Below the pieces are notes generated by a model that saw only the letters and a list, made by a program, of their open reading frames with translations, did not search any database and had not been told where the DNA came from. The translations under genes and the position numbers were made by a program. A DNA stretch of 64,000 bases from Streptomyces sp. NBC_01788 (lineage in GTDB: Bacteria; Actinomycetota; Actinomycetes; Streptomycetales; Streptomycetaceae), in assembly GCF_035917575.1 (NCBI RefSeq), contig NZ_CP109090.1:806001-870000 (forward strand), written 5' to 3'. Shown one piece after another: positions 1 to 64,000 of the stretch; positions within the stretch are counted from its first letter, which is position 1, and each line of letters opens with the position of its first letter.

Positions 1-329
1 TTGTCGCCCTGGAGCACCGGCATGTCCTCGCTGCCGACGACGGTGACCTCCTCGTCGTTCTCCAGGGCCAGCAGGAGCTGCGCCACCTCGAAGGGGACCT
101 CGCCCTCGGCGACCTCACGGGCCGCCGAGCCCTCGGGCAGGTTGCCGATGATCATCGCGGTGCCGCGGCCGCCAAACAGGTCGTAGCGCAGGAACACGCC
201 CTGGCAGGTGCCGTCGGGCGCGGGCAGCAGACCGGCGCCCAGGTTGCCGGGCCAGTCGCCCGGATCCATGGCCAGGACGTCGAAGTCGGGCCCGGCGGGC
301 GTGGCGTGGCGGCGGCGGAGGAACGACAT
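1..329 (-). CDS. Conserved hypothetical protein, 3' end cut off by the window
   Basis: The minus-strand frame opens with ATG at 329 (MSFLRRRHATPAG...) and stays open to the left edge, so only the first 109 codons are visible. The visible part is soluble, with no signal peptide or membrane segment. It contains the stretch DVLAMDPGDWPGNLGAGLLP followed by an acidic, alternating segment (LENDEEVTVVGSEDMPVLQG). It resembles uncharacterised Streptomyces proteins of similar N-terminal sequence, but I do not recognise a named domain. The frame has normal third-position GC, which supports it being real. Function unknown. Confidence 0.6.
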   Translation of the reverse strand, partial: MSFLRRRHATPAGPDFDVLAMDPGDWPGNLGAGLLPAPDGTCQGVFLRYDLFGGRGTAMIIGNLPEGSAAREVAEGEVPFEVAQLLLALENDEEVTVVGSEDMPVLQGD

Positions 330-418
330 GCCGCCATGGTACGTGCCCCGCCCGGCCCGGCGGCGTGAGGGAGGCCACCGACCGGGGGTGGAATCACCCG
401 GTGCCCGGGTGCGTGGCG

Positions 419-461
419 GTCGGGCCGGTGCGCCGGGGGGAGCCCGGCGCACCGGCCCGAC
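419..461 (-). terminator. Strong hairpin downstream of the USP gene
   Basis: A perfect 19-bp inverted repeat (left arm 419-437, GTCGGGCCGGTGCGCCGGG; right arm 443-461) closes a 5-nt loop. It starts about 64 nt after the stop of the USP gene at 525, so it is placed to end that transcript before the leftmost gene. There is no T-run, as is usual for Streptomyces hairpin terminators. Confidence 0.7.
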
Positions 462-524
462 CGGCGTGGGTGAGGAGCGCCGCACGACCGGGTGAGGAGT
501 GCGGGGGCAGCGGAGTGACCGGCG

Positions 525-1427
525 TCACTCCTCCGGCGGTGACGGAGGGATCACCGCGACGGGGCCGGCCGCGTGCAGAAGGACGGCCTGGGTGACCGAG
601 GCCATCATGCGGGCCGGTGACAGCAGGCGCCGGCGGTCGCGGCCGACCACGACCAGCTCGGCGTCGCGGGAGGCGGCGACCAGCAGCCCGGCCGCGTCGC
701 CGGGCGCCACGTGGGGCTCGGCGGGCACGTCGGGGTGGCGGGTGCGGTACGGGGCGAGGAAGCCCTCGGTCAGGGTTCGGGTCTCGTTCTCCACGGCGTC
801 CTGGTCGACCATGAGCGTGGTGACCTCCGCCGGGGCCACCCAGGCCGGAGGCGGCCACGGGTAGGCGGCGACCACCTGGAGCCGGGCCCCGCGCAGGGCG
901 GCCTCCATGAAGGCGAAATCGAGCACGGCGTCGTCGGGGCTGTCGGCATTGACGCCGACGACCACCCGCGGCCCCGGGCCGGCCGCCGTCTCGCCGTGCA
1001 CCTCGCGGCCGGGCCGGGGCACCACGACGACCGGGCAGTCGGCGTCGCGGGCCGCGGCCAGGCTGCTGGAGCCGAGGAGCAGACTGGCGAAGCCGCCGCG
1101 CCCCCGTGAGCCAAGCACCAACAGCTGGGCTTCAACACCCAGTTCGGGCAGCAGCGCGCCCGGAAGGCCGTCCAGACCGGCGAACTCGACCTCCGTACCG
1201 GAGGCGCGTTCCCCCAGATGGGCGCGTGCCTGGTCGAGCACCGGATCGCCGTCGTCGCCGGGCGGTCCGGCGACGAGGATGTCGGGCTGGGCCAGGGCTG
1301 CGTACTGCCGGACATGGACCGCGCGCAGGGGCGCGTCGCGCCGCCGGGCGGCGTCGAGGGCCCAGTCCAGGGCGCGCAGGCTGTCGTCGGAGCCGTCGAC
1401 GGCGGCGACGACCGGTGGGGTGCTCAT
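525..1427 (-). CDS. Tandem universal stress protein (two UspA domains)
   Basis: This 300-residue protein has two UspA domains. The first begins PPVVAAVDGSDDSLRAL and carries the ATP-loop pattern G-2x-G-9x-G-S at LGSRGRGGFASLLLGSSS. The second begins around residue 152 with VVVGVNADSPDD and ends VGRDRRRLLSPARMMASVTQ. Domain 2 lacks the canonical GxxG(9x)G(S/T) loop, so nucleotide binding may be confined to domain 1. GGAGGAGAGGAACTC precedes the ATG at 1427. UspA proteins act in the cytoplasm in stress or starvation survival, often by binding ATP. It belongs to the same family as the five USP genes at 25-39 kb but stands apart from them. Confidence 0.9.
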   Translation of the reverse strand: MSTPPVVAAVDGSDDSLRALDWALDAARRRDAPLRAVHVRQYAALAQPDILVAGPPGDDGDPVLDQARAHLGERASGTEVEFAGLDGLPGALLPELGVEAQLLVLGSRGRGGFASLLLGSSSLAAARDADCPVVVVPRPGREVHGETAAGPGPRVVVGVNADSPDDAVLDFAFMEAALRGARLQVVAAYPWPPPAWVAPAEVTTLMVDQDAVENETRTLTEGFLAPYRTRHPDVPAEPHVAPGDAAGLLVAASRDAELVVVGRDRRRLLSPARMMASVTQAVLLHAAGPVAVIPPSPPEE

Positions 1428-1551
1428 GAGTTCCTCTCCTCCGAACGGAGACCTCCCCGCGGACCCGGCGTCGCTCGGCCGCCGGCCCCGGCGGGGCTTT
1501 CAAGGTCCCCTGTCCCCGGACGCGAGGGAAACACCCCTGATCCGCGTCCGG

Positions 1552-1794
1552 TCAGGTGAGGTTGAACTCCCCGTGCCGTGCCCCTGACATGAACGCCCCC
1601 CACTCGGCGGGGGTGAAGATCAGGAAGGGGCTTTCCGGGCGGCCGCCGTTGCGCATCGCGATGAAACCCTCGACGAAGGCGATCTGGACATCTCCCAGGC
1701 CGCCGCTGCTGGACTGCCACTGCGCGCTGCTGAGATCCAGTTCCGGCTTGTCCCATCCCGCGAGCGGGTGCTGCTTGACAGTGCTCTCGGCCAC
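1552..1794 (-). CDS. DUF397 domain-containing protein
   Basis: An 80-residue protein with the DUF397 layout: a W-x-S-S-S-like start (AQWQSSSGG), a central segment with FIAMRNGGRPESP and the closing F-x-x-x-E-W-x-x-F motif (IFTPAEWGAFMSGAR). I chose GTG at 1794 because GGGGAGGA lies about 8 nt upstream. The longer TTG start at 1812 would place the ribosome site inside the gene. DUF397 proteins are common in Streptomyces, usually next to XRE-type regulators (for example the BldB/WhiJ-like systems), but no such partner is adjacent here. Molecular function is unknown. Confidence 0.8.
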   Translation of the reverse strand: MAESTVKQHPLAGWDKPELDLSSAQWQSSSGGLGDVQIAFVEGFIAMRNGGRPESPFLIFTPAEWGAFMSGARHGEFNLT

Positions 1795-1831
1795 GTCCGT
1801 GCTCCTCCCCAATCGTCGTCCGCGGGTCAGC

Positions 1832-2446
1832 CTAGCGATCGAGACCCGGCGTCAACAGGCCACGTGAGGGGGACTTTTCAGCAGAGGCGCCAGGCCGCGT
1901 GCGGATGTGCAGGTGGCCGTCGAGTGGGTGGTCGGGCGGCGCCGCCGGCAGGATCCCGGCCTGTTCGTACCCGCATGTGCGCGCGACCCGGCAGGAGGCC
2001 GTGTTGTCCACCTGGTGCAGCAGCTCCAGCCGGGCCGGCCCCCGGCCCCCGAACAGGGTGAAGGCCCAGTCGGTCAGGGCCAGCAGGGCCCGGGGCGCCA
2101 CCCCCCTGCCGCGTGCGTGCGCGGCGGTCCAGTAGCCCACCTCGGCGGACGGGACGCCACGACGTAGGCCCTTGACGACGGCGTGCCCCACCAGACGCTC
2201 GCAGCCCTCGGGGCCTTGCGCCTCCAGGACGGCGAACGAGAAGCGGTCCCCCGTCTCCCAGTCCCGCTGCCGCTCCCGGATCCACCGGGCCGCGTCGGCC
2301 CCGTCGTCCACGACCTGACCGGCCCACCGGCGCAGTGCCTCGTCCCGGTACGCCTCGACCAGGTCGGCCGCGTCCGCCGCGCGCCAGGGGCGCAGGGTCA
2401 GCGCGGGGGCGTCGGGGGTCGCCTCCGCCATCGGGTAGGCCGTCAC
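1832..2446 (-). CDS. GNAT family N-acetyltransferase
   Basis: This 204-residue protein has the acetyltransferase fold of RimJ/RimL-like GNAT enzymes. It opens with LTLRPWRAADAADLVEAYRD, has the beta-4 strand VGYWTAAHARGRGVAPRALLAL with the acetyl-CoA pyrophosphate loop (R-G-R-G-V-A), and ends the core with NTASCRVARTCGYEQAGIL. The GTG start overlaps the stop of the upstream ligase gene by 4 nt (GTGA), so the two are translationally coupled. The substrate cannot be read from sequence. Small molecules or N-terminal amino groups are usual for this subfamily. Confidence 0.85.
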   Translation of the reverse strand: MTAYPMAEATPDAPALTLRPWRAADAADLVEAYRDEALRRWAGQVVDDGADAARWIRERQRDWETGDRFSFAVLEAQGPEGCERLVGHAVVKGLRRGVPSAEVGYWTAAHARGRGVAPRALLALTDWAFTLFGGRGPARLELLHQVDNTASCRVARTCGYEQAGILPAAPPDHPLDGHLHIRTRPGASAEKSPSRGLLTPGLDR

Positions 2447-3942
2447 CGCGCGGTGAACCGGTCGCGCAGTTCCCTCTTGAGGATCTTCCCGCTGGCGTTG
2501 CGCGGCAGTTCCTCCACGAAGATCACTTTCTTGGGAACCTTGAACGACGCGAGCTTCTCACGGGCGTGGGCGATCAGACCGGCCTCCGTGACCTCGCCGC
2601 ACGGGACCACGAACGCGGTGACCGCCTCGATCCACCGCTCGTCGGGGAGCGCGACCACGGCCGCCTCGGCGACACCCGGGTGCGTGTACAGGACGTCCTC
2701 GACCTGGCGCGAAGCCACCAGGACGCCACCGGAGTTGATGACGTCCTTCACCCGGTCGACCACCGTGTAGTAGCCGTGCGGGTCGCGTACGGCGAGGTCG
2801 CCGGAGCGGAACCAGCCCGCGCGGAACGCCTCCGCGGTCTCCTCGGGGCGGTCCCAGTAGCCCTCGCACAACTGCGGTGAGCGGTAGACGATTTCGCCCG
2901 GCGTGCCGTCGGGCACGTCGTTGCCTTCCTCGTCGACGACGCGGGCGTCCACGAACAGCACCGGCCGGCCGCAGGAGTCCATGCGGCCCTTGTGCTCGTC
3001 GGGCCCGAGCACCATGGCCAGGGGGCCGATCTCACTCTGGCCGAAGCAGTTGTAGAAGGCGAGTCGCGGCAGGCGCTCCCGCAGGCGTTCCAGGACCGGC
3101 ACCGGCATGATCGACGCGCCGTAGTACGCCTTGCGCAGTCCGCCCAGGTCGCGGGTGGCGAAGTCGGGGCGCCCGGCCAGCCCGATCCAGACCGTGGGCG
3201 GCGCGAACAGGCTGTCCGCGCGTCCGGCCTCGACCAGGTCGAGGATCCGGTCGCCGTCGGGCGCGTCGAGGACGATGTTCGTCGCGCCGACGGCGATGTA
3301 CGGCAGCAGGAAGACGTGCATCTGCGCCGAGTGGTAGAGGGGCAGCGCGTGGACGGGGCGGTCCCCCGCACTGAAGTCGAGCGCGGTGATCGCGCTCAGG
3401 TACTCGTGGACCAGCGCCCGGTGCGTCATCATCGCGCCCTTGGGCAGGGCGGTGGTGCCCGAGGTGTACAGCAGTTGCACGAGGTCATCGGAACGCGGCT
3501 CGGGGCCGTCGTACGGAAGCGTGGACGGCAGCCGGGCGAGCAGCGAGTCGTCCGCGTCGCGCAGCGGCAACGTCCTTGTTCCGGCCGGGAGTCGCCCGGC
3601 CAGGTCCGGGTCGGTGAGCACCAGGGCGCTGCCCGACTGGCCGACGATGTGGGCGAGATCGTCGCCGGTGAGGCTCTGGTTGACGGGCACGTGCACCAGG
3701 CCGGCGCGGGCGCAGGCGAGGAAGCCGATCAGGTAGGCGTCGGAGTTGTGGCCGTAGGCGGAGACGCGGTCGCCGCGGGCGAGGTCCTGGCCGAGCAGGA
3801 CGTTCGCCGCGCGGGAGACGGCGTCGTCGAGTTCGGCGTACGTCCAGGCGCGCTCGCCGTACTCGACGGCGACGCGTGCCGGGGTGCGCCGGGCACTGCG
3901 CCGCAGGACTCCGTCGACCGTACTGCCGTGTCCAGGCGTCAT
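2443..3942 (-). CDS. Class I acyl-CoA synthetase (AMP-forming ligase)
   Basis: This 499-residue ANL-superfamily enzyme activates a carboxylic acid with ATP and then transfers it to CoA. It has the P-loop-like motif LLYTSGTTALPKGAMMTHRA, the A5 region FYNCFGQSEIGP, the A8 hinge region GWFRSGDLAVRD and the C-terminal lysine motif LPRNASGKILKRELR, so it looks catalytically complete. The length is typical for fatty acyl- or aryl-CoA ligases. It lies first in a two-gene unit, overlapping the GNAT gene. The chain-length or aromatic substrate is not deducible. The divergent gene at 4137 shares the 194-bp intergenic region. Confidence 0.9.
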   Translation of the reverse strand: MTPGHGSTVDGVLRRSARRTPARVAVEYGERAWTYAELDDAVSRAANVLLGQDLARGDRVSAYGHNSDAYLIGFLACARAGLVHVPVNQSLTGDDLAHIVGQSGSALVLTDPDLAGRLPAGTRTLPLRDADDSLLARLPSTLPYDGPEPRSDDLVQLLYTSGTTALPKGAMMTHRALVHEYLSAITALDFSAGDRPVHALPLYHSAQMHVFLLPYIAVGATNIVLDAPDGDRILDLVEAGRADSLFAPPTVWIGLAGRPDFATRDLGGLRKAYYGASIMPVPVLERLRERLPRLAFYNCFGQSEIGPLAMVLGPDEHKGRMDSCGRPVLFVDARVVDEEGNDVPDGTPGEIVYRSPQLCEGYWDRPEETAEAFRAGWFRSGDLAVRDPHGYYTVVDRVKDVINSGGVLVASRQVEDVLYTHPGVAEAAVVALPDERWIEAVTAFVVPCGEVTEAGLIAHAREKLASFKVPKKVIFVEELPRNASGKILKRELRDRFTAR

Positions 3943-4074
3943 GACACATGATCCTCGTTCCGCTGCGGCGGAAGGTCAAGAAACGCCGTGGACACCGTTC
4001 ACCCAAGCCTACTTGACGCGCAGTCAGGATCAAGCGGGCACGCACGCACCGTTGACACGGCCCTCACCTGACAC

Positions 4075-4115
4075 GAAAGTTTCACTCCGCACGACCATCC
4101 CCGAAAGATACTTTC
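4075..4115 (+). promoter_or_regulatory. Paired GAAA-type inverted repeats before the hydrolase gene
   Basis: Two small inverted repeats occur close together: GAAAGTTTC at 4075-4083 and GAAAGATACTTTC at 4103-4115. They lie 22-62 bp upstream of the ATG at 4137, just after a TTGACA hexamer at 4052-4057 that could be a -35 box. They may be operator half-sites or part of the promoter. No matching regulator is visible. Confidence 0.35.
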
Positions 4116-4136
4116 AGACGGTGGGCGGGAGGCCTC

Positions 4137-5927
4137 ATGACGACCGACGGCGCGGCAGGCAGAGCAGCAGCAGGCGGGCTGACACGCCGCCAACTGGGCA
4201 GGGGCACGATGGCATTGGGTGGCGCATTGGCGCTCGCGGCCCTGCCCGCGGGACCGGCCGCCGCCGCCCCGGCGAACGGCAGCCCCACCCTGCGGTACGG
4301 ATCCCCCGAGCGGGCCGGTCTGCTGGCCGCCCCGCTGCGCCAACTCGTCGAGGACGCGGAGGCGTTCCTCGGCCCGTCCCCCACGCACCCCTGGTACGCG
4401 GGAGCCGTGCTGCTCGCCGGGCGCGGCGGGACCGTGGCGCTGCACGAGCCGATCGGCATGGCGGTGCGCTACTCGGCGTACGACGAGAAGACCGACACCG
4501 CCGTGGAGTTCCCGGCGGACCGGCGGATCCCGATGACCCGGGACACCGTCTTCGACCTGGCCTCGGTCTCCAAGCTGTTCACCTCGCTGCTCGCGGTGCA
4601 GCAGCTCGAACGGGGCACGCTGGAACTGGAGGGCAGGGTCGCGTCCTACCTCCCGGACTTCGGCCGGGCGGGCAAGCAGGACGTCACCATCCGCCAACTC
4701 CTCACCCACACCTCGGGATTCCGCGCCTGGATCCCGCTGTACGACGCGCCGACGTACGAGGGGAAACTCGAACTCCTCCGCAACGAGGCCCTGATCAACC
4801 CGCCCGGCACCGCGTACCTGTACTCGGACCTGAACATGATCTCCATGCAACTGGTCCTGGAGTCGGTCACCGGGCAGACCCTCGACACCCTGCTGCACGA
4901 GCGGATCACCGGGCCGCTCGGCCTCGACCGCACCCGCTACAACCCGCCCGCCTCCTGGAAGCCGCGGATCGCGGCCACCGAGGACGCCCGCAAACCCTGG
5001 TCGGGCCTGGACCGCGGCCTGGTGTGGGGCGAGGTGCACGACGAGAACGCGTTCAGCCTCGGCGGGGTGGCGGGGCACGCGGGCGTCTTCTCCTGCGCGT
5101 GGGACCTCGCGGTCCTGGGCCGTACGCTGCTCAACGGCGGCGCGTACGGGCGTACCCGCGTCCTGCGGCCGGAGTCGGTGGAGCTGATGTTCACCGACTT
5201 CAACACCGCCTTCCCCGGTGACGCGCACGGCCTCGGCTTCGAGCTCCACCAGCACTGGTACATGGGCGCGATGGCCACTCCGCGCACCGCGGGGCACACC
5301 GGGTTCACCGGCACGTCGCTGGTCCTCGACCCGACCACCGACTCGTTCCTGATCGTCCTCGGCAACTCCGTGCACCCGGTGCGCAACTGGCGCTCCGGCT
5401 CCGCTCCGCGGGTCGCCACCGGCAACGACCTGGCACGGGCCGTACCGGTCCGTGCGACGCGGGGCCGCACGGCGTGGTTCTCCGGGATGGCGAGTTCCAC
5501 GACGGCGACCCTGGCCCTCCCCTCGCTCGACACCTCCGCGGGCGGCGCCCGGCTGCGGTGCGACCTGTGGTGGGACACCGAGCCCGGATCGGACGTGCTC
5601 GTCCTGGAGTGCACGACGGACGGCGGCGCCACCTGGCAGCCGGTGCCGTTCACCACGACGCACCGTGGGGAGGAGCCGGAGCGGCACCCGACGGGCATCG
5701 CCACCGGCTACTCGGGCCGGGTCTGGCACGGCCTCACGGCCGACCTCCCGGCGGCCGGACGGCTGACCCTGCGCTGGCGGTACACGACGGACCGCCTGTA
5801 CGTGGGTCGCGGTGCCTACGTCGACGCCCAGCGGGTCGAGACCGGCCGCGCCGTCCTGTTCGACGAGGCGCGCCCGGCGGACTCGTCCCGTATCGAGGCG
5901 AAGGGCTGGACGGCCTCCGCGGACTGA
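4137..5927 (+). CDS. Secreted (Tat) serine hydrolase, beta-lactamase/class C esterase fold with C-terminal beta-sandwich
   Basis: This 596-residue exported enzyme starts with a twin-arginine signal (LTRRQLGRGTMALGGALALA, then an Ala-rich cleavage site). The beta-lactamase-type domain follows. The Ser-x-x-Lys nucleophile motif is DLASVSKLFTSLL (about residue 145), the second motif is Tyr-Ser-Asp-Leu-Asn and the third is HTGFTGTS. This arrangement fits esterases, D-aminopeptidases and penicillin-binding-like hydrolases. From about residue 450 a separate beta-rich domain (LRCDLWWDTEPGSDVLVLEC and RLTLRWRYTTDRLYVGRGAY) resembles the jelly-roll modules found in immune inhibitor A-type proteases. 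GGGAGG lies 8 nt before the ATG. The substrate is unknown. Confidence 0.85.
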   Translation: MTTDGAAGRAAAGGLTRRQLGRGTMALGGALALAALPAGPAAAAPANGSPTLRYGSPERAGLLAAPLRQLVEDAEAFLGPSPTHPWYAGAVLLAGRGGTVALHEPIGMAVRYSAYDEKTDTAVEFPADRRIPMTRDTVFDLASVSKLFTSLLAVQQLERGTLELEGRVASYLPDFGRAGKQDVTIRQLLTHTSGFRAWIPLYDAPTYEGKLELLRNEALINPPGTAYLYSDLNMISMQLVLESVTGQTLDTLLHERITGPLGLDRTRYNPPASWKPRIAATEDARKPWSGLDRGLVWGEVHDENAFSLGGVAGHAGVFSCAWDLAVLGRTLLNGGAYGRTRVLRPESVELMFTDFNTAFPGDAHGLGFELHQHWYMGAMATPRTAGHTGFTGTSLVLDPTTDSFLIVLGNSVHPVRNWRSGSAPRVATGNDLARAVPVRATRGRTAWFSGMASSTTATLALPSLDTSAGGARLRCDLWWDTEPGSDVLVLECTTDGGATWQPVPFTTTHRGEEPERHPTGIATGYSGRVWHGLTADLPAAGRLTLRWRYTTDRLYVGRGAYVDAQRVETGRAVLFDEARPADSSRIEAKGWTASAD

Positions 5928-6285
5928 GGAAGGACTGAGGAAATCGACACCGGTCGACTTCGATCAATTTCGGCCTTTCCGCACTCGGGAAATTCGCAAC
6001 AATCGCCAACAGCGGAAATAGACGAATGCCGTTCCCCTTCCTTTCCCACAGACCCCATTCAGCTCCCCCACCAGCGACGCGGTAACGGAAATAAAAAGCT
6101 CACGAATACGGGTCCCATCCGCATCACGGGCGATAATGTGAATCCGCAACCGGATGGGGGATTCCGGGATCTGCGATCAGTCATGGCTGCCTCTGTGTCA
6201 GGGCCGTTCCGTGTCTGAAACATGTGCGACAACGGTCGCCGGCCGCCTCCGCGGCCGCCGGCGGCCGTATCGGGGGTGAGGAACA
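5928..6285 (+). promoter_or_regulatory. AT-richer leader/promoter region of the five-gene NTPase system
   Basis: This 358-bp gap is clearly lower in GC than its surroundings between about 5940 and 6180 and has no convincing gene. It carries a short inverted repeat, ATCCG-CAAC-CGGAT, at 6142-6155 and ends in a good ribosome site (GTGAGGAACA) before the GTG at 6286. It is the only sizeable AT-rich stretch ahead of the operon and so the likely main promoter. I could not fix a -35/-10 pair. Confidence 0.45.
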
Positions 6286-8148
6286 GTGCAGTCGGACCAC
6301 GGTGCGAAGACCGGGGCGGCCGACCTTCGGGCCGCGCTCCGCGTCGCGGACCTGCTGGCCGGCGGGCCCGCCACGCGCGGCACGGAACCGGACGGCGAGC
6401 GGGGCGAGCCGCCGGCGCCGCCCGACCGGCACCGGGTGGCGCGGCTCCTGTCCGCCGCGGCCCCGCCGCCCGTCCACGCCTGGCGATCCGCCTGGGAGGA
6501 CGTGCTCGCCGAGGAACGCGCCGGGCGGTCGCCGGCGGGCCTGGGCTGGGTACTCACCCGCCTCGCTTCCGGCGCCTTCCCGGCCCTGGACGTACTGGAG
6601 GTCGGCTGTGAGCGGCTGCGCCTGAACCGGCTGGCCTACGGACCCGGCGCGACCGGTCCGGAGCTGATCCGACTGGCCGAGTCGTCCTGGACCGAACTGG
6701 CCCCCGCCTCCGCGGTGCTCCCGCGGGAGCGGCCGGGCCGGCTCTTCCTCCTCGCCGGCGGGAAGACCGGCGCCACGGCCGGGGTCGACGCCGCCCTGCG
6801 GACCTCTCTGGCCTCCTTCGCGCGGACCGGGCACCGCGATCCGACCGAGCCGCTCGTGCTCGCCGTCAGGGCCGCCGGCTGGCAGCCGCTGGAGCGGGCG
6901 GCCGAGGCGGTGCGGGCGGAGTCGGGCGCGCTGCTGTGCCTGCGGCTGCCCGCGCACTGGCCCCTGGCGCCGGAGGACCTGACGGGCGAACTGCCGCTGC
7001 GCACCACGGTGTGGCTCGCCGCCGCCCACGTCGACGGCGCCTCGGGGACGGTGGGCCTGGTGCGCCGGCCACTGTTCCCCGCGGGCAGCCGCGCGGACGG
7101 GCGTACCGCCGCCGGACCCGTCGTGCGGATCCCTGTCACCGCGCCGCCGCCCGGCGCGACCACCGGCGAGAGCGTCGCCGCCGTCGTCGCCGCCGGGCGG
7201 GACGAACCGGCGTCCCGGTGGCGCTCGCTGCGCATCGACCGGCTCGTACTGCCGCCCGGCTCCCGGACCACGCTGTCCTACTCCCTGCACGGAAGAAGCC
7301 GGGTGGAACTGCGCTACGACGGCCACCACGAACCCGAGACCTCCCCCTGGCCCGCGCTGGCCTCCGGGACGCCCCAGCAGCTCTCCCGGCCCTGCCCGGT
7401 CGACCTGATGGTCGCCGTCGAGGTCTCCGGGCCGCAGTCCGACGGGGGCACCGCGGTCGAGGAGCGCCTCCAGGAGGCCGCGGCCGTCGTCATCGCCGTA
7501 CAGGACGCCGTCGGCGGCGACGACACGCTCCGGGTGGGCCTGATCGGCTACCGCGACCACGACCCGCTCCACGGGCCGCGCGACCACGACCCCGTGGTGC
7601 ACCGGGTCGGGATGTCGGCGGCGCCGGACGCCGCGCGGGCGCTGGAGTCCTGGCGCCCCTGCCCCCTGCGGCACGACTTCGCCACGGGGCTGGAGCACGT
7701 GCCCGGGGAACTGCCCGGGTGGCGCCACCAGTGGCGGGCCGACAGCCACCGGGTGCTGCTCGTGGTCGGCTCCCGGCCGCCGCATCCGCGGGCCCGCCCG
7801 CCCCAGGTGCTGCGACGCGGCGCACCCGTGCGCATCTGCCCCGACCGGCTGGACTGGCAGGCCGAACTGGACGCGGCACGCCACCACGAGGGCGTCGCCT
7901 GCGTGGCCGTCGTCGACGAACCGGCGTGGATGGACGAGCTGGTGGGCGAACCCCATCTGGCGCACTGGGCGGACCACGCCTGGGGCGCGTTCGGCACCGA
8001 GGGGCGGTTCGACGCGGGGCACGACCCGCGGCAGATCGCCGCCGTCGTCGCGGCGCCCTCGCTGTGCCTGCCGCAGGACGGCGCGCCGATCCGGCTGGTC
8101 GTCGCCGACGGCACGACCGCCGACTGGCAGCACGCCGTGGCCGGCTGA
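6286..8148 (+). CDS. vWA-like protein of the GTPase-associated system (degenerate MIDAS)
   Basis: This 620-residue cytosolic protein has no signal or membrane segment. The N-terminal half is helical and unrecognised (for example PPPVHAWRSAWEDVLAEERA). The middle is beta-rich. The C-terminal 200 residues look like a von Willebrand A fold: first strand CPVDLMVAVEVSGPQSDGG, a helix EERLQEAAAVVIAVQDAV, a strand LRVGLIGYRDHD and a later strand HRVLLVVGSRPPHP. The metal-site motif DxSxS is not intact (VEVSG), so metal binding is doubtful. GTGAGGAACA precedes the GTG start. It is first in a run of five same-strand genes with a P-loop GTPase, GAP1-like protein, second vWA protein and kinase. It may act as the core partner or substrate adaptor. 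The vWA call is inference from strand pattern. Confidence 0.65.
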   Translation: MQSDHGAKTGAADLRAALRVADLLAGGPATRGTEPDGERGEPPAPPDRHRVARLLSAAAPPPVHAWRSAWEDVLAEERAGRSPAGLGWVLTRLASGAFPALDVLEVGCERLRLNRLAYGPGATGPELIRLAESSWTELAPASAVLPRERPGRLFLLAGGKTGATAGVDAALRTSLASFARTGHRDPTEPLVLAVRAAGWQPLERAAEAVRAESGALLCLRLPAHWPLAPEDLTGELPLRTTVWLAAAHVDGASGTVGLVRRPLFPAGSRADGRTAAGPVVRIPVTAPPPGATTGESVAAVVAAGRDEPASRWRSLRIDRLVLPPGSRTTLSYSLHGRSRVELRYDGHHEPETSPWPALASGTPQQLSRPCPVDLMVAVEVSGPQSDGGTAVEERLQEAAAVVIAVQDAVGGDDTLRVGLIGYRDHDPLHGPRDHDPVVHRVGMSAAPDAARALESWRPCPLRHDFATGLEHVPGELPGWRHQWRADSHRVLLVVGSRPPHPRARPPQVLRRGAPVRICPDRLDWQAELDAARHHEGVACVAVVDEPAWMDELVGEPHLAHWADHAWGAFGTEGRFDAGHDPRQIAAVVAAPSLCLPQDGAPIRLVVADGTTADWQHAVAG

Positions 8149-8155
8149 CAAGGAC

Positions 8156-8290
8156 GAGGCCGGCAAGGAACCAGGCCAACGAGGGCCCGAGGCCGACGAA
8201 GGCCGAATTCGACGAAGACCGAGGCCGGCGAAAACCCAGGCCAACGAGGGCCCGAACCCGATGAGGACCGGGGTCGGCGCGGGTCTCGCC
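8156..8290 (+). repeat. 65-bp imperfect direct repeat between genes 1 and 2 of the system
   Basis: Two tandem copies with a period of 65 bp fill the gap. A 9-mer GAGGCCGGC occurs at 8156 and 8221, and a 20-bp identical block (CCAGGCCAACGAGGGCCCGA) occurs at 8171-8190 and again at 8236-8255. The remainder is diverged. The region has no open reading frame of its own on the coding strand. It could be an expanded linker, a regulator site pair or an mRNA element between the two cistrons. Confidence 0.75.
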
Positions 8291-8373
8291 CACACCGGGG
8301 CGCGCGTGTGCGCGGACCGGACCACCATCGCGCGGCGGACGACATCCGCCGCCCATCGAGCGGGAGCACATCC

Positions 8374-9753
8374 ATGGTCGACGACGACGCGCGGTCCGAG
8401 CGCACAAAGGACGCCGAACCGGACCGCAGGCAACAGGACCGTGAGCAGGGGCCGTTGGACGTCCTGGGCAGGTCCACCCTCGTCGGGGGTCTGGCCGCCC
8501 TGCCCCCACCGCCGACCGCCCCGCCCGCGGCCGCGCCCCTGCGTCCCCGCCCGGGCCCCCCGGGCTCGCGGCAGGACCGGGCACGCGCGACCACTCCGCC
8601 CGCGCCCCGGTCCGCGCCCGAGGACGGGGCGCTGCCCAGCGTCTTCCTGGAGAAGGTGGACGAGCCGGCCGCGCCCGCACGCGCCGAAAAGCCCGCAAAG
8701 TCCGGCCGGAACGGGTCCTCGGAAAAGCGCGAGAAGCAGGAGGCGCCCCCTCAGGAGCCGGAGGACCAGTCCTCCTCGCCCGAGTCGACGATCACGCTCT
8801 GGGGCGGTATGCAGAGCGGCAAGTCCACGCTGCTGGCCGCCCTTTCCCGGGCCGTGCAGGACCCGCTGTACGGAAAGTGGACCATCTATCCGGACGACCA
8901 CGCCTCCCAGAAGTTCCTGGGCGACCTGGCACGCCTGCTGTACCGGGAGCGCAAGTTCCCCAACGCGACGCTGACCGAGCAGCGCCCCGTCCGCTTCACC
9001 CTGGCCGGCGACCTCACCGGTACCCGCTACTCGCGCGCCGGACGCAGACTCTTCCGGCGCGGCGCCGAACGCGCACGCGACCTGACGGAGTTCAAGGTCA
9101 CCGTCCGCGACCTGCCCGGGGAGGCGTTCGACCTGCGCTCGCAGACCGGAGCAGCCTACGGAAGCAGGCTGATCAAGGACCTCGGTGCCGCGCGGGCCAT
9201 GGTCTACGTGGTCGACCCCGTCCGCGAGTGGCAGGTCAACGGCGACGACGGACCGGTGACCAAGGACGCCCGGCAGAACGCGGACTTCTTCACCGAGGTC
9301 CTCGGCGGGGTGGCCACCGAGATCAACATGCGCCGTGAGCGCCAGGGCAACTTCCTGCCGCACAGCATCGCCGTGTGCCTGGCGAAGTTCGACGACGACC
9401 GCGTGTTCCGGTTCGCCTGCGAACAGGGCAACGTCCGGGTCAACCCGCGTACCAGGCAACCCGAGGTCATGGACGCCAAGCGGCTGTTCGACGGGCTGTG
9501 CAACGCGTTCCCGCACGGCAGCCTGCGCGAGATCCAGCAGCAGATCGAGCAGTTCTTCGCGCCCGAACGCGTCGGCTACTTCGTCTGCTCCGCCGTCGGT
9601 TTCTGGGTCGACCCGGACCGGGGCTTCGACTTCGAGAACCCGTACCTGATCAACCACGTCGAGGACAGCGTGCGCTTCGTGGCGCCGCCCAGGCCCGTCA
9701 ACGTCCTCGAACCGTTCCTCTTCCTGCGGGGCTTCGGCCCCACGCAGTCCTGA
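8374..9753 (+). CDS. Double-GTPase-type P-loop protein
   Basis: This 459-residue protein starts with about 135 residues of Pro/Ala/Lys-rich, disordered tail. The globular part opens with ITLWGGMQSGKSTLLAALSR, a Walker A loop (GGMQSGKST, Lys150). Later segments include FKVTVRDLPGEAFDL, a switch-like DLPGE motif, and RAMVYVVDPVREW, a strand followed by DP. These features fit the Double-GTPase/DO-GTPase families of TRAFAC-like NTPases known from GTPase-centred bacterial conflict systems. The ATG at 8374 has CGGGAG 9 nt upstream. The gene is 37 bp before the GAP1-like gene, consistent with an operon. The expected role is a nucleotide-dependent switch. The exact family is inferred by motif and gene context. 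Confidence 0.7.
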   Translation: MVDDDARSERTKDAEPDRRQQDREQGPLDVLGRSTLVGGLAALPPPPTAPPAAAPLRPRPGPPGSRQDRARATTPPAPRSAPEDGALPSVFLEKVDEPAAPARAEKPAKSGRNGSSEKREKQEAPPQEPEDQSSSPESTITLWGGMQSGKSTLLAALSRAVQDPLYGKWTIYPDDHASQKFLGDLARLLYRERKFPNATLTEQRPVRFTLAGDLTGTRYSRAGRRLFRRGAERARDLTEFKVTVRDLPGEAFDLRSQTGAAYGSRLIKDLGAARAMVYVVDPVREWQVNGDDGPVTKDARQNADFFTEVLGGVATEINMRRERQGNFLPHSIAVCLAKFDDDRVFRFACEQGNVRVNPRTRQPEVMDAKRLFDGLCNAFPHGSLREIQQQIEQFFAPERVGYFVCSAVGFWVDPDRGFDFENPYLINHVEDSVRFVAPPRPVNVLEPFLFLRGFGPTQS

Positions 9754-9790
9754 TCCGGCACCCGAACACCCGCATGAGGAAGGACACGCC

Positions 9791-12382
9791 ATGGCACCGG
9801 GGCTGATCGCCGACTGGGCCGTGTGGGGCAAGGAGCCCCACACCAGCAGCGGATACGGGGTCCTCGTCGCGCACCCGCCCGGCCGCAGCGCCGAGTTCAA
9901 CGCCGCCGTCCACCACTGGTCGCCGGGTACTCCGGAGCCCGGCGACCCGTTGCCGTGGATCACCATGGGCTGCGCCAGAGGCGTGGACGGAGCCCGCGCG
10001 GTCGGGGTCTTCGTGCTGGACCGCACGGCCGACGTGGACGGAAGCAACCGCGCGATCTACCGGATCACCCACTTCGCCGTCCCCTACGCGGAGGTGGGCG
10101 CGGCGGGCATCGGCTGGTGCGCACTGGCCCGCGCCGCCCACGCCGCCGCCGCGGGCCTGCCCGGCACCGGCGAGGGACCCGCGCGCCTGGCCTTCCGCGA
10201 GGAGGACCTGCTGGTCACCGATGTCGGCCACAACATCACGCCTTCGGTCTCGGAGCGCACCCGGTGGCTGGCGGCCGCCGCGGCCCATCTGCTGGACGGC
10301 CCGGTGGCGGTGACCGGCGACCGCCACCACGAGCCGTTCCAACTGCTGCGCGTCCTGGACTCCGTGGCCGCCCTGCTGCCCTTCGGCATGCGCAGCACCC
10401 TGTCCGCGGCCAGTTCGACATCCTCCGGCTCCGAGGTGCCCATGCGCCTGTACTGGGGTGAAGCCGAGGGCTCTCCCGGGGTGACCGCCCTGCCGGTGAG
10501 CGCCTCGCTGCCCGATCTCAGCGAGCTGTCCCCTCAGGCCCGCGGCTACCACGACCTGCTCATCGACAACTGGGCCACGCACGGCGGAGAGGCCGTCGTA
10601 CGGCATCTCGCCGACGCCCGGGAGCCGTTGGACATCGCCGGGCCCGACGCGCACGAGAGGGCGCTGGAGGTGCTGGCGGCCCTGGACCCGTCGCTGGCGG
10701 TCGCCCAGGCCGTCACCGCGGGCCAGGACGTGGACGCCGACCGGATCAACCAGGCCCTGCGCATGCCCGACATCAGTTCCAGAGCGCTCGCCGTCCTCGC
10801 GGGGAAGGCGCTGACCCATCCGCACACCGGAATGGAGGCACTGGCGCCCCTGATGTCGAGTCCCGAGGTCTCCCAGGCCTACCGCGACCAACTCTTCGCC
10901 GATCTGCTCCACGGGCGGACGGACGTGGCCCGCCGCGACTTCGAGAGCATGCGCGCCGCCCTCACCTCCACCGGGCAGAGCCTGGCCCCCCTGGACGAGG
11001 TCCTGGCCGGCGCCCTGGACGAACTCCGGGTCCGCTGCCCGCAGGGCGTGCCCGATCCCGTGACCGAGGGGCTGTTGCCCGCCGTCGCTCCGTTCAGCGA
11101 GGGCACCATGCGCTTCACGCACTCCATGCTGTGCCAGGTGCCCGGCCTCGCGGGCGGCCTGGTCCGGTCCCTGTACGCGGAGGCCGAACCGGGCGCCCTC
11201 GTCCGCGCCTGGCTGCGATGGCTGTGCGGCGAAGCCGGGCCCGAGCAGCGTACGGAGATCGCCGGAGGCGCCGAACTCCCTCTGCTGAACACCCTGTTGA
11301 GCACCGGCACCGGTCCGGCCGAGGCCGACCGGAAATGGGCCGCGGGCCACCCGGAGGCGGCGGCACGTCTGCTGGAGGGCGCCGTCGTCTGCGGCGCCGT
11401 CGACCAGGTCCTGCTGCCCGGCTTCTTCCAGGGGCTCCTCGACCGCGTGCTCCGCTCCCCCGCCGCGGCGGACGGCACCCCCCGGTCGCCGCTCCTGCGC
11501 ACACTGGGCCGGCCACCCGCCCGGATGCGTCCGGAGACGGCGGCCCACTGGGACGTGCTGTGCCTCCTGGCCGGTCTGCCGCCGTCAGGCTTCCTCAGCC
11601 TGGCCGCGACCGCGCCGCAGCCCGGCACCGTGGGCGTGACGGGACGGGTCGACACCTATGTCTCGACGCTGCGGGCGGCGCTTCAGACGCGCCCCGCGCA
11701 CCAGCACGCGCCCGCCGTGGTCGACCTGCTGCTCGACCGGGCCCTGTCGGTGGACAGGGCCACCGGTGCCGGTCCGGGGCAGGCCGGCCGCGACCTCGCC
11801 TGGCATCTGTCGCACTGGCCCGGACCCTTCCAGCAGATCGTCCTGGACGCCGTGTACCGGCTCGCCACCGAGGAGCCGCACTGGCGCGAGACGTCCGAGG
11901 ACCGGCGGTGGCTCATGCGCGTCGCGGACCGCCTGCCGTCCCTGCGGCCCCTGATCGGCCTGCGCCAGGTACACGGCCTGGCGTCGCGGTGCTCGGGCAC
12001 CCCGGAGGACTGCGAGAAGCTGGCCGTGCAGGTCTGCGGGGCACGACGGGCGGGCGCCGCGAACAACCAGCTCGCCGCCGCCCTGCAGCACTGGGCGGCC
12101 CACGGACGCGTCGGCGAACGCGTCCTCACCCTGCTCGAGGCCTACGAGCAGATCTGGACCTCCTACGACGCGACCGGCCGTGCCTCCGAGGAGCGCGAGG
12201 ACCTGGAGCTCGCCCTCATCCGGTGCAGCACCGGCCACCGGATCTGGGCCCAGTACCGCGAGCACGCGATCGGCCGGCAGACACAGCTCAAGGACGACCT
12301 CGACCGGCAGCGCCGGCAGTGCGAGCGGGAGATCAGCCGACTGCGCAAGCTCGACGCCGTCGCCGCCCGCGCCCGTACCTGA
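9791..12382 (+). CDS. GTPase-associated protein 1 (GAP1)-like protein
   Basis: This 863-residue cytosolic protein begins ADWAVWGKEPHTSSGYGVLV with the N-terminal beta-rich module of GAP1-like proteins (YRITHFAVPYAEVGAAG nearby). A long helical middle region and a final coiled coil (LKDDLDRQRRQCEREISRL) follow. It carries no known catalytic motif. It directly follows the P-loop GTPase gene with a good ribosome site (AGGAAGGACACGCC). GAP1 proteins are defined by their linkage to these GTPases and are thought to couple the switch to effectors. The assignment rests on N-terminal similarity and on gene order. I would expect protein-protein interaction through the helical middle and the coiled coil. 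Confidence 0.7.
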   Translation: MAPGLIADWAVWGKEPHTSSGYGVLVAHPPGRSAEFNAAVHHWSPGTPEPGDPLPWITMGCARGVDGARAVGVFVLDRTADVDGSNRAIYRITHFAVPYAEVGAAGIGWCALARAAHAAAAGLPGTGEGPARLAFREEDLLVTDVGHNITPSVSERTRWLAAAAAHLLDGPVAVTGDRHHEPFQLLRVLDSVAALLPFGMRSTLSAASSTSSGSEVPMRLYWGEAEGSPGVTALPVSASLPDLSELSPQARGYHDLLIDNWATHGGEAVVRHLADAREPLDIAGPDAHERALEVLAALDPSLAVAQAVTAGQDVDADRINQALRMPDISSRALAVLAGKALTHPHTGMEALAPLMSSPEVSQAYRDQLFADLLHGRTDVARRDFESMRAALTSTGQSLAPLDEVLAGALDELRVRCPQGVPDPVTEGLLPAVAPFSEGTMRFTHSMLCQVPGLAGGLVRSLYAEAEPGALVRAWLRWLCGEAGPEQRTEIAGGAELPLLNTLLSTGTGPAEADRKWAAGHPEAAARLLEGAVVCGAVDQVLLPGFFQGLLDRVLRSPAAADGTPRSPLLRTLGRPPARMRPETAAHWDVLCLLAGLPPSGFLSLAATAPQPGTVGVTGRVDTYVSTLRAALQTRPAHQHAPAVVDLLLDRALSVDRATGAGPGQAGRDLAWHLSHWPGPFQQIVLDAVYRLATEEPHWRETSEDRRWLMRVADRLPSLRPLIGLRQVHGLASRCSGTPEDCEKLAVQVCGARRAGAANNQLAAALQHWAAHGRVGERVLTLLEAYEQIWTSYDATGRASEEREDLELALIRCSTGHRIWAQYREHAIGRQTQLKDDLDRQRRQCEREISRLRKLDAVAARART

Positions 12383-12465
12383 ACGAGGCACAGCCCGACG
12401 AGCGCGAACCCCACGACATACAACGCACGACGCACAACCGCACGACACCAGGGGGACACCACCTC

Positions 12466-14058
12466 ATGCCCACCACCCGGGCCACGGCCCACCGAGCCGC
12501 GCTGCTCGCCCTCGCCTTCCTGCTGGCCCTGTGCGGCGCGGCGCCCGCCGCGGCCGCGGACCCACCGGTGCCACGCGACGACATCTACCGCTCGCTGAAG
12601 GTCGACGACGTCCCGGCGGCCTACGTCGTCCTCGTCGACGTCTCCAGCTCCATGCAGGACCGGGGCCCGGACGGCGTACCGCTCTACACCACGGTCAAGC
12701 GGCGCCTGGCCGACTTCCTCGACTCGCTGACGCCCGCCGACCAGGTGGCCGTCGTCACCTTCGGCCGGGCCACCGGGGTCGTCCACCCGATGTCCCCGGC
12801 GAACCGCACCGACGGCCTGTTCACCAAGGAACTCCCCCAGTCCGCCAAGGAGTCGGCGAGCGACCACGGCGCCGCGCTGGACGCCGCCGCCGACCAGCTC
12901 GACCGCAGCACGGCCCCGGTCGGGGCGGTGCTGATGCTCACCGACGGCGCCGTCAACGCGCCGGGCAGCCCGTTCGCCAAGCTGGGCAGCACGGCCTGGC
13001 AGCGGCTGAAGTCGCGCTTCGCCGCACTGGGCGAGGACCGCAAGATCATGGGCTACGGGCTTCCGCTCGCCGAGGGCACCGGGGTCGCCGAGGTGCTTGG
13101 CGGCGCCTTCGGCGCCCCGCGCATCCTGCCGGTCGACCCCACGGCCCTCGGCTCGCAGCTCAGCGCCGCCAAGGACCAGGTCCGCACGCAGAAGGCGGTG
13201 TCCCTGCTCCGCGCCGACCAGGGCGGCGCGGTCACCGTGTCGGTCGCCGGGGAGGGCGTGAGCGGAGCGGGCGGCGCACATGTCGCCGTGGCCACCGGGG
13301 ACCGCACCGGCGCCCGCACCCGGAAGCTGCGGGTGACGCTGGAGTCGAAGGCCACGCACGTGCCGCTGACGGTCCGGCTGACGGCCACCGGGGACACCGG
13401 CGGTCCGCGGCTGACCCCGGACGGACCCACCGCGCCCGTCACCCTGCGCCCGGGTGAGAAGAAGACCGTGCCGATGACGCTGACCTGGCGTCAGGAGGCC
13501 CGGTTCAGCCTGTTCCCCGGCGCCGGCGACTTCCGGGAGCGGGTGGGCCTGCGCGCCGAGATCTCCTCGGCGTGGACGACGACGGTCCGCGGTTCCCTCG
13601 GCGAGTCGAAGTTCTCCACCGGCGAGCCGGTCGTCACCGCGCTGGACCTGCGGGGCACCGTGCCCGGACGGCCGCCCGGCTGGCTCTACCCCCTCGTACT
13701 GCTCGTCCTGCTGCTGGGCTCCGCCCTCGTCTGGCGGGTCCACCGGCAGCGCAACCCCGAACTCGGCGGGCTGCTGGTCGTCACCGACCTACGGACCGGG
13801 AACCGGCAGACGATCCCGCTGCGCGGCCGGGAGGTCAGCGAGGAGACGGACGCCGGGCAGGTGCGGGCCCGGATCACCGTACGCGGCCGGCAGGAGGCCG
13901 GACGCGCGGTCCTCGTCCTGCGGTGCGAACGCGACGCCCCGCGCGCGGGCGGGGAGCGGCTGCGCGACACCGGCACCTGTGAGCTGGGCAAGTCCACCGT
14001 GCTGTGCGGCATCGGGTTCTCCCACGAGACGGAGAACGAGGCGGCCGTCCTTCAGTGA
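12466..14058 (+). CDS. Secreted/membrane-anchored vWA protein with intact MIDAS
   Basis: This 530-residue protein has an N-terminal signal peptide (LLALAFLLALCGAAPAAAA). A von Willebrand A domain follows, with a complete metal site: DVSSS (Asp58, Ser60, Ser62), a later Thr in LMLTDGA and a conserved Asp. After a beta-rich region (VSVAGEGVSGAGG, VTLRPGEKKTVPMTLTW) there is one membrane helix near residues 405-427 (WLYPLVLLVLLLGSALVWRV) and a roughly 105-residue cytosolic tail. The topology puts the vWA domain outside the cell and the tail near the kinase. The start at ATG 12466 follows CAGGGGGACACC. It could bind an extracellular or periplasm-side ligand and report inward. It is not a MoxR-associated vWA, because no MoxR AAA gene is nearby. 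Confidence 0.85.
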   Translation: MPTTRATAHRAALLALAFLLALCGAAPAAAADPPVPRDDIYRSLKVDDVPAAYVVLVDVSSSMQDRGPDGVPLYTTVKRRLADFLDSLTPADQVAVVTFGRATGVVHPMSPANRTDGLFTKELPQSAKESASDHGAALDAAADQLDRSTAPVGAVLMLTDGAVNAPGSPFAKLGSTAWQRLKSRFAALGEDRKIMGYGLPLAEGTGVAEVLGGAFGAPRILPVDPTALGSQLSAAKDQVRTQKAVSLLRADQGGAVTVSVAGEGVSGAGGAHVAVATGDRTGARTRKLRVTLESKATHVPLTVRLTATGDTGGPRLTPDGPTAPVTLRPGEKKTVPMTLTWRQEARFSLFPGAGDFRERVGLRAEISSAWTTTVRGSLGESKFSTGEPVVTALDLRGTVPGRPPGWLYPLVLLVLLLGSALVWRVHRQRNPELGGLLVVTDLRTGNRQTIPLRGREVSEETDAGQVRARITVRGRQEAGRAVLVLRCERDAPRAGGERLRDTGTCELGKSTVLCGIGFSHETENEAAVLQ

Positions 14059-14104
14059 CCCCTCCCCCGGCGGGCCGCGGAAGGCCCCGAGAAAGGACGT
14101 CGAC

Positions 14105-16051
14105 ATGGTGATGCCCCTGGACCCGGACGGGGATCCGGCGGAGGCCGCCGGGTTCCGGCTGCTGGGCAGACTGGGCACGGGCGGGTTCGGCACGGTCTAC
14201 CTCGGCCGGCGGCCCGGCGACCGGCACGGGCCGGACACGCTGGCGGCCGTGAAGCTGCTCAAGCACGAGTTCACCGAGGACGCCCAGCACATGCAGCGCT
14301 TCCACCAGGAGAGCAAGGCGCTGGAACGGTGCAGGGGCGCGCGGATCCCCGAGCTGCTCGCGCTCGACTTCGCGGCCGGCCGGCGGCCCACGCTGGCCAC
14401 CCGGTTCATCCCCGGTCTGTCGCTGTACCGGGTCGTGGAGGCGCACGGCGGCCCGCTGCCCCGCGACACGGTGCACACGCTCGCCGCCGAACTCCTCGAC
14501 ACCCTCGGCACCGCGCACCGCAAGGGGCTGCTGCACCGGGACCTGCACCCGGGGAACATCCTGCTGACCCACGACGGGCCGTGGATCATCGACTTCGGGC
14601 TCACCCGGATCCGCGGCCAGCGGGTCACGCTCACCCTCGACATGGTCATCGGGCAGCCCCACTTCTGCGCCCCCGAACAGGTGCGGGGGCTGGCCAGGAC
14701 CGGGCTCGCGACCGATGTCTTCGCCTTCGCCGGCATCGTCCTGTACGCCCTCACCGGCCACCCGCCGTACACCGCAGAGGACGACGCGCGGGCCATGCTG
14801 GTGCGCCGGGTGAGCGGGGCCGCGCCCGATCTGTCCAGGCTGCCGGACGACGCCACGGGCCGACTGATCCGTGCCTGTCTGGCCGAGGATCCGGCCGACC
14901 GCCCCCACCTGGACGAGGTCGTCGACGGCTTCGGCCGGCCGGGGGCACTGCGGCTGCCCGAGGGGGTGGGCCGCACCCTGACCGCGTACCGCACCGAACT
15001 GCGGGACTTCCTGGCCGGGGTGGGCAACGCCGCGGATCTGACGGTGCCGTTCCGTCCGGGGCGGCGCAGTTGGAGCGCCGGTGTCGGGGAGTGGCCGCAG
15101 TGCGTCGTGGCCACCGAGGAGGACGGGGTGGTCGTGGCCGACGGCGGGGGCGCGGTGCGCTGGCTGGACGCGGCCACGGGCGCGGAGAAGGTGTGCCGGC
15201 CGGACTTCACGGCTCCGGTGCAGCTGTGCGCGGACGGCGACGTGCTGCTGGTGTGCGACGCCGACGGGCGGCTGGAGTCCTGGGACACCCGGGAGCACCG
15301 CCTGTGGTGGTCCTCGACGGCGGGCGGACTCGCCCAGGCGCGGGTGCTGCTGCGCGGGCGGAGCGTGTTCCTCGGCGACGCGACCGGCCGGCTGCACCAC
15401 TTCGACGCGGTGACCCGGCGTCTGTGGTGGGAGACCGATCCGCTCACCGACACCTCGGGCGCCCCGGCCGTCCCGGTGGTGGTCGGGGCCCGGCAGGTGT
15501 ACCTGTCGGCCGTGCGGGGCGCGGAGATCCTCGCCGTCGACGACGAGGACGGCGCCCTGGCCTGGAAGGCACCGGTACGGCTGCCGGCCCCGGTCCTGGC
15601 GCCGCCGCTGCCGCTGGAGGAGCACCTGGTGGTCGCGGACGGCGAGGGCACGCTGAGGTGCCTCGCGGCCGTCGACGGTTCCGCCGTGTGGGAGGTCCGG
15701 CTCGGCGCGCCGGTGGTGGCCGCGCCGGTCAGGGTGCTCGACACGGTGGTCGTCGGGGACGTCGCGGGCACGGTCCACTGCCTGGGCGCGGCGACCGGCG
15801 AGCCGGTCTGGCGCGCGCACCACGGGGAGCGCGAGGAGTTCTTCGCCCTGTGCTCCGACGGGGCCGCGGTGTACGCGGGCGGCTGGAGCGGACGGCTCCA
15901 TCTGCTGGACGCGGCGGACGGCGCGTCGCTCCAGAGCTTCGACCTGGGCGGCCAGATCCTGGCCACGGCCTGCTCCCCCGGCGCCAACAGCATCCACGCC
16001 GCCTCCTCGGGCGGCACCCTGCACACGCTGCCGGCCGCGGCGGTCCGGTAG
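14105..16051 (+). CDS. Ser/Thr protein kinase with C-terminal PQQ/WD-like beta-propeller
   Basis: This 648-residue soluble protein has a Hanks-type kinase domain at about 15-270: glycine-rich loop LGTGGFGTVYLG (23-34), Lys50 in AAVKLL, catalytic HRD at 144-146 (LLHRDLHPGN) and DFG at 163-165. A region of about seven PQQ-like beta-propeller blades follows, with repeats such as DGGGAVRWLDAATGAEKVC, DATGRLHHFDAVTRRLWWE, and DVAGTVHCLGAATGEPVW. There is no membrane helix, unlike PknB-type kinases. It is the last gene of the five-gene run, 46 bp after the vWA gene, with GAGAAAGGACGTCGAC before ATG 14105. Kinase-propeller fusions typically sense a ligand or protein and phosphorylate partners. The likely targets are the other cluster proteins. 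Confidence 0.9.
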   Translation: MVMPLDPDGDPAEAAGFRLLGRLGTGGFGTVYLGRRPGDRHGPDTLAAVKLLKHEFTEDAQHMQRFHQESKALERCRGARIPELLALDFAAGRRPTLATRFIPGLSLYRVVEAHGGPLPRDTVHTLAAELLDTLGTAHRKGLLHRDLHPGNILLTHDGPWIIDFGLTRIRGQRVTLTLDMVIGQPHFCAPEQVRGLARTGLATDVFAFAGIVLYALTGHPPYTAEDDARAMLVRRVSGAAPDLSRLPDDATGRLIRACLAEDPADRPHLDEVVDGFGRPGALRLPEGVGRTLTAYRTELRDFLAGVGNAADLTVPFRPGRRSWSAGVGEWPQCVVATEEDGVVVADGGGAVRWLDAATGAEKVCRPDFTAPVQLCADGDVLLVCDADGRLESWDTREHRLWWSSTAGGLAQARVLLRGRSVFLGDATGRLHHFDAVTRRLWWETDPLTDTSGAPAVPVVVGARQVYLSAVRGAEILAVDDEDGALAWKAPVRLPAPVLAPPLPLEEHLVVADGEGTLRCLAAVDGSAVWEVRLGAPVVAAPVRVLDTVVVGDVAGTVHCLGAATGEPVWRAHHGEREEFFALCSDGAAVYAGGWSGRLHLLDAADGASLQSFDLGGQILATACSPGANSIHAASSGGTLHTLPAAAVR

Positions 16052-16068
16052 CGCGGCGTGCGGGAAAC

Positions 16069-16084
16069 GGGGACACGGGTCCCC
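16069..16084 (+). terminator. Possible short hairpin after the kinase gene
   Basis: An inverted repeat GGGGAC-ACGG-GTCCCC (6-bp stem) lies 18 bp after the kinase stop. It is short and may only be weakly terminating. The duplicated segment that follows (16091-16280) is the more obvious structure in this gap. Confidence 0.3.
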
Positions 16085-16090
16085 TGCCCG

Positions 16091-16280
16091 CCGCAGCGGT
16101 GCACATCATCGCGATCCGGTGGCGCACACCCACGCACCGTCAACGGCCCGGCCCCGAACCGCGGCCGCCCCCGCGCCGTGCAGAAGGGAGCCCGGACTCC
16201 GGACTCCCACTCGCCGCGGCGGCGCACACCACCGCGATCCGGGGGCACGCAGCCACGGACGGCCGGCGGGCCAGGCCGCA
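16091..16280. repeat. Duplicated ~70-bp segment, 123-bp spacing
   Basis: Two related copies of about 65-70 bp lie in the convergent gap between the kinase and the oxidoreductase genes. Copy one starts at 16091 (CCGCAGCGGTGCACATCATC...) and copy two at 16214 (CCGCGGCGGCGCACACCACC...). Both continue with GCGATCCGG(T/G)GGC and a degenerate tail. No gene is credible here. It may be a repeat expansion or a fragment of a duplicated 3' region. Confidence 0.65.
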
Positions 16281-16350
16281 TCCGCCCGCGCGCCGGCCGT
16301 CACCCTCCCGGGCGCGGGGCGCCGACCCGCCTCGCGGGGGGCGTGCGTCG

Positions 16351-17919
16351 TCAGTCGTCGCGCTCTTCGAGTACCGCCATCGCGGCGTTGTGGCCCGGTA
16401 CGCCGCTGACTCCTCCGCCGCGTACCGCGCCCGCGCCGCACAGGAGGACGTTGGCCTGCCGGGTTTCCACGCCCCAGCGGCCGGTGCCCTCCTGGGCCCA
16501 GGGCCAGCTCAGAGCGCGGTGGAAGATGTTGCCGCCGGGCAGACGCAGGTCCCGTTCCAGGTCCAGCGGGGTCTTCGCCTCGATGCAGGGCCGGCCGTCG
16601 GCGTCGGTGGCCAGGCAGTCGGCGAGTGGTTCGGCGAGGTGGGCGTCGAGCTGCGCGAGCGTGGACTTCAGCAGTTCCTCGCGTACGGCGTCGTTGTCCC
16701 GGGCGAAGAGCCGGGCGGGGGTGTGCAGGCCGAACAGGGTGAGTGTCTGGTAGCCCTGTTCGACCAGGCCGGGGCCGAGGATGGTGGGGTCGGTCAGGGA
16801 GTGGCAGTAGATCTCGGAGGGCGGCGCGGCGGGCAGCTCGCCCACGGCGGCCCGGGCGTGGGCGTCGGCGAGCTGCCGGTACCCCTCGGCGATGTGGAAG
16901 GTGCCGGCGAAGGCCTCGCGCGGGTCGACCGCGGTGTCCCGGAGCCTGGGCAGCCGCTTGAGCAGCATGTTCACCTTGAGCTGGGCGCCCTCGGCGGGCT
17001 CCGGCGGCTCCTCGCCGGTCAGCGCGGCCAGGGCCTGCGGGGAGGCGTTCACCAGCACGTGCCGGGCGCCGACGGTGCCCTCGCCGTCGCGGGTGCGGTA
17101 CGTGACCTCCGCCGCGCGCCCGTCGCTCACCACCCGTACCGCCTCGTGGCCGGTGGCGATGACGGCCCCGGCCCGGCGGGCCGCGGCGGCGAGCGCGTCG
17201 GTCAGGGCGCCCATACCGCCGACCGGCACGTCCCAGTCGCCGGTGCCGCCGCCGATCACGTGGTACAGGAAGCAGCGGTTCTGCGCGAGGGACGGGTCGT
17301 GGGCGTCGGCGAAGGTGCCGATGAGGGCGTCGGTGAGGACCACGCCCCGTACGAGGTCGTCGGCGAAGCGGTCCTCCACGGCGACGCCGAGCGGCTCCTC
17401 GAACAGGATCCGCCAGGCCTCCTCGTCGTCGACGCGGCGGCGCAGTTCCTCGCGGGTCGGCAGCGGCTCGGTGAGCGTCGGGAAGACCCTGCGGGCGAGG
17501 CGTCCGGTCATGCCGTAGAAGCGCTGCCAGGCCTCCCACTCGCGGTCGGAGCCGGTGAGCCGGGCGAAGGCCTCGCGGGTGCGCTCCTCGCCGCCGCCCA
17601 CGAGGAGTCCGGTGGGCCGTCCGCCGCGCTCGACGGGCGTGTACGAGGAGATCGTGCGGGTGCGCAGCCGGACGTCCAGGCCCAGGTCCTGGACGATCTT
17701 CCGGGGCAGCAGGCTGACCAGGTACGAGTAGCGGGACAGCCGGGCGTCCACGCCGGCGAACGGGCGAGTGGAGACGGCGGCGCCGCCGGTGTGGTCCAGC
17801 CGCTCCAGCACGAGCACCGACCGTCCGGCCCGGGCCAGGTAGGCGGCGGCGACCAGCCCGTTGTGCCCTCCGCCGACGATGACGGCGTCGTACGTACCGT
17901 GTCCCTGGTGTGCGCTCAT
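16351..17919 (-). CDS. FAD-dependent oxidoreductase, PYROXD2/phytoene-desaturase-like
   Basis: This 522-residue flavoprotein starts with a GxGxxG Rossmann fold (AVIVGGGHNGLVAAAYLARAG), the FAD ADP-binding site, then SVLVLERLDHTGGAA. The C-terminal part has the FAD-linked motif VLLCGAGAVRGGGVSGVPGHN. The total length and layout match PYROXD2 and bacterial phytoene-dehydrogenase-like proteins, cytosolic enzymes that oxidise or isomerise hydrophobic polyenes. No carotenoid gene cluster is present, so I leave the substrate open. ATG 17919 has AAGGACC before it. The gene is convergent with the kinase gene and co-directional with the TPR kinase (60 bp upstream end-to-start). Confidence 0.85.
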   Translation of the reverse strand: MSAHQGHGTYDAVIVGGGHNGLVAAAYLARAGRSVLVLERLDHTGGAAVSTRPFAGVDARLSRYSYLVSLLPRKIVQDLGLDVRLRTRTISSYTPVERGGRPTGLLVGGGEERTREAFARLTGSDREWEAWQRFYGMTGRLARRVFPTLTEPLPTREELRRRVDDEEAWRILFEEPLGVAVEDRFADDLVRGVVLTDALIGTFADAHDPSLAQNRCFLYHVIGGGTGDWDVPVGGMGALTDALAAAARRAGAVIATGHEAVRVVSDGRAAEVTYRTRDGEGTVGARHVLVNASPQALAALTGEEPPEPAEGAQLKVNMLLKRLPRLRDTAVDPREAFAGTFHIAEGYRQLADAHARAAVGELPAAPPSEIYCHSLTDPTILGPGLVEQGYQTLTLFGLHTPARLFARDNDAVREELLKSTLAQLDAHLAEPLADCLATDADGRPCIEAKTPLDLERDLRLPGGNIFHRALSWPWAQEGTGRWGVETRQANVLLCGAGAVRGGGVSGVPGHNAAMAVLEERDD

Positions 17920-17979
17920 GGTCCTTCGTAACACGCGGTGATCCACATCGGCCAGGGTGCGGTCAAGGCGGATCGGCGC

Positions 17980-20226
17980 CTACGGCCCGTCGGCCGCGCG
18001 CTGCCCGCGCAGGACGGCGACCCTGCGGTACAGCTCTGCGGCCTCCTGGCCGCGGCCGAGTTGTTCCAGGCAGTGGGCCTCGTCGGTGCGGCTGGCGAGG
18101 GTGTCGGGGTGGCCGGCGCCCAGGACGCGCTCGCGGGCCCCGGCCACCGCGCGGTACTCGGTGAGCGCGTCGGCCCAGCGGCCGAGCCAGCCGAGGCTCA
18201 CGGCGACCTCACGGCGGCTGACGAGGGTGTCGGGGTGGTCGGCGCCGAGCACGCGGCCGCGGATCGCGCACACGTCGCGGGACTCCGCGAGGGCCTCCTC
18301 CCAGCGGCCGAGCCGGCCGAGGTTGACCCCGAGACCGTGGCGCGCGCGCAGGGTCTCGGGGTGCGCGGGTCCGTGCACCCGAGTGCGGTCGTCGATCAGG
18401 GCCCGGTACAGCTCCAGCGCCTCCGCGCTGCGCCCGAGCCGGCCCAGGCTGATGCCGACCTCGTAGCGGGCGGCCAGGGTGTCGGGGTGGTCGGCGCCGA
18501 GCGCACGGGTACGTGCCCCGGCGACCTCGCGGTAGGTGTCCAGAGCCTCCGCCCACCTCCCCAACTGCCCTAGGGCGTAGGCGACTTCGAATCTGGTGAC
18601 CAGGGTGTCGGGGTGCTGCGGCCCGAGCACCCGGGCGCGGGCGGCGGCAACCTGGCAGGCCATGCGGTACGAGTCGTCCGGGCGGCCGAGGCGGCTGAGG
18701 CTGAAGGCGAGGTTGTGCCGGCAGCGCAGGGTGTCGGGATGGTCCGGGCCCATGGTGCGCTCGCGCGCGGCGAGCACCGCCGCGTACACCTGGTGCGCGT
18801 CGAAGTGGCGGCCCAGGCGGCCCAGTACGTACGCCATCTCCTGGCGCACGGCGAGCGTGTCCGGGTGGTCGGCGCCGAGCGCCCCGATGCGCGCCTCGGC
18901 CACCTGCTTGTACTCCCGCAGCGCCTCGGCCGGACGACCGGTACGGCTGAGGCCGAAGGCGTATTCGTAGCGGCCGGCGAGAGTGTCGGGGTGGTCGGGG
19001 CCGAGGAGGCGGGCCCGCTCGTCGGCGATGGCCCGGTGTGCCTCGCACGCCTCTTCCCAGCGGCCGAGCCGTCCGAGGCTCAGGGCCGCCCGGTGCCGGT
19101 CGGTCAGCGCCCTGACGGCCTCCGGGGCGGGGACGGGCCGTCCGCCGGGCGTCCGCCCGGTCTCCGCCGGGCCGTCCGTGGCGGTGCGCGGGGTCCACTC
19201 GCCGGTCAGGCCGGCCGCGTCGGCCGGGGGTGCGGTGCGCGGGGCCGCGCCGGCCGCCTTGTGACCGGTGGTCATGCCGCGTGTCCACGACGGCAGCCGG
19301 GCGTCACGACCGGCCGGTTCGGACGGGCGCGGCCGTGGGAGCGGGGTGACCATGGTGGGCGCGTACCGCGGCACCGGCGTGCGGCCGGCGATGATGCGGC
19401 GGCTCAACGCGTGTGCGTCGTCGGGCCGTTGCTCGGGCAGTTTGGCGAGCAGGTCGAGGATGATCCGCTCCAGGTACCCGGGGAGTTCGGCGCGTTGACG
19501 GCGGGGCGGTTCGGGCGGGGTGTCGCGGTGCCCGACGAGGATCGCCCAGGCGTCGTCGAAGTCGAACGGTGGTGTCCCGGTGGCGAGTTCGTACAGCACA
19601 CAGCCCAGCGAGTACAGGTCGCTGCGCTGGTCGACCTCGGTTCCGCCGATCTGTTCGGGCGACATGTAGTGCGGGGTGCCCATGGCGACGCCGGTGCCGG
19701 TCAGGCGGGCGGTGAAGCCGATGTCGTGGCCGAGCCGGGCGATGCCGAAGTCGCAGATCTTCACCGTCCCGTCGGTCAGGCGCATGATGTTCGCCGGTTT
19801 CAGATCCCGGTGCACGATGCCCTGTTGGTGGGTGTAGGCGAGGGCCGCGGCGACCTGTTCGGCGATCTCGACGATGTCGGGCACGGCCAGCGGCCGGTGG
19901 TCGTTGTCCTCCAGCAACTGTCCGAGGTTGCGGCCGTCGAGCATCTCCATCACCAGGTAGAGCACGCCGTCGGACTCGCCGAAGTCGTGGACGACGGTCA
20001 CACCCCGGTGCTGGAGCGCGGCGGCCACCCGGGCCTCGCGCCGGAACCGCTCGCGCAGCACCCGGGTGAAGGACGGGTCGCGCTGGGGGCCCAGCGGCTT
20101 GAGGCACTTCACCGCGACATGGCGGCCCAGCGACTCGTCCCGCGCCCGCCACACCTCGCCCATGCCGCCCCGGCCGATGGTGTCGAGCAGCCGGTAACGG
20201 CCCTGGATCAGCATGGTGTCCGACAT
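17980..20226 (-). CDS. Ser/Thr protein kinase with C-terminal tetratricopeptide repeats
   Basis: This 748-residue protein has an N-terminal Hanks kinase domain (glycine loop IGRGGMGEVWRARD, Lys40, HRD 139-141 in VHRDLKPANI, DFG 159-161, APE-region MSPEQ). A proline-rich linker follows (residues about 290-370). The rest is made of about eight TPR-like units of 42 residues, each ending in the signature GxDHPDTLxxRxE(x)AxxLGRLGR. Their DNA repeats with a 126-bp period between about 18030 and 19050. No membrane helix is visible. The start is ATG 20226; the ribosome site is weak (GGCGGCGCGAG), so MLIQGR (4 residues in) is an alternative. Such kinases recruit protein partners through the TPR arm. 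This gene is separate from the five-gene operon but might be a related module. Confidence 0.9.
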   Translation of the reverse strand: MSDTMLIQGRYRLLDTIGRGGMGEVWRARDESLGRHVAVKCLKPLGPQRDPSFTRVLRERFRREARVAAALQHRGVTVVHDFGESDGVLYLVMEMLDGRNLGQLLEDNDHRPLAVPDIVEIAEQVAAALAYTHQQGIVHRDLKPANIMRLTDGTVKICDFGIARLGHDIGFTARLTGTGVAMGTPHYMSPEQIGGTEVDQRSDLYSLGCVLYELATGTPPFDFDDAWAILVGHRDTPPEPPRRQRAELPGYLERIILDLLAKLPEQRPDDAHALSRRIIAGRTPVPRYAPTMVTPLPRPRPSEPAGRDARLPSWTRGMTTGHKAAGAAPRTAPPADAAGLTGEWTPRTATDGPAETGRTPGGRPVPAPEAVRALTDRHRAALSLGRLGRWEEACEAHRAIADERARLLGPDHPDTLAGRYEYAFGLSRTGRPAEALREYKQVAEARIGALGADHPDTLAVRQEMAYVLGRLGRHFDAHQVYAAVLAARERTMGPDHPDTLRCRHNLAFSLSRLGRPDDSYRMACQVAAARARVLGPQHPDTLVTRFEVAYALGQLGRWAEALDTYREVAGARTRALGADHPDTLAARYEVGISLGRLGRSAEALELYRALIDDRTRVHGPAHPETLRARHGLGVNLGRLGRWEEALAESRDVCAIRGRVLGADHPDTLVSRREVAVSLGWLGRWADALTEYRAVAGARERVLGAGHPDTLASRTDEAHCLEQLGRGQEAAELYRRVAVLRGQRAADGP

Positions 20227-20596
20227 CTCGCGCCGCCCCCGTCGCCGTGTACCCCGCCTCTCCGGGCCGTGCCCGGCGTCCGGGCCGCCCCCTGGCCCCG
20301 TCCCGGCACCGGCCTGATCCGCGGGAGGGCCCCCGTCCAGTATGGCGAGCGACCGCCCGGCTTTGTACGGTGCGGAACGGACCCGGGGGCGCGGAGCTCC
20401 GGGTACGCGCGCCGCCCCGGGGGCGAGCCCGAACTGCACATCCCACCGTGCGAAATGACCCCGTACGAGGCGCCGGACGTCTGCGGCACCGCCCGCCGGG
20501 CCCCGTCCCGGCCCGCCCACCAGCGCTGATGCAAGGGCCCAGAGGAGGGACGAAAATGGGCAACGTACCTGATTCCCAAGCGAAAGGGAGCCAGTA
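20227..20596. other. Divergent intergenic region between the TPR-kinase and the small secreted-protein gene
   Basis: This 370-bp stretch shows no credible gene on either strand. It has a promoter-like low-GC patch only near 20540-20596 (GGGCAACGTACCTGATTCCCAAG). It includes the ribosome site GAAAGGGAGCCAG, 4 nt before the ATG at 20597. No operator symmetry was found. Confidence 0.5.
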
Positions 20597-20830
20597 ATGC
20601 GACGTCGACTCACACGCGCACTGGCCACCGGCCTCGCTGCGGGCGTCATGGCGGGTGGCGCCGCCGTGGCCTCCGTGGGCACCGCGTCGGCAGCGCCCGC
20701 CAAGAGCACCACCTCGTACGGGACAGCGCACCACAACTGTCACAAGGTCAAGGGGCACTACTTCACGACCCGCCACGGCAAGAGGGTCTGGGTCTCGGAG
20801 CACATGGTCTGTACCACCAGGATGCGCTGA
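20597..20830 (+). CDS. Small secreted basic protein
   Basis: This 77-residue peptide has a typical Sec signal: basic start MRRRLTRAL, hydrophobic core ATGLAAGVMAGGAAVASVG, and cleavage site ASAAP (about residue 33). The mature part of about 44 residues is rich in His/Lys/Arg with two Cys (HHNCHKVKGHYFTTRHGKR and a C-terminal VCTTRMR). The two Cys could form one disulfide outside the cell. GAAAGGGAGCCAG gives a strong ribosome site. I do not recognise the family; similar small cationic secreted peptides are frequent in Streptomyces. It is transcribed away from the TPR kinase. Confidence 0.75.
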   Translation: MRRRLTRALATGLAAGVMAGGAAVASVGTASAAPAKSTTSYGTAHHNCHKVKGHYFTTRHGKRVWVSEHMVCTTRMR

Positions 20831-21191
20831 GGCCCGGCCTCGCCATCAGTGAAGGAGGGCCCTTCTCGTCCATGGGCGGGAGGGGCCTGGGCACGTTGAC
20901 GACCGGGCGCGAAGGGGGTGCCCGTGCTCCCGGTGTGCCCGTGCGGGGCAGCGGCGCGACGATGGAAGTGCTGAGGGGCGATGCACCGCGAACGCCTGTC
21001 CCGGAACCTGTCGGACTCACGCCTGCCTATGGTCCGGCTGGGCGGCTGGGTCGCGATGATGGGTTTGCGCGGGCCGGGCGCCGGTCACCCGTGACCCGGA
21101 GAGGAGGCGCCGTCGCCATGTCATGTCCCACCCCGTCCCCTCCGGCGTCGAGCGGCACCGGCCACCGTGACGGGCGTTCACGGCGGCCGAG
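20831..21191. other. Gap before the YihY gene, no credible gene
   Basis: These 361 bp have only short frames without codon bias. I see no RNA gene or terminator with a long stem. The upstream gene needs a terminator, but no strong hairpin is present. Confidence 0.4.
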
Positions 21192-21998
21192 TTGAGCAAG
21201 CGGGAGTCCTCCGACCGCCCGACGACGCACCTGGGGTGGGCCGCTGAGCTCTACCGGCGCGGCAAGCGGCTGGAGCTCATGCACCGGGCGATGGGGTTCG
21301 CCACGCTCTCCCTGGTCACCCTGGCCCCGCTGCTGATCGTGGTCGCCGCGCTCGATCCGCTGCACCACGGCGGGTTCGCGTTGTGGCTGGTGGACGGCAT
21401 GGACCTGTCCGGCCGGTCCGCCGACGTGCTCTCGGAGGTCTTCAGCCCGGCGCGCAGGGTGGCCGGTACCACCAGCGCGTGGGGCCTGGTGCTGCTCGCG
21501 GTGTTCGGCGTGTCCTTCGCGTCGAGCGTGCAGAACGCCTACGAGCGGGTGTGGCGGCTGCCCGCCGGGCCCTGGCACCGGATCTGGCGGCAGGCCGTCT
21601 GGCTGGTCGCGCTCATGGTGTACCTGTACATGCAGGTGCTCACCCGGACGGTGTTCGACGGGACCTACCGCATGCTGCTGAGCGTGGGTGTCGGCGTGCT
21701 GTTCTTCTGGTGGGGCCCGCACTTCCTGCTCGGCAGCCAGGTGCGCTGGCGGCTCCTCTTCCCCGGCGCCGTCGCCACCATGGTCGGCCTGGTGGGCCTG
21801 CGCGCCTTCTCGTTCCTGGTGTTCACCCCGCTGATCGTGACCAACGCGGTCAGCTACGGCGCCATCGGCACCATCCTGGTGGTGGAGTCCTGGCTGGTCG
21901 GCGCGGGGTTCGTCGTCTACGGCGGCGCGCTGTTCGGGCATCTGTTCTGCGACCGCATGGGTCACCTGCTGGAACACCAGGAGGGCCCCGTCGAGTGA
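21192..21998 (+). CDS. YihY/BrkB family inner-membrane protein
   Basis: This 268-residue protein has at least five to six hydrophobic segments: ATLSLVTLAPLLIVVAAL, SAWGLVLLAVFGVSFASS, VWLVALMVYLYMQVL, MLLSVGVGVLFFWWGPHFLL, LLFPGAVATMVGLVGL and AIGTILVVESWLVGAGFVVY. The YihY family motif region (NAYERVWRLP, R-W-R-L-L-F-P-G-A) is present, so it is an integral membrane protein, once misnamed RNase BN. Its role is unknown; in other bacteria it affects envelope integrity. The start is an unusual TTG at 21192; upstream alternatives in frame are absent and the ribosome site is weak (GGCGGCCGAG), so the start is uncertain. Confidence 0.85.
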   Translation: MSKRESSDRPTTHLGWAAELYRRGKRLELMHRAMGFATLSLVTLAPLLIVVAALDPLHHGGFALWLVDGMDLSGRSADVLSEVFSPARRVAGTTSAWGLVLLAVFGVSFASSVQNAYERVWRLPAGPWHRIWRQAVWLVALMVYLYMQVLTRTVFDGTYRMLLSVGVGVLFFWWGPHFLLGSQVRWRLLFPGAVATMVGLVGLRAFSFLVFTPLIVTNAVSYGAIGTILVVESWLVGAGFVVYGGALFGHLFCDRMGHLLEHQEGPVE

Positions 21999-22073
21999 GT
22001 CCGGGCCGGCCTCCGGGCCGGCGAAGGAGTCCGGGTCGCCGGGGGTGGCCGGTCGCTGCGGGACGGAGTCACT

Positions 22074-22099
22074 GCGGGGCGGCCGGTCGGCCGCCCCGC
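22074..22099. terminator. Bidirectional hairpin between convergent genes
   Basis: A perfect 11-bp stem (GCGGGGCGGCC at 22074-22084 and its complement at 22089-22099) closes a GGTC loop. It sits 75 bp after the YihY stop and 5 bp past the rhodanese stop in the other direction, so it could end both transcripts. Confidence 0.75.
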
Positions 22100-22104
22100 C
22101 GGTC

Positions 22105-23073
<969 letters not shown>

Positions 23074-23109
23074 GAGCGGGCCGTCCCGGGCCCGGCCGGC
23101 CGGCGCGCA

Positions 23110-23856
23110 TCAGGCCACCGCGTCGACGAGCATGAACGCCGCCACCGCCAGCAGTGCCGCGGCGAAGATCCGCTGCAACACCGGCCCGGACACCTTGGCG
23201 GCCAGCCGCCTGCCGTCCCAGGCGGCGAGGACCGCCGCACCGGCGAACGGCGCGATCACCGCCCAGTCCAGCCCGTCGACCGTCCCGGCGCGCAGCGCCA
23301 GCGCGGCCAGGGAGTTGGCGGTGATGACCAGCAGGCTGGTACCCACGGCCTCGCGCATCCGCAGGGAGAGCGCGCCCACCAGGGCGGGGACGGCGAGGAA
23401 GCCACCGCCGACGCCCAGCACTCCGGTGACCGCGCCGAGTCCGGCGCCTGCGGCCGCGGCCCGCCCGTGCCGTACCGGACGGTCCTCCTCCGGCGCCGGG
23501 CGCGGGCGCAGCATCCGGGCCGCGGCGACCGCCGCGACGAGCGCGAAGGCGGCGGCCAGCACGGCGTCCGGCAGCCGTCCGGCGACCGCGCCGCCCAGCA
23601 TGGCCGGGCCGATGCCCGCGGCGGCGAACGACAGGCCGGTGCGCCACCGCACATGGCCGTCGCGGGCGTGTGCGACCAGCGCCGTGGCCGAGGTGACGGT
23701 GACGACGACCAGGCTCGCGGTGGTGGCCGCGGCCGGGGTGAAGCCGAGCAGGTAGATCAGGGCGGGGACGGCCAGCACGCTGCCGCCGCCCCCGAGCGCG
23801 CCCAGTGCCAGGCCGACGACGGCCCCGGCGGCCAGGGCGAGGAGCAGAGCACTCAC
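23110..23856 (-). CDS. tauE: TauE/SafE family sulfite/sulfonate exporter
   Basis: This 248-residue membrane protein has eight or so hydrophobic segments with the two TauE/SafE halves: LAAGAVVGLALGALGGGGSVL and GAVTGVLGVGGGFLAVPALV, each carrying the repeated G-x-G-G-G motif. It sits third in the overlapping run after the persulfide dioxygenase and a 39-residue ORF. The GTG start overlaps the small ORF stop by 4 nt (GTGA), indicating coupled translation. In the Staphylococcus cst operon a TauE protein is likewise placed with CstB, and is thought to export sulfite or thiosulfate made in detoxification. Its exact substrate is inferred. Confidence 0.85.
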   Translation of the reverse strand: MSALLLALAAGAVVGLALGALGGGGSVLAVPALIYLLGFTPAAATTASLVVVTVTSATALVAHARDGHVRWRTGLSFAAAGIGPAMLGGAVAGRLPDAVLAAAFALVAAVAAARMLRPRPAPEEDRPVRHGRAAAAGAGLGAVTGVLGVGGGFLAVPALVGALSLRMREAVGTSLLVITANSLAALALRAGTVDGLDWAVIAPFAGAAVLAAWDGRRLAAKVSGPVLQRIFAAALLAVAAFMLVDAVA

Positions 23857-23972
23857 GCGATCGCGCCGTCCTCGCGCCGGCCGCAGGATCCGCCGCCGGT
23901 CCGGGCGTGGCCCGTGCGTGCGGCCGCCTCCAGGGCGGTGATCCTGGCGGGAGCGGGGAGGGCCGGACTCAT
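23853..23972 (-). CDS. 39-residue small protein wedged between CstB-like and TauE genes
   Basis: A small reading frame of 39 codons starts at ATG 23972 and stops at 23853. Its ATG overlaps the stop of the persulfide dioxygenase (ATGA), and its TGA overlaps the GTG of the TauE gene (GTGA). A strong ribosome site (CGGGAGGAACGG) lies 7-8 nt upstream of the ATG. The product begins MSPALPAPARITAL, is cationic, and has one Cys in GGGSCGRRED. It has no signal or membrane helix. It is too short for standard gene callers. It may be a genuine small protein, or a coupling leader that carries ribosomes across the junction. Confidence 0.6.
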   Translation of the reverse strand: MSPALPAPARITALEAAARTGHARTGGGSCGRREDGAIA

Positions 23973-25354
23973 CGGCACCGTTCCTCCCGTGCGGTCCGTA
24001 CGGTGAGTCCCGCCTTCTCCGCGGACTCGAACCCGTCGTCCACCGCGACCACGTCGCGGCCCGCCGCGTCGAGCAGGGAGGCCGCCACGGCCGCCCGCAT
24101 GCCGCCCGCGCAGTGCACCCACACCTGGCCGTCGGGGACCTCGCCGGTCCGCCGGTGCAGCTCGTGCACCGGGATGTGCACCGAGCCCTCGACGAAGCCC
24201 CCGGCCCGTTCGGAGTCGCGCCGGACGTCCAGTACGACGACGTCCTTCGCCGGGCGCCGCTCGGCGAGGTCCGCGAAGGTGGCCCGCGGGAAGGAGGCGG
24301 GCTCCTCGCCCGGGCGGAGCCAGGCGGACGGCCCGCCGGTGGCCGCGGCCGCCGGGCGGTCGATGCCGACCCTGGCCAGCTCGCGCTGCGCCTCGGCCAG
24401 TTGCGCGGCCGTCCCGGCGAGCAGCGTCACCGGCCTGCCCCAGGGCACCAGCCAGGCCAGATAGGTGCCGAGCTTGCCCTCGGCCTCGAAGTTGAACGAC
24501 CCGGCGACGTGCCCTTCGGCGAAGGCCACCCGGTTGCGCAGGTCGACGACCCACTCCCCCGCGGCCAGCCGGGCGGCTATCTCCTCGGGGTCGGCGACGG
24601 CGGGCGGAGTCAGGTCGACGGGCTCGGGTCCGGCGGCATTGGCCGGTCCCATGTGCGTGTAGTACGCGGGGATGTCGTCCAGGCCCGCGAGCAGGTCCGC
24701 CACGAAGGCGTCGACGTCGCGGGTGAGCGCGTCGTTGACCACGCGTTCCCGGCCGATGGTCGTGCTGTCGCCCTCCGTCTGCCCGGAGGAGCAGAAGCTG
24801 CCGAAGCCGTGGGTGGGAAGCACCGCGGTGGCGTCGGGCAGTGCGTCGGCGAGCCGGTGGGCGGAGGCGTGCTGGGCGCGGGCCAGGCCCTCGGTCAGCC
24901 GCGGTTCGACCAGGTCGGGGCGGCCGACGGTGCCGATCAGCAGCGAGCCGCCGGTGAACGCGGCGAGGGCGGTGCCGGCCTCGCGCAGGACGTACGAGGT
25001 GTGGTGCGGGGTGTGTCCCGGGGTGGCCAGGGCGTGCAGGGTCAGCCGGGCGTCCTCGTCGACGGTCACCGTGTCGCCGTCGCGGACCGGGGTGCGCGCG
25101 AAGCTGACGCGGGCGCCTTCCGGGACGAGGTAGTCGGCTCCGGTGAGCCGGGCGAGTTCCAGGCCGCCGGAGACGTAGTCGTTGTGGACGTGGGTCTCGA
25201 CGACGTACGCGATGCGCACCCCGCGCCGGGCCGCCGCCGCCAGCACCCGGTCGACGTCCCTGGGCGGGTCGACCGCCACCGCCGTGCGCCCGCCTCCGGC
25301 CAGGTAGCTGCGGTTGCCGAGTCCTGCCAGCTCGATCGTGTCGACGAAGAACAC
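23969..25354 (-). CDS. cstB: Persulfide dioxygenase-rhodanese fusion (CstB-like)
   Basis: This 461-residue protein has an N-terminal metallo-beta-lactamase domain with the metal motif ETHVHNDYVSGG (H-x-H-x-D) and further ligands (LATPGHTPHH, LPTHGFGSFC). Next comes an inactive rhodanese-like domain (no active Cys: VTLLAGT) and then an active rhodanese with CAGGMR. The layout MBL, pseudo-rhodanese, rhodanese is that of CstB, which oxidises persulfides and transfers sulfur to sulfite. The start is GTG 25354 with GGAAGGGAG about 8 nt upstream. It is the head of a three-ORF coupled run with the small protein and TauE. Two regulator palindromes lie 28-78 bp upstream, so CstR-like control is likely. 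Confidence 0.9.
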   Translation of the reverse strand: MFFVDTIELAGLGNRSYLAGGGRTAVAVDPPRDVDRVLAAAARRGVRIAYVVETHVHNDYVSGGLELARLTGADYLVPEGARVSFARTPVRDGDTVTVDEDARLTLHALATPGHTPHHTSYVLREAGTALAAFTGGSLLIGTVGRPDLVEPRLTEGLARAQHASAHRLADALPDATAVLPTHGFGSFCSSGQTEGDSTTIGRERVVNDALTRDVDAFVADLLAGLDDIPAYYTHMGPANAAGPEPVDLTPPAVADPEEIAARLAAGEWVVDLRNRVAFAEGHVAGSFNFEAEGKLGTYLAWLVPWGRPVTLLAGTAAQLAEAQRELARVGIDRPAAAATGGPSAWLRPGEEPASFPRATFADLAERRPAKDVVVLDVRRDSERAGGFVEGSVHIPVHELHRRTGEVPDGQVWVHCAGGMRAAVAASLLDAAGRDVVAVDDGFESAEKAGLTVRTAREERCR

Positions 25355-25381
25355 AGGGCACTCCCTTCCTGAGCGAAGAAT

Positions 25382-25432
25382 TACCCCCGGGGGTATCTCG
25401 CACCGACAGTAGCACGAGTACCCCCGGGGGTA
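25382..25432. promoter_or_regulatory. Two perfect TACCCCCGGGGGTA operators before the CstB-like gene
   Basis: Two identical perfect 14-bp palindromes lie at 25382-25395 and 25419-25432, centre-to-centre 37 bp (about 3.5 helix turns). The nearer is 28 bp from the GTG start at 25354. They match the third site at 22755, next to the regulator gene, except for one base. This supports a CstR-like repressor over the sulfur operon. Confidence 0.85.
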
Positions 25433-25551
25433 TTTCCCGCCTCGGGCGGTGGGGAGGAAGGGTCCGGGAGGGGGCCGGGAACATGGTTCGGTCGGGCAGC
25501 ACCGGAGCGCACGTCTCACCCGGCAGGACGCGCCTGCCCGGCACCGCGCGG

Positions 25552-26427
25552 TCACACCCGCTGCGGTACGACGGCCACCGGGCAGTGCGCGTGGTGCAGG
25601 AGGGTGTGAGCCGTCCGTCCGACCTGGAGGCCGAAGTGGCCCTCCCTGCGCCGTACCCCGACGATCACCAGGTCGGCGGCAGCCGACCGGTCCACGAGCA
25701 CCCGGTGCGCCGGGCCTTCGACCGTCGCGGGGCGCACTCGTACCGCCGGGTGTTCGACCTCCGGTTCGCGCAGCAGCTCCTCGAGGACGGCGGCGGCATG
25801 CTCCTCCTGCCGCCGGGCCGGCTCGTCGGCGAGCACCGGGTTGCCGACGCCCTCGTGCACGGGACGCCGCCAGGCACGTACGACGTCGAGGACGCAGCCG
25901 CGCACCTCGGCCTCGCGGAACGCGAACCGCACGGCCTCGTGCCCGGTGTCGGCGTCGCCTGCGGCGAGCAGGATCCGCTCGTGGGTGCCGGCCAGGCCCG
26001 CCAGGTCGCCGCGCACCACGACCACCGGGCAGTGCGCCCGGGCCGCAACGGCGAGGCCGACCGAACCCAGCAGCAGCCCCTTCAGCTGTCCCCGCCCGCG
26101 AGAGCCGGTGATCAGCGCGGAGGCGTTGGCGGCCTCGCCGAGCAGGGCGGTGACCGCGTCCTGCGGAAGGATCTCCGTGGACACCTTCACCCCCGGGTCG
26201 CACCGCTGGGCGCGCTCCGCGGCAAAGGCGACGACGTGCTCCGCCATCACCTGCTCCGAGGGACGTCCCCCGGTCCCCGACGGCATCGCGCCCTCGTACC
26301 GCTCCCACAGGGACGCGTACACCAGGCGCAGCGGCAGTCCGAACCGGGCGGCCTCACCCACCGCCCAGTCCACCGCTGTCAGGCTCGGGTCCGACCCGTC
26401 GACACCCACCACCAGGGGCAGTTCCAT
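25552..26427 (-). CDS. Tandem universal stress protein
   Basis: This 291-residue protein starts MELPLVVGVDGSDPSLTAV and has two UspA domains. Domain 1 has ATP-loop-like ITGSRGRGQLKGLLLGSVGL. Domain 2 (from about 146) includes RILLAAGDADTGHEAVRF and a diverged loop VGVRRREGHFGLQVGRTAH. The closing LHHAHCPVAVVPQRV is typical. I chose ATG 26427, preceded by GGTGAGG, by similarity to the other MxLPLVVGVDGS starts here. The first of the cluster's USPs; a GGGACC-type motif lies 107 bp upstream. Expected to act in starvation or hypoxia survival. Confidence 0.88.
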   Translation of the reverse strand: MELPLVVGVDGSDPSLTAVDWAVGEAARFGLPLRLVYASLWERYEGAMPSGTGGRPSEQVMAEHVVAFAAERAQRCDPGVKVSTEILPQDAVTALLGEAANASALITGSRGRGQLKGLLLGSVGLAVAARAHCPVVVVRGDLAGLAGTHERILLAAGDADTGHEAVRFAFREAEVRGCVLDVVRAWRRPVHEGVGNPVLADEPARRQEEHAAAVLEELLREPEVEHPAVRVRPATVEGPAHRVLVDRSAAADLVIVGVRRREGHFGLQVGRTAHTLLHHAHCPVAVVPQRV

Positions 26428-26533
26428 CGACCTCACCGCCTTCCACCGGGGGCTGCCGCCCTCCTGCGGCTGCTTCTGCCACCTTCACCGTCGCATCCGG
26501 CACGGCACGGCGCGAGAGCGGTCCGGTCGTTCA

Positions 26534-26551
26534 GGGGGCCGGTCGGTCCCC
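26534..26551 (-). promoter_or_regulatory. GGGACC-N4-GGCCC motif before the USP gene
   Basis: The plus strand reads GGGGGCCGGTCGGTCCCC, i.e. GGGACCGACCGGCCCC on the minus strand, 107 bp upstream of the USP start (26427) and 6 bp past the CBS stop. It matches the motifs at 29044, 29324, 35692 and 35712, suggesting a shared regulator. Confidence 0.5.
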
Positions 26552-26556
26552 TGCCG

Positions 26557-27297
26557 TCAGGTCTCGGGTCCGGTCCCCGTTCCCGTCCCCGTGGCGCGGG
26601 ACGACGGCTGCTCGTGGGCCAGATCGGGTTCCAGGAGGGGGCGGCGGCGTGGTCCCGTGAGGTCGTCGCACCGCACGTCCACCACACCGCCGACGGTGCG
26701 CGTCAGACGGACGACGAGCGGGATCAGGGAGGCGTCCGGGAGCCTGCCGGTCAGGGTGACCACGCCCTCGCGTACCGCCACGCCCACCGAGTCCGTCAGA
26801 AAACCGGCGGCGACGATCTGACGGCGCACGTCCGCGGCGATGTCCTCGTCACCGCGGAGGAACACCTTGAGCAGGTCGGAGCGGCTGACGATGCCGACGA
26901 GCACTCCGTCGTCGCCGACGACCGGGAGGCGCTTGACGCCGTGCCGGGCCATGAGGCGGGCGGCCCGGCCCAGGGTGGCGGCGGGGTGGACGGTGACGGC
27001 CGGGGTGTTCATCAGCTCCTCGGCGGTCACGGCCCGGGCCTTGGCCGAGCCCGGCCCGGCCACGGGCCGAGGCGGCCCGCCGGGCAGGTCCGGGTCGTCC
27101 TCGCGCAGCTCCTCCTTGCGCAGCAGATCGGCCTCGGAGACGACGCCGAGCACCCGGCCCCGGCCGTCCAGCACGGGCATCGCGCTGACGCCCCACTCCT
27201 CCATGGTCCGCACGATCTCCTTGAACATCGCTCCACCGGCCAGGGCGACGACGGTCGGGGTCATGACGTCGCCGACGGTGTACTGGGAACCCTGCAT
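26557..27297 (-). CDS. CBS-domain pair plus BON-domain protein
   Basis: This 246-residue cytosolic protein has two CBS motifs: residues about 9-70 (VGDVMTPTVVALAGGAMF ... VLGVVSEADLLRK) and about 95-150 (LMNTPAVTVHPAATLGRAAR ... LVGIVSRSDLLKV). CBS pairs bind adenosine nucleotides and sense energy state. The C-terminal BON domain (TDSVGVAVREGVVTLTGRLP) follows; BON modules bind membranes or hydrophobic ligands. The protein resembles HRP1 (Rv2626c) plus BON, a mycobacterial dormancy type. The start is ATG 27297, with CCGGAGGACGCC. The closest neighbour upstream is the PNPOx gene. Confidence 0.85.
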   Translation of the reverse strand: MQGSQYTVGDVMTPTVVALAGGAMFKEIVRTMEEWGVSAMPVLDGRGRVLGVVSEADLLRKEELREDDPDLPGGPPRPVAGPGSAKARAVTAEELMNTPAVTVHPAATLGRAARLMARHGVKRLPVVGDDGVLVGIVSRSDLLKVFLRGDEDIAADVRRQIVAAGFLTDSVGVAVREGVVTLTGRLPDASLIPLVVRLTRTVGGVVDVRCDDLTGPRRRPLLEPDLAHEQPSSRATGTGTGTGPET

Positions 27298-27375
27298 GGC
27301 GTCCTCCGGCGGGCTCGAAGAAGAGAGGGCTGACAAGGGGCTGACGAGGGGGGCGGGCCGAGGATCACTCGAGGG

Positions 27376-27816
27376 TCAGACGACGGAGTCCAGGCCGTAC
27401 AGGCTGCGTCCGCCGACGAGTTCACGGCCCGTGACCAGTTCCGGTTCGATACGGACGAACACCACCTGAGGCGAGGGCACCCAGGAACGCGGACCGCCGT
27501 GGAGCAGGCGCCGGTGCTCGGCCGGGTCGGCGACCACCGAGGCGGGGCCGGTGACGACGACGCTCCAGCCGGAGTGCGCGACCGCGTCCACCTCGTCGGC
27601 CTCGAAGGCGACCACCGCGCCGTCGATCGCGCGGACCAGTTCGGATGTGGCCGAGGTGCACAGCAGCACCGCGCCGTCGCCGTCCAGGGCGAAGTTGACC
27701 GGAAGCACCGCGGGCAGGGCGTGCCGCGTGTGGACGATACGGCCCACCGGCGCCCTGGCCAGCAGCCGAAGGCACTCCTGCCGCCCGAGCTCACGGAACC
27801 CGTCGTTGCGATACAT
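27376..27816 (-). CDS. Pyridoxamine 5'-phosphate oxidase-like (FMN/heme-binding) protein
   Basis: This 146-residue split-barrel protein has the PNPOx-like strand pattern: VGRIVHTRHALPAVLPVNFA and GWSVVVTGPASVVAD, then WVPSPQVVFVRIEPELVTGR. Members bind FMN, F420 or heme and are used in redox defence. The length matches the small Rv2991/Rv3369-like stress proteins seen in dormancy clusters. The start is ATG 27816; the GGAAAG upstream is 14 nt away, so the ribosome site is only moderate. Confidence 0.8.
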   Translation of the reverse strand: MYRNDGFRELGRQECLRLLARAPVGRIVHTRHALPAVLPVNFALDGDGAVLLCTSATSELVRAIDGAVVAFEADEVDAVAHSGWSVVVTGPASVVADPAEHRRLLHGGPRSWVPSPQVVFVRIEPELVTGRELVGGRSLYGLDSVV

Positions 27817-27948
27817 CAGTCATCCGTCTTTCCGCCTGGCGGAGCGCGTGCGGCCGCTCCGCACCGCGTCTCCCGCGCCTCTCCCGCACGTCCAAACCTC
27901 TCCCGCGCGTACACGCCCGTCGTCCGGCCCGTCACGTCGTCCGGCCCG

Positions 27949-29019
27949 TCAGGCCGCGGGCACCGGGACGACCTCGCGCCGCGGGCCGCCGAGCACGACC
28001 TTCAGGGCCCCCGTCTCGGCGGCGTGGGCGAAGACGTCGTAAGCCTCCTCCATGCGCTCCATCGGGAACGTGTGCGTGACGAGCTGGGAGGTGGGCAGCC
28101 GGCCGGCCGCCGCCATCCGCAGCAGGGTCGGCGTGGAGCGGGTGTCGACCAGGCCCGTGGTGATGGTGACGTTCCTGCTCCACAGGTCTTCCAGGTGCAG
28201 GGTGGCGGGCTTGCCGTGGACTCCGACGTTGGCCACGTGTCCTCCGGGCCGCACCATGCGCGTGCACAGCTCGAAGGTCTCCGGTACGCCCACCGCCTCG
28301 ACGACCACGTCGGCGCCGAGGCCTCCGGTGAGGTCCTCGACCAGTTGCTCGGGGGCCTCGCGCGCGTCGGCGACGGCCTCGGCGCCGAGCTTGCGGGCGG
28401 CCTCCAGACGGGCGGCGGCCAGGTCCACCGCGATGATCCGCTCGGGCGCGAACAGCCGGGCGGTGGCGATCGCCGCGAGTCCGACGGGCCCGGCGCCGAC
28501 CACGACCACGGTGTCCCCGGGGCGTACCCGCCCGTTGAGCACTCCGACCTCGTAGGCGGTGGGGAAGACATCGGCCAGCAGCACGGCTTCCACGTCGGTC
28601 ACCGCGGCGGGCAGCGGATGGACGGAGAGGTCCGCGAAGGGCACCCGGACGAACTCCGCCTGGGTGCCGTCGACCAGGTGGCCCAGGATCCAGCCCCCGC
28701 CGCCGCGGCACTGGCTGTACATGGCCTCGCGGCAGAAGCGGCACCGGCCGCAGGCGGTGACGCAGGAGACGAGGACGCGGTCGCCGGGCCGTACGCTGCC
28801 CACCTCGGCGCCGACCTCGACGATCTCGCCGACGGCCTCGTGCCCCAGCACCGTGCCGGGGCGGACCTCGGGCACGTCGCCCCTGAGGATGTGCAGGTCG
28901 GTCCCGCAGATGGTCACGGCGTCGACGCGGACCACGGCGTCGGTGGCCTCGTCGAGGTCCGGGTCGGGGACCTCGTCCCAGGCGGACTGCCCGGGGCCTT
29001 GGAAGACGTAGCCTTTCAT
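27949..29019 (-). CDS. Zinc-dependent alcohol dehydrogenase (threonine/formaldehyde-dehydrogenase-like)
   Basis: This 356-residue MDR enzyme has the catalytic-zinc Cys in TICGTDLHI, the second ligand region LGHEAVGEIVEVG (His-Glu), the four-Cys structural zinc lobe CGRCRFCREAMYSQC and a Rossmann motif VVVVGAGPVGLAAI. The NAD(P) binding loop is intact, so it should be active. It oxidises alcohols, threonine or formaldehyde-glutathione-type substrates in the cytoplasm; the exact one is open. The start is ATG 29019 with GAGGGTGAGG upstream. It is the second of two ADHs in the stress cluster. Confidence 0.88.
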   Translation of the reverse strand: MKGYVFQGPGQSAWDEVPDPDLDEATDAVVRVDAVTICGTDLHILRGDVPEVRPGTVLGHEAVGEIVEVGAEVGSVRPGDRVLVSCVTACGRCRFCREAMYSQCRGGGGWILGHLVDGTQAEFVRVPFADLSVHPLPAAVTDVEAVLLADVFPTAYEVGVLNGRVRPGDTVVVVGAGPVGLAAIATARLFAPERIIAVDLAAARLEAARKLGAEAVADAREAPEQLVEDLTGGLGADVVVEAVGVPETFELCTRMVRPGGHVANVGVHGKPATLHLEDLWSRNVTITTGLVDTRSTPTLLRMAAAGRLPTSQLVTHTFPMERMEEAYDVFAHAAETGALKVVLGGPRREVVPVPAA

Positions 29020-29043
29020 GCCGAACCTCACCCTCTTCGCTCC

Positions 29044-29058
29044 GGGACCGGTGGCCTT
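29044..29058. promoter_or_regulatory. GGGACC-N3/4-GGCC motif before the alcohol dehydrogenase
   Basis: GGGACCGGTGGCCTT lies 25 bp upstream of the ADH start (29019). It is close to the consensus shared with 26534, 29324, 35692 and 35712, but its spacer is one base shorter (N3 counted between GGGACC and GGCC). It is followed by repeats of the related GGCCGATCGAACGGCCTT. Confidence 0.4.
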
Positions 29059-29323
29059 CACGGACGGACGGCCGATCGAACGGCCTTCACGGTCGGACCG
29101 TCTTCCCGGTCGGTCGGCCTTCTTGATCGGTCGGCCGGGAGCCCGCGGCCGGTGGGCGCGGGCCGCGCTCGGCGCGGCACCGGAACCCGGACCGGGACCG
29201 CCCACGTCTTCAGCTTCTCCGACGACCGGGGGTTCCGCATGGGCCGGTCGGCCCCATCGGCCGCCCGCGAGGGCGCGTACCCGCGGTGCAGGGGCGCCCA
29301 CGGGTTCCTCTGCCGTCCCCGAG

Positions 29324-29342
29324 GGGACCGAACGGCCCTTCC
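29324..29342 (+). promoter_or_regulatory. GGGACCGAACGGCCC motif before the STAS gene
   Basis: GGGACCGAACGGCCCTTCC lies 33-51 bp upstream of the STAS ATG (29375). This is the best match to the shared motif and is placed like an activator site near a -35 box. Confidence 0.55.
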
Positions 29343-29374
29343 GCGCACCCGGCCGGACCGGCTTGGCTGGCGGC

Positions 29375-29773
29375 ATGTCCGAACGTCCCACCGGGCCCGC
29401 CGACAGCCATGCGGAATGCACCGTCGGCACCACGACCGTCGTGACACTGAACGGCGACGTCGACCTGGTCACGAGGCTGTCCCTCGCCGCGCGCCTCGAC
29501 ACGCTGACCGACGGGCCCCGGCCGGATCTGGTGCTCGACCTGCGGCCGGTGCCTTTCATCGACTGCGCCGGGCTCGGTCTGCTGTGCCGGGTCCGCAACC
29601 GTGTCACGGCACGCGGCGGCCGGCTGCGGCTGGTCAGTGGCAGTTCTTCCTTCCGGCGGATCCTGCGGCACACCGGCCTGACCGGTGTCTTCCAGGTGCT
29701 GCCGGAGTTCGGGGAGTCCCCGGGCGCCGGGCCGATCCCCCGGCAGGGGGTGGTCGCCGCGGGACCGGGATGA
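29375..29773 (+). CDS. STAS-domain anti-sigma factor antagonist
   Basis: This 132-residue STAS protein has the conserved phosphorylation-loop neighbourhood FIDCAGLGLLCRVRNRV, with Asp-Cys at the site where anti-anti-sigma factors carry a phosphorylatable Ser (D-S-S/A). The usual Ser is Cys here, so classic SpoIIAA-type phosphorylation may not happen. The nearby VTLNGDVDLVTRLSL and LRLVSGSSSFRRIL fit the fold. It acts in the cytoplasm and regulates a sigma factor or similar partner. The start is ATG 29375; the site before it (GGCTTGGCTGGCGGC) is weak. Confidence 0.8.
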   Translation: MSERPTGPADSHAECTVGTTTVVTLNGDVDLVTRLSLAARLDTLTDGPRPDLVLDLRPVPFIDCAGLGLLCRVRNRVTARGGRLRLVSGSSSFRRILRHTGLTGVFQVLPEFGESPGAGPIPRQGVVAAGPG

Positions 29774-29792
29774 CACACACGCCGAGAACATC

Positions 29793-30332
29793 GTGGTCGG
29801 CGATGTGGTCGCCGGTACGGCGGCGGGGCGCGCTGCGGGCCGGGAGCTCGCCCGGCAGCGCGCCGACCGGCAGCCGGTGCGGGCCGTGCTGCTCACGGCC
29901 GCCCCGGAGACCGCGTCGACGGGTGACGCGACCTGCCGGGCACCGGCGAAGGTCCGCCGGACCGGCCCCGACGGCACCACCCGCACCAGGCAGGTCCTGG
30001 TGAGCACGGACCTGCCCACCGGCGCGGCGATCACCGTCCGGCAGGACGGCCGGGGCTTCCTGGCCGCCCTGTTCGGGGCCGCGGCGGCGCTCGCCCTCGG
30101 CGGGCCGGCCCACGGGACGACGGCTCTGGTCCGCCGGCGGCTGGACCGGCGCCGCTACGAGTTGCGGGCGCGGAGTGGGACCTCGTCGGCCCGCGCCGGG
30201 ACCGGACGACGAGCCGACCCGCCAGGACGGCGCGACCCGCCCCGGAGGCGGGCGCACGCCGGAAGCGTTCGAATGGATGCGAGGCGGTTTGCCGCCGCGC
30301 CGCCGGTAGAACGTACGAGGAGGTGGCGGCGC
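29793..30332 (+). pseudogene. Rv1733c-family membrane protein remnant
   Basis: The frame beginning near GTG 29793 reads VVGDVVAGTAAGRAAGRELA, then RQRADRQPVRAVLLTAAPE, a basic/hydrophobic region (FLAALFGAAAALALGGPA) and RRRLDRRRYELRARSG. This resembles the C-terminal part of Rv1733c-type proteins, which have an N-terminal membrane helix, an extracytoplasmic domain and a second helix. The first helix is absent, no ribosome site is seen and the frame runs on without a stop into the next gene. I read it as a decayed fragment of a dormancy-linked gene. It could instead be a real, shortened form. Where it ends is arbitrary. Confidence 0.45.
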
Positions 30333-31682
30333 ATGCGCTACGAGAACCGCGCGGACGCCGGACGGCGCCTGGCCCGGTGCCTGGAGTTCCTGCGAGACGA
30401 GGACGTGGTGGTGCTCGCAGTGCCAAGGGGCGGCGTCCCGGTGGCCTTCGAGGTGGCCCGGCACCTGGGCGCCCCGCTCGACCTGGCCGTGGTGCGCAAG
30501 CTGCGCGTGCCCTGGCAGCCAGACCTCGGATTCGGCGCCCTCGGTGAGAACGGCGTACGCGTCATCGACCGGGCCGTCCTGAGCGAGAGCGGCCTCGATC
30601 CCCCCGGGCGGGAAACCGTCGAACGCGCCGAGCGCGCCGAACTGGAGCGCCGGCTGCGGCACTTGCGCGACGACCACCCGCCACTGCCCGTGGCCGGGCG
30701 GACCGCGCTCGTCGTGGACGACTCGCTGTCGACCGGCGCCGCCGCGGAGGCCGCCTGCCGGGTGGCCCGGACCCGCGGCGCCGGGCAGGTGGTCCTCGCG
30801 GTCCCGGTCGGACCGGAGGCTGCACTGCCGCATCTGCGCACGGTGGCCGACCGGGTCGTCTGCCTCCAGCCGCTGCGCCACCTCGGTTCGGCCGGCGCCT
30901 GGTACACGGACTTCGGGCGCGTCACCGACGCCGAGGTCGCCACGCTGCTCGCCGAGACCCGGCCGGCCACCGCGATCGCCACGAACGCCGCCGGACCGCT
31001 CCCCGAGCCTCCCTCGGCAGCCCCCTCGCCTGACCAGGAGGTGGAGGTGCCGGCCGGTCCGGTGCGCCTGGCCGCCCGGCTCGCCCTGCCGCCGACCCCG
31101 CCGGTGGCGGTGGCCTACGCCCTCAGCGGCGGCAGCGGCCGGCACCGCCCGCCGCACCAGCGCGTCGCCGCCGTCCTGCGCCGGGCGGGCCTGGGCACGC
31201 TGCTGATCGACCTGCTCACCGAGGACGAGGAGCGCACCCCGCACAACGCCTTCGACATCGTGCTGCTGGCCCGGCGCCTGCGGGCCGCCACCGACTGGCT
31301 GCGCCGCGAGACCGGCCTGCCCGTCAGTCACTGCGCGGCCGGTACGGGCGCCGGCGCGGCGGTGGAGGCCGCGGCGGGCGACGACATCCGTGCCGTGGTG
31401 TGCCTCGGCGGCCGCCCCGACCTGGCCCAGCCCTCGGCGCTGGCCCGGGTGCGCGCCCCCTGCCTGTTCGTCGTCGGCGCCCAGGACACACGGCTCCTCG
31501 GCCTCAACCGGCTCGCGGCGGACTGGATGTGCTGCGACCACCGCGTCGTCCCCGTCCCCGGCGCCACCGACCTGTTCTCCGCGCCGGACACGGTGGAGAC
31601 GGCGGCGGAGCTGGCCAGGGACTGGTTCACCGCCCATCACGCCCGGCCGGAGGGGGCGGCGAGGCCCCTGACGTCGGCGTGA
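30333..31682 (+). CDS. Phosphoribosyltransferase fused to an alpha/beta-hydrolase-like domain
   Basis: This 449-residue protein has a type I phosphoribosyltransferase domain (residues 1-215) with the PRPP motif ALVVDDSLSTGAAAEAA. Then comes a dienelactone-hydrolase-like domain (PVAVAYALSGGSGRHRPPH, GTLLIDLLTEDEERTPHN, CLFVVGAQDTRLLGLNRL). The nucleophile elbow normally reads G-x-S-x-G; here it is CAAGTGAG, so the catalytic Ser is missing and the hydrolase half may be inactive. The start at ATG 30333 has ACGAGGAGGTGG. This fusion type is found near DosR-like genes (Rv0571c, Rv2030c). The substrate base is unknown. Confidence 0.8.
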   Translation: MRYENRADAGRRLARCLEFLRDEDVVVLAVPRGGVPVAFEVARHLGAPLDLAVVRKLRVPWQPDLGFGALGENGVRVIDRAVLSESGLDPPGRETVERAERAELERRLRHLRDDHPPLPVAGRTALVVDDSLSTGAAAEAACRVARTRGAGQVVLAVPVGPEAALPHLRTVADRVVCLQPLRHLGSAGAWYTDFGRVTDAEVATLLAETRPATAIATNAAGPLPEPPSAAPSPDQEVEVPAGPVRLAARLALPPTPPVAVAYALSGGSGRHRPPHQRVAAVLRRAGLGTLLIDLLTEDEERTPHNAFDIVLLARRLRAATDWLRRETGLPVSHCAAGTGAGAAVEAAAGDDIRAVVCLGGRPDLAQPSALARVRAPCLFVVGAQDTRLLGLNRLAADWMCCDHRVVPVPGATDLFSAPDTVETAAELARDWFTAHHARPEGAARPLTSA

Positions 31683-31749
31683 GCGGCGCCCGTCGTCCGC
31701 GCGGCCGCCCGGGTGCGCCCACGCCCGCCGGAAAGTACGGTGTCCTGCT

Positions 31750-32553
31750 GTGAAGGCCGACAACGGGGCGGCGCTGCCGCGCAAGACCTACGAGAGCGAA
31801 CTCCTGCGCCTTCAGACGGAGTTGGCCAAGCTCCAGGAGTGGGTGCGGACCACCGGGGCCCGGCTGGTCGTGGTGTTCGAGGGGCGGGACGCGGCCGGCA
31901 AGGGCGGCACCATCAAGCGGGTGACCGAGCACCTCAACCCGCGCATCGCCCGGATCGTGGCACTGCCCGCGCCGACCGAGCGCCAGCGCACCCAGTGGTA
32001 CTTCCAGCGGTACGTCGAGCAGTTGCCGGCCGCCGGGGAGATCGTGCTGTTCGACCGGTCCTGGTACAACCGGGCCGGGGTCGAGCACGTGATGGGCTTC
32101 TGCACCAAGGAGGAGCATCAGCGGTTCCTGCGCCAGTGCCCCATCTTCGAGCGGATGCTGGTGGAGGACGGAGTCCTGCTGCGCAAGTACTGGTTCTCGG
32201 TGAGCGACGCCGTCCAGCAGGAACGTTTCCGGCGCCGTCTGGAGGACCCGCTGCGACGCTGGAAGCTGTCGCCGATGGATCTGGAGTCCATCACGCACTG
32301 GGAGGCGTACTCGCGGGCCAAGGACGAGATGATGGTGCACACGGACATCTCCGAGGCCCCGTGGTACGTCGTGGAGAGCGACGACAAGCGCCGCGCCCGG
32401 CTGAACATGATCGCCCATCTGCTCAGCACCATGCCGTACCACGAGGTCTCACCGACGGCGCTGCGACTGCCCGAGCGGCCGGCGCCGACCGGCTACGAGC
32501 GGCCGCCGCGCGATCTTCAGACCTACGTCCCCGACCGCACGGCAGACCTTTGA
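31750..32553 (+). CDS. ppk2: Polyphosphate kinase 2 (PPK2)
   Basis: This 267-residue enzyme transfers phosphate between polyphosphate and nucleotides. It has the P-loop-like motif FEGRDAAGKGGTIKRV, the lid/Walker B region EIVLFDRSWYNRAGVEHVMG and the downstream WKLSPMDLESITHWEAYSRAK, all characteristic of PPK2 class. The length is typical of one-domain PPK2. It likely regenerates ATP or GTP in starvation. GTG 31750 has only a weak GGAAAG site 15 nt upstream, so the start is tentative. Its stop is 2 bp before the converging USP gene. Confidence 0.92.
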   Translation: MKADNGAALPRKTYESELLRLQTELAKLQEWVRTTGARLVVVFEGRDAAGKGGTIKRVTEHLNPRIARIVALPAPTERQRTQWYFQRYVEQLPAAGEIVLFDRSWYNRAGVEHVMGFCTKEEHQRFLRQCPIFERMLVEDGVLLRKYWFSVSDAVQQERFRRRLEDPLRRWKLSPMDLESITHWEAYSRAKDEMMVHTDISEAPWYVVESDDKRRARLNMIAHLLSTMPYHEVSPTALRLPERPAPTGYERPPRDLQTYVPDRTADL

Positions 32554-32555
32554 CC

Positions 32556-33422
32556 TCAGGCCCGTTCGGGCACCACGGCCACCGGGCAGGCCGAGTGGTG
32601 CAGGGCGGTGTGGGCGACCCGGCCGAGCTGGAGCCCGAACCGTCCGGACCGGCGCCGGGTTCCGACCACGAGCAGGTCCGCGCCCGGCGAGGCATCCAGC
32701 AGTACCCGGCGGGCGGTTCCCTCCGCGGTGCGCCGGCGCACCTTCACCTCCGGCGGCACGTCCCGCAGCGCCGACTCCAGGGCGTCGACGGCCCGCTCCT
32801 CGTACACCCGCTCGGGCTCCCCGCCGATCAGCGGATGGTCGAAGGCCTCGTGCGCGGGGCACCGCCAGGCCCGTACGGCCTCCAGTTCGGCCGCGCGGCG
32901 CAGGGCCTCCTCGGCGGCGAAGCGCACCGCCGCCCCCGACCGGTCCCCGACGCCGACGACGACACGGCCGTGCACGGGGACGCGGGCCTGGTTGTCGTGG
33001 CTGCCGCGGATCACGAACACCGGGCAGTCGGCGTGCGCGGCCACCCACAGGCTGACGGAGCCCAGCAGCAGATCGACGACCGGGCTGCGGCCGCGGGCGC
33101 CCACGACCAGGGCGGAGGCGTTCTTGCCCTCCCGCACCAGCGCGTACTCGGGCGCCTCGGGCAGCGCGGCCCTGCTGATCGGCAGGCCGGGATGGCGGGC
33201 GCGGGCGCGCCGGGCGGCGGCCGCGACCACCTCCTCGGCCTCCACCTGGCCGTCCGGCTTGCCGAGTTCGCGTGCGAGCGCGGCGCCCTCGTAGCGCTCC
33301 CAGAGCGAGGCGTAGACGACCCGCAGCGGCACCGCGCGCAGGGCGGCCTCGTCGGCGGCCCAGTCGGCGGCCCGCAGGCTGGATTCGGAACCGTCGACTC
33401 CGACGACCAGCGGCAGATCCAT
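32556..33422 (-). CDS. Tandem universal stress protein
   Basis: This 288-residue protein begins MDLPLVVGVDGSESSLRAADWA. Two UspA domains are present: domain 1 with VGARGRSPVVDLLLGSVSLW and domain 2 with VGTRRRSGRFGLQLGRVAHTA. It ends LHHSACPVAVVPERA. The start at ATG 33422 follows GGGAGGCTGAGGACC. It is co-directional with the ADH just upstream (5-bp gap), so they may be co-transcribed. It is 3 bp from the converging PPK2 stop. Confidence 0.88.
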   Translation of the reverse strand: MDLPLVVGVDGSESSLRAADWAADEAALRAVPLRVVYASLWERYEGAALARELGKPDGQVEAEEVVAAAARRARARHPGLPISRAALPEAPEYALVREGKNASALVVGARGRSPVVDLLLGSVSLWVAAHADCPVFVIRGSHDNQARVPVHGRVVVGVGDRSGAAVRFAAEEALRRAAELEAVRAWRCPAHEAFDHPLIGGEPERVYEERAVDALESALRDVPPEVKVRRRTAEGTARRVLLDASPGADLLVVGTRRRSGRFGLQLGRVAHTALHHSACPVAVVPERA

Positions 33423-33427
33423 GGTCC

Positions 33428-34450
33428 TCAGCCTCCCTCTCCGAGGTCGAACACGATGCGGGCTTTGACCTGACCGCGCAGCACCTCGTCGATGGACTCG
33501 TTGACGGCGCCGAGCGGTCGGCTCTCCCGGATGACCCGGGTGCGGCCCTCCGCGTGCAGTTGGAAGACCTCTGCGAGGTCCTGCCGGGTGCCGACGATCG
33601 AGCCGATCACGGAGGTGCCGCCGAGCACGGTGTCGAAGATCGGCACTCGGACGGTGCCCTGCGCGGGCAGGGCCACCATGACGAGCCTGCCGCCACGCCG
33701 CAACCCGGAGGCGACCGCCTCGAAGGCGGCCCCGTTCACCGCGAGGGCGATGGCCGCGTGGGCGCCGCCGTACCGTTTGAGCTCCCGGCCGACGTCCTGG
33801 GTGCGGGCGTCGATGAGGATGTCCGCGCCGAGTTCGGCGGCGAGTTCGAGCTTGTCGTCGGTGACGTCGATCGCGGCGACACGGGCGCCGGCGATCTTGG
33901 CGTACTGCACGGCCAGGTGGCCGAGTCCGCCGACCCCGGAGATGGCCACGAGCTGGGCCGGCCGGACGCCGGCGACCTTGAGTGCCTTGTACGTGGTGAC
34001 GCCCGCGCAGGTCAGCGGGGCCGCGTCGAGGGGGGAGACACCGTCGGGCACCGGCTGTGCGAAGTCCGCCCAGGCCGTCATCTTCTCGGCGTAGCCGCCG
34101 TCGCAGCCGTATCCGGTGTTGATCTGCTGCCCGCACAGCGTCTCCCAGCCGGACAGGCAGTGCTCGCAGCGACCGCAGGCGTGGCCGAGCCACGGCACGG
34201 CCACCCGCTGTCCCACGGCCAGGTGGGTGACGCCCTCACCGAGTTTCTCCACGAGGCCGACGCCCTCGTGGCCGGGCACGAACGGCGGGTTGGGCCTGAC
34301 CGGCCAGTCGCCGTGGGCGGCGTGGATGTCGGTGTGGCACAGCCCGCAGGCCTCGACGCGGACGCGCACCCGGCCGGGTCCTGGCTCGGGGTCCGGGCGC
34401 TCCTCGATGACCAGGGGTTCGCCGAAGGTCCGTACGACCGCAGCCTTCAT
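33428..34450 (-). CDS. Zinc-dependent alcohol dehydrogenase (AdhP/AdhA-type)
   Basis: This 340-residue MDR enzyme has catalytic zinc ligands in GLCHTDIHAAHGDW (Cys) and GHEGVGLVEKLG (His-Glu), structural zinc cysteines CGRCEHCLSGWETLC and a Rossmann motif VAISGVGGLGHLAVQ. It looks fully functional for NAD-linked alcohol/aldehyde turnover. ATG 34450 follows CCGAGGAGTGAGGATC. It lies next to the USP gene (33422); the upstream gap carries a 16-bp tandem repeat. Hypoxia-type regulons often contain an ADH. Confidence 0.9.
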   Translation of the reverse strand: MKAAVVRTFGEPLVIEERPDPEPGPGRVRVRVEACGLCHTDIHAAHGDWPVRPNPPFVPGHEGVGLVEKLGEGVTHLAVGQRVAVPWLGHACGRCEHCLSGWETLCGQQINTGYGCDGGYAEKMTAWADFAQPVPDGVSPLDAAPLTCAGVTTYKALKVAGVRPAQLVAISGVGGLGHLAVQYAKIAGARVAAIDVTDDKLELAAELGADILIDARTQDVGRELKRYGGAHAAIALAVNGAAFEAVASGLRRGGRLVMVALPAQGTVRVPIFDTVLGGTSVIGSIVGTRQDLAEVFQLHAEGRTRVIRESRPLGAVNESIDEVLRGQVKARIVFDLGEGG

Positions 34451-34492
34451 GATCCTCACTCCTCGGATGGGGTCCTGTGGTGTTCGGTGGGC

Positions 34493-34676
34493 TGTGCTCG
34501 TGGTGCCGGTGCGGGGGTGCTCGTGGTGCCGGTGCTCGTGCGGGCCGGTGCTCGTGCGGGCCGGTGCTCGTGCGGGTCGGTGCTCGTGCGGGTCGGGGGC
34601 GGTTGCTCGGGTGGCGGTCGGGGGCCGTGCTCGGGGTACGTCGGTCAGGGGCCGTGCTCGGGTGGCGGTCAGGGGT
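34493..34676. repeat. Tandem repeats in the leader of the alcohol dehydrogenase
   Basis: Four adjacent 16-bp units (GGTGCTCGTGCGGG(C/T)C) occupy 34531-34594. Looser related units (TGCTCGTGGTGCCGG) precede them from about 34493. Further on are repeats of GTGCTCGG(G)...CGGTCAGGGG to 34676, running just into the next gene's 3' end. They leave the ADH promoter position uncertain. Copy number probably varies between strains. Confidence 0.75.
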
Positions 34677-35574
34677 GGGCGACGACCGCGACAGGGGCGG
34701 CGGCGTGGTGCAGGACGGCGTGGGTGACGTGCCCGACGCGGGCGCCCAGGGGGCTGCGGCGCACGCGTCGGCCCACCACGACGAGGGATGCCGCGCGGGA
34801 GGCGTCGACGAGCAGTTCCGCGGCGCTGCCGGGGCGGGAGACCTCGGCGACCTCGACGTCCGGGTACTTCCGCCGCCAGGGACACAGCGCCTCGGTCAGT
34901 GCGGCGGCCTCGGCCACCGCGGGGGAGGTGAGCAGTTCGGCGTCGGCGGGCACGCCGTAGCCGTAGTACAGCGGCGGGTACCAGCCGTGCACGACGTGCA
35001 GTGACGTGCCGCGGCGGGCGGCCGCCTCGAAGGCGAACCGGATCAGGTCCTCGTCCGGGTGCGCGGTGTCGAGGCCCAGGACGACGGGCCGGCGGGCGGC
35101 CGCGGCGGAGGGGAGGCCCGCCCGGTCCGTCTCGTGCGCGTCGGCGGCCTGCTCCCCGGCCCGTACCAGCACGACGGGACGCTCTGCGTGCGCCAGAACG
35201 GACAACCCGGCCGAGCCGACCAGGAAGCCGCCGACCCTGCCGAGGGCCCGCGAGCCGAGCACGAGCACTTCGGCGCCGGCCGCCTCCTCGGTGAGCACTT
35301 CGGCGGGACGGCCCGACAGGTGCTCGGCACGCACCTCGACACCCGGATGGCGCAACCGCAGTCCTTCGGCGGCCTCGCGGAGCACCCTCTCGGTCCAGTG
35401 CCGACGCGTCTCCGCACCGAGCAGCGGTGCCTGCGCCAGGGGCTCGGGCACCGGCTCCCCCACATGGACGAGCCGGACCGGCAGCCCGAGCATCGCGGCC
35501 TCCCGCGCCGCCCATTCGGCGGCGGCCCGGCTCTCGGGTGAGCCGTCGAGACCGACAGTGACGGTGCGAGGCAT
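34669..35574 (-). CDS. Tandem universal stress protein
   Basis: This 301-residue protein begins MPRTVTVGLDGSPESRAAAE. Domain 1 has LVLGSRALGRVGGFLVGSAG; domain 2 starts RPVVLGLDTAHPDEDLIRF and has VGRRVRRSPLGARVGHVTHA. The domain-2 ATP loop is diverged. The start at ATG 35574 has a strong GCAGGAGGTGGCAG upstream. It is divergent from the single-domain USP gene (35812); the shared region holds three GGGACC-type motifs. Probably co-regulated with it. Confidence 0.88.
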   Translation of the reverse strand: MPRTVTVGLDGSPESRAAAEWAAREAAMLGLPVRLVHVGEPVPEPLAQAPLLGAETRRHWTERVLREAAEGLRLRHPGVEVRAEHLSGRPAEVLTEEAAGAEVLVLGSRALGRVGGFLVGSAGLSVLAHAERPVVLVRAGEQAADAHETDRAGLPSAAAARRPVVLGLDTAHPDEDLIRFAFEAAARRGTSLHVVHGWYPPLYYGYGVPADAELLTSPAVAEAAALTEALCPWRRKYPDVEVAEVSRPGSAAELLVDASRAASLVVVGRRVRRSPLGARVGHVTHAVLHHAAAPVAVVAHP

Positions 35575-35616
35575 GGACTGCCACCTCCTGCGGCGCTGCC
35601 GCGACGGGAACTTCAT

Positions 35617-35656
35617 TGATCCGCTGATCCGCTGATCCGTTGGTCTGCTGATCCGC
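35617..35656. repeat. Five 8-bp repeats TGATCCGC
   Basis: Units TGATCCGC, TGATCCGC, TGATCCGT, TGGTCTGC and TGATCCGC run end to end at 35617-35656, upstream of the divergent USP genes. They could be regulator-bound or simply slippage-prone. They are 43 bp from the USP start at 35574. Confidence 0.65.
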
Positions 35657-35691
35657 TTCCGAGAATCGCCGTCGGCCGGCGCGGCGGCCAT

Positions 35692-35744
35692 GGGCCGCTG
35701 GTCCCGCACCAGGGCCGACCGGCCCCCTGACCGGGACGGTCCCC
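35692..35744. promoter_or_regulatory. Cluster of GGGACC/GGGCC motifs between divergent USP genes
   Basis: Three sites lie close together: GGGCCGCTGGTCCC (35692-35705), GGGCCGACCGGCCC (35712-35725) and GGGACGGTCCCC (35733-35744). The first two share the GGGxCC-N4-GGxCC form of 26534 and 29324. They are 118-170 bp from the USP start at 35574 and 68-120 bp from 35812. Confidence 0.5.
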
Positions 35745-35811
35745 GACTGGCACGGTCGCCTCGGGCCGGGCAGCGTGGACGTACGCACAACGACTGCTCA
35801 GTGAGGTGGCC

Positions 35812-36282
35812 ATGCAGCCTTCCGCACCTCGACGCCGGGTGGTCGTGGGCGTGGACGGTTCGCCGTCCTCGTGCGCGGCGGTGCGCTGGGCGGCGGAATA
35901 CGCGCGGCTCGTCGGCGGTGTCATGGAGGCGATCCACGCCTGGGACACGCCGTCGGCCATCGGCTGGACCGGCCCCGCGATCGATCCCGAGTTCGACCTG
36001 GAGCAGGCCCGGGAGCGCTTCGCGGAGGGTCTGAGGGGTGTCTTCGGCGACGACCGGCCGGCGCATCTGGTCGAGTACCTGGTCGAGGGCGATCCGTCGG
36101 AGGTGCTGATCCGGGCCTCGGCGGGGGCGGACGTCCTCGTCGTGGGCAGCCGGGGCCGCGGCGGCTTCGCCCGCGCGATGCTGGGCTCGGTCAGCCAGCG
36201 CTGCGCCCAGCACGCGGCCTGCCCGGTGGTCGTGGTGCGCCCTGACCATGAGGTACGCCCGGACCACGGCCGGCCCGGCTGA
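35812..36282 (+). CDS. Universal stress protein, single domain
   Basis: This 156-residue UspA has the canonical ATP-binding motif G-2x-G-9x-G-S (VGSRGRGGFARAMLGSVSQ) intact, unlike domain 2 of its neighbours. The start is VVVGVDGSPSSCAAV. ATG 35812 follows GTGAGG. It is probably a true ATP-binding USP. It is divergent from the tandem USP at 35574 and shares its motif-rich promoter region. Confidence 0.9.
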   Translation: MQPSAPRRRVVVGVDGSPSSCAAVRWAAEYARLVGGVMEAIHAWDTPSAIGWTGPAIDPEFDLEQARERFAEGLRGVFGDDRPAHLVEYLVEGDPSEVLIRASAGADVLVVGSRGRGGFARAMLGSVSQRCAQHAACPVVVVRPDHEVRPDHGRPG

Positions 36283-36364
36283 TCCGTCCCACGTCCGTGC
36301 GGTGCGCCCCGGCGCCGGTCACTGCCCGGGTGAAACCTGGGTCACTGCCTCGACGCCGCCCCGG

Positions 36365-38119
36365 TCACGCCTTCGGCGAGGACCGCGCGGCCTCCGCGGA
36401 GCCCACGGGCGCGTGCCAGACCAGCCTCGTACCTCCGCCCTCGGGTGTGGTCCACTCCAGGCCGCCGTCCAGCCGGCGGGCACGTTCGGCCATGTTGGAC
36501 AGTCCGCTGCGGCGGCCCTCGGCGGGGATCCCCACGCCGTTGTCCGTGACCGTCAGCCGTACGCTGCGGCCGTCGGTCTCCAGCGCCACCTCCGCACGGT
36601 CGGCGTGCGCGTGCCGGGCGATGTTCGTCAGCGCCTCGGACAGCACCGCCACCACCTCGTCCGCGGTCTCCCGCGACACATGGGTGTCCAGCAGCCCCTC
36701 CATCCGCACCCCGGGTGCGAATCCGAGCACCGGCGCGGCCTTTCCGACCACCTGCACCGCCCGCGTCCGCAGTCCGGCGCCCGCCTCCTCGTCGTGCGCC
36801 CGCAGACCGAAGATCGTCGACCTGACGATCTTGATCGTCTCGTCCAGGTCGTCGACCGCCCGCAGCACCCGCTCCTTGGCCCCCGGATGGTCGATGAACC
36901 GGCCCGCGCTCTGCAAGGTCATGCCCGTCGCGAACAACCGCTGGATGGCAAGGTCGTGCAGGTCCCGGGCGATCCGGTCGCGGTCCTCCAGCAGCGCGAT
37001 CTGCTCCGCGTCCCGCCGCCGCCCGGCCAGCTCCATCGCCACGGCGGCCTGCGCCGCGAATCCCTTCAGCAGCTCCAGCTCCTTGCTGGAGAAGTCGTTC
37101 GCGCCGGCCTCCCGTACGAGCAGGACCACCCCGCGCACATGATCGCCCGGGCCCCCTACCGGCACCGCCACCGCGGGACCCAGACCCGCGAACCGGGGCG
37201 GACCCGCCGTCACCCGCGGGTCACGCGAGATGTCCGGGCTGCTCACCGGTACCCCGCCGGTGAACGCCTCCCCGGTCAGCGTGCCCTCCACCGGCAGCAC
37301 CAGACCCCGGTGCGCCTCCGCCTCCTGGCCGATCGCCAGCTCCACGCTCAGCGTCCCGGTCTCCTTCACCGGCGTCGACATCGCCGCCAGCGCCGCCCCG
37401 GTGATCTCCCGCGCGCGCTCGGCTATCAGCCCCAGGACCTCCGCCTGGTCGGCACCCGACATCAGGCTCTGCGTGATCTCCGCCATCGCGCGCAGCCAGC
37501 GCTCCCGCAGCCGCGACTCCTCGTACAGCCGCGCGTTGTCGATCGCCACGCCCGCCGCCACCGCCAGCGTGGCCAGCACCGACTCGTCGTCCTCGTCGAA
37601 CTCCAGACCGCCGCGCTTCTCGGTCAGGTACAGATTGCCGAAGACCTGGTCCCGCACCCGGATCGGAACGCCGAGGAACGTGTTCATCGGCGGATGGTGC
37701 TCGGGGAAGCCGTACGACGCCGCATGCTCCGACAGCTTCGTCAGCCGCAGCGGTTCCGGATGCCGGATCAGCTCGCCCAGGATGCCGTGCCCTTCGGGGA
37801 ACGGGCCGATCCGCGCGATCCCCTCCTCGCTCACCCCGACGGTGTGGAACGCCGACAGCCGCCTGCCGTCCGGGCCGATCACGCCCAGCGCCGCGTACTC
37901 GGCGTCCACCAGCGTCGCAGCGGCGTCCACGATGCTGTACAGCACCTGCTCCAGGTCCAGCTCCCGGCCGACCGCGAGCACCGCCTCCAGCAGACTGTGC
38001 ACCCGGTCCCGGGTACTGCGCGCCGCGTCAAGACGCGCCTGCAACTCCTCCAGCAACTCGTCCAACCGCAACTGCGGCAGCCGCACACGGGCCTCCCCCG
38101 ACTCCCCGGAACCACTCAC
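36365..38119 (-). CDS. GAF-domain sensor histidine kinase, DevS/OsdK-like
   Basis: This 584-residue cytosolic kinase has two GAF domains (about 45-190 and 210-360), a HisKA_3 helix with the phosphoacceptor motif DRDRIARDLHDLAIQRLFA and a HATPase_c domain (EALTNIARHAHADRA, LTVTDNGVGIP, GLSNMAERARRL). The first GAF contains GFPEHHPPMNTFLGVPI. In M. tuberculosis DevS the heme-ligand His149 sits in the equivalent YHPPMRTF. The corresponding His142 is conserved here, so heme-based O2/NO/CO sensing is likely. GTG 38119 has GGAGGG upstream (a longer GTG start at 38167 lacks one). No response regulator is next to it. Related Streptomyces OsdK pairs with OsdR. Confidence 0.85.
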   Translation of the reverse strand: MSGSGESGEARVRLPQLRLDELLEELQARLDAARSTRDRVHSLLEAVLAVGRELDLEQVLYSIVDAAATLVDAEYAALGVIGPDGRRLSAFHTVGVSEEGIARIGPFPEGHGILGELIRHPEPLRLTKLSEHAASYGFPEHHPPMNTFLGVPIRVRDQVFGNLYLTEKRGGLEFDEDDESVLATLAVAAGVAIDNARLYEESRLRERWLRAMAEITQSLMSGADQAEVLGLIAERAREITGAALAAMSTPVKETGTLSVELAIGQEAEAHRGLVLPVEGTLTGEAFTGGVPVSSPDISRDPRVTAGPPRFAGLGPAVAVPVGGPGDHVRGVVLLVREAGANDFSSKELELLKGFAAQAAVAMELAGRRRDAEQIALLEDRDRIARDLHDLAIQRLFATGMTLQSAGRFIDHPGAKERVLRAVDDLDETIKIVRSTIFGLRAHDEEAGAGLRTRAVQVVGKAAPVLGFAPGVRMEGLLDTHVSRETADEVVAVLSEALTNIARHAHADRAEVALETDGRSVRLTVTDNGVGIPAEGRRSGLSNMAERARRLDGGLEWTTPEGGGTRLVWHAPVGSAEAARSSPKA

Positions 38120-38283
38120 CGGCGAACCCTCCAAACCCCGCGCACCACCGAAAGCCCTCTCACCCACCTGCCAGCCACATTAACGGCCCCGGCAGGCCAG
38201 GGCACGGGGAGCCCGGCCGGTTCCACTGGTGCCGCGATGACGGCCCGTCCACAATGGTCCTCTGTGCCGCAGGGGAGGACCGG

Positions 38284-39144
38284 ATGACCCGTTTCCTCAT
38301 GGCCGGGATCGACGCGTCCCGGGAAAGCCTCGTCGCGGGCGAGTGGGCGGCCGAGGAGGCGGGCCGCCGCGGTCTGGAACTACGGCTGGTTCTCGCCGTT
38401 CCCGACCCCGCCGACGGCGTCGCCGAACCGGCGTTCGCCCTTTCCTGGCAGCGGTCCGGCGAGGAGGTCCTTGGGCGCGCCGAGGCCGCTCTCGCGGCGA
38501 GGCGTCCCGGTGTGGCGATGAGCAGCGTGCAGGTGACCGGCTCGGCCCCGGCCGCCCTGCTCTCCGCCGCCCGGACGGCCGAGCTCCTCGTCGTCGGGGC
38601 GCGCGGGGACGGCGGATTCGACGGTCTCGTTGTGGGCTCGACGGCGCTGGCTGCGGCGAGCCGCGCGCCCTGTCCCGTGGTGGTCGTGCCCCGGCCGCCC
38701 GCCGCCGCGCGGCACGAGGCGGAGGTGGCCGTGGGAGTCGACGCCCGCAGGGCGGCCGAGCCCCCCGTGGAGTTCGCCTTCGACGCGGCTCGGCTCCATA
38801 CGGACAGGCTGCGAGCCGTGCACGCGTGGGCCCTCACCGGCGCTCCGCCGTGGACCGCGCTCGCGGTGCCCGAGGAGGACCGGGCGGCGTGGGAGGACGA
38901 GGAGGTCCAGCGGCTGTCCGACGTGCTCCGGGAGCCGCGGGAGAGGTATCCGGACGTCTCCGTGCTGCCCGACGTCGTCCTGCTCCACCCGGCCCACGCG
39001 CTGGTGCACGCCTCGCAGCGGGCGGGCCTGCTCGTCGTCGGACGGCGTACGAGCCCGCGGGCGGCCGAGCAGCGGCTGGGTCCCGTGGCCCACGCCGTGC
39101 TGCACCACTCCCACTGCCCGGTGGCCGTCGTGCCCCACGACTGA
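38284..39144 (+). CDS. Tandem universal stress protein
   Basis: This 286-residue protein begins FLMAGIDASRESLVAGEW. Domain 1 has VGARGDGGFDGLVVGSTAL; domain 2 has EVAVGVDARRAAEPP and VGRRTSPRAAEQRLGPVAHA. It ends LHHSHCPVAVVPHD. ATG 38284 follows GGGGAGGACCGG. It is divergent from the DevS-like kinase gene and may be controlled with it. The ATP loop of domain 2 is altered. Confidence 0.87.
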   Translation: MTRFLMAGIDASRESLVAGEWAAEEAGRRGLELRLVLAVPDPADGVAEPAFALSWQRSGEEVLGRAEAALAARRPGVAMSSVQVTGSAPAALLSAARTAELLVVGARGDGGFDGLVVGSTALAAASRAPCPVVVVPRPPAAARHEAEVAVGVDARRAAEPPVEFAFDAARLHTDRLRAVHAWALTGAPPWTALAVPEEDRAAWEDEEVQRLSDVLREPRERYPDVSVLPDVVLLHPAHALVHASQRAGLLVVGRRTSPRAAEQRLGPVAHAVLHHSHCPVAVVPHD

Positions 39145-39166
39145 CCGCGCGTACGGTGACCGCGCG

Positions 39167-40195
39167 TCAGGTGCCGAAGAAGACGTCGAACTCCTCGTAG
39201 AGCTCCATGGGAACCCGCTTGTTCGTGCCGGTGACGTCCGCGAGCGGAAGGCGTACGACATCCGTGCCGCGCAGCGCCACCATGGTGCCGAAGGCTCCGT
39301 CCCTGAGGGCGTCCACGGCGTGCAGTCCGAAGCGGGTGGCGAGCCACCGGTCGTAGGCGGACGGCGTGCCGCCGCGCTGGACGTGGCCGAGCACCGTCGT
39401 ACGCGCCTCCTTCTGCGTTCGGCTCTCCAGCTCCCGGGCCAGCCAGTCGCCGATGCCGGACAGCCGCACGTGCCCGAACTCGTCGCGCGACTCGTCCTTG
39501 ACCACCATCTGCCCGGCCTGCGGGACCGCGCCCTCCGCGACGACGACGATCGGCGCGTAGTTGATCTCGAAGCGCCTCTCCACCCAGGCGCACACCTGGT
39601 CGACGTCGAACTCCACCTCCGGGATGAGGATGGCGTTCGCGCCGCCCGCGACGCCCGCGTGCAGGGCGATCCAGCCGGAGTGGCGTCCCATCACCTCGAC
39701 GACCAGCGTGCGCTTGTGCGACTCCGCGGTGGTGTGCAGGCGGTCGATGGCCTCGGTCGCGATGCCGACCGCGGTGTCGAAGCCGAAGGTGTAGTCGGTG
39801 CCGCCGACGTCGTTGTCGATGGTCTTGGGCACGCCGACCAGGTCGACCCCCACGTCGGACAGCGCGCTCGCGACGCCGAGCGTGTCCTCGCCGCCGATGA
39901 CGACGAGGGCGTCGATCTCGTGGTCGCGGAGCGTCTCGCGGATGCGGTCGATGCCCCCGTCGATCCGGAGCGGGTTGGTGCGGGAGGAGCCGAGGATCGT
40001 GCCGCCGAGCGGCAGGATTCCCCGCACGGCCGCGACGTCCAGGGGACGGGTGACGCCCTTGACGGCGCCGCCCCAGCCGTCCGCGATCCCGACGAACTCC
40101 CAGGCGTACTCCTGCACGCCCTTGCGCACGACGCTGCGGATCACCGCGTTCAGACCGGGGCAGTCGCCGCCTCCGGTCAGCACTCCCACCCGCAT
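39167..40195 (-). CDS. pfkA: 6-phosphofructokinase, PPi-type signature
   Basis: This 342-residue enzyme carries the PFK family motifs: TGGGDCPGLNAVIR (substrate/donor site), GGEDTLGVA and VPKTIDNDVGGTDYTFGF, then MGRHSGW and HVQRGGTPSAYDR. ATP-dependent PFKs carry Gly at the position of Asp in GGED and often Gly at the position of Lys in PKTIDND; Asp plus Lys is the pattern of pyrophosphate-dependent enzymes. The sequence therefore favours PPi use. If so the reaction is reversible and fits energy-starved conditions. ATG 40195 has CGAGGGAGTGACC. The Streptomyces genome may have further PFK copies. Confidence 0.85.
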   Translation of the reverse strand: MRVGVLTGGGDCPGLNAVIRSVVRKGVQEYAWEFVGIADGWGGAVKGVTRPLDVAAVRGILPLGGTILGSSRTNPLRIDGGIDRIRETLRDHEIDALVVIGGEDTLGVASALSDVGVDLVGVPKTIDNDVGGTDYTFGFDTAVGIATEAIDRLHTTAESHKRTLVVEVMGRHSGWIALHAGVAGGANAILIPEVEFDVDQVCAWVERRFEINYAPIVVVAEGAVPQAGQMVVKDESRDEFGHVRLSGIGDWLARELESRTQKEARTTVLGHVQRGGTPSAYDRWLATRFGLHAVDALRDGAFGTMVALRGTDVVRLPLADVTGTNKRVPMELYEEFDVFFGT

Positions 40196-40424
40196 GGTCA
40201 CTCCCTCGCAGATCCCCCTCCAGCTTGGACCCGCCGCCGACGTGCCGCACGGCACGGGAGGGGGCGTCCGGATCCACGGCTCCTCGGACGGCTCCCGTGG
40301 GGTCGCCGGGCGACGGTGCGCTCGCACGGCGGACGCTTTGTCGCTATATGGTCTTGTATGAGCCTTGTAAGTTCCGGCGGCACGAGCCCGGCGCGAACGC
40401 CGAAGGCCGCAGGGTGAGGTCTGG
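40196..40424. other. Divergent promoter region of PFK and SpoIIE-type genes
   Basis: This 229-bp gap has a lower-GC patch around 40335-40380 (TTTGTCGCTATATGGTCTTGTATG), the likely promoter zone. I see no GGGACC-type motif. Confidence 0.4.
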
Positions 40425-41567
40425 GTGACGGCCATGGGAGCCAGTGGACTGTTCACGGGGGTGCGGGGGCGACCAAGGCGTGCGCTGGTGGCACTGCCGT
40501 TCGCGCTGATCGCGCTGATATCCCTCATCGACGCCCTGACTCCGGCGTACGTCGAGCTCGGACCGCTGCTGATGGCGGCACCCGCCGTCACCGCCGCGTT
40601 CGCCGGACCCCGGCTCACCGCGCTGGTCGGTGTCCTGGCCGTGGGAGCCCGGCTCACGGTGGCCTCCTTCCAGCACACGGCGGGGATCGCGAGCCGGGAC
40701 GGGGAGATCGCCGCGCTGGCCGCAGGCGCGATCGTGGTGGTCGCCTTCACGGCGGTACGCGACCGGCACAGGCGGGTGCTGAGCCAGGTGCGCTCCGTGT
40801 CCGAAGCCGCGCAGAAGGTGCTGCTGCGGCCACTGCCGGACCGGATCGGGCCGCTGACCGTCGCCTCCATCTACCTCGCCGCCGAGGCCGAGGCGCAGAT
40901 CGGCGGCGACCTGTACGCCGCGGCGCGCACCCACACCAGCACCCGGCTGCTCATCGGCGATGTCCGGGGCAAGGGGCTGGCCGCGGTCGGGGACGCCGCG
41001 ATGCTGCTCGGATCCTTCTACGGGTTCGCCCACCGCCAGGAGAACCTGCCCGCCCTCGCGGCCCACCTGGACGGCAGCGTCAGATGGGATCCGCACAGCG
41101 GTGAGGACAGCGGCGAGGAGCGGTTCGTCACGGCGGTGCTTCTCGACTTCCCCGACCACGGCGGCTGCGTCCACATGGTCAACTGCGGGCACCCCCCGCC
41201 GCTCATGCTGCACCGCGGCACGGTGGTGCCGCTCGACCGCAGCCCGTCGGCGCCGCCGCTCGGACTCGGCGAGTTCAACGACGGCGACTACCTCCTCGAC
41301 AAGTTCCCCTTCGAGGAGCACGACCTGCTGCTGCTCTACACCGACGGTGTCGTCGAGGCCCGTGACAAGTCCGGCGCCTTCTACGTGCTGACCGAACGTC
41401 TCCCCGCGTGGGGCGACCGCGCGCCCGACGACGTGCTCCGACGTCTGCGTGGCGACCTCCTCGCGTACGTCGGCGGCCGGCTCACCGACGACGCGGCGGC
41501 CGTCGCGGTCATGTGCACGCCGCCCCAGCGGCACGCGTCGGCCGCGGGGGACGCCCGACCGGAGTAG
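40425..41567 (+). CDS. Membrane PP2C/SpoIIE-type protein phosphatase
   Basis: This 380-residue protein has an N-terminal membrane module of about three to four helices (VALPFALIALISLIDALT, LLMAAPAVTAAFAGP, ALAAGAIVVVAFTAV) followed by a SpoIIE-type PP2C domain from about 150. The metal motifs are present: GGDLYAAARTHTSTRLLIGDV with GDVRGKG, then NCGHPPP and LLLYTDGVVEAR. The expected role is dephosphorylation of an anti-sigma antagonist, such as STAS proteins, from the inner membrane. GTG 40425 follows GTGAGGTCTGG. The STAS protein at 29375 is a candidate substrate type, with the caveat that it lacks the usual Ser. Confidence 0.88.
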   Translation: MTAMGASGLFTGVRGRPRRALVALPFALIALISLIDALTPAYVELGPLLMAAPAVTAAFAGPRLTALVGVLAVGARLTVASFQHTAGIASRDGEIAALAAGAIVVVAFTAVRDRHRRVLSQVRSVSEAAQKVLLRPLPDRIGPLTVASIYLAAEAEAQIGGDLYAAARTHTSTRLLIGDVRGKGLAAVGDAAMLLGSFYGFAHRQENLPALAAHLDGSVRWDPHSGEDSGEERFVTAVLLDFPDHGGCVHMVNCGHPPPLMLHRGTVVPLDRSPSAPPLGLGEFNDGDYLLDKFPFEEHDLLLLYTDGVVEARDKSGAFYVLTERLPAWGDRAPDDVLRRLRGDLLAYVGGRLTDDAAAVAVMCTPPQRHASAAGDARPE

Positions 41568-41698
41568 CTTGTCCGCCCGCCGCTCACCGCACGTGTCGCA
41601 CCGGTGGCGTCGTCGAAACCCGGAGGTGTCGCGGCCCGGGAGAGTGGCACCCGGCGGTGGACACCTCACGACCGGCTCCCGCACCCCGAGGAGATCAG

Positions 41699-42886
41699 GT
41701 GGCCCGTACGCCCGACGACGTGAGCGCCGACGTCCACGACAGGCTTCGCGCGGCGGTCGGCGAGCGGGCGGACCTGCTGTGGGACGTCGCCCTCAGCCTG
41801 CACGCCGAACCGGAGTACGCCTTCGCCGAGCACCGGGCCGCCGCCCTGCTGACGGGCGAGCTGGAACGGGCCGGGTTCGCGGTGGAGCGCGGGGTGGCCG
41901 ACATGCCGACCGCGTTCACCGCCCGCACCGGTCACGGGCACCCCGCCGTGGCGCTGCTGCTCGAATACGACGCCCTGCCCGGCCTCGGCCACGCCTGCGG
42001 GCACAACCTCATCGCGGCCGCCGGCCTGGGAGCGGCTCTCGCGCTGAACACGGTGCTGGACGGCTCGGCCGGGTGCGTGATGGCGGTGGGCTCCCCGGCC
42101 GAGGAGGGCGGCGGCGGAAAGGTCGTGGAGGTGGAGGCCGGTGTGTTCGAAGGCGTCGACGCCGCGCTGATGTTCCACCCGGGGGTGTGCAGCTGGACGC
42201 GGGCGCCGCTGACCGCGTCGGTGCAGTACCGGGTGGCCTTCCACGGCCGCGCCGCGCACCCCACCGGCAGCCCGGCCGAAGGCATCGACGCGCTCCTGGC
42301 GCTCGTGGAGCTGTTCAACGTCCTGACCACGCTGGGCCGGCGCCTGCCGGAAGCCTCCCATGTCCAGGGCATCATCACCGCCGGGGGCACGGCCACCAAC
42401 ATCGTCCCGGAGTACGCGGAGGGCCTGTTCGGTCTGCGCGCGGAGACGAGCCGTGCGTTGCGGGTCCTGACCGGGCAGCTGCGCGCGTGCGCCGAGGGCG
42501 TCGCGCTGGCCACGGACACCAGGGCCGAGATGGAACGCACGACGCTCCGCTACGAGCACTTCCGTGACAGCGACGTCCTGTCCGAGCGGTTCGCCGAGCA
42601 CCTGTCACGGGCCGGGATCACGCTGACCCCGCCTGTGCCCGGCGTCTACCTGGGTTCGTCGGACATCGGCAACGTCAGCACGCGCGTGCCCGCCATCCAC
42701 CCCTTCGTCGCCATCACCGACGAAGGGTCCGACCACACCCCCGAGTTCGCCACGGCCGCCGCCTCCCCACGGGCCCGCGACACCCTCGTCGCCGTGACCG
42801 GCGCTCTGGCGTGCACGGCGGCGGACGTACTGTCGAGCGCGGCCCTGCGCGAGAAGGCGTGGACCCACCACCACGAGGACCACTGA
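41699..42886 (+). CDS. M20-family amidohydrolase/peptidase
   Basis: This 395-residue cytosolic enzyme is of the AbgB/amidohydrolase subgroup. It has the metal-binding motif LLLEYDALPGLGHACGHNL, then VGSPAEEGGGGKV and a dimerisation insert HGRAAHPTGSPAEGIDALLA. The zinc-binding Cys/His/Glu pattern is intact. It likely deacylates N-acyl amino acids or aminobenzoyl-glutamate-like amides. GTG 41699 has CCCGAGGAGATCAG. It sits alone between the SpoIIE-type phosphatase (131-bp gap) and a hypothetical membrane protein. Confidence 0.88.
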   Translation: MARTPDDVSADVHDRLRAAVGERADLLWDVALSLHAEPEYAFAEHRAAALLTGELERAGFAVERGVADMPTAFTARTGHGHPAVALLLEYDALPGLGHACGHNLIAAAGLGAALALNTVLDGSAGCVMAVGSPAEEGGGGKVVEVEAGVFEGVDAALMFHPGVCSWTRAPLTASVQYRVAFHGRAAHPTGSPAEGIDALLALVELFNVLTTLGRRLPEASHVQGIITAGGTATNIVPEYAEGLFGLRAETSRALRVLTGQLRACAEGVALATDTRAEMERTTLRYEHFRDSDVLSERFAEHLSRAGITLTPPVPGVYLGSSDIGNVSTRVPAIHPFVAITDEGSDHTPEFATAAASPRARDTLVAVTGALACTAADVLSSAALREKAWTHHHEDH

Positions 42887-43001
42887 CCCACACCCGCACA
42901 CGGCCGCGCCGGGACTCACTCACCGCCCGCGCGGCTTGGCGGCATCAGCGCCGCGACGCGCGTGGTGAGCAGCTCAGCGGCTTGTCGTGCTGAAGTCCCG
43001 C

Positions 43002-43277
43002 TCACGCCTGAACCAGGTCGAGCGGATCGAGCAGGGACCGAAGTGCCGGGTTCATGCGTCGGCCGCGGCGGACGACGACCGTCAGGTCGATCGCCGCCAG
43101 GAGGGTGAGCACGCCGCACACGACGGCGATGGTGGTCAGCGGGCCGAATCCCGGGCTGTTCCCCGGGCCCGAGTCCACCGCCCACACCGCGAAGTACGCG
43201 GTCACCGCGGCGGAGACCGGGACGAACACGGCGAACAGCAGCAGGCGCAGTCCGAGCGGGTCTGCCCCGTCGGTCAC
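43002..43277 (-). CDS. Hypothetical small membrane protein
   Basis: This 91-residue protein has two membrane helices (LRLLLFAVFVPVSAAVTAYF and FGPLTTIAVVCGVLTLLAAI) with a short outer loop and a basic tail (VVVRRGRRMNP). The start at GTG 43277 is preferred; no strong ribosome site is seen, and TTG 43319 is a longer option. I do not recognise a family. It is divergent from the sortase gene pair. Confidence 0.55.
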   Translation of the reverse strand: MTDGADPLGLRLLLFAVFVPVSAAVTAYFAVWAVDSGPGNSPGFGPLTTIAVVCGVLTLLAAIDLTVVVRRGRRMNPALRSLLDPLDLVQA

Positions 43278-43402
43278 CTGCCGACCGCCCGGAAACCCGC
43301 CTTTGCCATCTCTTTGCAACCCGGTCCCGCCCCGCCTCGTCTCTCCGCTCGATCCGCAACCGCCCGCCGACCCGGTGGGCGCCGACGAAAGAGAGCGAAT
43401 CG

Positions 43403-43765
43403 ATGCGCCGAACCATCCTCACCGTCGCGGCAGTCGCCTGCACTGCCGTGCTGGCGGGAACCGCACCCGCTTTCGCCGACGGGGCCGCTCCCTCCCCGGT
43501 CCCCACCCGGGCCGCCACCCCCTCCCCGGTCCCGACCAGGGCCGCCACGCCCGCGCCGGCCGCGCCGGCCGCCGAGCCGACCCGTGCCCCGGCCCGCGGC
43601 CAGGTCCGCGCGGTGCCCGCGGGCGCGCCCGACACCGGTGTCACCACCCCGGCCCAGGACTCCGACTCCCGGGACGGCCTGATCGGCGGCGGCGCCGGCA
43701 TGGCGCTCGTCGTGGCCGGCGGGGCCGTCCTCGTCGTCCGCAAGCGCCGGACGACCGGCGCATGA
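43403..43765 (+). CDS. Secreted Pro/Ala/Thr-rich protein with C-terminal anchor, possible sortase substrate
   Basis: This 120-residue protein has a Sec signal (VAAVACTAVLAGTAPAFA), a low-complexity stretch with repeat PSPVPTRAATP and then APDTGV ahead of a C-terminal hydrophobic segment (MALVVAGGAVLVV) and basic tail RKRR. This is the layout of cell-wall sorting signals, with the motif PDTG instead of LPxTG or LAxTG. Between the motif and the helix are about 20 residues, more than usual, so the anchor idea is tentative. The downstream sortase starts inside its stop codon (ATGA). It may be the cognate substrate or simply a membrane-anchored partner. Confidence 0.65.
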   Translation: MRRTILTVAAVACTAVLAGTAPAFADGAAPSPVPTRAATPSPVPTRAATPAPAAPAAEPTRAPARGQVRAVPAGAPDTGVTTPAQDSDSRDGLIGGGAGMALVVAGGAVLVVRKRRTTGA

Positions 43766-44400
43766 CACCGCTCTCCAGGCGCGCGTTCGGCACCGCGGCG
43801 CTGGCCGGACTGCTCGCGGGCTGCGGCGGCGCGGGGAGGGACGCATCCGCGCCCTCCCATCCCACCGCCCGCGGCGGCACCCCGGACACGGCCGGCACCA
43901 CGCCGGCCGTGCCCGGTGCCACCGGCTCCCCGCGCCCCCTGCCGCGTTCCGTCCCGGTCCGGCTCCGTATCCCGGCCATCGAGGTCGACACCCCGCTGCT
44001 GAGCCTCGGGCTGGAACAGGACGGCACCGTGCAGGTGCCCCCGGTCACCGCACACGACCGGGCGGGCTGGTACCGGAACTCCCCCACACCGGGGCAGCTC
44101 GGGCCGTCGGTCGTCCTCGGCCATGTCACGGTCGGCCCCTACGGCGACGGAGTCTTCCGTCACCTGGACCGGCTGCGGACCGGCGAGACGATCGTCGCCC
44201 GCCTGGAGAACGGCACACAGGCGCAGTTCGCCGTCACGTCCACCCGGACGGTGGCCAAGGCGCGCTTCCCGACCGACGACGTCTACGGGAACGTGGACCG
44301 CCCGGAGCTGCGGCTCATCACCTGCGGCGGCCCGCGCGACGGTGACGGCTACCGCGACAACGTGATCGTGTTCGCCGTCCTCAGTGCCGTCATCCGCTGA
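43762..44400 (+). CDS. Class F sortase
   Basis: This 212-residue enzyme has a Tat/lipoprotein-like N-terminus (LSRRAFGTAALAGLLAGCGG), suggesting export and possible lipid anchoring. The catalytic domain (residues about 70-212) shows the class F pattern: His in VVLGHVTVG, the Cys in RLITCGG, and the Arg in YRDNVIVF. It should cleave sorting signals outside the cell, joining substrates to peptidoglycan. The ATG overlaps the stop of the preceding gene (ATGA), so the pair is translationally coupled. A hairpin terminator follows (44427-44461). Confidence 0.9.
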   Translation: MTPLSRRAFGTAALAGLLAGCGGAGRDASAPSHPTARGGTPDTAGTTPAVPGATGSPRPLPRSVPVRLRIPAIEVDTPLLSLGLEQDGTVQVPPVTAHDRAGWYRNSPTPGQLGPSVVLGHVTVGPYGDGVFRHLDRLRTGETIVARLENGTQAQFAVTSTRTVAKARFPTDDVYGNVDRPELRLITCGGPRDGDGYRDNVIVFAVLSAVIR

Positions 44401-44426
44401 CGGCGACGGCCGATACGGCGACAGCG

Positions 44427-44461
44427 GCCGGGCCGGCGGAACACTGCACCGCCGGCCCGGC
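44427..44461 (+). terminator. Hairpin after the sortase gene
   Basis: A perfect 13-bp stem (GCCGGGCCGGCGG at 44427-44439; complement at 44449-44461) closes a 9-nt loop, beginning 27 bp after the sortase stop and followed by ATCCTTCCTC. It likely ends the sortase transcript. Confidence 0.8.
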
Positions 44462-44513
44462 ATCCTTCCTCAGGAGCAGCCGCCCCGCCCGCAGCCCCCT
44501 CCCCCATCCACCC

Positions 44514-45038
44514 GTGCCCGAACCGGCACCCCGACCCTGGAGAGCGTTGAAACGGTCCCGCGACAAGGCAGCGGCCGAACTGTTCGCCGCCGTGTACCCG
44601 CGCCTCGCCGGCTGGTGCCGCCGGCTCGTCGACGACGACGAGACGGCCCACGAGATCGCCTCCGAGGCGTTCACCCGGCTCTGGGCCCGTTGGACGTCAG
44701 TGGAGGAGCCGCACGGCTTCCTCTACGTGACCGCGGCCAACATCGTTCGCGACCACTGGCGCAAGCAGGAACGCGAGCGCCGCGCCGTGCGCCGCGCCAC
44801 CACCGAGGCCGCGATCCGCCCCCACTCCGAGCAGACGGACCCGTCGGTGCGCCTGCTCGTGCAGTCCCTGCCGGAACGGCTGCGCGTCCCGATCCTGCTC
44901 CACTACTACGCTGACATGCCGATCCGGGAGGTGTCCGTGCTGACCGGACGCAAGGAAGGAACCGTCAAAGCCGACCTCCATGCGGCCCGAGAACTGCTCC
45001 GCGTCCACCTCAGGAGAAGCCTTGACCACTCGCTTTGA
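44514..45038 (+). CDS. ECF-type RNA polymerase sigma factor
   Basis: This 174-residue protein has sigma-70 region 2 (AAELFAAVYPRLAGWCRR, DDETAHEIASEAFTRLWARW, YVTAANIVRDHWRK) and region 4 (SLPERLRVPILLHYYADMPI, VSVLTGRKEGTVKADLHAARE), with nothing between, as in ECF sigma factors. It likely binds an alternative promoter. The start GTG 44514 has no good ribosome site; TTG 44547 is another candidate. It overlaps the next gene by 17 bp, typical of sigma/anti-sigma pairs. Confidence 0.88.
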   Translation: MPEPAPRPWRALKRSRDKAAAELFAAVYPRLAGWCRRLVDDDETAHEIASEAFTRLWARWTSVEEPHGFLYVTAANIVRDHWRKQERERRAVRRATTEAAIRPHSEQTDPSVRLLVQSLPERLRVPILLHYYADMPIREVSVLTGRKEGTVKADLHAARELLRVHLRRSLDHSL

Positions 45039-45525
45039 CAACGACCCGGAGTTCGCGCCCGACGACCCGCTCGCGGTGATCCTGCGGCCTCCCGCCGACC
45101 GTCTCGGCCCGCCCCCGGGCCGCTACGAGGCGATCCGCCGCGCGGCCGGCCGCCGCAGGCTGCTGCGGGCCGCTGCCGGAGCGGCCGTGACCTGTGCGGC
45201 GGTCGCCATCGTGGTACTGCCGCTGCATCCGTCGGCCCCTTCCGCCCCCGTCACGCCCACGGTCCCCCTGGCTCCGCCGCCCCCGCCGCCCGCCGCGACC
45301 ACACCGGCCCCCTCTCCCACGACGGCACGGACGGCTCGCCCCTCGGACTCCGCCGCCCCCAGTCCCCGCGAGGACGCCGCGACCAGGAGGACGCCCAGCA
45401 CGCCGAGCCGCACCGCGGAGACCGGCACGCGCAGAACGGCCGGACCCGACCCGGCCCGCACGATTCCGGCCACCCCGGAGCGGTCCCGGGCCATTCCCAC
45501 ACCCGGGGCGGCGACTCCTCGCTGA
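45022..45525 (+). CDS. Putative anti-sigma membrane protein
   Basis: This 167-residue protein has a cytosolic N-terminus of about 50 residues (FDNDPEFAPDDPLAVILRP), one membrane helix (LLRAAAGAAVTCAAVAIVVL), and a Pro/Thr-rich, proteolysis-prone outer tail. The topology and gene order match an anti-sigma factor for the upstream ECF sigma, although the ZAS zinc motif (HxxxCxxC) is absent. TTG 45022 is preceded by a strong AGGAGAAGCC. I cannot exclude a membrane protein of other function. Confidence 0.6.
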   Translation: MTTRFDNDPEFAPDDPLAVILRPPADRLGPPPGRYEAIRRAAGRRRLLRAAAGAAVTCAAVAIVVLPLHPSAPSAPVTPTVPLAPPPPPPAATTPAPSPTTARTARPSDSAAPSPREDAATRRTPSTPSRTAETGTRRTAGPDPARTIPATPERSRAIPTPGAATPR

Positions 45526-45620
45526 AGGGCTGTCCCGTAACTGTTGCTGTCCCGTCTCGGTGAAGGCCAGCCGATGTCATTGGGGGCGAGCGAGTACCGA
45601 GCGACAAAACCAGGTCGACA

Positions 45621-46157
45621 GTGGTCACTGCGGTACCCGATCATGCGTTCATGCCTCTCAGAGACACCCTGGCCCGAGTCGATGCAGACCTGGTCGCCGG
45701 CCGGGTCCCCGTCGCGCGCCAGCGCCTGCGCGGCCTGGTGTCTTCCTTTCCGAACGACCTGATGCTTCGCCGGCGCCTGGCCGAGGTGTACCGCCTGTAC
45801 GGAGACCCCGCAGAAGCGGGCCGCTGGATGTACCTCGAACAGGACAGGGACCCAGCTGAGACCTCCGCCTTCGAGGCGAGATACCACACAGCTCCGCGGC
45901 GCATGCGGGCACTTGCCTGGCAGGGCCCGGAGTCGCTTGCCCGCACAACCTTCGCCAGAGAGCGACTGGCAGCAGTACGAGCAGCCTGCTCCGAGGTCAT
46001 GGGACACCCCGTCGACTGGGACACGGTGCCATCTGGCGAGAAGGCGGACAGCAGGAAAAGCGCCTTCGCCAACGTCCTGGCAGGGGCCGGATGCCTGGTG
46101 GCGGTCCTTGCGTTCCTCGCGATCTGGGTAAACGGACTCGTTGCCCTCTTCGACTGA
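45621..46157 (+). CDS. DUF6584 family protein
   Basis: This 178-residue protein begins with a helical region (DTLARVDADLVAGRVPVARQRL, LVSSFPNDLMLRRRLAEVYR) that resembles a TPR-like helical repeat, continues with YGDPAEAGRWMYLEQDRDPAE, and ends with a membrane helix (NVLAGAGCLVAVLAFLAIWV). The core matches DUF6584, of unknown role. The start may be GTG 45621 or ATG 45651; neither has a clear ribosome site. Its codon bias is lower in GC than its neighbours, which hints at horizontal acquisition. It stands alone. Confidence 0.7.
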   Translation: MVTAVPDHAFMPLRDTLARVDADLVAGRVPVARQRLRGLVSSFPNDLMLRRRLAEVYRLYGDPAEAGRWMYLEQDRDPAETSAFEARYHTAPRRMRALAWQGPESLARTTFARERLAAVRAACSEVMGHPVDWDTVPSGEKADSRKSAFANVLAGAGCLVAVLAFLAIWVNGLVALFD

Positions 46158-46490
46158 CTCAGGTCGATGGAGGAGCAGAGCGCGGAGCGCTTCGATGTGG
46201 TCCTGCTCGCTCGCGAATGCGCCGTTGCCGCGAGGTGCCCAGGGAACGGCGAGCTTGCTGACCAGCCGCTGCTTGACAGCCCAGTAGAGAAGTGCTGGTT
46301 TCCGCTCCGATTCCCCCAACCTCCGAGGAGCCTGACGACGACCAAGAGTCGGACGCCGGCTGGGCCGTTCAGGGTAGGTCCGGGATGTCAAGGATACGAA
46401 GGAAGGCGGTTGGATGCGTGCGCGTACGCGAGGAGAGGCTGCCCGGGGGCACACTGTCAGCGCGGCCCCCGGGCATCCTCTCGTGGTCGG
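46158..46490. other. Gap before the glucanase gene, possible decayed gene
   Basis: This 333-bp stretch has reduced GC and no convincing codon bias. A minus-strand frame around 46150-46310 reads LLYWAVKQRLVSKLAVPWAP, which looks like part of a protein but has no start, ribosome site or homologue I know. I see no terminator with a long stem. Confidence 0.35.
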
Positions 46491-47846
46491 TCACCAGCCG
46501 ACGGCCACCAGTAGCCACTGCGGGTTGCCGTGGGAGATGAACGAGGACTGGCCCGCCACGTCGTCGTAGGGGAAGCCGTAGGCGAGCCGGTTGATGGCGT
46601 TGTCGTGCCAGAACTTGGCGTAGTAGTTGGCCGGTGCCGCCTTGTAGTACTGGGCCGGGTCGGACTGCTGGGCGGCCGGGAGCGTGGCGACGTGCCGGTT
46701 CAGGGCGGCGCACATGTCGGGGTTGCCGGCCAGGGAGGCTGCGCAGCCGAAGATGTCGGAGGTGGCCGCGTTCACGCCGACCGACTGGGCGTAGGACGTG
46801 AAGTAGTTGGCGTTCGCGCCGCCCGCGCGGAAGCTGGGGTCGCTGCCGGGGGCGATGATCCGGTAGGGGGCCTGGGTCTGGGCCAGCACCTTGAACTGGT
46901 CGGGAACGGCGCTGGTGAACCGCTGGAAGGTGGTGGCGCGGTCCTCGGCGAAGGTCTGCCGGTTCTCGCCGACCTCCACGTCGTAGCCGTCCTTGGAGTG
47001 CAGGCGCATGGCGAGCTTCAGTCCGAAGGCGTCGACGCGGGTCGTGTTGCCGTTGAAGACGTTGTTGCCGACGGTGAACTCGATGAAGTCGTAGTAGGGG
47101 CTGTTGGGCGAGCCGAGGTAGAAGTACATGCGGCCCGCCGAGTTCGCCGGCATGTCGAGGTACGGCTGCTCGGCGATGGAGTGGACCTGGCCGTTGAAGC
47201 TCCAGTACACCTGGCTGTCGGGGTACTTGCCGTTGGTGCGGTTGAGGATCTTCACCTCGACGGCGTTCTTCGCGGCGGGAATGTCACTGGTGCCGCCCCA
47301 GAAGTCGTCCGGCGGCGTGGTGGTGCCGCCGGGTCCGTAGACCTGGAACTCCCACAGGGAGTAGCCGTAGGGGGTGGCTCGCGCGGTTCCGTAGACGCGC
47401 ACATAGCGGCCGCTGCCGGTGACGGCGAGGTTCTGGGTGCCGCCGGTGGCGTTGGTGGTGGAGTAGACGGTGGTCCAGGTGTTCGCGTCGCTGGACGTCT
47501 GGATCTGGAAGGACTTGGCGTACGCGGCCTCCCAGTTGAGGGTGAAGCGGGTCAGTTGCTGGACGGATCCGAGGTCCACCCGGAGCCACTGCGGGTCGGA
47601 GAAGGCGGAGGACCAGCGGGTGCCGGTGTTGCCGTCGACCGCGGCGGAGGCCGGGAAGGTGTCGTTCTCGACCGAGGACGCCACGGCGGGCCGCCCCTGG
47701 GAGAGCAGTTGGTCCGCGGCCTGCGCGGACGACGGTGTCAGAGCGGCGAAGCAGGCGGCGAGCAGGACGACGACCAAGCCGAGTGCCGTACGGGCACGGG
47801 CGGTGGTCGCCGGTCTGCGGGTGAGTACGCCGGAGAAGGGCTGCAT
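46491..47846 (-). CDS. Secreted GH64 beta-1,3-glucanase with N-terminal F5/8C (CBM32-like) domain
   Basis: This 451-residue enzyme has a Sec signal (LGLVVVLLAACFAALTPSSAQA), an F5/8 type C carbohydrate-binding domain at about 45-185 (ENDTFPASAAVDGNTGTRWS, WLRVDLGSVQQLTRFTLNWE, YVRVYGTARA) and a GH64 laminaripentaose-type glucanase domain from about 195 to 451 (VEVKILNRTNGKYPDSQVYW, MYFYLGSPNSPYYDFIEFT, TSDIFGCAASLAG, FWHDNAINRLAYGFPYDDV). It attacks fungal and plant cell-wall beta-1,3-glucan outside the cell. ATG 47846 follows GGCTTGAGGAGACC. An inverted repeat of LacI-operator type lies 55 bp upstream. Confidence 0.92.
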   Translation of the reverse strand: MQPFSGVLTRRPATTARARTALGLVVVLLAACFAALTPSSAQAADQLLSQGRPAVASSVENDTFPASAAVDGNTGTRWSSAFSDPQWLRVDLGSVQQLTRFTLNWEAAYAKSFQIQTSSDANTWTTVYSTTNATGGTQNLAVTGSGRYVRVYGTARATPYGYSLWEFQVYGPGGTTTPPDDFWGGTSDIPAAKNAVEVKILNRTNGKYPDSQVYWSFNGQVHSIAEQPYLDMPANSAGRMYFYLGSPNSPYYDFIEFTVGNNVFNGNTTRVDAFGLKLAMRLHSKDGYDVEVGENRQTFAEDRATTFQRFTSAVPDQFKVLAQTQAPYRIIAPGSDPSFRAGGANANYFTSYAQSVGVNAATSDIFGCAASLAGNPDMCAALNRHVATLPAAQQSDPAQYYKAAPANYYAKFWHDNAINRLAYGFPYDDVAGQSSFISHGNPQWLLVAVGW

Positions 47847-47900
47847 ACAGGTCTCCTCAAGCCGGTTCGGCGTGCGTGGGGGTGGAGCGGTAGCAGACGT

Positions 47901-47912
47901 GAGAGCGCTCTC
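47901..47912. promoter_or_regulatory. LacI-type operator GAGAGCGCTCTC
   Basis: A perfect 12-bp palindrome sits 55-66 bp before the glucanase start. It has the GAGCGCTC core seen in operators of LacI-family sugar regulators such as CebR (TGGGAGCGCTCCCA). Repression relieved by oligoglucans is the natural guess. No LacI gene is next to it. Confidence 0.65.
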
Positions 47913-48001
47913 TCCGGGTTGTATCCCCACCACCGGCCGACGTCAACAACTGAAGTCGAAATCCCAGGAGTTGACGGTGGATGCCTTCACTACTTGATAC
48001 G

Positions 48002-48076
48002 AGCCGTCCGGTTCGGCGGACGGCTTGCGCCGGACCCGCACCGGCGGCCGGGCCTGAGCCTGGCCGGCCGCCGGTG
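48002..48076 (-). terminator. Two hairpins downstream of the PAS-LuxR gene
   Basis: Hairpin one has a perfect 9-bp stem (AGCCGTCCG at 48002-48010 with 48017-48025). Hairpin two has a 13-bp stem (48039-48051 with 48064-48076, CACCGGCGGCCGG). They lie 13-87 bp past the PAS-LuxR stop (48089) and so could end that transcript. They also mark the left boundary of the polyene-type island. Confidence 0.7.
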
Positions 48077-48088
48077 TGTTCCGTGGCG

Positions 48089-48814
48089 TCAGTCCTTGAT
48101 GAAGTCCGGGACCACCTTCGGCGGCCAGACGCCGACTTTCAGCACGCCCATGGAGTACGCGCGGGACACCAGCGCCGCCCGGTTGGGCACCCGGAGTTTC
48201 CGCAGCAGACAGGTCACGTGGTACTCGATGCCCTGCCGGCTCAGGTGCAGCCGTGAGGCGAGCGGGATCGTGGAGAGTCCGGAGGCTATGCCTTCGAGGA
48301 TCCGGGCGTCGATCTGGCTCAGGAGCTTCTTGCCGCGTCCGCCGACGACCTCCGAGTCGGCCGGGTCGTTCTGCGCGCTGGGCATCATGACCAGGATCGA
48401 GGACTCGTCCGGGAGACCGCCGCGCACCATGAGGGCCGTCAACGGGGCGGTGAACGTGGCGTCGTCCCGTCCCACCGCGATGACGTCGGTGGCGAAGCGG
48501 TCACGCCGGCCTTCGATCAGACCGGTGAACTGCCGCATCAGCGGCTGCTGGACACTGGGGTGGACGAGATCGCTGAAGGTCCGGCCGCACAGGTCCGCGG
48601 ACGAGCCTCCGAACTGCCAGAAGAAGCCCTCACTGGCCTGCTGGATGGTCAGGGACCGGTCGAGACGGGCCATGTTGAGGCGGCCCTCGTCGAGTGGCGC
48701 GGTCTGCGGCGATCGGCCGCCCTCCGGAAGGTCGCGGGCGGCCCCCTTGCCCGAAGCGGCAAGGGTGGACGTGAGCGTGATCGTCTCACGTCGTGAGTTG
48801 GTGACCTGCGGCAT
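48089..48814 (-). CDS. PAS-LuxR transcriptional regulator, PimM-type
   Basis: This 241-residue protein has a PAS-like region (about 50-145: ASEGFFWQFGGSSADLCGRT, MRQFTGLIEGRRDRFATDVI) and a LuxR HTH at the C-terminus (ILEGIASGLSTIPLASRLHL, EYHVTCLLRKLRVPNRAALV). The close SRAYSMGVLKVGVWPPKVVP is the tail of PimM/AmphRIV/FscRI-like polyene activators. It should bind DNA as a dimer and activate the macrolide genes. The start is ATG 48814, with CGAAGGGCG upstream. It is at the left edge of the regulator block. The sequences upstream of the pabAB gene carry matches to the known PimM site. Confidence 0.85.
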   Translation of the reverse strand: MPQVTNSRRETITLTSTLAASGKGAARDLPEGGRSPQTAPLDEGRLNMARLDRSLTIQQASEGFFWQFGGSSADLCGRTFSDLVHPSVQQPLMRQFTGLIEGRRDRFATDVIAVGRDDATFTAPLTALMVRGGLPDESSILVMMPSAQNDPADSEVVGGRGKKLLSQIDARILEGIASGLSTIPLASRLHLSRQGIEYHVTCLLRKLRVPNRAALVSRAYSMGVLKVGVWPPKVVPDFIKD

Positions 48815-49376
48815 AATCGCCCTTCGTGCGGTGGGGGGTGTACTCCGCGCGCGGTGGACCCGATGGGTTCGGGCCCGGCAAGACGGCTCGGCACGAGGGC
48901 GCCCGGGGGACCCTGCGTGGAGGGCGCACGCCGGCGAGTACGGCGACGTGCAGTGCCTCACGCGTCTGACAACGTTGCCGGGCAGCGACTTCTCGTCACC
49001 GTCACCGGACCGTCGGTCTGCGCAGCGGTTGGTACTCATGAGATGGGTGAACAGGTAGCGGGTTCCGATGGTCTTCCCGGTCGGGACAGTCACCGGTCCT
49101 CCAGGGCTTTCCTCTCTCCTTCCGCACGGAAGAGGAAAGCCGAGAAGCACTCGGTTTTCCCGACCGCTCAATTCGCCATTACCACTGGAACCACACCAGG
49201 AACTCTAGAGAGTTGACGGCGACCGGGTCAACGTGAACCGGCCCGATCGCGCCGATTCTGTGGAGTGGCGGGAGAAGGTTCGGTGTCTCGCCCGGGCACC
49301 GCACACAAGGTTCGGTACGGTTGCTAAACCGCAGGTCAGAGAGCACACCGCCGGAACGCTGGGACCGAATGCCCGA
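48815..49376. promoter_or_regulatory. 562-bp region between PAS-LuxR and LAL1 genes
   Basis: No credible gene. It contains a promoter for the PAS-LuxR gene and the 3' end of LAL1. Two hairpins lie at 49107-49158: CTTTCCTCT...AGAGGAAAG (with a 4-nt bulge) and CCGAG-AAGCA-CTCGGTTTT. An inverted repeat GTTGAC-N9-GTCAAC lies at 49212-49232. The hairpins could terminate LAL1. Confidence 0.5.
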
Positions 49377-52163
49377 TCAGCCGGGAGCGTGCACCCCGGA
49401 TTCCTGCACAACTGCGGCCAACTCTCGCCTGCCCGTAATGCCGAGTTTACGATAGGAGTTAGTCAGGTGCTTTTCCACAGCCCGGGCACTCACTTGAAGT
49501 TCAGCTGCAATTTCCTGATTGGTGAGGCCGTTGACAACGAGTGATGCCACCCGGGTCTCGGTACGGGTGAGTGCCGTCCGTACGGCGGGGGCCGAGGGCC
49601 TGCCCTCCCCGGTGACCGGCCCGGGCAGCCAGGGAACGCCGCAGGACTCCGCCAGTTCACCGGCCTCACGCAAGGACTCCCGGGCCTCGGCGCCGTCACC
49701 CAGCTGTCGCCCCAAGTCCCGTACTGCCATGAAGAGTTCGAGTTGGTTGGCGGACTCGCGCAGTGTTCCCACCGCCTCCCGCAGCAGATCGACCCGCTCG
49801 TCCGCCCCGTCGGTGCGGGCGCGCAGCCGCAGCGCGCGGCCGATGGCCACCGGCGCCCCCCACTCCCTCGCCCGCGCGTACTCCTCCGCCGCAAGGGTCC
49901 GGGCCAGGTGATGGTCGCCGAGCTGGTGGGAGAGGGAGACCGCCCAGGGGCGCCAGGGGAACAGAACGGGATTGCGCCAGCCCGCGCACTCCAGTTGCCG
50001 GCCGCATTCCATGGCCGTCTCCAACGCCGCTTCGGCATCGCCCTCCTGGGCCTGCTCCGCCATCCGGAGCAGGCCCAGCAGCGCGGACGGGATCGGCCCG
50101 AGGCACCGGTCGGCCGCATCGCCCACGATGCGTGAGCTGAGCTGCATGTCACGGGTCGACAGCGCCAGCGCGCCCAGCACACCGTAGACGAAGCAGCGGC
50201 TCTCCTCGCGGATCGTGCCGGCCAGTTCGACGATGTGTTCCGCCTGCTCCCGGGCCTGGGGCAGCCGGCCGCGCGCGATGTGGAACAGCGCGCGCCGCGC
50301 GTGCGTCATGGCATCGGCGCCGTCGTCTCCGTGGCCGCCGCGCTCCGCCGCGTTCTGCCAGGACTCGGCGGCCTGCAGGGCGTCGGCGCCCACCAGGGAG
50401 AACAGCACGAGCTGCATCACCGAACCACCGCCCACGATGGTCGCCGGTTCCCAGTCGAGGACAGTGCGGGCCCGACGCACGACCTCCGACGCCTCTCCGT
50501 CGGCGCTGAGCGTCGCCGCGTGCAGCAGCACGGCCAGCAGTTCCCTGCCGCCGCGTGAGCGGACCGGGGGTTCCAGGACGCGCAGTCTCGCGACGGCGTC
50601 GGCGAGTTGGGCATAGTCGTCCAGACCCGCGTACCGCAGTCTCGCCTCCAGGCCGAGAGCCTCCTCGCCTCCGGAGTCGTCGCGCACGCAGGGGTCGACG
50701 AGGTCGTCGACGGCGCGCCTGAGCAGCGCGGCGCCCGACGGGGTCACGGGGCTGGTCACACAGGGCGAGAGCCGCAGCACCGCGGCGGCGCGGTCACGGG
50801 CCGTGGGAAGCAGGGGGAGCGCCTGCGCGACATGGGATTCGGCGGCCGGAGGGTCGAAGGACAACTCGACAGCGGCCAGCTCGACCAGCAGTTGGGCCCT
50901 GGTCCGGTCCTGCGCCACCGTTTCCAGCAGCGCCCGGCGCAGATACCGGGCGGCCAACTCCGGCCTCCCCTTGCGGCGTACGCTGTCCGCCGCGCTGCGC
51001 AGTACCGGGACGGCCCAGGCGTAGCCGGGCGTCGGAACCTCCATGAGCTGGGCGGCGACCTGCTCCGCCGGAAGCCCGCTGTCGTACAGGACCACCGCGG
51101 CGGTCTCCTGCCAGCGCTGCCGTTCGGCGGCGCTCATCGAGCATTCGACGGCCTCCCGTACGGACGGGTGGGCGAAGCGGGTCTCGTCCTCCTCGGCCGT
51201 CAGCCCCAGTTGGCGCAGGACGCGCAGCGCCGTCGTGAGGCCGACGTCGTCGAGTCCCGCGAGGCGGCCGAGGAGTGCGGGATCCTCGTGCCCGGCCAGC
51301 GTGGCGATCGCGGCCGCCGCGTCCCGGACCGGTTGGGGCTGGAGCAGCAGGCAGTTCACTAAGCGGTCGCGGAGTTGGGCAGGGTGCGCCGTGTGCAGGA
51401 GGCCCGTGCTCGCGGCCACGGGCGGGCAGCCCGTGAGGGCGGCTTCGGACAGTACGGACCGGAGGAACAGCGGGCAGCCCCGGGAGAGTTCGTGGCAGGC
51501 GTGGACGAAGTCCTCGTCTGCGGGTTCCCCCAGGTGCGCGCGAACGAGTTGCCCGGTGGCGGCCGGGGACAGGGGCTTGGGTCGCAGAACGCGGGCCGAG
51601 GCGCTCACCAGCTCCTGCACCAACGGGTCGCGCGAGCCGGGATCACCGTCCCGCAGGGTGCACACGAGCAGCAGCCGCAGTCCGTCCAGCCGCCGGGCGA
51701 GACGGGCGAGCCAGCTCAGCGACCGGGGGTCCGTCCACTGAAGGTCGTCGATGAGTACGAGCAGGGGCGCTGCGGCGCTCAACGTGGCCAGCAAGCCGCG
51801 CAGATCGCGCAGAACCGTCCCGTCCGAGGCGTCGGGACCGGGCACCAGGTCGTCGCCGAGCACCTGCCGGGCGGCCCCCGCGCCGGCGAGCAGCCGTTTC
51901 CGCACCGGTCCGGATGCCGTGGTCAGCAGGCTGTCGAACAGCTGACGCACCACACCGTGGGCGAGCCCCTGTTCCGTCGGTGCGGCGCCGGCCCGCAGCA
52001 CATGCACGGTGCCCTCGTCGGCGCAGCGCGGCAGTTCCTGCAACAGCGCCGAGCGGCCGATGCCGAGAGGCCCGGCCAGCACCATGACGGAGGAGCGCCC
52101 CTCGGCGGCGGCACGCAGGGCCTGTCGCACCGCCGCGAGCTCGGCACCTCGTTCGAGCAGCAT
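49377..52163 (-). CDS. LAL-type (LuxR large ATP-binding) regulator, LAL1
   Basis: This 928-residue regulator has an N-terminal AAA-like nucleotide-binding domain: Walker A VLAGPLGIGRSALLQEL (the Lys of GKS/T is Arg) and Walker B LLVLIDDLQWTDP. A long helical middle region and a C-terminal LuxR HTH (ETRVASLVVNGLTNQEIAAE and SARAVEKHLTNSYRKLGITG) follow. The class matches AmphRI-III, NysRI-III and FscRII-IV. Codon 268 (51360-51362) is TTA, so translation needs the bldA tRNA. The C-terminal HTH codons are unusually AT-rich. ATG 52163 has GGAAGGACAC. It lies 5 bp from LAL2 and is likely co-transcribed. Confidence 0.88.
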   Translation of the reverse strand: MLLERGAELAAVRQALRAAAEGRSSVMVLAGPLGIGRSALLQELPRCADEGTVHVLRAGAAPTEQGLAHGVVRQLFDSLLTTASGPVRKRLLAGAGAARQVLGDDLVPGPDASDGTVLRDLRGLLATLSAAAPLLVLIDDLQWTDPRSLSWLARLARRLDGLRLLLVCTLRDGDPGSRDPLVQELVSASARVLRPKPLSPAATGQLVRAHLGEPADEDFVHACHELSRGCPLFLRSVLSEAALTGCPPVAASTGLLHTAHPAQLRDRLVNCLLLQPQPVRDAAAAIATLAGHEDPALLGRLAGLDDVGLTTALRVLRQLGLTAEEDETRFAHPSVREAVECSMSAAERQRWQETAAVVLYDSGLPAEQVAAQLMEVPTPGYAWAVPVLRSAADSVRRKGRPELAARYLRRALLETVAQDRTRAQLLVELAAVELSFDPPAAESHVAQALPLLPTARDRAAAVLRLSPCVTSPVTPSGAALLRRAVDDLVDPCVRDDSGGEEALGLEARLRYAGLDDYAQLADAVARLRVLEPPVRSRGGRELLAVLLHAATLSADGEASEVVRRARTVLDWEPATIVGGGSVMQLVLFSLVGADALQAAESWQNAAERGGHGDDGADAMTHARRALFHIARGRLPQAREQAEHIVELAGTIREESRCFVYGVLGALALSTRDMQLSSRIVGDAADRCLGPIPSALLGLLRMAEQAQEGDAEAALETAMECGRQLECAGWRNPVLFPWRPWAVSLSHQLGDHHLARTLAAEEYARAREWGAPVAIGRALRLRARTDGADERVDLLREAVGTLRESANQLELFMAVRDLGRQLGDGAEARESLREAGELAESCGVPWLPGPVTGEGRPSAPAVRTALTRTETRVASLVVNGLTNQEIAAELQVSARAVEKHLTNSYRKLGITGRRELAAVVQESGVHAPG

Positions 52164-52168
52164 CCCGT

Positions 52169-54940
52169 TCAGTGTCCTTCCATCGCGCGGACCAGTTCCC
52201 GCAGTTCCTGGCGCCCGTTGATCCGCAGCTTGCGGTAGACGCGGGCGAGCCGGAGTTCGACCGCACGGCTGGAGATCCCCAGAAGCGCGGCGATGTCGCG
52301 GTTGCTGCGGCCGCGGCCGGCGAGGAGCGCCGACTGCTGCTCGGCCTCCGAGAGGGCGTCCCAGCCGGGGACCGACACCGTTCCGGTGGCCGCTCCGGCC
52401 AGGGCGCGGGCCCTGACCGCCATGGGGGCGGCCGGGTGAGCGGCGGTGAGCGCGCTCAGTTCGGCGAGCGACAGGGCGGCCATCCGCCGGTCACCGCCGT
52501 TCTCGGTCATCTCCAGGGCGGTGTACTCCGCCAGGACCCGGGTGTACTCCGGGCCGGTGGGCGCCGAGCGCACCGCTCCCATGGCCGAGCGGATGCCCGT
52601 CAGGCGGTCCTCACGTCCGGCCACCAGCACAGCCGTCAACTGGGCCCAGGCGAGGGTGCTGCCCGTGCCCCAGCGCCGGGCGAGCGCCAGTTCCTGTTCG
52701 CTCAGCCGCCGCGCCTCGGCAGACTCGCCCAGGGTGTGGCAGGTCAGTGCCGTCAGCGAACGCCACGGTACCAGTGCGGAGTTGAGGTGATGACGGCTCA
52801 GCAGCCGACGGCCGCACTCCCGGAACTGGTCGCGCGCCTCGACGGGGTTGCCACCGCGCAGCGCGACCACGCCGCGCGCGAACAGCAGGCGGGGCCAGTG
52901 CTCGCTGTCCTCCGCGGCGGGTGGCAGGGGCGTGGCGGCACGCTCGCGTGCGACGTCCTCACGGCCGCTCTCCACGTCCACGATGGCGCGGATGCCGTAC
53001 AGATGGGGCAGCAGGGCATCCGACCTGCCGAGCCGGCTCGCCCCCTGCTCGGCGGCCTCCAGGTCGCGATCGGCCTGGGCGTGCAGGCCTCGGCGGGTGT
53101 TGAGTTCACCGCGCAGGGCGAGGATCTGGGGGGCGGCGAGCCGGAGCCTGCTGCCGTCGAGTGCGCCGAGAAGCCGGTTCAGGCCGGACTCGGCGTCGTC
53201 GAGCGCGTCGGCGAGGCTGAGGGCCTTGCAGGCGGCCAGGACGGTCTGGACGAGCGGGCCGTCCGGCCGCCGGTCGTCGGCGAGGGCGGCCCGGGCCAGG
53301 CTCCCGACCTCGTCCAGGCTCTCGCCGTACAGGGCGAGTTGCCAGGCGCGCACGGCGGCCTGCGCGGGTGAGGCCGGGCGCTGTGGCAGCGGCGGCACCG
53401 TGGGTATGGTGGCCGCGCCGATCGCCTGACCGGTGGGGTCGGCGGCCCAGAAGAGCGCGAGCAGGTCGTCCCGTTCGGGCGCGGCCGCGGTGGTCAGCGC
53501 GTCGGCGAGCGACCGGCGCACCACGTCGGTGCCGCCACCGGTGAGGCCGAGGTCCGCGGCGTGCAGGCGTACGGCGGCGGGGGTCTGCGGTGTGCGGATC
53601 AGCCGCTCGATCCGCAGGTCGCCGGCCTCGGGTTCGGTGACCAGGTGGACGGCGGCCAGTTCGAGGCGGAGGCGGGCGCGCTCGCCGGGGTCCCGTTCCT
53701 CCTCCGCCGCGCGCGCCAGGAGCAGGGCGGCGCGGTCGTGCTCGCCCTCCCGTACGGCGTGGTCCGCCTCGCGTCGCAGGGTGTGGATCGCCCAGGCGGA
53801 CCCGGTCGGGCGCGCGGCGAGCAGCAGGCCGGCCACGGCACGGTCCTCGGCTCCGGAGCGATGGGCGAGTTCGGCGGCCCGGACGTGCAGGTCGGCCCGG
53901 TCGTCGGCGGTCATCTCCTCCAGCACGCGGACCCGCAGGGCCGGGTCGACCGCGAGGCGGCCGTCCGGCAGCGCCCGGATTCCGGTGGTCCGGGTCAGGG
54001 CCACCCGCAGCCGGCGTTCGTTGAGTGAGCCGGCGTGGGCGAGCGTGCGCACGAGGGGGAAGTCGAGCAGGTCTCCGCAGACCGCCAGCACCCGCACCAC
54101 GTCGCCCGCTTCGGCGCCGAGTGTCCGCACGGCGCTCATCAGGTGGTCGCCGAGGACGGCGGTGCCGGTCGTCCGCAGCACCGGCACCTTGGCCGCGGCC
54201 GGCCGGTGGCCGAGCGCGGCGAACCGCTGCAACAGGTCGTGCAGCACGGCTGGATGACCGTCGCTGATCCGGCCGGCCTCGGCCGTGAACGCCTCGTCCG
54301 CGCGTCCGCACACCCGGTTCACCTCGGCGGCGATCTCGTCCGGGGGCAGCGGTGCCAGGGTCAGGTGGTGGGCGGCCGGGCCGGGCACGGAGCCGAGCCG
54401 ACCGGACCATCCGGGATCGGGCGCCGCCGCGTCGTCACCGCCGCACACCACCGCGAGCGGTGTCCCGGCGGATCTTCGCAGCAGCGCCTGGAGCCAGTGC
54501 AGCGACTCCCGGTCGAGCCGGTGCGCGTCCTCGACGGCCAGGACGGTCGGACACGTCCGTGCCGCGCGCAGCAGCGCGGCCAGCCCCGGAAAGGGCTCGT
54601 GCCGCGTCGGCCCCGGGGGCGCCGCCGTGGGGTCGAGCGGTTCGAGGAGTTGCGTGACCACTCCGTACGGCAGCTCCGACTCCGCCAGCGCCGCCCGGGC
54701 GCGCAACACGCGAAGGCCCGACGCGCCGGCCCGGTCGGCGGCCCAGCGCACCAGCGCGGACTGGCCGAGGCCGCTTCGGCCCGACAGTGTGACGAGCACC
54801 GGGCCCGAGGTGTCGAGCCCGTCGAGGACGGCCGTCATCATCGACCGCTCCCGCGCCCGGACGCGGGACGGTGGATCCTCGACGGCCACCGCCGACCGTG
54901 TGCGGTGCCACGCGTGGGGAGATGGGGTCCACCCCGTCAT
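52169..54940 (-). CDS. LAL-type regulator, LAL2
   Basis: This 923-residue regulator has Walker A LVTLSGRSGLGQSALVRWAA, where the catalytic Lys is replaced by Gln, and a Walker B-like VLAVEDAHRLDRESLHWL. A helical central region follows (DRAVAGLLLAARPTGSAWAI), then a LuxR HTH (LSEAEQQSALLAGRGRSNRD, SSRAVELRLARVYRKLRING). It is of the same family as LAL1 and LAL3. ATG 54940 has AGGGTGATGGACGG, not a typical site. It ends 5 bp before LAL1. It may bind ATP weakly or not at all. Confidence 0.85.
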   Translation of the reverse strand: MTGWTPSPHAWHRTRSAVAVEDPPSRVRARERSMMTAVLDGLDTSGPVLVTLSGRSGLGQSALVRWAADRAGASGLRVLRARAALAESELPYGVVTQLLEPLDPTAAPPGPTRHEPFPGLAALLRAARTCPTVLAVEDAHRLDRESLHWLQALLRRSAGTPLAVVCGGDDAAAPDPGWSGRLGSVPGPAAHHLTLAPLPPDEIAAEVNRVCGRADEAFTAEAGRISDGHPAVLHDLLQRFAALGHRPAAAKVPVLRTTGTAVLGDHLMSAVRTLGAEAGDVVRVLAVCGDLLDFPLVRTLAHAGSLNERRLRVALTRTTGIRALPDGRLAVDPALRVRVLEEMTADDRADLHVRAAELAHRSGAEDRAVAGLLLAARPTGSAWAIHTLRREADHAVREGEHDRAALLLARAAEEERDPGERARLRLELAAVHLVTEPEAGDLRIERLIRTPQTPAAVRLHAADLGLTGGGTDVVRRSLADALTTAAAPERDDLLALFWAADPTGQAIGAATIPTVPPLPQRPASPAQAAVRAWQLALYGESLDEVGSLARAALADDRRPDGPLVQTVLAACKALSLADALDDAESGLNRLLGALDGSRLRLAAPQILALRGELNTRRGLHAQADRDLEAAEQGASRLGRSDALLPHLYGIRAIVDVESGREDVARERAATPLPPAAEDSEHWPRLLFARGVVALRGGNPVEARDQFRECGRRLLSRHHLNSALVPWRSLTALTCHTLGESAEARRLSEQELALARRWGTGSTLAWAQLTAVLVAGREDRLTGIRSAMGAVRSAPTGPEYTRVLAEYTALEMTENGGDRRMAALSLAELSALTAAHPAAPMAVRARALAGAATGTVSVPGWDALSEAEQQSALLAGRGRSNRDIAALLGISSRAVELRLARVYRKLRINGRQELRELVRAMEGH

Positions 54941-55009
54941 CCGTCCATCACCCTGTCTTCCTGCCCCCGTTCGTTTCTGCGGCGCGTGAATCCCCGACAG
55001 GACGGACCC

Positions 55010-57847
55010 TCACGCTCCTTCCAGCACCGGCCGGCCCGGCCAGGAGCCGCCGTGCACGGCGCGCAGCGCGTCCATGAGCTGGTCCCGTCGACGCACACCG
55101 AGCTTGCGGTAGACGTTGGTCAGATGGGACTCCACGGTGCGCACCGTGACGAACAGCCGTTGCGCGATCTGGCGGTTGCTCGCCCCGGACACCGCGAGAC
55201 CGGCCACCTTGAGCTCAGTGGTGGTGAGCAGGCCTCCGGTCGGCGCGTCGGCGGCCTGGCCCATGCGTCCCCCGGCGGAGACCAGCAGGCTGCGGGCCGA
55301 CTCCGCCAGCGCGAGCGCCCCGCAACCTCCCGCGATACCGGCCGCCTGGCGCAGCCGCTCCCGGGCGCCGGCCTCGTCGCCGTGCACCAGCAGGGCCCGG
55401 CCCAGCGCGTATTCGGCGCGGGCGTACGCGGACACCGCGGGCGACCGGGACAGTTCGTGGGCCGACTCGGCGAGCAGGTCGAGCCCGGCCCGGCCCGGTG
55501 TGAGGACGCCTGCGGCGAGGGCGGCGAGGCCGAGAGCGCGGGGCGTTCCCCAGCGGCGGGCGCGTTCGGCTCCCTGCTCGGCCAGTTGCCTGCCTTCGGC
55601 GGGCCGGATGGACGCGAGGATCAGGCAGCTGTCCACCCACCAGGAAGTCAGCACGGGGTTCAGCACACCGGCGGTCTCCTGCACGGCGCCGCACTCGCGC
55701 ATCAGCCGCAGCGCCTGACGGGGGTGGCCGGTCGCCCAGCGGGTGCGGGCGCGGGTGTGCAGGTACACCAGGTAGGCGAGGGCCGAGCCGGTCGCCTCGC
55801 CGCGCCCGATCCGATCCAGCAGCCGCTCGGCCTGCTGCGGTTCGCCGCGGTCGACGAGCACCGACGCCAGCACCGCCCGTGCCGTCACCAGCCGGGCCTC
55901 GCAGTTCCTCCGGCCCACCGCGGCGATCGTCGCGCGGGCCTCCGCGGCGGCGTCGACGAGGGCTCCGTCACGGTGCAGCAGATGGGACCTCAGGGAGCCG
56001 GCGAGCACCCGGACCCAGGTCGTCGGTTCGTCGCCCGCGCTCCGCAGCATGGCGTCCAGCGCGGCGTGCGCCTCGGTGGTCTCGTCCGCGAGGACGAGTG
56101 TGGCGGCGGCGGTGAACCGCAGCCAGGGCGGCTGCTGGGGGGAGGTCGTCTCCAGCGCGCGCCGGGCGCCCTTCACGGCCGCCTCCCGGGAGTCGCCGGC
56201 CAACGCGGTGCGCAGCGCGGCCAGCGCCTCCGTCTGGTGCCGGTCGGTGCGCAGCCGGTACGAAGCCGTCACCAGGCCGCGGTGCTCCCGCGCCGCCCCG
56301 CCGGTCCCGCGCCGGCCCATGAGCAGCAGTACGGCCGCCACCTGGTCACGCAGGTGGGGGGCGCGCTCGGGGCCGGTCGTCAGGGCGTCCCAGGCGGTCT
56401 CCAGGGCGCCCACGATCTCCGCCCGGGAGGCCGCAGGGAGCGGTACGGTCAGGCAGGCCATGGCGAACTGGACCGCGATGCCGGCTCTTTCGCGTGTGTC
56501 GGCCGTGCCGGCGAGCGCCGCGCGGAACAGCGGAACGGAGCTCAGGGGGTCGCCGGGTGCCACGGCGAGCGCCAGCCCGAGTCGCGTCTCGATGTCGTCG
56601 GGCTCGGCCTCCAGGACCCGGCGCAGGCAGTCGGCGGCGTCGGCGAAGGCGCCGCGCTGCTCGGCCCGGGCGGCGGCGTCCCGCAGGACCGCGGTCATCC
56701 AGGGTTCCAGGACGCCCGGCATCCGCATCAGATGGCGGGCCACCTCTTCGGCGGGCCGGCCGGCGTCGCTGAGCAGCAGCGCGGCACGGGCGGGCATGTC
56801 GGCGGTCCGCTCGGTGCCGAGCGGTTCGCGCAGCGCGGAACGTACGGCCTCGTGCACCAGTGCGGTGCCGTCGGAGGTGAGGGCTCCCGCGTGGCGCAGC
56901 ACGGCGATCGCCTCGTCGGCCTGCGCGCGGTCCACCTCCGCCAGTACCGCGAGGCGCTCCGGGGGCTGGGTGCCGCCGAGCAGCGCGACCGCCGTGGCGA
57001 CGCCGCGGACCGCGGGCGACTCGCGGTCGAGCACACGCCGCACCGCCCGGGCGGCCATGCCGCCGCCGAGGTCCCATGCCTGGCGCGCTCCGGCCTCGTC
57101 CGGAGCGGCACCGCGCCTTCTGAGCTCGCGCAGCAGTCCTACGGCGGTGCGCGGGTTGCCGCCGGTGACCGCGGCGACGCGCTCGGCGAGCAGCGGGTGC
57201 ACCGGCCCGCCGAAGACCTCTTCGGCGAGGCTGCCGACGGCGTCGGTGCCGAGCGGCCCGAGGTGTGTCACGGACACCGCGGGGTGGGCGAGGAGGTCGG
57301 CCCAGGCCCGGGGAGCGCGCGGTTCGGCGCCGGAGCCGCGGGCGAGGACCACGAGAAGCGGTTGCCCGGCTGCCCGCCGCATCAGGAACTCCAGCCAGCG
57401 CAGGGAGTGTTCGTCGCAGTGGTGGGCGTCGTCGAGCACGAGCAGCAGTGGCCGCTTCGCAGTGAGCCGCAGCACGTGCCCGACAAGCCGGCGGAACACC
57501 GGGTAGGCCGTGGTGAGGGCGAACTGCTGGGCGTCCCCGGGACCGGGCAGGATCATGGCCGGGCTGTCCGTGCCTGGTTCCGGCTCCCGGCGGTCCGGGG
57601 CCGGTGCGCCCGCCGGCGTGAACAGCGCCCTCAGCCCCGCGTAGGCCCCGGCGCCTCCGGCCGCCTCGCCGCAGTGGGCCCGCAGCACCGTCATGTCCCG
57701 GCAGGCGGGGGCACGCAGCAGGGCGTCGAGGAGAACCGTCTTGCCGTAGCCGGGCGGCGCGGTCAGGACGACGCACCCCGTTTCGCCGCGGCGTGCGGCG
57801 GCCGCCCCGGCGCCGAGTGCGGTCAGCTCGTTGTCGCGGCCGTGCAT
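55010..57847 (-). CDS. LAL-type regulator, LAL3
   Basis: This 945-residue regulator has an intact Walker A (LTAPPGYGKTVLLDALLR, with GKT) and Walker B LLLVLDDAHHCDEHSLRWLE. The helical middle contains MPGVLEPWMTAVLRDAAARA, and the C-terminal LuxR HTH reads TTELKVAGLAVSGASNRQIA and TVRTVESHLTNVYRKLGVRR. Unlike LAL1 and LAL2 it keeps the key Lys. The start ATG 57847 overlaps the MarR stop by 1 nt (TGATG), so they are coupled. The site CTCCGGAG is upstream. It is 69 bp before LAL2, part of a four-regulator run. Confidence 0.88.
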   Translation of the reverse strand: MHGRDNELTALGAGAAAARRGETGCVVLTAPPGYGKTVLLDALLRAPACRDMTVLRAHCGEAAGGAGAYAGLRALFTPAGAPAPDRREPEPGTDSPAMILPGPGDAQQFALTTAYPVFRRLVGHVLRLTAKRPLLLVLDDAHHCDEHSLRWLEFLMRRAAGQPLLVVLARGSGAEPRAPRAWADLLAHPAVSVTHLGPLGTDAVGSLAEEVFGGPVHPLLAERVAAVTGGNPRTAVGLLRELRRRGAAPDEAGARQAWDLGGGMAARAVRRVLDRESPAVRGVATAVALLGGTQPPERLAVLAEVDRAQADEAIAVLRHAGALTSDGTALVHEAVRSALREPLGTERTADMPARAALLLSDAGRPAEEVARHLMRMPGVLEPWMTAVLRDAAARAEQRGAFADAADCLRRVLEAEPDDIETRLGLALAVAPGDPLSSVPLFRAALAGTADTRERAGIAVQFAMACLTVPLPAASRAEIVGALETAWDALTTGPERAPHLRDQVAAVLLLMGRRGTGGAAREHRGLVTASYRLRTDRHQTEALAALRTALAGDSREAAVKGARRALETTSPQQPPWLRFTAAATLVLADETTEAHAALDAMLRSAGDEPTTWVRVLAGSLRSHLLHRDGALVDAAAEARATIAAVGRRNCEARLVTARAVLASVLVDRGEPQQAERLLDRIGRGEATGSALAYLVYLHTRARTRWATGHPRQALRLMRECGAVQETAGVLNPVLTSWWVDSCLILASIRPAEGRQLAEQGAERARRWGTPRALGLAALAAGVLTPGRAGLDLLAESAHELSRSPAVSAYARAEYALGRALLVHGDEAGARERLRQAAGIAGGCGALALAESARSLLVSAGGRMGQAADAPTGGLLTTTELKVAGLAVSGASNRQIAQRLFVTVRTVESHLTNVYRKLGVRRRDQLMDALRAVHGGSWPGRPVLEGA

Positions 57848-58293
57848 CACGTCGTACTCCGGAGGCGGTCGAGCAGATCGTCCAGGACGGCCAGGTCGTC
57901 CTCGCTGAACTTCGCGAAGGAGGCCCGCAGGTTGCGTACGTGCCCGACAGCGGCCCGGGCGAGGATGTCGTGCCCGGCGTCGGTGATGGCGGCGTAGGCG
58001 ATCCGCCGGTCCCTGAGGCAGGGGCAGCGCTCGACGTAGCCGGCCGCCTGGATCCGGTCGATCAGCCTGGTGACCCCGCCGGTGGTCAGGGCGATCTGGT
58101 CGGCCAACGCACTCATGGACAACTGACCTCTCTCCGCGCGGGCGAGCCGTATCAGCACCTCGAACCAGAGGTGGGGCAGGCCGACTTCCGTCTGCATGGC
58201 CGTACCCAGGCGCCGCTCCAGATGACAGTGGGTCTCCACGAGACGGCCGAACGTGGTGATGAGGGGGTGGTCGATCAGGTCCGAGGAAGGCAC
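57847..58293 (-). CDS. MarR-family transcriptional regulator
   Basis: This 148-residue winged-helix protein has the MarR layout: LITTFGRLVETHCHLERRLG, helices QLSMSALADQIALTTGGVTR and DRIQAAGYVERCPCLRDRRI, and FAKFSEDDLAVLDDLLDRL. The DRR motif of the wing is present. It heads the unit MarR-LAL3-LAL2-LAL1. The GTG start has no Shine-Dalgarno site, but TAGAAT ends 7 nt upstream with CTGACT 17 nt before it, which fits a leaderless transcript. The ligand is unknown. Confidence 0.85.
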   Translation of the reverse strand: MPSSDLIDHPLITTFGRLVETHCHLERRLGTAMQTEVGLPHLWFEVLIRLARAERGQLSMSALADQIALTTGGVTRLIDRIQAAGYVERCPCLRDRRIAYAAITDAGHDILARAAVGHVRNLRASFAKFSEDDLAVLDDLLDRLRSTT

Positions 58294-59147
58294 TCAAAGA
58301 TTCTATGCCAGAACAGTTGTGCAGTCAGCTATTGCCAAGTCAGAGACATGCGGTTCACGTGCGAATGTCCGGCCGAACAGCATTACGCGCCGATGTCTGT
58401 GTTCGCACGAGTCGGACCCTCATGTCCAGTGGCCCGCTTTGCGAAAGTCAACGAGTGTCCACATGGCCGGCGGCGGGATGTCGTACGGTGCGCGCGGACC
58501 CCCGGGACCGACCGGAAAACGCTCGCCGGGTCCGTCATTCGCCGGGTACCGCGGCCCGGTGCCGACCCGGCCACCCCGACGGCGAGAGGGCACCCACCGA
58601 GCCGGAAGGCGTGACCCGCATCACCCCGCCAACGCGCCACCCATACACCGCTCCACCTGCCCCGACCGCGCACTCGACACTAGGGAATTTCCGGTGGTGC
58701 GCATGAGATCACATAGGGAGGCGATACACGCCCGGACCGGAAGGAGCGGGAGTCCGATGAGAACCACGGGATCGTCGAACCACCCCCGCCGCACTCGGGC
58801 TTCCGCGCGAGTCCACACCCTGAAATTCGAGCCCGGATAGGCACCTGAGTTCCCGACAGCAAATACCTTCGGATGGATCGCGCTTAAACTGCTCAATTTC
58901 GCCCACCCGGTTCCTCTCAGAGAGTGGAACCGCCTTGCCACGCTGTCAAGAATAGGGACTGCCCGAGCGGTGCCCGCTTGATGACCGAATTGCACTCGGC
59001 CGGAATCAACACACTTCTCTCACCCTCCGGAACCCGAGCCACCCAATCCGCAGCACGGGGACCGACGCATGCCCCGGTTCCGGCTGACGACGCTCTCCCT
59101 CCGACGCCCTGGTCCCGGTCCCCACACCAGTGGAGCGAGGACCCGCG
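58294..59147. promoter_or_regulatory. 854-bp divergent region between MarR and pabAB-like genes with PimM-type boxes
   Basis: No codon-biased gene is present. The region is lower in GC from about 58660 to 59060. Two sites resemble the PimM-class consensus CTVGGGAWWTCCCBAG: CTAGGGAATTTCCGGT at 58680-58695 (13 of 16 fit) and ATAGGGACTGCCCGAG at 58952-58967 (13 of 16). The second is 181 bp before the pabAB start. The MarR promoter is at the left end (TAGAAT near 58300). The pabAB ribosome site is GCGAGGACCCGCG. Confidence 0.6.
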
Positions 59148-61463
59148 ATGCGCACTCTGCTCGTCGACAACGACGATTCCTTCACCCACAACCTGTTCCA
59201 CCTCCTCGCAGAGGTGAACGACAGGGAGCCCCAGATCGTTCGATTCGACGATCCCTCCTGGCGCCCCGGACTGCTGAGGGGCTTCGACAACGTGGTGCTC
59301 TGCCCCGGCCCGGGCACCCCGCACGACCGCCTGGGCAACGCCGTCAGTGCCGAGATCTGCCGTCAGGACCGGCTGCCCGTCCTCGGCGTGGGTCTCGGCC
59401 ACCAGACGATCGCGCTGCTGCACGGCGGCGCGGTGAGCCGGGCCCCCTGGCCGCACCACGGACGCATCTCACCCGTGCGGCACACCGGTGCCGGGCTCCT
59501 GCGGCATCTGCCCAACCCCCTGGAGGTCGTCCGCTACCACTCGTTCGCGGTCACCGGCCTCTCCCCCGCCCTGGAGCCCACCGCCTGGGCGACGGACGAC
59601 GGTGTGGTCATGGCGCTGCGCCACCGGAGCCTGCCGCTGTTCGGAGTGCAGTTCCACCCGGAATCCGCCGGAACGGACACGGGTCGTCAACTGCTGGCCG
59701 CCTTCGGTGAACTGACCGAGCGGCACCACGCATCACGCCGCGGGCCCACCCTGTTCGCCTCCGGACCGTCCCTGCTCACCGCCGGGCCACGCAAGGCCGC
59801 GGCGGTCAACACCGGGGCGGGTGAGAGATCGGCGGCCGCCGCAGGTACGAGAAGGGCACCGGCGGTCACCGCAGGTGCCGGAAGGACGCCGGTACGGCTC
59901 CCGGGCGCCGGCCGGTCGCGGCCGCCGGGCCGCCGGCTGCGGGTGCTGGCAGAACGGCTGGAGACGCGCTGGGAGGCGGAGACGGTCTTCGACCACCTGT
60001 TCCGCTCCGGTGACCATCCCTTCTGGCTGGACAGCAGCAAAACGGACGGCGGACCTGGCCGGGTCTCCGTCCTCGGCAACGCGGACGGGCCGCTCGCCCG
60101 GGTGGCCACCGCGAACGTGGTCAGGGGCACCGTCACCGTGCGGGCGCAGGGTACGGCGCCGGAGGTGGTCCGCAGTCCGTTCCTGCGCCTGCTCGACGAG
60201 GATCTGCGGTCCCTGACGGTGGAGGCCCCGAAGCTGCCGTTCGACTTCGCGCTCGGCTGGGTCGGCTGCCTGGGCTACGAGTTGAAGGCCGAGTGCGGCG
60301 GAACACGGGCACACCGGTCACCGGCAGCGGACGCCGTCATGGTCTTCGCCGACCGTGCCGTCGTCCTCGACCACGGCACGGACACCACGTATCTGCTCGC
60401 CCTGGCCGAGGAAGGGGACGAGGGCCCCGCCCGGTCCTGGCTGACCTTCGCCTCGGCCCGGCTTGCAGCGCTGCCGCCGACGCCCGTTCCGCCCGCCCCG
60501 GGCGCCCGCTTCCCGGCACCTTCCCGGCCGGTTCGGCCGCGTCTGCGGCTGCGTCACGAGCGCGAGAGGTACCTCAAGCTCGTCGCGGCCTGCCAGGAGG
60601 AACTGGCCTCGGGGCAGGCCCATGCGCTCTTTCTCGCCAACATGGTCGAGGCCAGGACGGACCTCGACCCATGGCAGGCGTACCGCGTCCTGAGGCGGCT
60701 CGCCCCGGCGCCGTTCGGAGCGTTCCTCGGGTTCGGCGCGCTGTCCGTGCTCAGCTCCGCCCCGGAGCGTTTCCTGCGCGTCGACCGACAGGGGTGGGCG
60801 GAGTCCACGGTCACCAACGGCTCCCGTCCCCGCGGGAGCACGCCGGAGGAGGACGCTCTGCTGATCGCGGACCTCGCCACCAGTGAGCCGGAACGGGCCG
60901 CGCATCTGACCCTCGTCGACCTGGCACGGCACGATCTGGGTTCCCGCGCCGAGGCGGGCGCCGTCACCGTCGATCCGCTGTTCGACGTGGTGACGTGCCC
61001 CGAGGGTCACCGTCTGGTGAGCACGGTCAGGGCGCGGCTGCGCCAGGACACCACGGCCGTGGCGGCGTTCCGTTCGGCGTTCCCGGGCGGTTCCGTGACC
61101 GGCGCCCCCAGGCCGGGGACGATGCGGGCCCTGGACCGGCTGGAGAGCGGGCCGCGCGGCATCCACACCGGGGCGATCGGCTACTTCTCCCTTTCGGGAG
61201 CGGCCGACTTCGGCCTCGCCACCCGCACCGCGGTGTTCAACGGCCACCGGCTGCGCTACGGCATCGGAGGCGCCGTCACCGCGCCGTGCGACCCGGACGC
61301 CGTGTTCGAGCAGACCGCGCGCGAGGCCGGGCCACTGCTGTCCCTCCTGGGCGCCCGGTTCCCCGGCCATGGCACACCGGAGCCCTCCGGCGTCGGCCCG
61401 CACGGCTCGCGCGGCGCCGCTTCCAGGGCTTTTCCGGGTGCCGCGACCGAATACGGGCGCTGA
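59148..61463 (+). CDS. PabAB-like (aminodeoxychorismate synthase) fusion with altered active sites
   Basis: This 771-residue protein fuses an N-terminal glutamine amidotransferase domain (residues 1-190) to a chorismate-binding domain (about 250-760), as in the candicidin PabAB. However, the amidotransferase nucleophile Cys is Gly82 (LGVGLGHQ; usually GVCLGHQ), although FHPES keeps the His-Glu pair. In the chorismate half, the PIKGT lysine is Asn557 (TVTNGSRPRG), the RND motif is RHD (His595) and the SGAPK-type motif is TGAPRPGTM. The Tyr of NYDSF is Asp. The frame is uninterrupted. ATG 59148 follows GCGAGGACCCGCG. It may use ammonia, do another reaction or be inactive. Confidence 0.8.
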   Translation: MRTLLVDNDDSFTHNLFHLLAEVNDREPQIVRFDDPSWRPGLLRGFDNVVLCPGPGTPHDRLGNAVSAEICRQDRLPVLGVGLGHQTIALLHGGAVSRAPWPHHGRISPVRHTGAGLLRHLPNPLEVVRYHSFAVTGLSPALEPTAWATDDGVVMALRHRSLPLFGVQFHPESAGTDTGRQLLAAFGELTERHHASRRGPTLFASGPSLLTAGPRKAAAVNTGAGERSAAAAGTRRAPAVTAGAGRTPVRLPGAGRSRPPGRRLRVLAERLETRWEAETVFDHLFRSGDHPFWLDSSKTDGGPGRVSVLGNADGPLARVATANVVRGTVTVRAQGTAPEVVRSPFLRLLDEDLRSLTVEAPKLPFDFALGWVGCLGYELKAECGGTRAHRSPAADAVMVFADRAVVLDHGTDTTYLLALAEEGDEGPARSWLTFASARLAALPPTPVPPAPGARFPAPSRPVRPRLRLRHERERYLKLVAACQEELASGQAHALFLANMVEARTDLDPWQAYRVLRRLAPAPFGAFLGFGALSVLSSAPERFLRVDRQGWAESTVTNGSRPRGSTPEEDALLIADLATSEPERAAHLTLVDLARHDLGSRAEAGAVTVDPLFDVVTCPEGHRLVSTVRARLRQDTTAVAAFRSAFPGGSVTGAPRPGTMRALDRLESGPRGIHTGAIGYFSLSGAADFGLATRTAVFNGHRLRYGIGGAVTAPCDPDAVFEQTAREAGPLLSLLGARFPGHGTPEPSGVGPHGSRGAASRAFPGAATEYGR

Positions 61464-61620
61464 ACACGGGCGCGACGGGCTCCGCCGGCAGCCCCGTCCG
61501 GCACCCGGCGGGAGGTCTAAGGATCTTCCGGCATCCGGCATGAGATCACAGTGCGGGGCGATGATCGCCCAGGGAGTCGCTCCCGACCCGCGGCCACCGA
61601 CGAAAGGCGCAAGGCACTTG
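61464..61620. other. Gap between pabAB-like and glycosyltransferase genes
   Basis: 157 bp with no gene. The two genes are same-strand, and no hairpin with a long stem was seen, so co-transcription remains possible. Confidence 0.4.
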
Positions 61621-62997
61621 ATGGAATCCGCCCGACGGCCGATCCTGTTCGTCAGTCTCCCCGAGTGCGGTCTGCTGAACCCGCTGCTGGTGCTGGCCGG
61701 TGAACTCTCCCGCCAGGGCGTGGAGGACCTGTGGTTCGCCACCGACGAGCCCCGCAGGGAGGACGTGTGCGGGACGGTGCGCCGCACGCCGGTCCGGTTC
61801 GCCTCCCTCGGCGAGGTGATTCCGGAGCTGTCGGCCGTGACCTGGCCCGACGACGTCTACCGTGAGGTCACGCAGCCCTCCCGTTTCCGGGCCCATCGCG
61901 CGGTCATCAGGCAGTCCTACAAGCCCGTCCTCCAGGCCGAGAAGTTCCGCCGGCTCCAGGAGATCGTCGACGAGGTCCGGCCGACGCTCATGGTCGTCGA
62001 CTGCATGAGCGGGTTCGCCGTGGACCTGGCGGTGTCCAGGGACATCCCGTTCGTGCTGAGTGTGCCGTTCCTGCCCAGCAACGTGCTGACCTCACACCAT
62101 CCCCTCACCAAGGGGCACACCCCGCGTGACTTCCCGGTCCCGCACTCGGGGCTGCCGCGCCGCATGAACCTGGCGCAGCGGGTGGCCAACCAGCTGTTCA
62201 AGCTCCGCACCCTGGCCATGTTCTTCAACCCGGCCATGGGAAGAGTGCTCCAGGAGGACGCCCGTATCCGCAAGAAGCTGGGGCTTCCGCCGCCGAACCC
62301 GATGACACGGATCGACAAGGCCGAGCTGGTGCTGTGCAACTCGGTCGCGGAGCTGGACTATCCGTTCGACATCCCGGAGAAGGTGCGCCTCGTCGGCGCG
62401 GTGCTGCCGCCCCTGCCGGAGACCACCGGAGACGATCCGGTACGCAAGTGGCTCGACGACCAGTCGTCCGTCGTCTACATGGGCTTCGGCACCATCACCC
62501 GGCTGACCCGGGAGCAGGTGGGCTCCCTCGTGGAGGTGGCTCGCCGGCTCGCGGACGAGCACCAGGTGCTGTGGAAGCTGCCCGCCGAACAGCAGCATCT
62601 GCTGCCGCCGGCCGGCGAACTGCCGCACAACCTGCGCATCGAGAGCTGGGTGCCCTCCCAGCTCGACGTCCTCGCGCACCCGGCCGTCAAGGCGTTCTTC
62701 ACCCACGGCGGCGGCAACGGCTTCCACGAGGGCCTCTACTTCGGCAAGCCGCTGGTCGTACGCCCCCTGTGGGTCAACTGCTACGACCAGGCGGTACGCG
62801 GCCTGGACTCCAGGGTCTCCCTGACCCTCGACCACCCGGAGACCATCGCCGTCGACGACGTCGTGGACAAACTCACCCGGGTCCTGACCGAGCCGTCCTT
62901 CCACGAGAACGCGGAACGGATCGGCGCGCTGCAACGTGCCGCGGGCGGCCGCACGGCCGCCGCCGACCTGATCCTCGGTCTGCCGGCCCTGGTCTGA
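61621..62997 (+). CDS. Polyene-type macrolide glycosyltransferase (mycosaminyltransferase-like)
   Basis: This 458-residue GT-B enzyme starts RPILFVSLPECGLLNPLLVL, the acceptor domain of NysDI/AmphDI/FscMI-type enzymes. The C-terminal half carries the NDP-sugar-binding signature FFTHGGGNGFHEGLYFGKPL and RPLWVNCYDQAVR. It should attach a deoxyaminosugar (mycosamine in polyenes) to a macrolide in the cytoplasm. ATG 61621 follows GCAAGGCACTTG. The protein looks intact and complete. The role is assigned by likeness to polyene glycosyltransferases as I recall them; no sugar biosynthesis genes are in view. Confidence 0.8.
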   Translation: MESARRPILFVSLPECGLLNPLLVLAGELSRQGVEDLWFATDEPRREDVCGTVRRTPVRFASLGEVIPELSAVTWPDDVYREVTQPSRFRAHRAVIRQSYKPVLQAEKFRRLQEIVDEVRPTLMVVDCMSGFAVDLAVSRDIPFVLSVPFLPSNVLTSHHPLTKGHTPRDFPVPHSGLPRRMNLAQRVANQLFKLRTLAMFFNPAMGRVLQEDARIRKKLGLPPPNPMTRIDKAELVLCNSVAELDYPFDIPEKVRLVGAVLPPLPETTGDDPVRKWLDDQSSVVYMGFGTITRLTREQVGSLVEVARRLADEHQVLWKLPAEQQHLLPPAGELPHNLRIESWVPSQLDVLAHPAVKAFFTHGGGNGFHEGLYFGKPLVVRPLWVNCYDQAVRGLDSRVSLTLDHPETIAVDDVVDKLTRVLTEPSFHENAERIGALQRAAGGRTAAADLILGLPALV

Positions 62998-63123
62998 TGG
63001 ACAGCGACTCCCGGCACCGGGCCCTCCCTCGACGGCCGGCACCGCACCGCCTGACGCGGACCGGCGGGGGCGCGGGCGATGCGCGCCCCCTTGCGGCGTT
63101 CCCCAGTGAGGGACCGGACGGTG

Positions 63124-63711
63124 TTACGAGCCCTCAGCGGTCCTCTGACTGATCCGGCGGGCTGCCTCGACGACTGCGGAGCGGTGCAGGGCCAGTCGCT
63201 CCGGCGACCAGGAGTGGCCGACCTGTCCGGGGTCGCCGTCCTCGGCGGCCCAGAACCACGCCTGGGCCATGGCGAGGACCATGGTCAGGAGATCGTCCGG
63301 CTGCATCCCCGGGGCGAGAACGCCGCGCTGCTGTGCGTCGGCCACGCCCGCGACCTTGCGCCGGAAGGCGTCCGGTTCGGGCCCGGTGACGGAGGGGCGT
63401 TCCAGCAGCTTCCACAGTCGCAGGCGCATCAGGTCCGGCCGGGCGACGAGGTGGTCGAAGATCGCGCCGGCGTATCCGGGCAGGTCCTCGACGTCGAACG
63501 GGACCGACTCGGCACCCTCTGTCATCGCCCGTTGCAGCACCGCGTCGAACAACTGCTCCTTGTTGCCGAAGTAGACGTAGATCAGGCGCTTGTTCGCACC
63601 TGCCGCCTCGGCGATCCGGTCCACTCGGGCGCCGGCGATGCCGTAGGCGGCGAATTCGGTGAACGCCGCGTCGAGCAGCCTGGCCTTGGTGGCGCTGGAG
63701 TTCCGAGGCAT
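63124..63711 (-). CDS. TetR-family transcriptional regulator
   Basis: This 195-residue repressor has a TetR HTH at the N-terminus (ATKARLLDAAFTEFAAYGIA, ARVDRIAEAAGANKRLIYVY, FGNKEQLFDAVL) and a ligand-binding C-terminal domain. It likely controls the gene at 63929, read in the opposite direction, and itself. The start is ATG 63711, with ATG 63723 a longer option; the ribosome site is weak (GGTGGCGACC). Two inverted repeats containing TATCCAGTTA lie in the shared region. Confidence 0.9.
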   Translation of the reverse strand: MPRNSSATKARLLDAAFTEFAAYGIAGARVDRIAEAAGANKRLIYVYFGNKEQLFDAVLQRAMTEGAESVPFDVEDLPGYAGAIFDHLVARPDLMRLRLWKLLERPSVTGPEPDAFRRKVAGVADAQQRGVLAPGMQPDDLLTMVLAMAQAWFWAAEDGDPGQVGHSWSPERLALHRSAVVEAARRISQRTAEGS

Positions 63712-63729
63712 GGTCGCCACCATAGCAAG

Positions 63730-63789
63730 TAACTATCCAGTTATTGACACCTGCGTGCGCCTACCCCTACGCTTATACCTATCCAGTTA
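63730..63789. promoter_or_regulatory. Twin TATCCAGTTA operators and divergent promoter
   Basis: TAACT-ATCC-AGTTA, a perfect inverted repeat, spans 63730-63743; a second CTATCCAGTTAG copy is at 63779-63790. The unit CTATCCAGTTA recurs with a 46-bp spacing. TTGACA (63744-63749) and TACGCT (63768-63773) fit a rightward -35/-10 pair with 18-bp spacing between the two sites, so the repressor would cover the promoter. Confidence 0.7.
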
Positions 63790-63882
63790 GATACCGATGC
63801 CGCGATCGAGGCGGTGGCGCCGCACGGCGTGGTCATCGACGACCGCTACGCACCCGAGTTCATGGGCGCGCTGGGCGGCTGA
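63781..63882 (+). other. Short frame of unclear origin
   Basis: A frame reading AAIEAVAPHGVVIDDRYAPE and ending with a TGA at 63880-63882 has high-GC third positions but no start codon, and it overlaps the TATCCAGTTA repeat. It may be the decayed 3' end of an older gene. It is not annotated as a CDS. Confidence 0.3.
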
Positions 63883-63928
63883 GCCCGCTGTAACGGACCT
63901 GAACCCTCCCCCCACCTGGAGTCTGCTC

Positions 63929-64000
63929 GTGAAAGTCGTCATCTTCGGCGCATCCGGCATGGTCGGACAGGGCGTACTGCGCGCCTGCCTCCTCGACCCC
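63929..64000 (+). CDS. NAD(P)-binding Rossmann-fold protein, cut by the window end
   Basis: The first 24 codons from GTG 63929 read VKVVIFGASGMVGQGVLRAC, a GxxGxxG motif typical of NAD(P)-dependent epimerase/dehydratase-type short-chain enzymes. CTGGAG lies 8 nt upstream. The rest lies beyond the window, so substrate and length are unknown. The divergent TetR gene probably regulates it. Confidence 0.75.
   Translation, partial: MKVVIFGASGMVGQGVLRACLLDP

Follow-up and report, generated by a model that had tools for sequence, protein, structure and literature searches.

What do five adjacent Streptomyces genes do together when they combine a GTPase, its large partner protein, a protein kinase and two vWA-like proteins? 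The genes, here g1 to g5, lie in the 64,000-nucleotide stretch of Streptomyces sp. NBC_01788 that was analyzed as a whole (the window). A sequence-only reading of this DNA had described five co-directional genes with small gaps, and both the open reading frame (ORF) coordinates and all four gap lengths (225, 37, 83 and 46 bp) match that description exactly (Table 1).

Table 1. Features of the five-gene locus, in window positions
Feature	Position	Strand	Description and basis
Insert holding g1 to g5	5928..16350	.	Missing at the same site in relatives; comparison with 14 comparators
blaC-like gene	ends 5927		Flanks the insert
g1	6286..8148	+	620 aa; soluble; ORF, Pfam, profile match, family alignment A5
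g2	8374..9753	+	459 aa; GTPase related to DO-GTPases
g3	9791..12382	+	863 aa; probable regulator
g3 longin-like domain	9815..10150	+	Residues 9-120; model secondary structure
g4	12466..14058	+	530 aa; membrane protein; ORF, Pfam, hydropathy
g5	14105..16051	+	648 aa; soluble Ser/Thr kinase with C-terminal PQQ-type beta-propeller
FAD-oxidoreductase gene	16351..17946		Flanks the insert

Whether the 459-residue protein belongs with the DO-GTPases had been set beforehand as one of two points on which the reading depended. Compared with 13 canonical DO-GTPases by hhalign, g2 gave a probability of 99.2 and a P value of 2.6e-19 over 261 columns (reversed control, P = 0.06), which upholds the kinship. 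For ten PF03029 GTPases from this genome, which we take to be the Streptomyces conservon GTPases, the alignment with g2 covers 24 columns only, at the P-loop. Within the g2 family, 26 of 31 members, window protein included, match DO-GTPase2 at E ≤ 0.1 (best, 9.7e-7); against Pfam PF19993 (DO-GTPase2) the window protein alone reaches 12.9 bits, below the cut-off of 27, and a protein search found PF19993 in two relatives, P0059 and P0060. The window protein carries G1 GMQSGKST (145), G3 DLPGE (246), G4 AKFD (337), in place of NKxD, and G5 SAVGF (406). TRAFAC-type motifs recur across the 31 members (P-loop in 30, G5 in 29, the G4 pattern in 23). At the Walker B Glu position the window protein reads DLPGE and other members have E, G, R, T or other residues, the pattern used having found no motif in 9 of the 31. 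The P-loop GTPase of the earlier description stands, but its long disordered tail does not: the low-complexity stretch is the N-terminus (about residues 1-135), not the C-terminus.

The neighboring g3 had been called a GAP1-like coiled-coil protein, a likeness that is partly supported. Its model does end in a long C-terminal coiled-coil helix (residues 815-861), whereas GAP1 appears only as sub-cut-off GAP1-M matches, seen in 9 of the 30 proteins of the g3 family (best E, 0.013). On rescanning, 6 of 10 members matched GAP1-M, and in five of these the match had E < 0.25 and lay at frame residues 159-278; Pfam found no GAP1 family in the window protein at E 1. The profile comparison of g3 with GAP1 scored 23.7, barely above the best of 60 decoys (23.2), and a control against the unrelated g1 family scored 23.1. 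Nor did phmmer connect g1 to g4, g2 included, with the frames of 20 canonical GAP1-N2 loci at 1e-3. Direct sequence evidence for GAP1 was therefore set aside, since single-sequence Pfam, phmmer and hhalign all fell short of significance. The sole points that favor a GAP1 identity are the pooled weak GAP1-M matches and the alignment register.

A longin/DENN-like architecture appears to describe the predicted fold of g3 better. In the model, residues 9-120 follow the longin-like strand and helix order bb-a-bbb-aa, residues 121-312 form a DENN-like part and residues 313-814 a helical solenoid. TagF, whose longin likeness is already in print (PMC3325213), resembles g3 in predicted fold; it ranks 27th in the VIA list of our structure search, beneath many helical-repeat rows that cover g3 residues 312-826. 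A match to the FLCN complex (rank 39 in the same list; rmsd, 27.5) was unusable. A BFVD search gave nothing at E ≤ 0.001 and returned mostly repeat proteins, and the profiles of g1, g2 and g3 found nothing at E ≤ 0.001 among the sequences of solved structures. We tentatively suggest, at rather less than even confidence, that the GAP1-like partners of bacterial DO-GTPases may be longin/DENN-type GTPase regulators.

The remaining proteins were largely as described. In g4, VWA_2 (36.7 bits; cut-off, 27) and VWA (25.4 bits; cut-off, 23.8) mark a vWA domain at about residues 54-165 with DVSSS intact, and a signal-peptide-like N-terminus and one transmembrane (TM)-like stretch near 402-426, around residue 408 by hydropathy, followed by a C-terminal tail, bear out the secreted, membrane-anchored vWA protein; a further stretch shows weak Ig-like matches. 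The soluble kinase is likewise confirmed, with Pkinase at 103.7 bits (g5 residues 19-273), HRDLHPGN and DFG present, the propeller, and no TM-like stretch by hydropathy. For g1, no Pfam family comes close to its cut-off. The degeneracy of the metal site proposed for it is evident, with VEVSG in place of DxSxS and the first MIDAS Asp replaced by Glu in 14 of 15 aligned sequences, window protein included; its vWA nature depends on a weak profile-profile match of the C-terminal part, at about residues 370-560, which scored 28.8 (P = 0.004) when the highest of 60 decoys reached 25.2. The protein carries a conserved PPHP motif; an N-terminal, zinc-ribbon-like CPVC...CxxC motif, present in the consensus of the family, is missing from the window g1. 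A structure model of g1 was poor (pLDDT, 36) and was set aside.

We then asked how the five genes are distributed. A g3 match is present in 13 of 295 Streptomyces genomes, and all five families occur together in each of these 13 (in one, L042, g5 is matched through its propeller alone, where the contig ends), which is more than chance. The empty site was seen in 3 of the 14 comparators, where the blaC-like and FAD-oxidoreductase matches end 23, 35 and 47 bp apart, and g1 to g5 were unmatched in the 15-kb stretches read from all 14. The full set was also found on a linear megaplasmid. The cassette thus looks like a unit gained and lost as a whole between strains, as a defense or damage-alarm system might be. 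A search of a phage collection with g3 gave no match. Mutual exclusion with canonical GAP1-N2 loci was considered and dropped: G000, G034, G084, G087 and G095 lie outside the 31 PF20013-positive genomes among the matches listed, and five are too few.

Co-occurrence in other genomes, as the sequence-only reading expected, therefore holds within Streptomyces but not outside the genus, where none of the loci read from 19 genomes of the same class had the complete set. The constant core there is the GTPase and g3, often with g1; the GTPase adjoins a g3-type frame in 18 of the 19. DUF4407 occurs in 15 of these loci, g4 in 3 and both in 1. Two loci, both from one genus, encode TIR-EAD1 proteins, and PP2C was found in one scanned locus (L119) and in one more via a BLAST cluster, again both from one genus.

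That no toxin effector is evident was borne out: none was recognized within the five-gene set. A Pfam scan of ten neighboring frames found no defense gene and no PP2C; the host genome gave no EAD1 match and DUF4407 at 15.7 bits, below the cut-off of 31.3. In PADLOC, g1, g3 and g4 had no match and g2 matched LeoA at 0.056. Many kinase models matched g5 (best, PD-T4-6 at 8.7e-43), which is to be expected of a kinase domain.

On balance, we slightly favor a membrane-coupled, DO-GTPase-type switch, a five-gene cassette both inherited and exchanged in Streptomyces and likely serving to raise the alarm when the envelope is attacked or the cell infected. Judging from its topology, g4 would display an extracellular vWA domain and pass a signal across the membrane. 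The motifs and homology of g2 suggest a GTP/GDP switch, which the predicted longin/DENN-like module of g3 may grip, setting its nucleotide state as a GEF or a GAP, while the solenoid and coiled coil could sense the trigger or serve as a scaffold for the complex. The soluble g1, the other vWA-like protein, would lack a working metal site and is probably a fixed adaptor, and the active-looking kinase g5 may relay or tune the switch. Because no effector was recognized at the locus, output would run via the kinase or host proteins.

Alternatively, the set may be an envelope-integrity or cell-wall stress module in which the vWA protein senses damage and the GTPase and kinase adjust envelope repair. 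We consider this unlikely, though it is the best supported of the alternatives: besides the TagF-like predicted fold of g3, kinase, PP2C and vWA turn up again among relatives; three relatives have a penicillin-binding protein nearby and one an adjacent protein with an FtsW/RodA match below the cut-off. In the type VI secretion system (T6SS), the response to membrane damage involves the kinase PpkA, the phosphatase PppA and the repressor TagF (PMC10482370), and DO-GTPases of psp operons are predicted to function in membrane stress (PMC11237479). Yet the patchy spread, the cassette insertion and TIR-EAD1 in two loci suit conflict better than housekeeping. The long solenoid and coiled coil of g3 would also fit a GTPase and solenoid protein that build a membrane-bound polymer or complex under kinase control, a role proposed for GAP1-N2 systems by Kaur et al. 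2020 (PMC7159879); however, the Pfam matches of the five proteins include no tubulin, HSP70 or FNIII family (no fn3 at E 1), and this seems improbable. Very improbable is a regulator of development or antibiotic production like the AfsK kinases or conservon GTPases: the host is a Streptomyces and the g5 kinase and propeller score 184 bits on the AfsK model, but the cut-off of 1300 bits is missed, the PF03029 GTPases have only the P-loop in common with g2, and 282 of 295 Streptomyces lack a g3 match.

Among known systems, four come closest to the favored switch. The T6SS kinase PpkA bears a vWA domain. The T6SS threonine-phosphorylation module (PpkA, PppA, TagF, Fha; PMC10482370 and PMC5995506) likewise links a Ser/Thr kinase to a longin-like regulator and shares PP2C with some relatives of the set; here, in contrast, we found no secretion system, FHA family or sequence similarity, and the longin-like protein adjoins a GTPase gene. 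The third GAP1-N2 theme of the GTPase-centric conflict systems (Kaur et al. 2020, PMC7159879) also places a large partner protein after a DO-GTPase homologue and shares an active-looking kinase, vWA proteins, a membrane component and an actinobacterial setting and, with some relatives, PP2C, paired GTPases or TIR-EAD1. It differs in that g2 and g3 fall below Pfam cut-offs, the g5 kinase is fused to a propeller, the zinc-ribbon motif belongs to the consensus of the g1 family instead of to g2, no FNIII protein was found and, by Pfam, the Streptomyces set has kinase and vWA without PP2C. In MglA/MglB and the conservons, too, the partner of the bacterial GTPase is related to longin domains, being of the roadblock type (PMC3521125), whereas PF03029 aligns at the P-loop only and the g3 partner is far larger. 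The eukaryotic DENN-domain Rab regulators DENND1 and DENND10 appear to share the predicted fold of g3 residues 1-312 and a GTPase partner, but g3 has no detected sequence similarity to them and its predicted DENN part looks abbreviated. The DENN module is described as eukaryotic-stem in origin (PMC3521125).

The locus extends DO-GTPase systems to a divergent branch, widespread in the class, that lies below current profile cut-offs. To our knowledge, in the literature searched such systems are known from comparative genomics only, and g3 now gains a testable biochemical role as a putative longin/DENN-shaped GTPase regulator. Should the predicted fold prove correct, it would inform the question of where DENN-type GTPase regulation originated. 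Were the GAP1-like partners indeed regulators of this type, the GTPase and DENN pairing behind membrane traffic in eukaryotes would find its bacterial counterpart in envelope-linked conflict signaling, on mobile cassettes of multicellular actinomycetes. In all ten compared loci, g3 is, of the five proteins, the least identical to its counterpart (57% in one example, where g2 and g5 have 81-84%), which fits the expectation for a sensing part.

Gene 3, the 863-aa probable regulator, was used as the query in a search of 295 Streptomyces genomes and is present in 13, in 10 of them at full length. The nine full-length loci besides the window carry all five genes with order and strand unchanged, and the three remaining genomes (L040 to L042) carry a divergent version in which all five families occur in a different order. 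The five genes are thus one unit within Streptomyces, in line with the five-gene system proposed by the sequence-only reading; the lengths and gaps that it gave them were likewise borne out by the reading frames. Some loci are partial: in L033, the gene 1 alignment begins only at residue 202 and the match to the beta-lactamase-family gene is confined to its first part; in L042, the gene 5 match, at the end of a contig, is limited to the propeller; and the contig of L034 ends inside gene 5. The latter is the same contig as the record named L006 (S. zinciresistens K42), which leaves 13 distinct loci among 14. Strain CB01373 (L005) has the same five-gene set at 97 to 99% identity, and Streptomyces sp. 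NBC_01558 carries a full set on a linear plasmid of 678 kb; NCBI names three of these five proteins hypothetical. In all 10 loci compared, conservation among the five proteins is lowest for gene 3. L040 and L041 contain one more GTPase and one more gene-3-type N-domain, which adjoin a VMAP-C or AAA gene.

Features of the five-gene locus and of two related loci in another genus
Feature	Position	Strand	Remark
Five-gene set	6286-16051	+	
Beta-lactamase-family protein	4137-5927	+	Nearest gene upstream of the set; Pfam
FAD oxidoreductase	16351-17946	opposite	Nearest gene downstream of the set
918-aa Ser/Thr kinase, many TPR repeats	17980-20736	-	Adjoins FAD gene
TIR protein with EAD1 domain	L125:10805-12451		Beside GTPase gene
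TIR protein with EAD1 domain	L127:10379-11896		Beside GTPase gene

The five genes are gained or lost together. In the window (G000:C1:806001-870000, within an 8.27-Mb chromosome), the five genes and their spacers sit between the beta-lactamase-family gene and the FAD gene, the latter near-universal in Streptomyces (263 of 291 genomes at an E value of 1e-100). We read 15 kb from the 3' side of the FAD gene in 14 Streptomyces genomes without gene 3, and genes 1 to 5 had no match in these stretches. The beta-lactamase-family gene was found in 12 of them; the distance between its match and the FAD gene match is 47 bp in L190, 35 bp in L191, 23 bp in L194, and 0.3 to 2.9 kb in the other nine. The TPR kinase accompanies the FAD gene with or without the five genes and therefore lies outside the set. 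The FAD-blaC interval is perhaps an insertion hotspot. In six genomes (L182, L184 to L187, and L189), it holds 1.7 to 2.9 kb of other DNA. The beta-lactamase-family protein at the left border of the insertion contains an InhA-like MAM domain.

In the Pfam scan, only two of the five proteins had matches above the cut-off, gene 4 to vWA and gene 5 to kinase and PQQ propeller, with none for genes 1, 2, and 3; the GTPase domain has a single match in this genome. Judged by homology, gene 2 belongs with the DO-GTPases, as had been proposed, despite its sub-cut-off Pfam score (12.9 for DO-GTPase2, against a threshold of 27). This placement follows from profile alignments and from DO-GTPase2 matches at an E value of ≤0.1 in 26 of 31 family members (best, 9.7e-7). 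The alignment of the 31-member profile to the GTPases located upstream of canonical GAP1-N2 genes is full length (261 columns, P = 2.6e-19) and includes a C-terminal motif common to both, RPxNVLEPxLxL in type; that to the second, downstream canonical GTPase is less complete (P = 3e-10). The upstream and downstream canonical sets match each other at a P value of 1e-19. For 10 PF03029 GTPases from this genome, the match to the profile is confined to 24 P-loop columns (P = 0.0007). All four GTPase motifs were found in the window protein.

For the C-terminal part of gene 1, an alignment of 120 columns to vWA domains scores 28.8 (P = 0.004), against 25.2 for the best of 60 decoys. Glu replaces the first MIDAS Asp in 14 of 15 aligned sequences and the serines are mostly lost; thus, the degenerate metal site described earlier for the window protein is a feature of the whole family. 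Gene 4 keeps DxSxS in all 12 Streptomyces sequences checked (L040 left out). By pattern search, gene 5 keeps an HRD-type motif in 10 of 11 sequences and DFG in 9 of 11; one or both are missing, by the patterns used, in L040 and L041. Transmembrane-like stretches were detected by hydropathy, and gene 3 is predicted by modeling to have a longin/DENN-like fold. Beyond what is observed, namely, the gene set, its unity in Streptomyces, the GTPase homology, and the vWA and kinase domains, we lean toward a scheme in which gene 4 would act as a sensor, gene 3 would set the state of the GTPase, and gene 5 would relay the signal, the whole system responding to infection or envelope attack. An envelope-stress response would have most of these mechanics in common and differ in its trigger; we consider it possible rather than likely.

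Outside Streptomyces, the co-occurrence is not complete: in none of 19 genomes of the same class did the stretch read contain all five families. Gene 1 occurs in 12 of these, a gene-5-like kinase in 7 at an E value of ≤2e-20 (and more weakly in 2 others), and 6 have two GTPase-gene 3 pairs at a single locus. From these counts, the GTPase and gene 3, joined by gene 1, form the wider core; in Streptomyces, the set is completed by the kinase and the membrane vWA protein. A DUF4407 membrane protein is present in 15 of the 19 genomes and gene 4 in 3, with both in 1 and neither in 2, one of those on a short contig; all 14 Streptomyces loci (13 distinct) have gene 4 and none has DUF4407 in the stretch read. 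That the two membrane proteins are almost never found together suggests that they replace one another.

TIR-EAD1 adjoins the GTPase in two loci of a single genus (L125 and L127, with no gene 3 found at the latter), and PP2C occurs in one scanned locus; another locus from that locus's genus has it according to BLAST clustering. Both are partners described for conflict systems by Kaur et al. (PMC7159879). In the literature searched, two sources use the term DO-GTPase, Kaur et al. 2020 and a survey of psp (PMC11237479); no experimental study was found in this literature, outside which most subscription papers and bioRxiv preprints fall. In L116 to L120, there are two GTPase-gene 3 pairs in facing orientation, ~0.4 to 4.9 kb apart, and the longer gene 3 copy matches part of its own N-terminal module a second time. 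Large unknown proteins recur as a set near the GTPase in four to five loci (L124, L129, L131, and L133), and one of these proteins has a below-cut-off FtsW/RodA match.

Follow-up and report, generated by a model that had tools for sequence, protein, structure and literature searches.

The window, the entire 64,000 nt stretch of DNA analyzed here, spans positions 806001-870000 of an 8.27 Mb, single-contig genome of Streptomyces type, as judged by its closest named relatives. It contains an operon of five genes (A to E), all on the + strand and separated by gaps of 225, 37, 83 and 46 bp, which confirms the co-directional gene set and small gaps of the initial annotation. The genes and their features are:

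6286..8148, + strand: gene A, 620 aa
~7009-7335, + strand: beta-strand-rich region of A, preceded by an N-terminal alpha/beta region
7381-8070, + strand: vWA-fold domain of A, degenerate MIDAS
8374..9753, + strand: gene B, 459 aa
8374-8778, + strand: low-complexity N-terminal tail of B
8782-9738, + strand: P-loop GTPase domain of B, related to DO-GTPase2
9791..12382, + strand: gene C, 863 aa
9791..10726, + strand: residues 1-312 of C, predicted longin-like and DENN-like module (b-b-a-b-b-b-a-a, then mixed a/b)
10727..12379, + strand: residues 313-863 of C, predicted helical array (HEAT/ARM-like) ending in a long helix
12466..14058, + strand: gene D, 530 aa
~12466-12558, + strand: signal peptide of D (predicted topology, hydrophobic segment)
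12625-12960, + strand: vWA domain of D with intact MIDAS motifs (Pfam VWA_2 and motifs)
~13675-13743, + strand: transmembrane segment of D (predicted topology, hydrophobic segment), then ~100 further residues
14105..16051, + strand: gene E, 648 aa
14159-14923, + strand: Ser/Thr kinase domain of E (Pkinase, E 1.4e-29), without a TM-like segment
15128-16039, + strand: PQQ/BamB-type beta-propeller of E (PQQ_2, 2.9e-20)

The 12 other annotated genes, which make up only some of the window's remaining genes, are ordinary; those annotated upstream of the operon include genes for a beta-lactamase-type hydrolase and an acyl-CoA synthetase, and those downstream include genes for a flavin amine oxidase and a TPR kinase. 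A promoter and terminator scan yielded no promoter-like site and a single terminator-like site, located on the opposite strand and with no excess over shuffled sequences. None of the libraries searched has a name for the families of A and C. In particular, neither has a name in Pfam or NCBIfam; for C, Pfam gives nothing below E 0.2, and NCBIfam and PADLOC give no match. The PADLOC models likewise have no match in A or D; B has a weak P-loop match to LeoA (E 0.056), and on E the 25 families listed, of 34 in all, are kinase models (best PD-T4-6 at 8.7e-43 and mad6 at 3.8e-39).

A search for the B family in a one-genome-per-species collection found 76 loci, 75 of which were counted; in the locus left out (L070), the gene caller gave no B, though tblastn finds one. 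The operon claim is carried by the ten closest named loci (L001-L010, all Streptomyces), every one of which has the order A-B-C-D-E, including the two most distant (L009 and L010), whose identities are 35% for C, 55% for E and 67% for B. Across the 75 loci, where an HMM match or membership in the cluster sufficed to count A or C, B is immediately followed by C in 69 and immediately preceded by A in 62, with both neighbours present in 59; these counts are lower bounds, since contig edges cut off some of the loci. Two points favour the view that the five genes are neighbours without joint function: Streptomyces genomes commonly encode kinases and vWA proteins, and E has no match in the 19 loci that carry an 860-aa AAA+ protein beside a radical-SAM gene. 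That view is highly improbable, given that ten species' loci keep the order and that most of the 75 loci keep A next to B and B next to C.

Further, in many actinobacteria, across a range that takes in Streptomyces, Actinomadura and Streptosporangium, a GTPase gene lies between A and C. Of 199 Streptomyces genomes sampled, the same 16 have A and have C, with A adjoining C on the same contig and strand in all 16; two of these (G261 and G292) hold a fragment of A only, the gene being split between contigs. In each genome, these genus-wide searches scored no more than 4 first-look candidates for C and 6 for A. In the window's own genome, each of the two is present in one copy.

The locus is seen in four main forms. 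The first is A-B-C-D-E, as in the window. The second has the order AAA+, B′, C′, E, A, B, C, D, where B′ is a protein of 847-971 aa that ends in its GTPase domain; this form is complete in four loci (L011, L012, L015 and L073). In the third, A, B, C and an unnamed protein (c7), often joined by a coiled-coil protein and sometimes by D, are surrounded by a radical-SAM gene, a further unnamed protein (c9) and the 860-aa AAA+ protein. In the fourth, genes for a kinase and DUF4407 are transcribed divergently from A-B-C. Other forms exist, for example B-C-D without A (L024 and L033). Overall, the 75 loci include 28 with a D-like vWA cluster, 36 with DUF4407, 33 with one of three AAA+ clusters and 19 with a radical-SAM cluster, these identities being taken from one to three scanned members each, and 29 of the 76 loci have some kinase match to E. 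Four additional entries (L154, L157, L158 and L159) are the same DNA as L012, L010, L011 and L006, respectively; L155 and L156 are additional loci, both without E. Taken together, these forms give B-C as the core, usually with A, and D and E as frequent partners.

The GTPase domain of B contains the expected G motifs (G1 WGGMQSGKST at 143, G3 RDLPGE at 245, G4 AKFDD at 337 and G5 CSAVG at 405), and in a 30-row alignment of its family G249 is invariant and E250 nearly so. Passages of Kaur et al. (2020, eLife, PMC7159879) name a Glu conserved within the Walker B motif as a mark of the DO-GTPases; B thus combines the G motifs and the Walker B Glu of DO-GTPase2. When compared by hhalign with 10 canonical DO-GTPase2 proteins, taken from Streptomyces GAP1-N2 loci, B scores 99.3% (1E-20) over 272 columns, an alignment that begins at the P-loop and ends in the C-terminal stretch VNVLEP / VEDP. 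The Pfam model (PF19993) reaches 12.9 bits on B, below its gathering cut-off of 27, and has no match in B's own genome at E 0.001; at E up to 1, it matches 21 of 30 B-family members (best 9.7e-7), and 2 of the 36 B homologues found carry it. Judged by its sequence, B is therefore a relative of the DO-GTPases, and is not called a family member because the Pfam model stays below its cut-off. The initial annotation had named two outcomes that would count against it, a 459-aa protein outside the DO-GTPase families and five genes that do not co-occur in other genomes. Neither was observed, given the profile relationship (together with the DLPGE motif) and the co-occurrence of the five genes in L001-L010. 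The operon is real and conserved, and is a distant variant of DO-GTPase systems. Excerpts of the same paper report two paralogous GTPases in 38% of DO-GTPase systems, so that a pair is not required; the window operon has one GTPase gene, and the four complete loci of the second form have two.

The systems that pair DO-GTPases with GAP1-N2 proteins, as described in parts of PMC7159879, share several features with the operon: they occur in actinobacteria, a DO-GTPase2-related GTPase is followed by a large protein, and vWA and kinase genes lie nearby. In contrast, the operon has an extra degenerate-vWA protein (A) directly upstream of its GTPase, its GTPase is below the Pfam cut-off, none of the five proteins has a Pfam match to FNIII or PP2C, and C is without GAP1-N2 by sequence. 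The last difference was pursued by several routes, including runs with 33 more GAP1 sequences added. The GAP1-N2 model (PF20013) matches neither C nor any of 20 relatives, and at E 0.001 nothing in the genome, and hhalign against 14 canonical GAP1 proteins gives 0.2% for full-length C and 0.4% for its N domain. The best local match pairs C 171-221 with GAP1 177-224; it is collinear, non-significant and near noise, ranking second of 58 comparisons and first among the unreversed families, with one reversed decoy ahead. In the converse run, with GAP1 as the query, C ranks behind two decoys. The tests for GAP1 membership of C were thus without a positive result, with Pfam, hmmsearch and hhalign (full length, N domain and N+M domains) all negative or near noise, and the earlier description of C as a GAP1-like protein is not borne out. 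What links the two is the position downstream of a GTPase, the length and the collinear, non-significant patch.

These links bear on a possible but doubtful explanation, in which the operon is a diverged DO-GTPase/GAP1-type conflict system, directed against phages or rivals. On that view, C is a drifted GAP1, and an infected hyphal compartment would go dormant, be contained or die. The relation of B to DO-GTPase2 is consistent with it, as is the collinear match. At canonical Streptomyces GAP1-N2 loci, a B-related GTPase directly precedes a GAP1 of similar length to C in 10 of 14, and kinase, PP2C and vWA genes are described with GAP1-N2 in portions of Kaur et al. (PMC7159879). Moreover, the distribution is patchy (16 of 199 genomes). 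Canonical GAP1-N2, present in 61 of the 199 genomes, is found in none of the nine whose C is high-scoring (P 0.034, kinship not corrected). However, it is found in all seven whose C is low-scoring (P 0.0002, kinship not corrected); the two groups were split by bit score, and G196 and G220 were the low-scoring genomes read. This pattern may reflect lineage rather than function. Also against a drifted GAP1, no sequence test gave a GAP1 match and decoys ranked ahead in both directions; no effector gene is recognised, and none of the window's 12 other annotated genes is a defence gene. The defence role proposed in the initial annotation is at most a possibility.

The structure model of C (pLDDT 91.2) hints at a different likeness. 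Of the 50 matches listed, 46 start at residue 293 or later; the four confined to the first 326 residues are TagF and three DENN proteins, one of the latter from a structure solved with Rab35. On this model, C is predicted to be a GTPase-regulator protein that may resemble longin/DENN proteins and TagF, and this predicted regulator is probably the most interesting part of the operon. TagF is reported to resemble the longin domain (in part of PMC3325213) and to repress type VI secretion (in part of PMC5995506). Compared with this type VI regulator (PA0076, ACIAD2683), C has ~540 more residues, the likeness has no sequence support and no type VI genes came to notice here; the profile of C scores no better on two TagF segments than many shuffled sequences do. 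Within the module of C, K14, D83 and R87 are invariant or nearly so, and have the same numbers in 9t0n and the numbers 9, 81 and 85 in PA0076. As a C-TagF link, this pattern was set aside, because it was chosen post hoc and the HMM and PSSM tests with shuffles were negative. A TagF pattern scan of viral contigs returned 17 stretches, none of them TagF-looking by eye, and a TagF_N search was uninformative, with zero matches in five plasmid records and also in the control genomes.

For the eukaryotic DENN proteins (DENND1A, DENND1B and DENND10), the possible likeness, on the model, is the longin-then-DENN arrangement across residues 1-312 of C, and the adjacency of C to a GTPase gene is counted as a shared feature. 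Unlike in those proteins, the putative target B is not a Rab, and no sequence similarity was detected: Pfam finds no DENN in 21 C-family members, and a PDB sequence search with the module's profile finds nothing up to E 10. As excerpts of a 2012 paper (PMC3521125) describe it, the DENN module consists of longin, DENN and d-DENN and acts as a Rab GEF, and longin and roadblock domains are GTPase-binding domains. Among the papers listed in a broader literature search, Folliculin, Avl9 and the C9orf72 complex appear as GAPs, with C9orf72 called a GEF in one title, and the action of C could therefore have either sign (GEF or GAP).

As earlier proposed, A contains a vWA fold with a degenerate MIDAS; the DxSxS pattern is absent, and by eye the later Asp motif reads RPPHP. 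DnaK was the top Foldseek match of A by E-value (3.8e-8), yet its TM score of 0.16 and rmsd of 27 A leave it as a lead only. D matches Pfam VWA_2 (E 6.9e-9; 36.7 bits against a cut-off of 27) and has DVSSS at 58, TDG at 159 and two hydrophobic segments; DxSxS is kept in 28 of 28 relatives and the late hydrophobic segment in 27 of 28. D is thus predicted to be an exported, membrane-anchored vWA protein, in line with the trans-membrane vWA with an intact DVSSS site that had been expected. An FHA domain was considered for its last 100 residues, which hold a conserved L-x-G-R stretch, and was rejected as no such Pfam match exists.

E is the soluble Ser/Thr kinase with a beta-propeller that the initial annotation had recognised, with GTGGFGTV, AVK, HRD, DFG and APE motifs; a Beta-prop_ACSF4 match (2.2e-24) is below its cut-off. 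Its best NCBIfam match is AfsK, a protein that also has a kinase followed by a PQQ beta-propeller and that acts at hyphal tips; E differs from it in sitting in the A-E operon. This likeness would suggest a cell-polarity, cell-wall or development module, in which the GTPase and its longin-like regulator would resemble MglA-MglB or the conservons of Streptomyces. However, the match amounts to 184 bits in all, with its best stretch over the kinase, far below the cut-off of 1300 bits, and a patchy presence in 16 of 199 genomes is ill-suited to a core developmental function. Such a module is therefore unlikely, even though a GTPase beside a roadblock/longin-type regulator follows the MglA-MglB logic found in passages of PMC3521125.

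Taken with a probability of roughly 0.5, the preferred reading is that the operon encodes a GTPase-based switch that relays signals from the envelope to the cytosol. D, as a membrane-anchored, metal-dependent vWA protein, would bind an extracytoplasmic ligand outside the cell and signal via its short cytosolic end. E, as a soluble kinase whose propeller may bind partners, would phosphorylate one or more components. The N-terminal longin/DENN-like module of C would set the nucleotide state of B, as an exchange factor or an activating protein, while its long helical array could be a scaffold for other components. A, with a vWA fold no longer able to bind metal in the usual way, may be a partner that reads the state of B, and a conformational change of B would be the output step. 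In favour of this reading are the gene order of L001-L010, the shared occurrence and adjacency of A, B and C, the structural matches confined to the first 326 residues of C, the relation of B to DO-GTPase2 and the motifs of D and E. The second form of the locus adds to this: its C′ (301-310 aa) consists of only the N-terminal module of C and directly follows the second GTPase gene, so that in L011, L012, L015 and L073 each GTPase has its own copy of the module.

A broader proposal, which we hold only tentatively and at well under even odds, is that bacteria have their own DENN-type regulators (longin and DENN beside a dedicated GTPase), and that one superfamily unites these with TagF and with the GAP1 proteins of DO-GTPase systems. 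If true, bacteria would hold a forerunner of the eukaryotic Rab-DENN pairing, and a single ancient signalling kit of kinase, vWA sensor and longin-type regulator would have been reused both to control type VI secretion and in the GTPase systems of actinobacteria. Within the literature collection searched, no paper was found that joins TagF with DENN, treats bacterial DENN or joins DO-GTPase with longin; among the matches listed in a broader search, DO-GTPase appears only in Kaur et al. 2020, without longin or DENN. The DENN GTPase-control module is treated as eukaryotic in portions of the 2012 paper (PMC3521125); if C is DENN-like, it would provide a testable bacterial counterpart, and would point to the protein that controls the switch in DO-GTPase-like systems, a mechanism so far only predicted.

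Members of the DUF4407 cluster recur as neighbours in 36 of the 75 loci with a called B, the GTPase related to DO-GTPase2, and their product is a possible membrane effector. The cluster's identity was taken from a single scanned member, which matched PF14362 with an E-value of 1.5e-81. The individual genes discussed here, with coordinates within each numbered B-family locus or within the window, are:

L040, 6922-8415: DUF4407-cluster gene, adjoining a kinase gene
Window, 17980-20736, strand opposite to the operon and just downstream of it: separate Ser/Thr kinase with TPR repeats
L155, 2775-3452: protein with a RES domain (match to PF08808 at E = 3.9e-19), upstream of A, the vWA-fold gene, at a distance of a few genes
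L155, 10664-12067: c7-cluster protein, after C (the predicted GTPase regulator), radical-SAM form
L156, 5588-6970: c7-cluster protein, after C, radical-SAM form
L156, 10756-12666: A homologue whose N-terminal start carries two CxxC pairs

The RES-domain family includes NAD-consuming toxins among its recognised roles, and a gene of similar look lies at 14332-15009 of L156. The c7 cluster is present at 19 loci, and scans of three members returned zero Pfam matches; by eye, the N-terminal starts of the L155 and L156 proteins (AIDPGTRFL and AVDAGSRFL) resemble an actin/Hsp70-type ATPase. The L156 A homologue was likewise without a match in the Pfam scan; its two CxxC pairs, zinc-ribbon-like by eye, are absent from the window's A.

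At four loci (L011, L012, L015 and L073; about 1450-5760), an extra GTPase domain forms the end part of an 847-971 aa protein, and the protein encoded after it, of 301-310 aa, consists solely of the N-terminal module of C.
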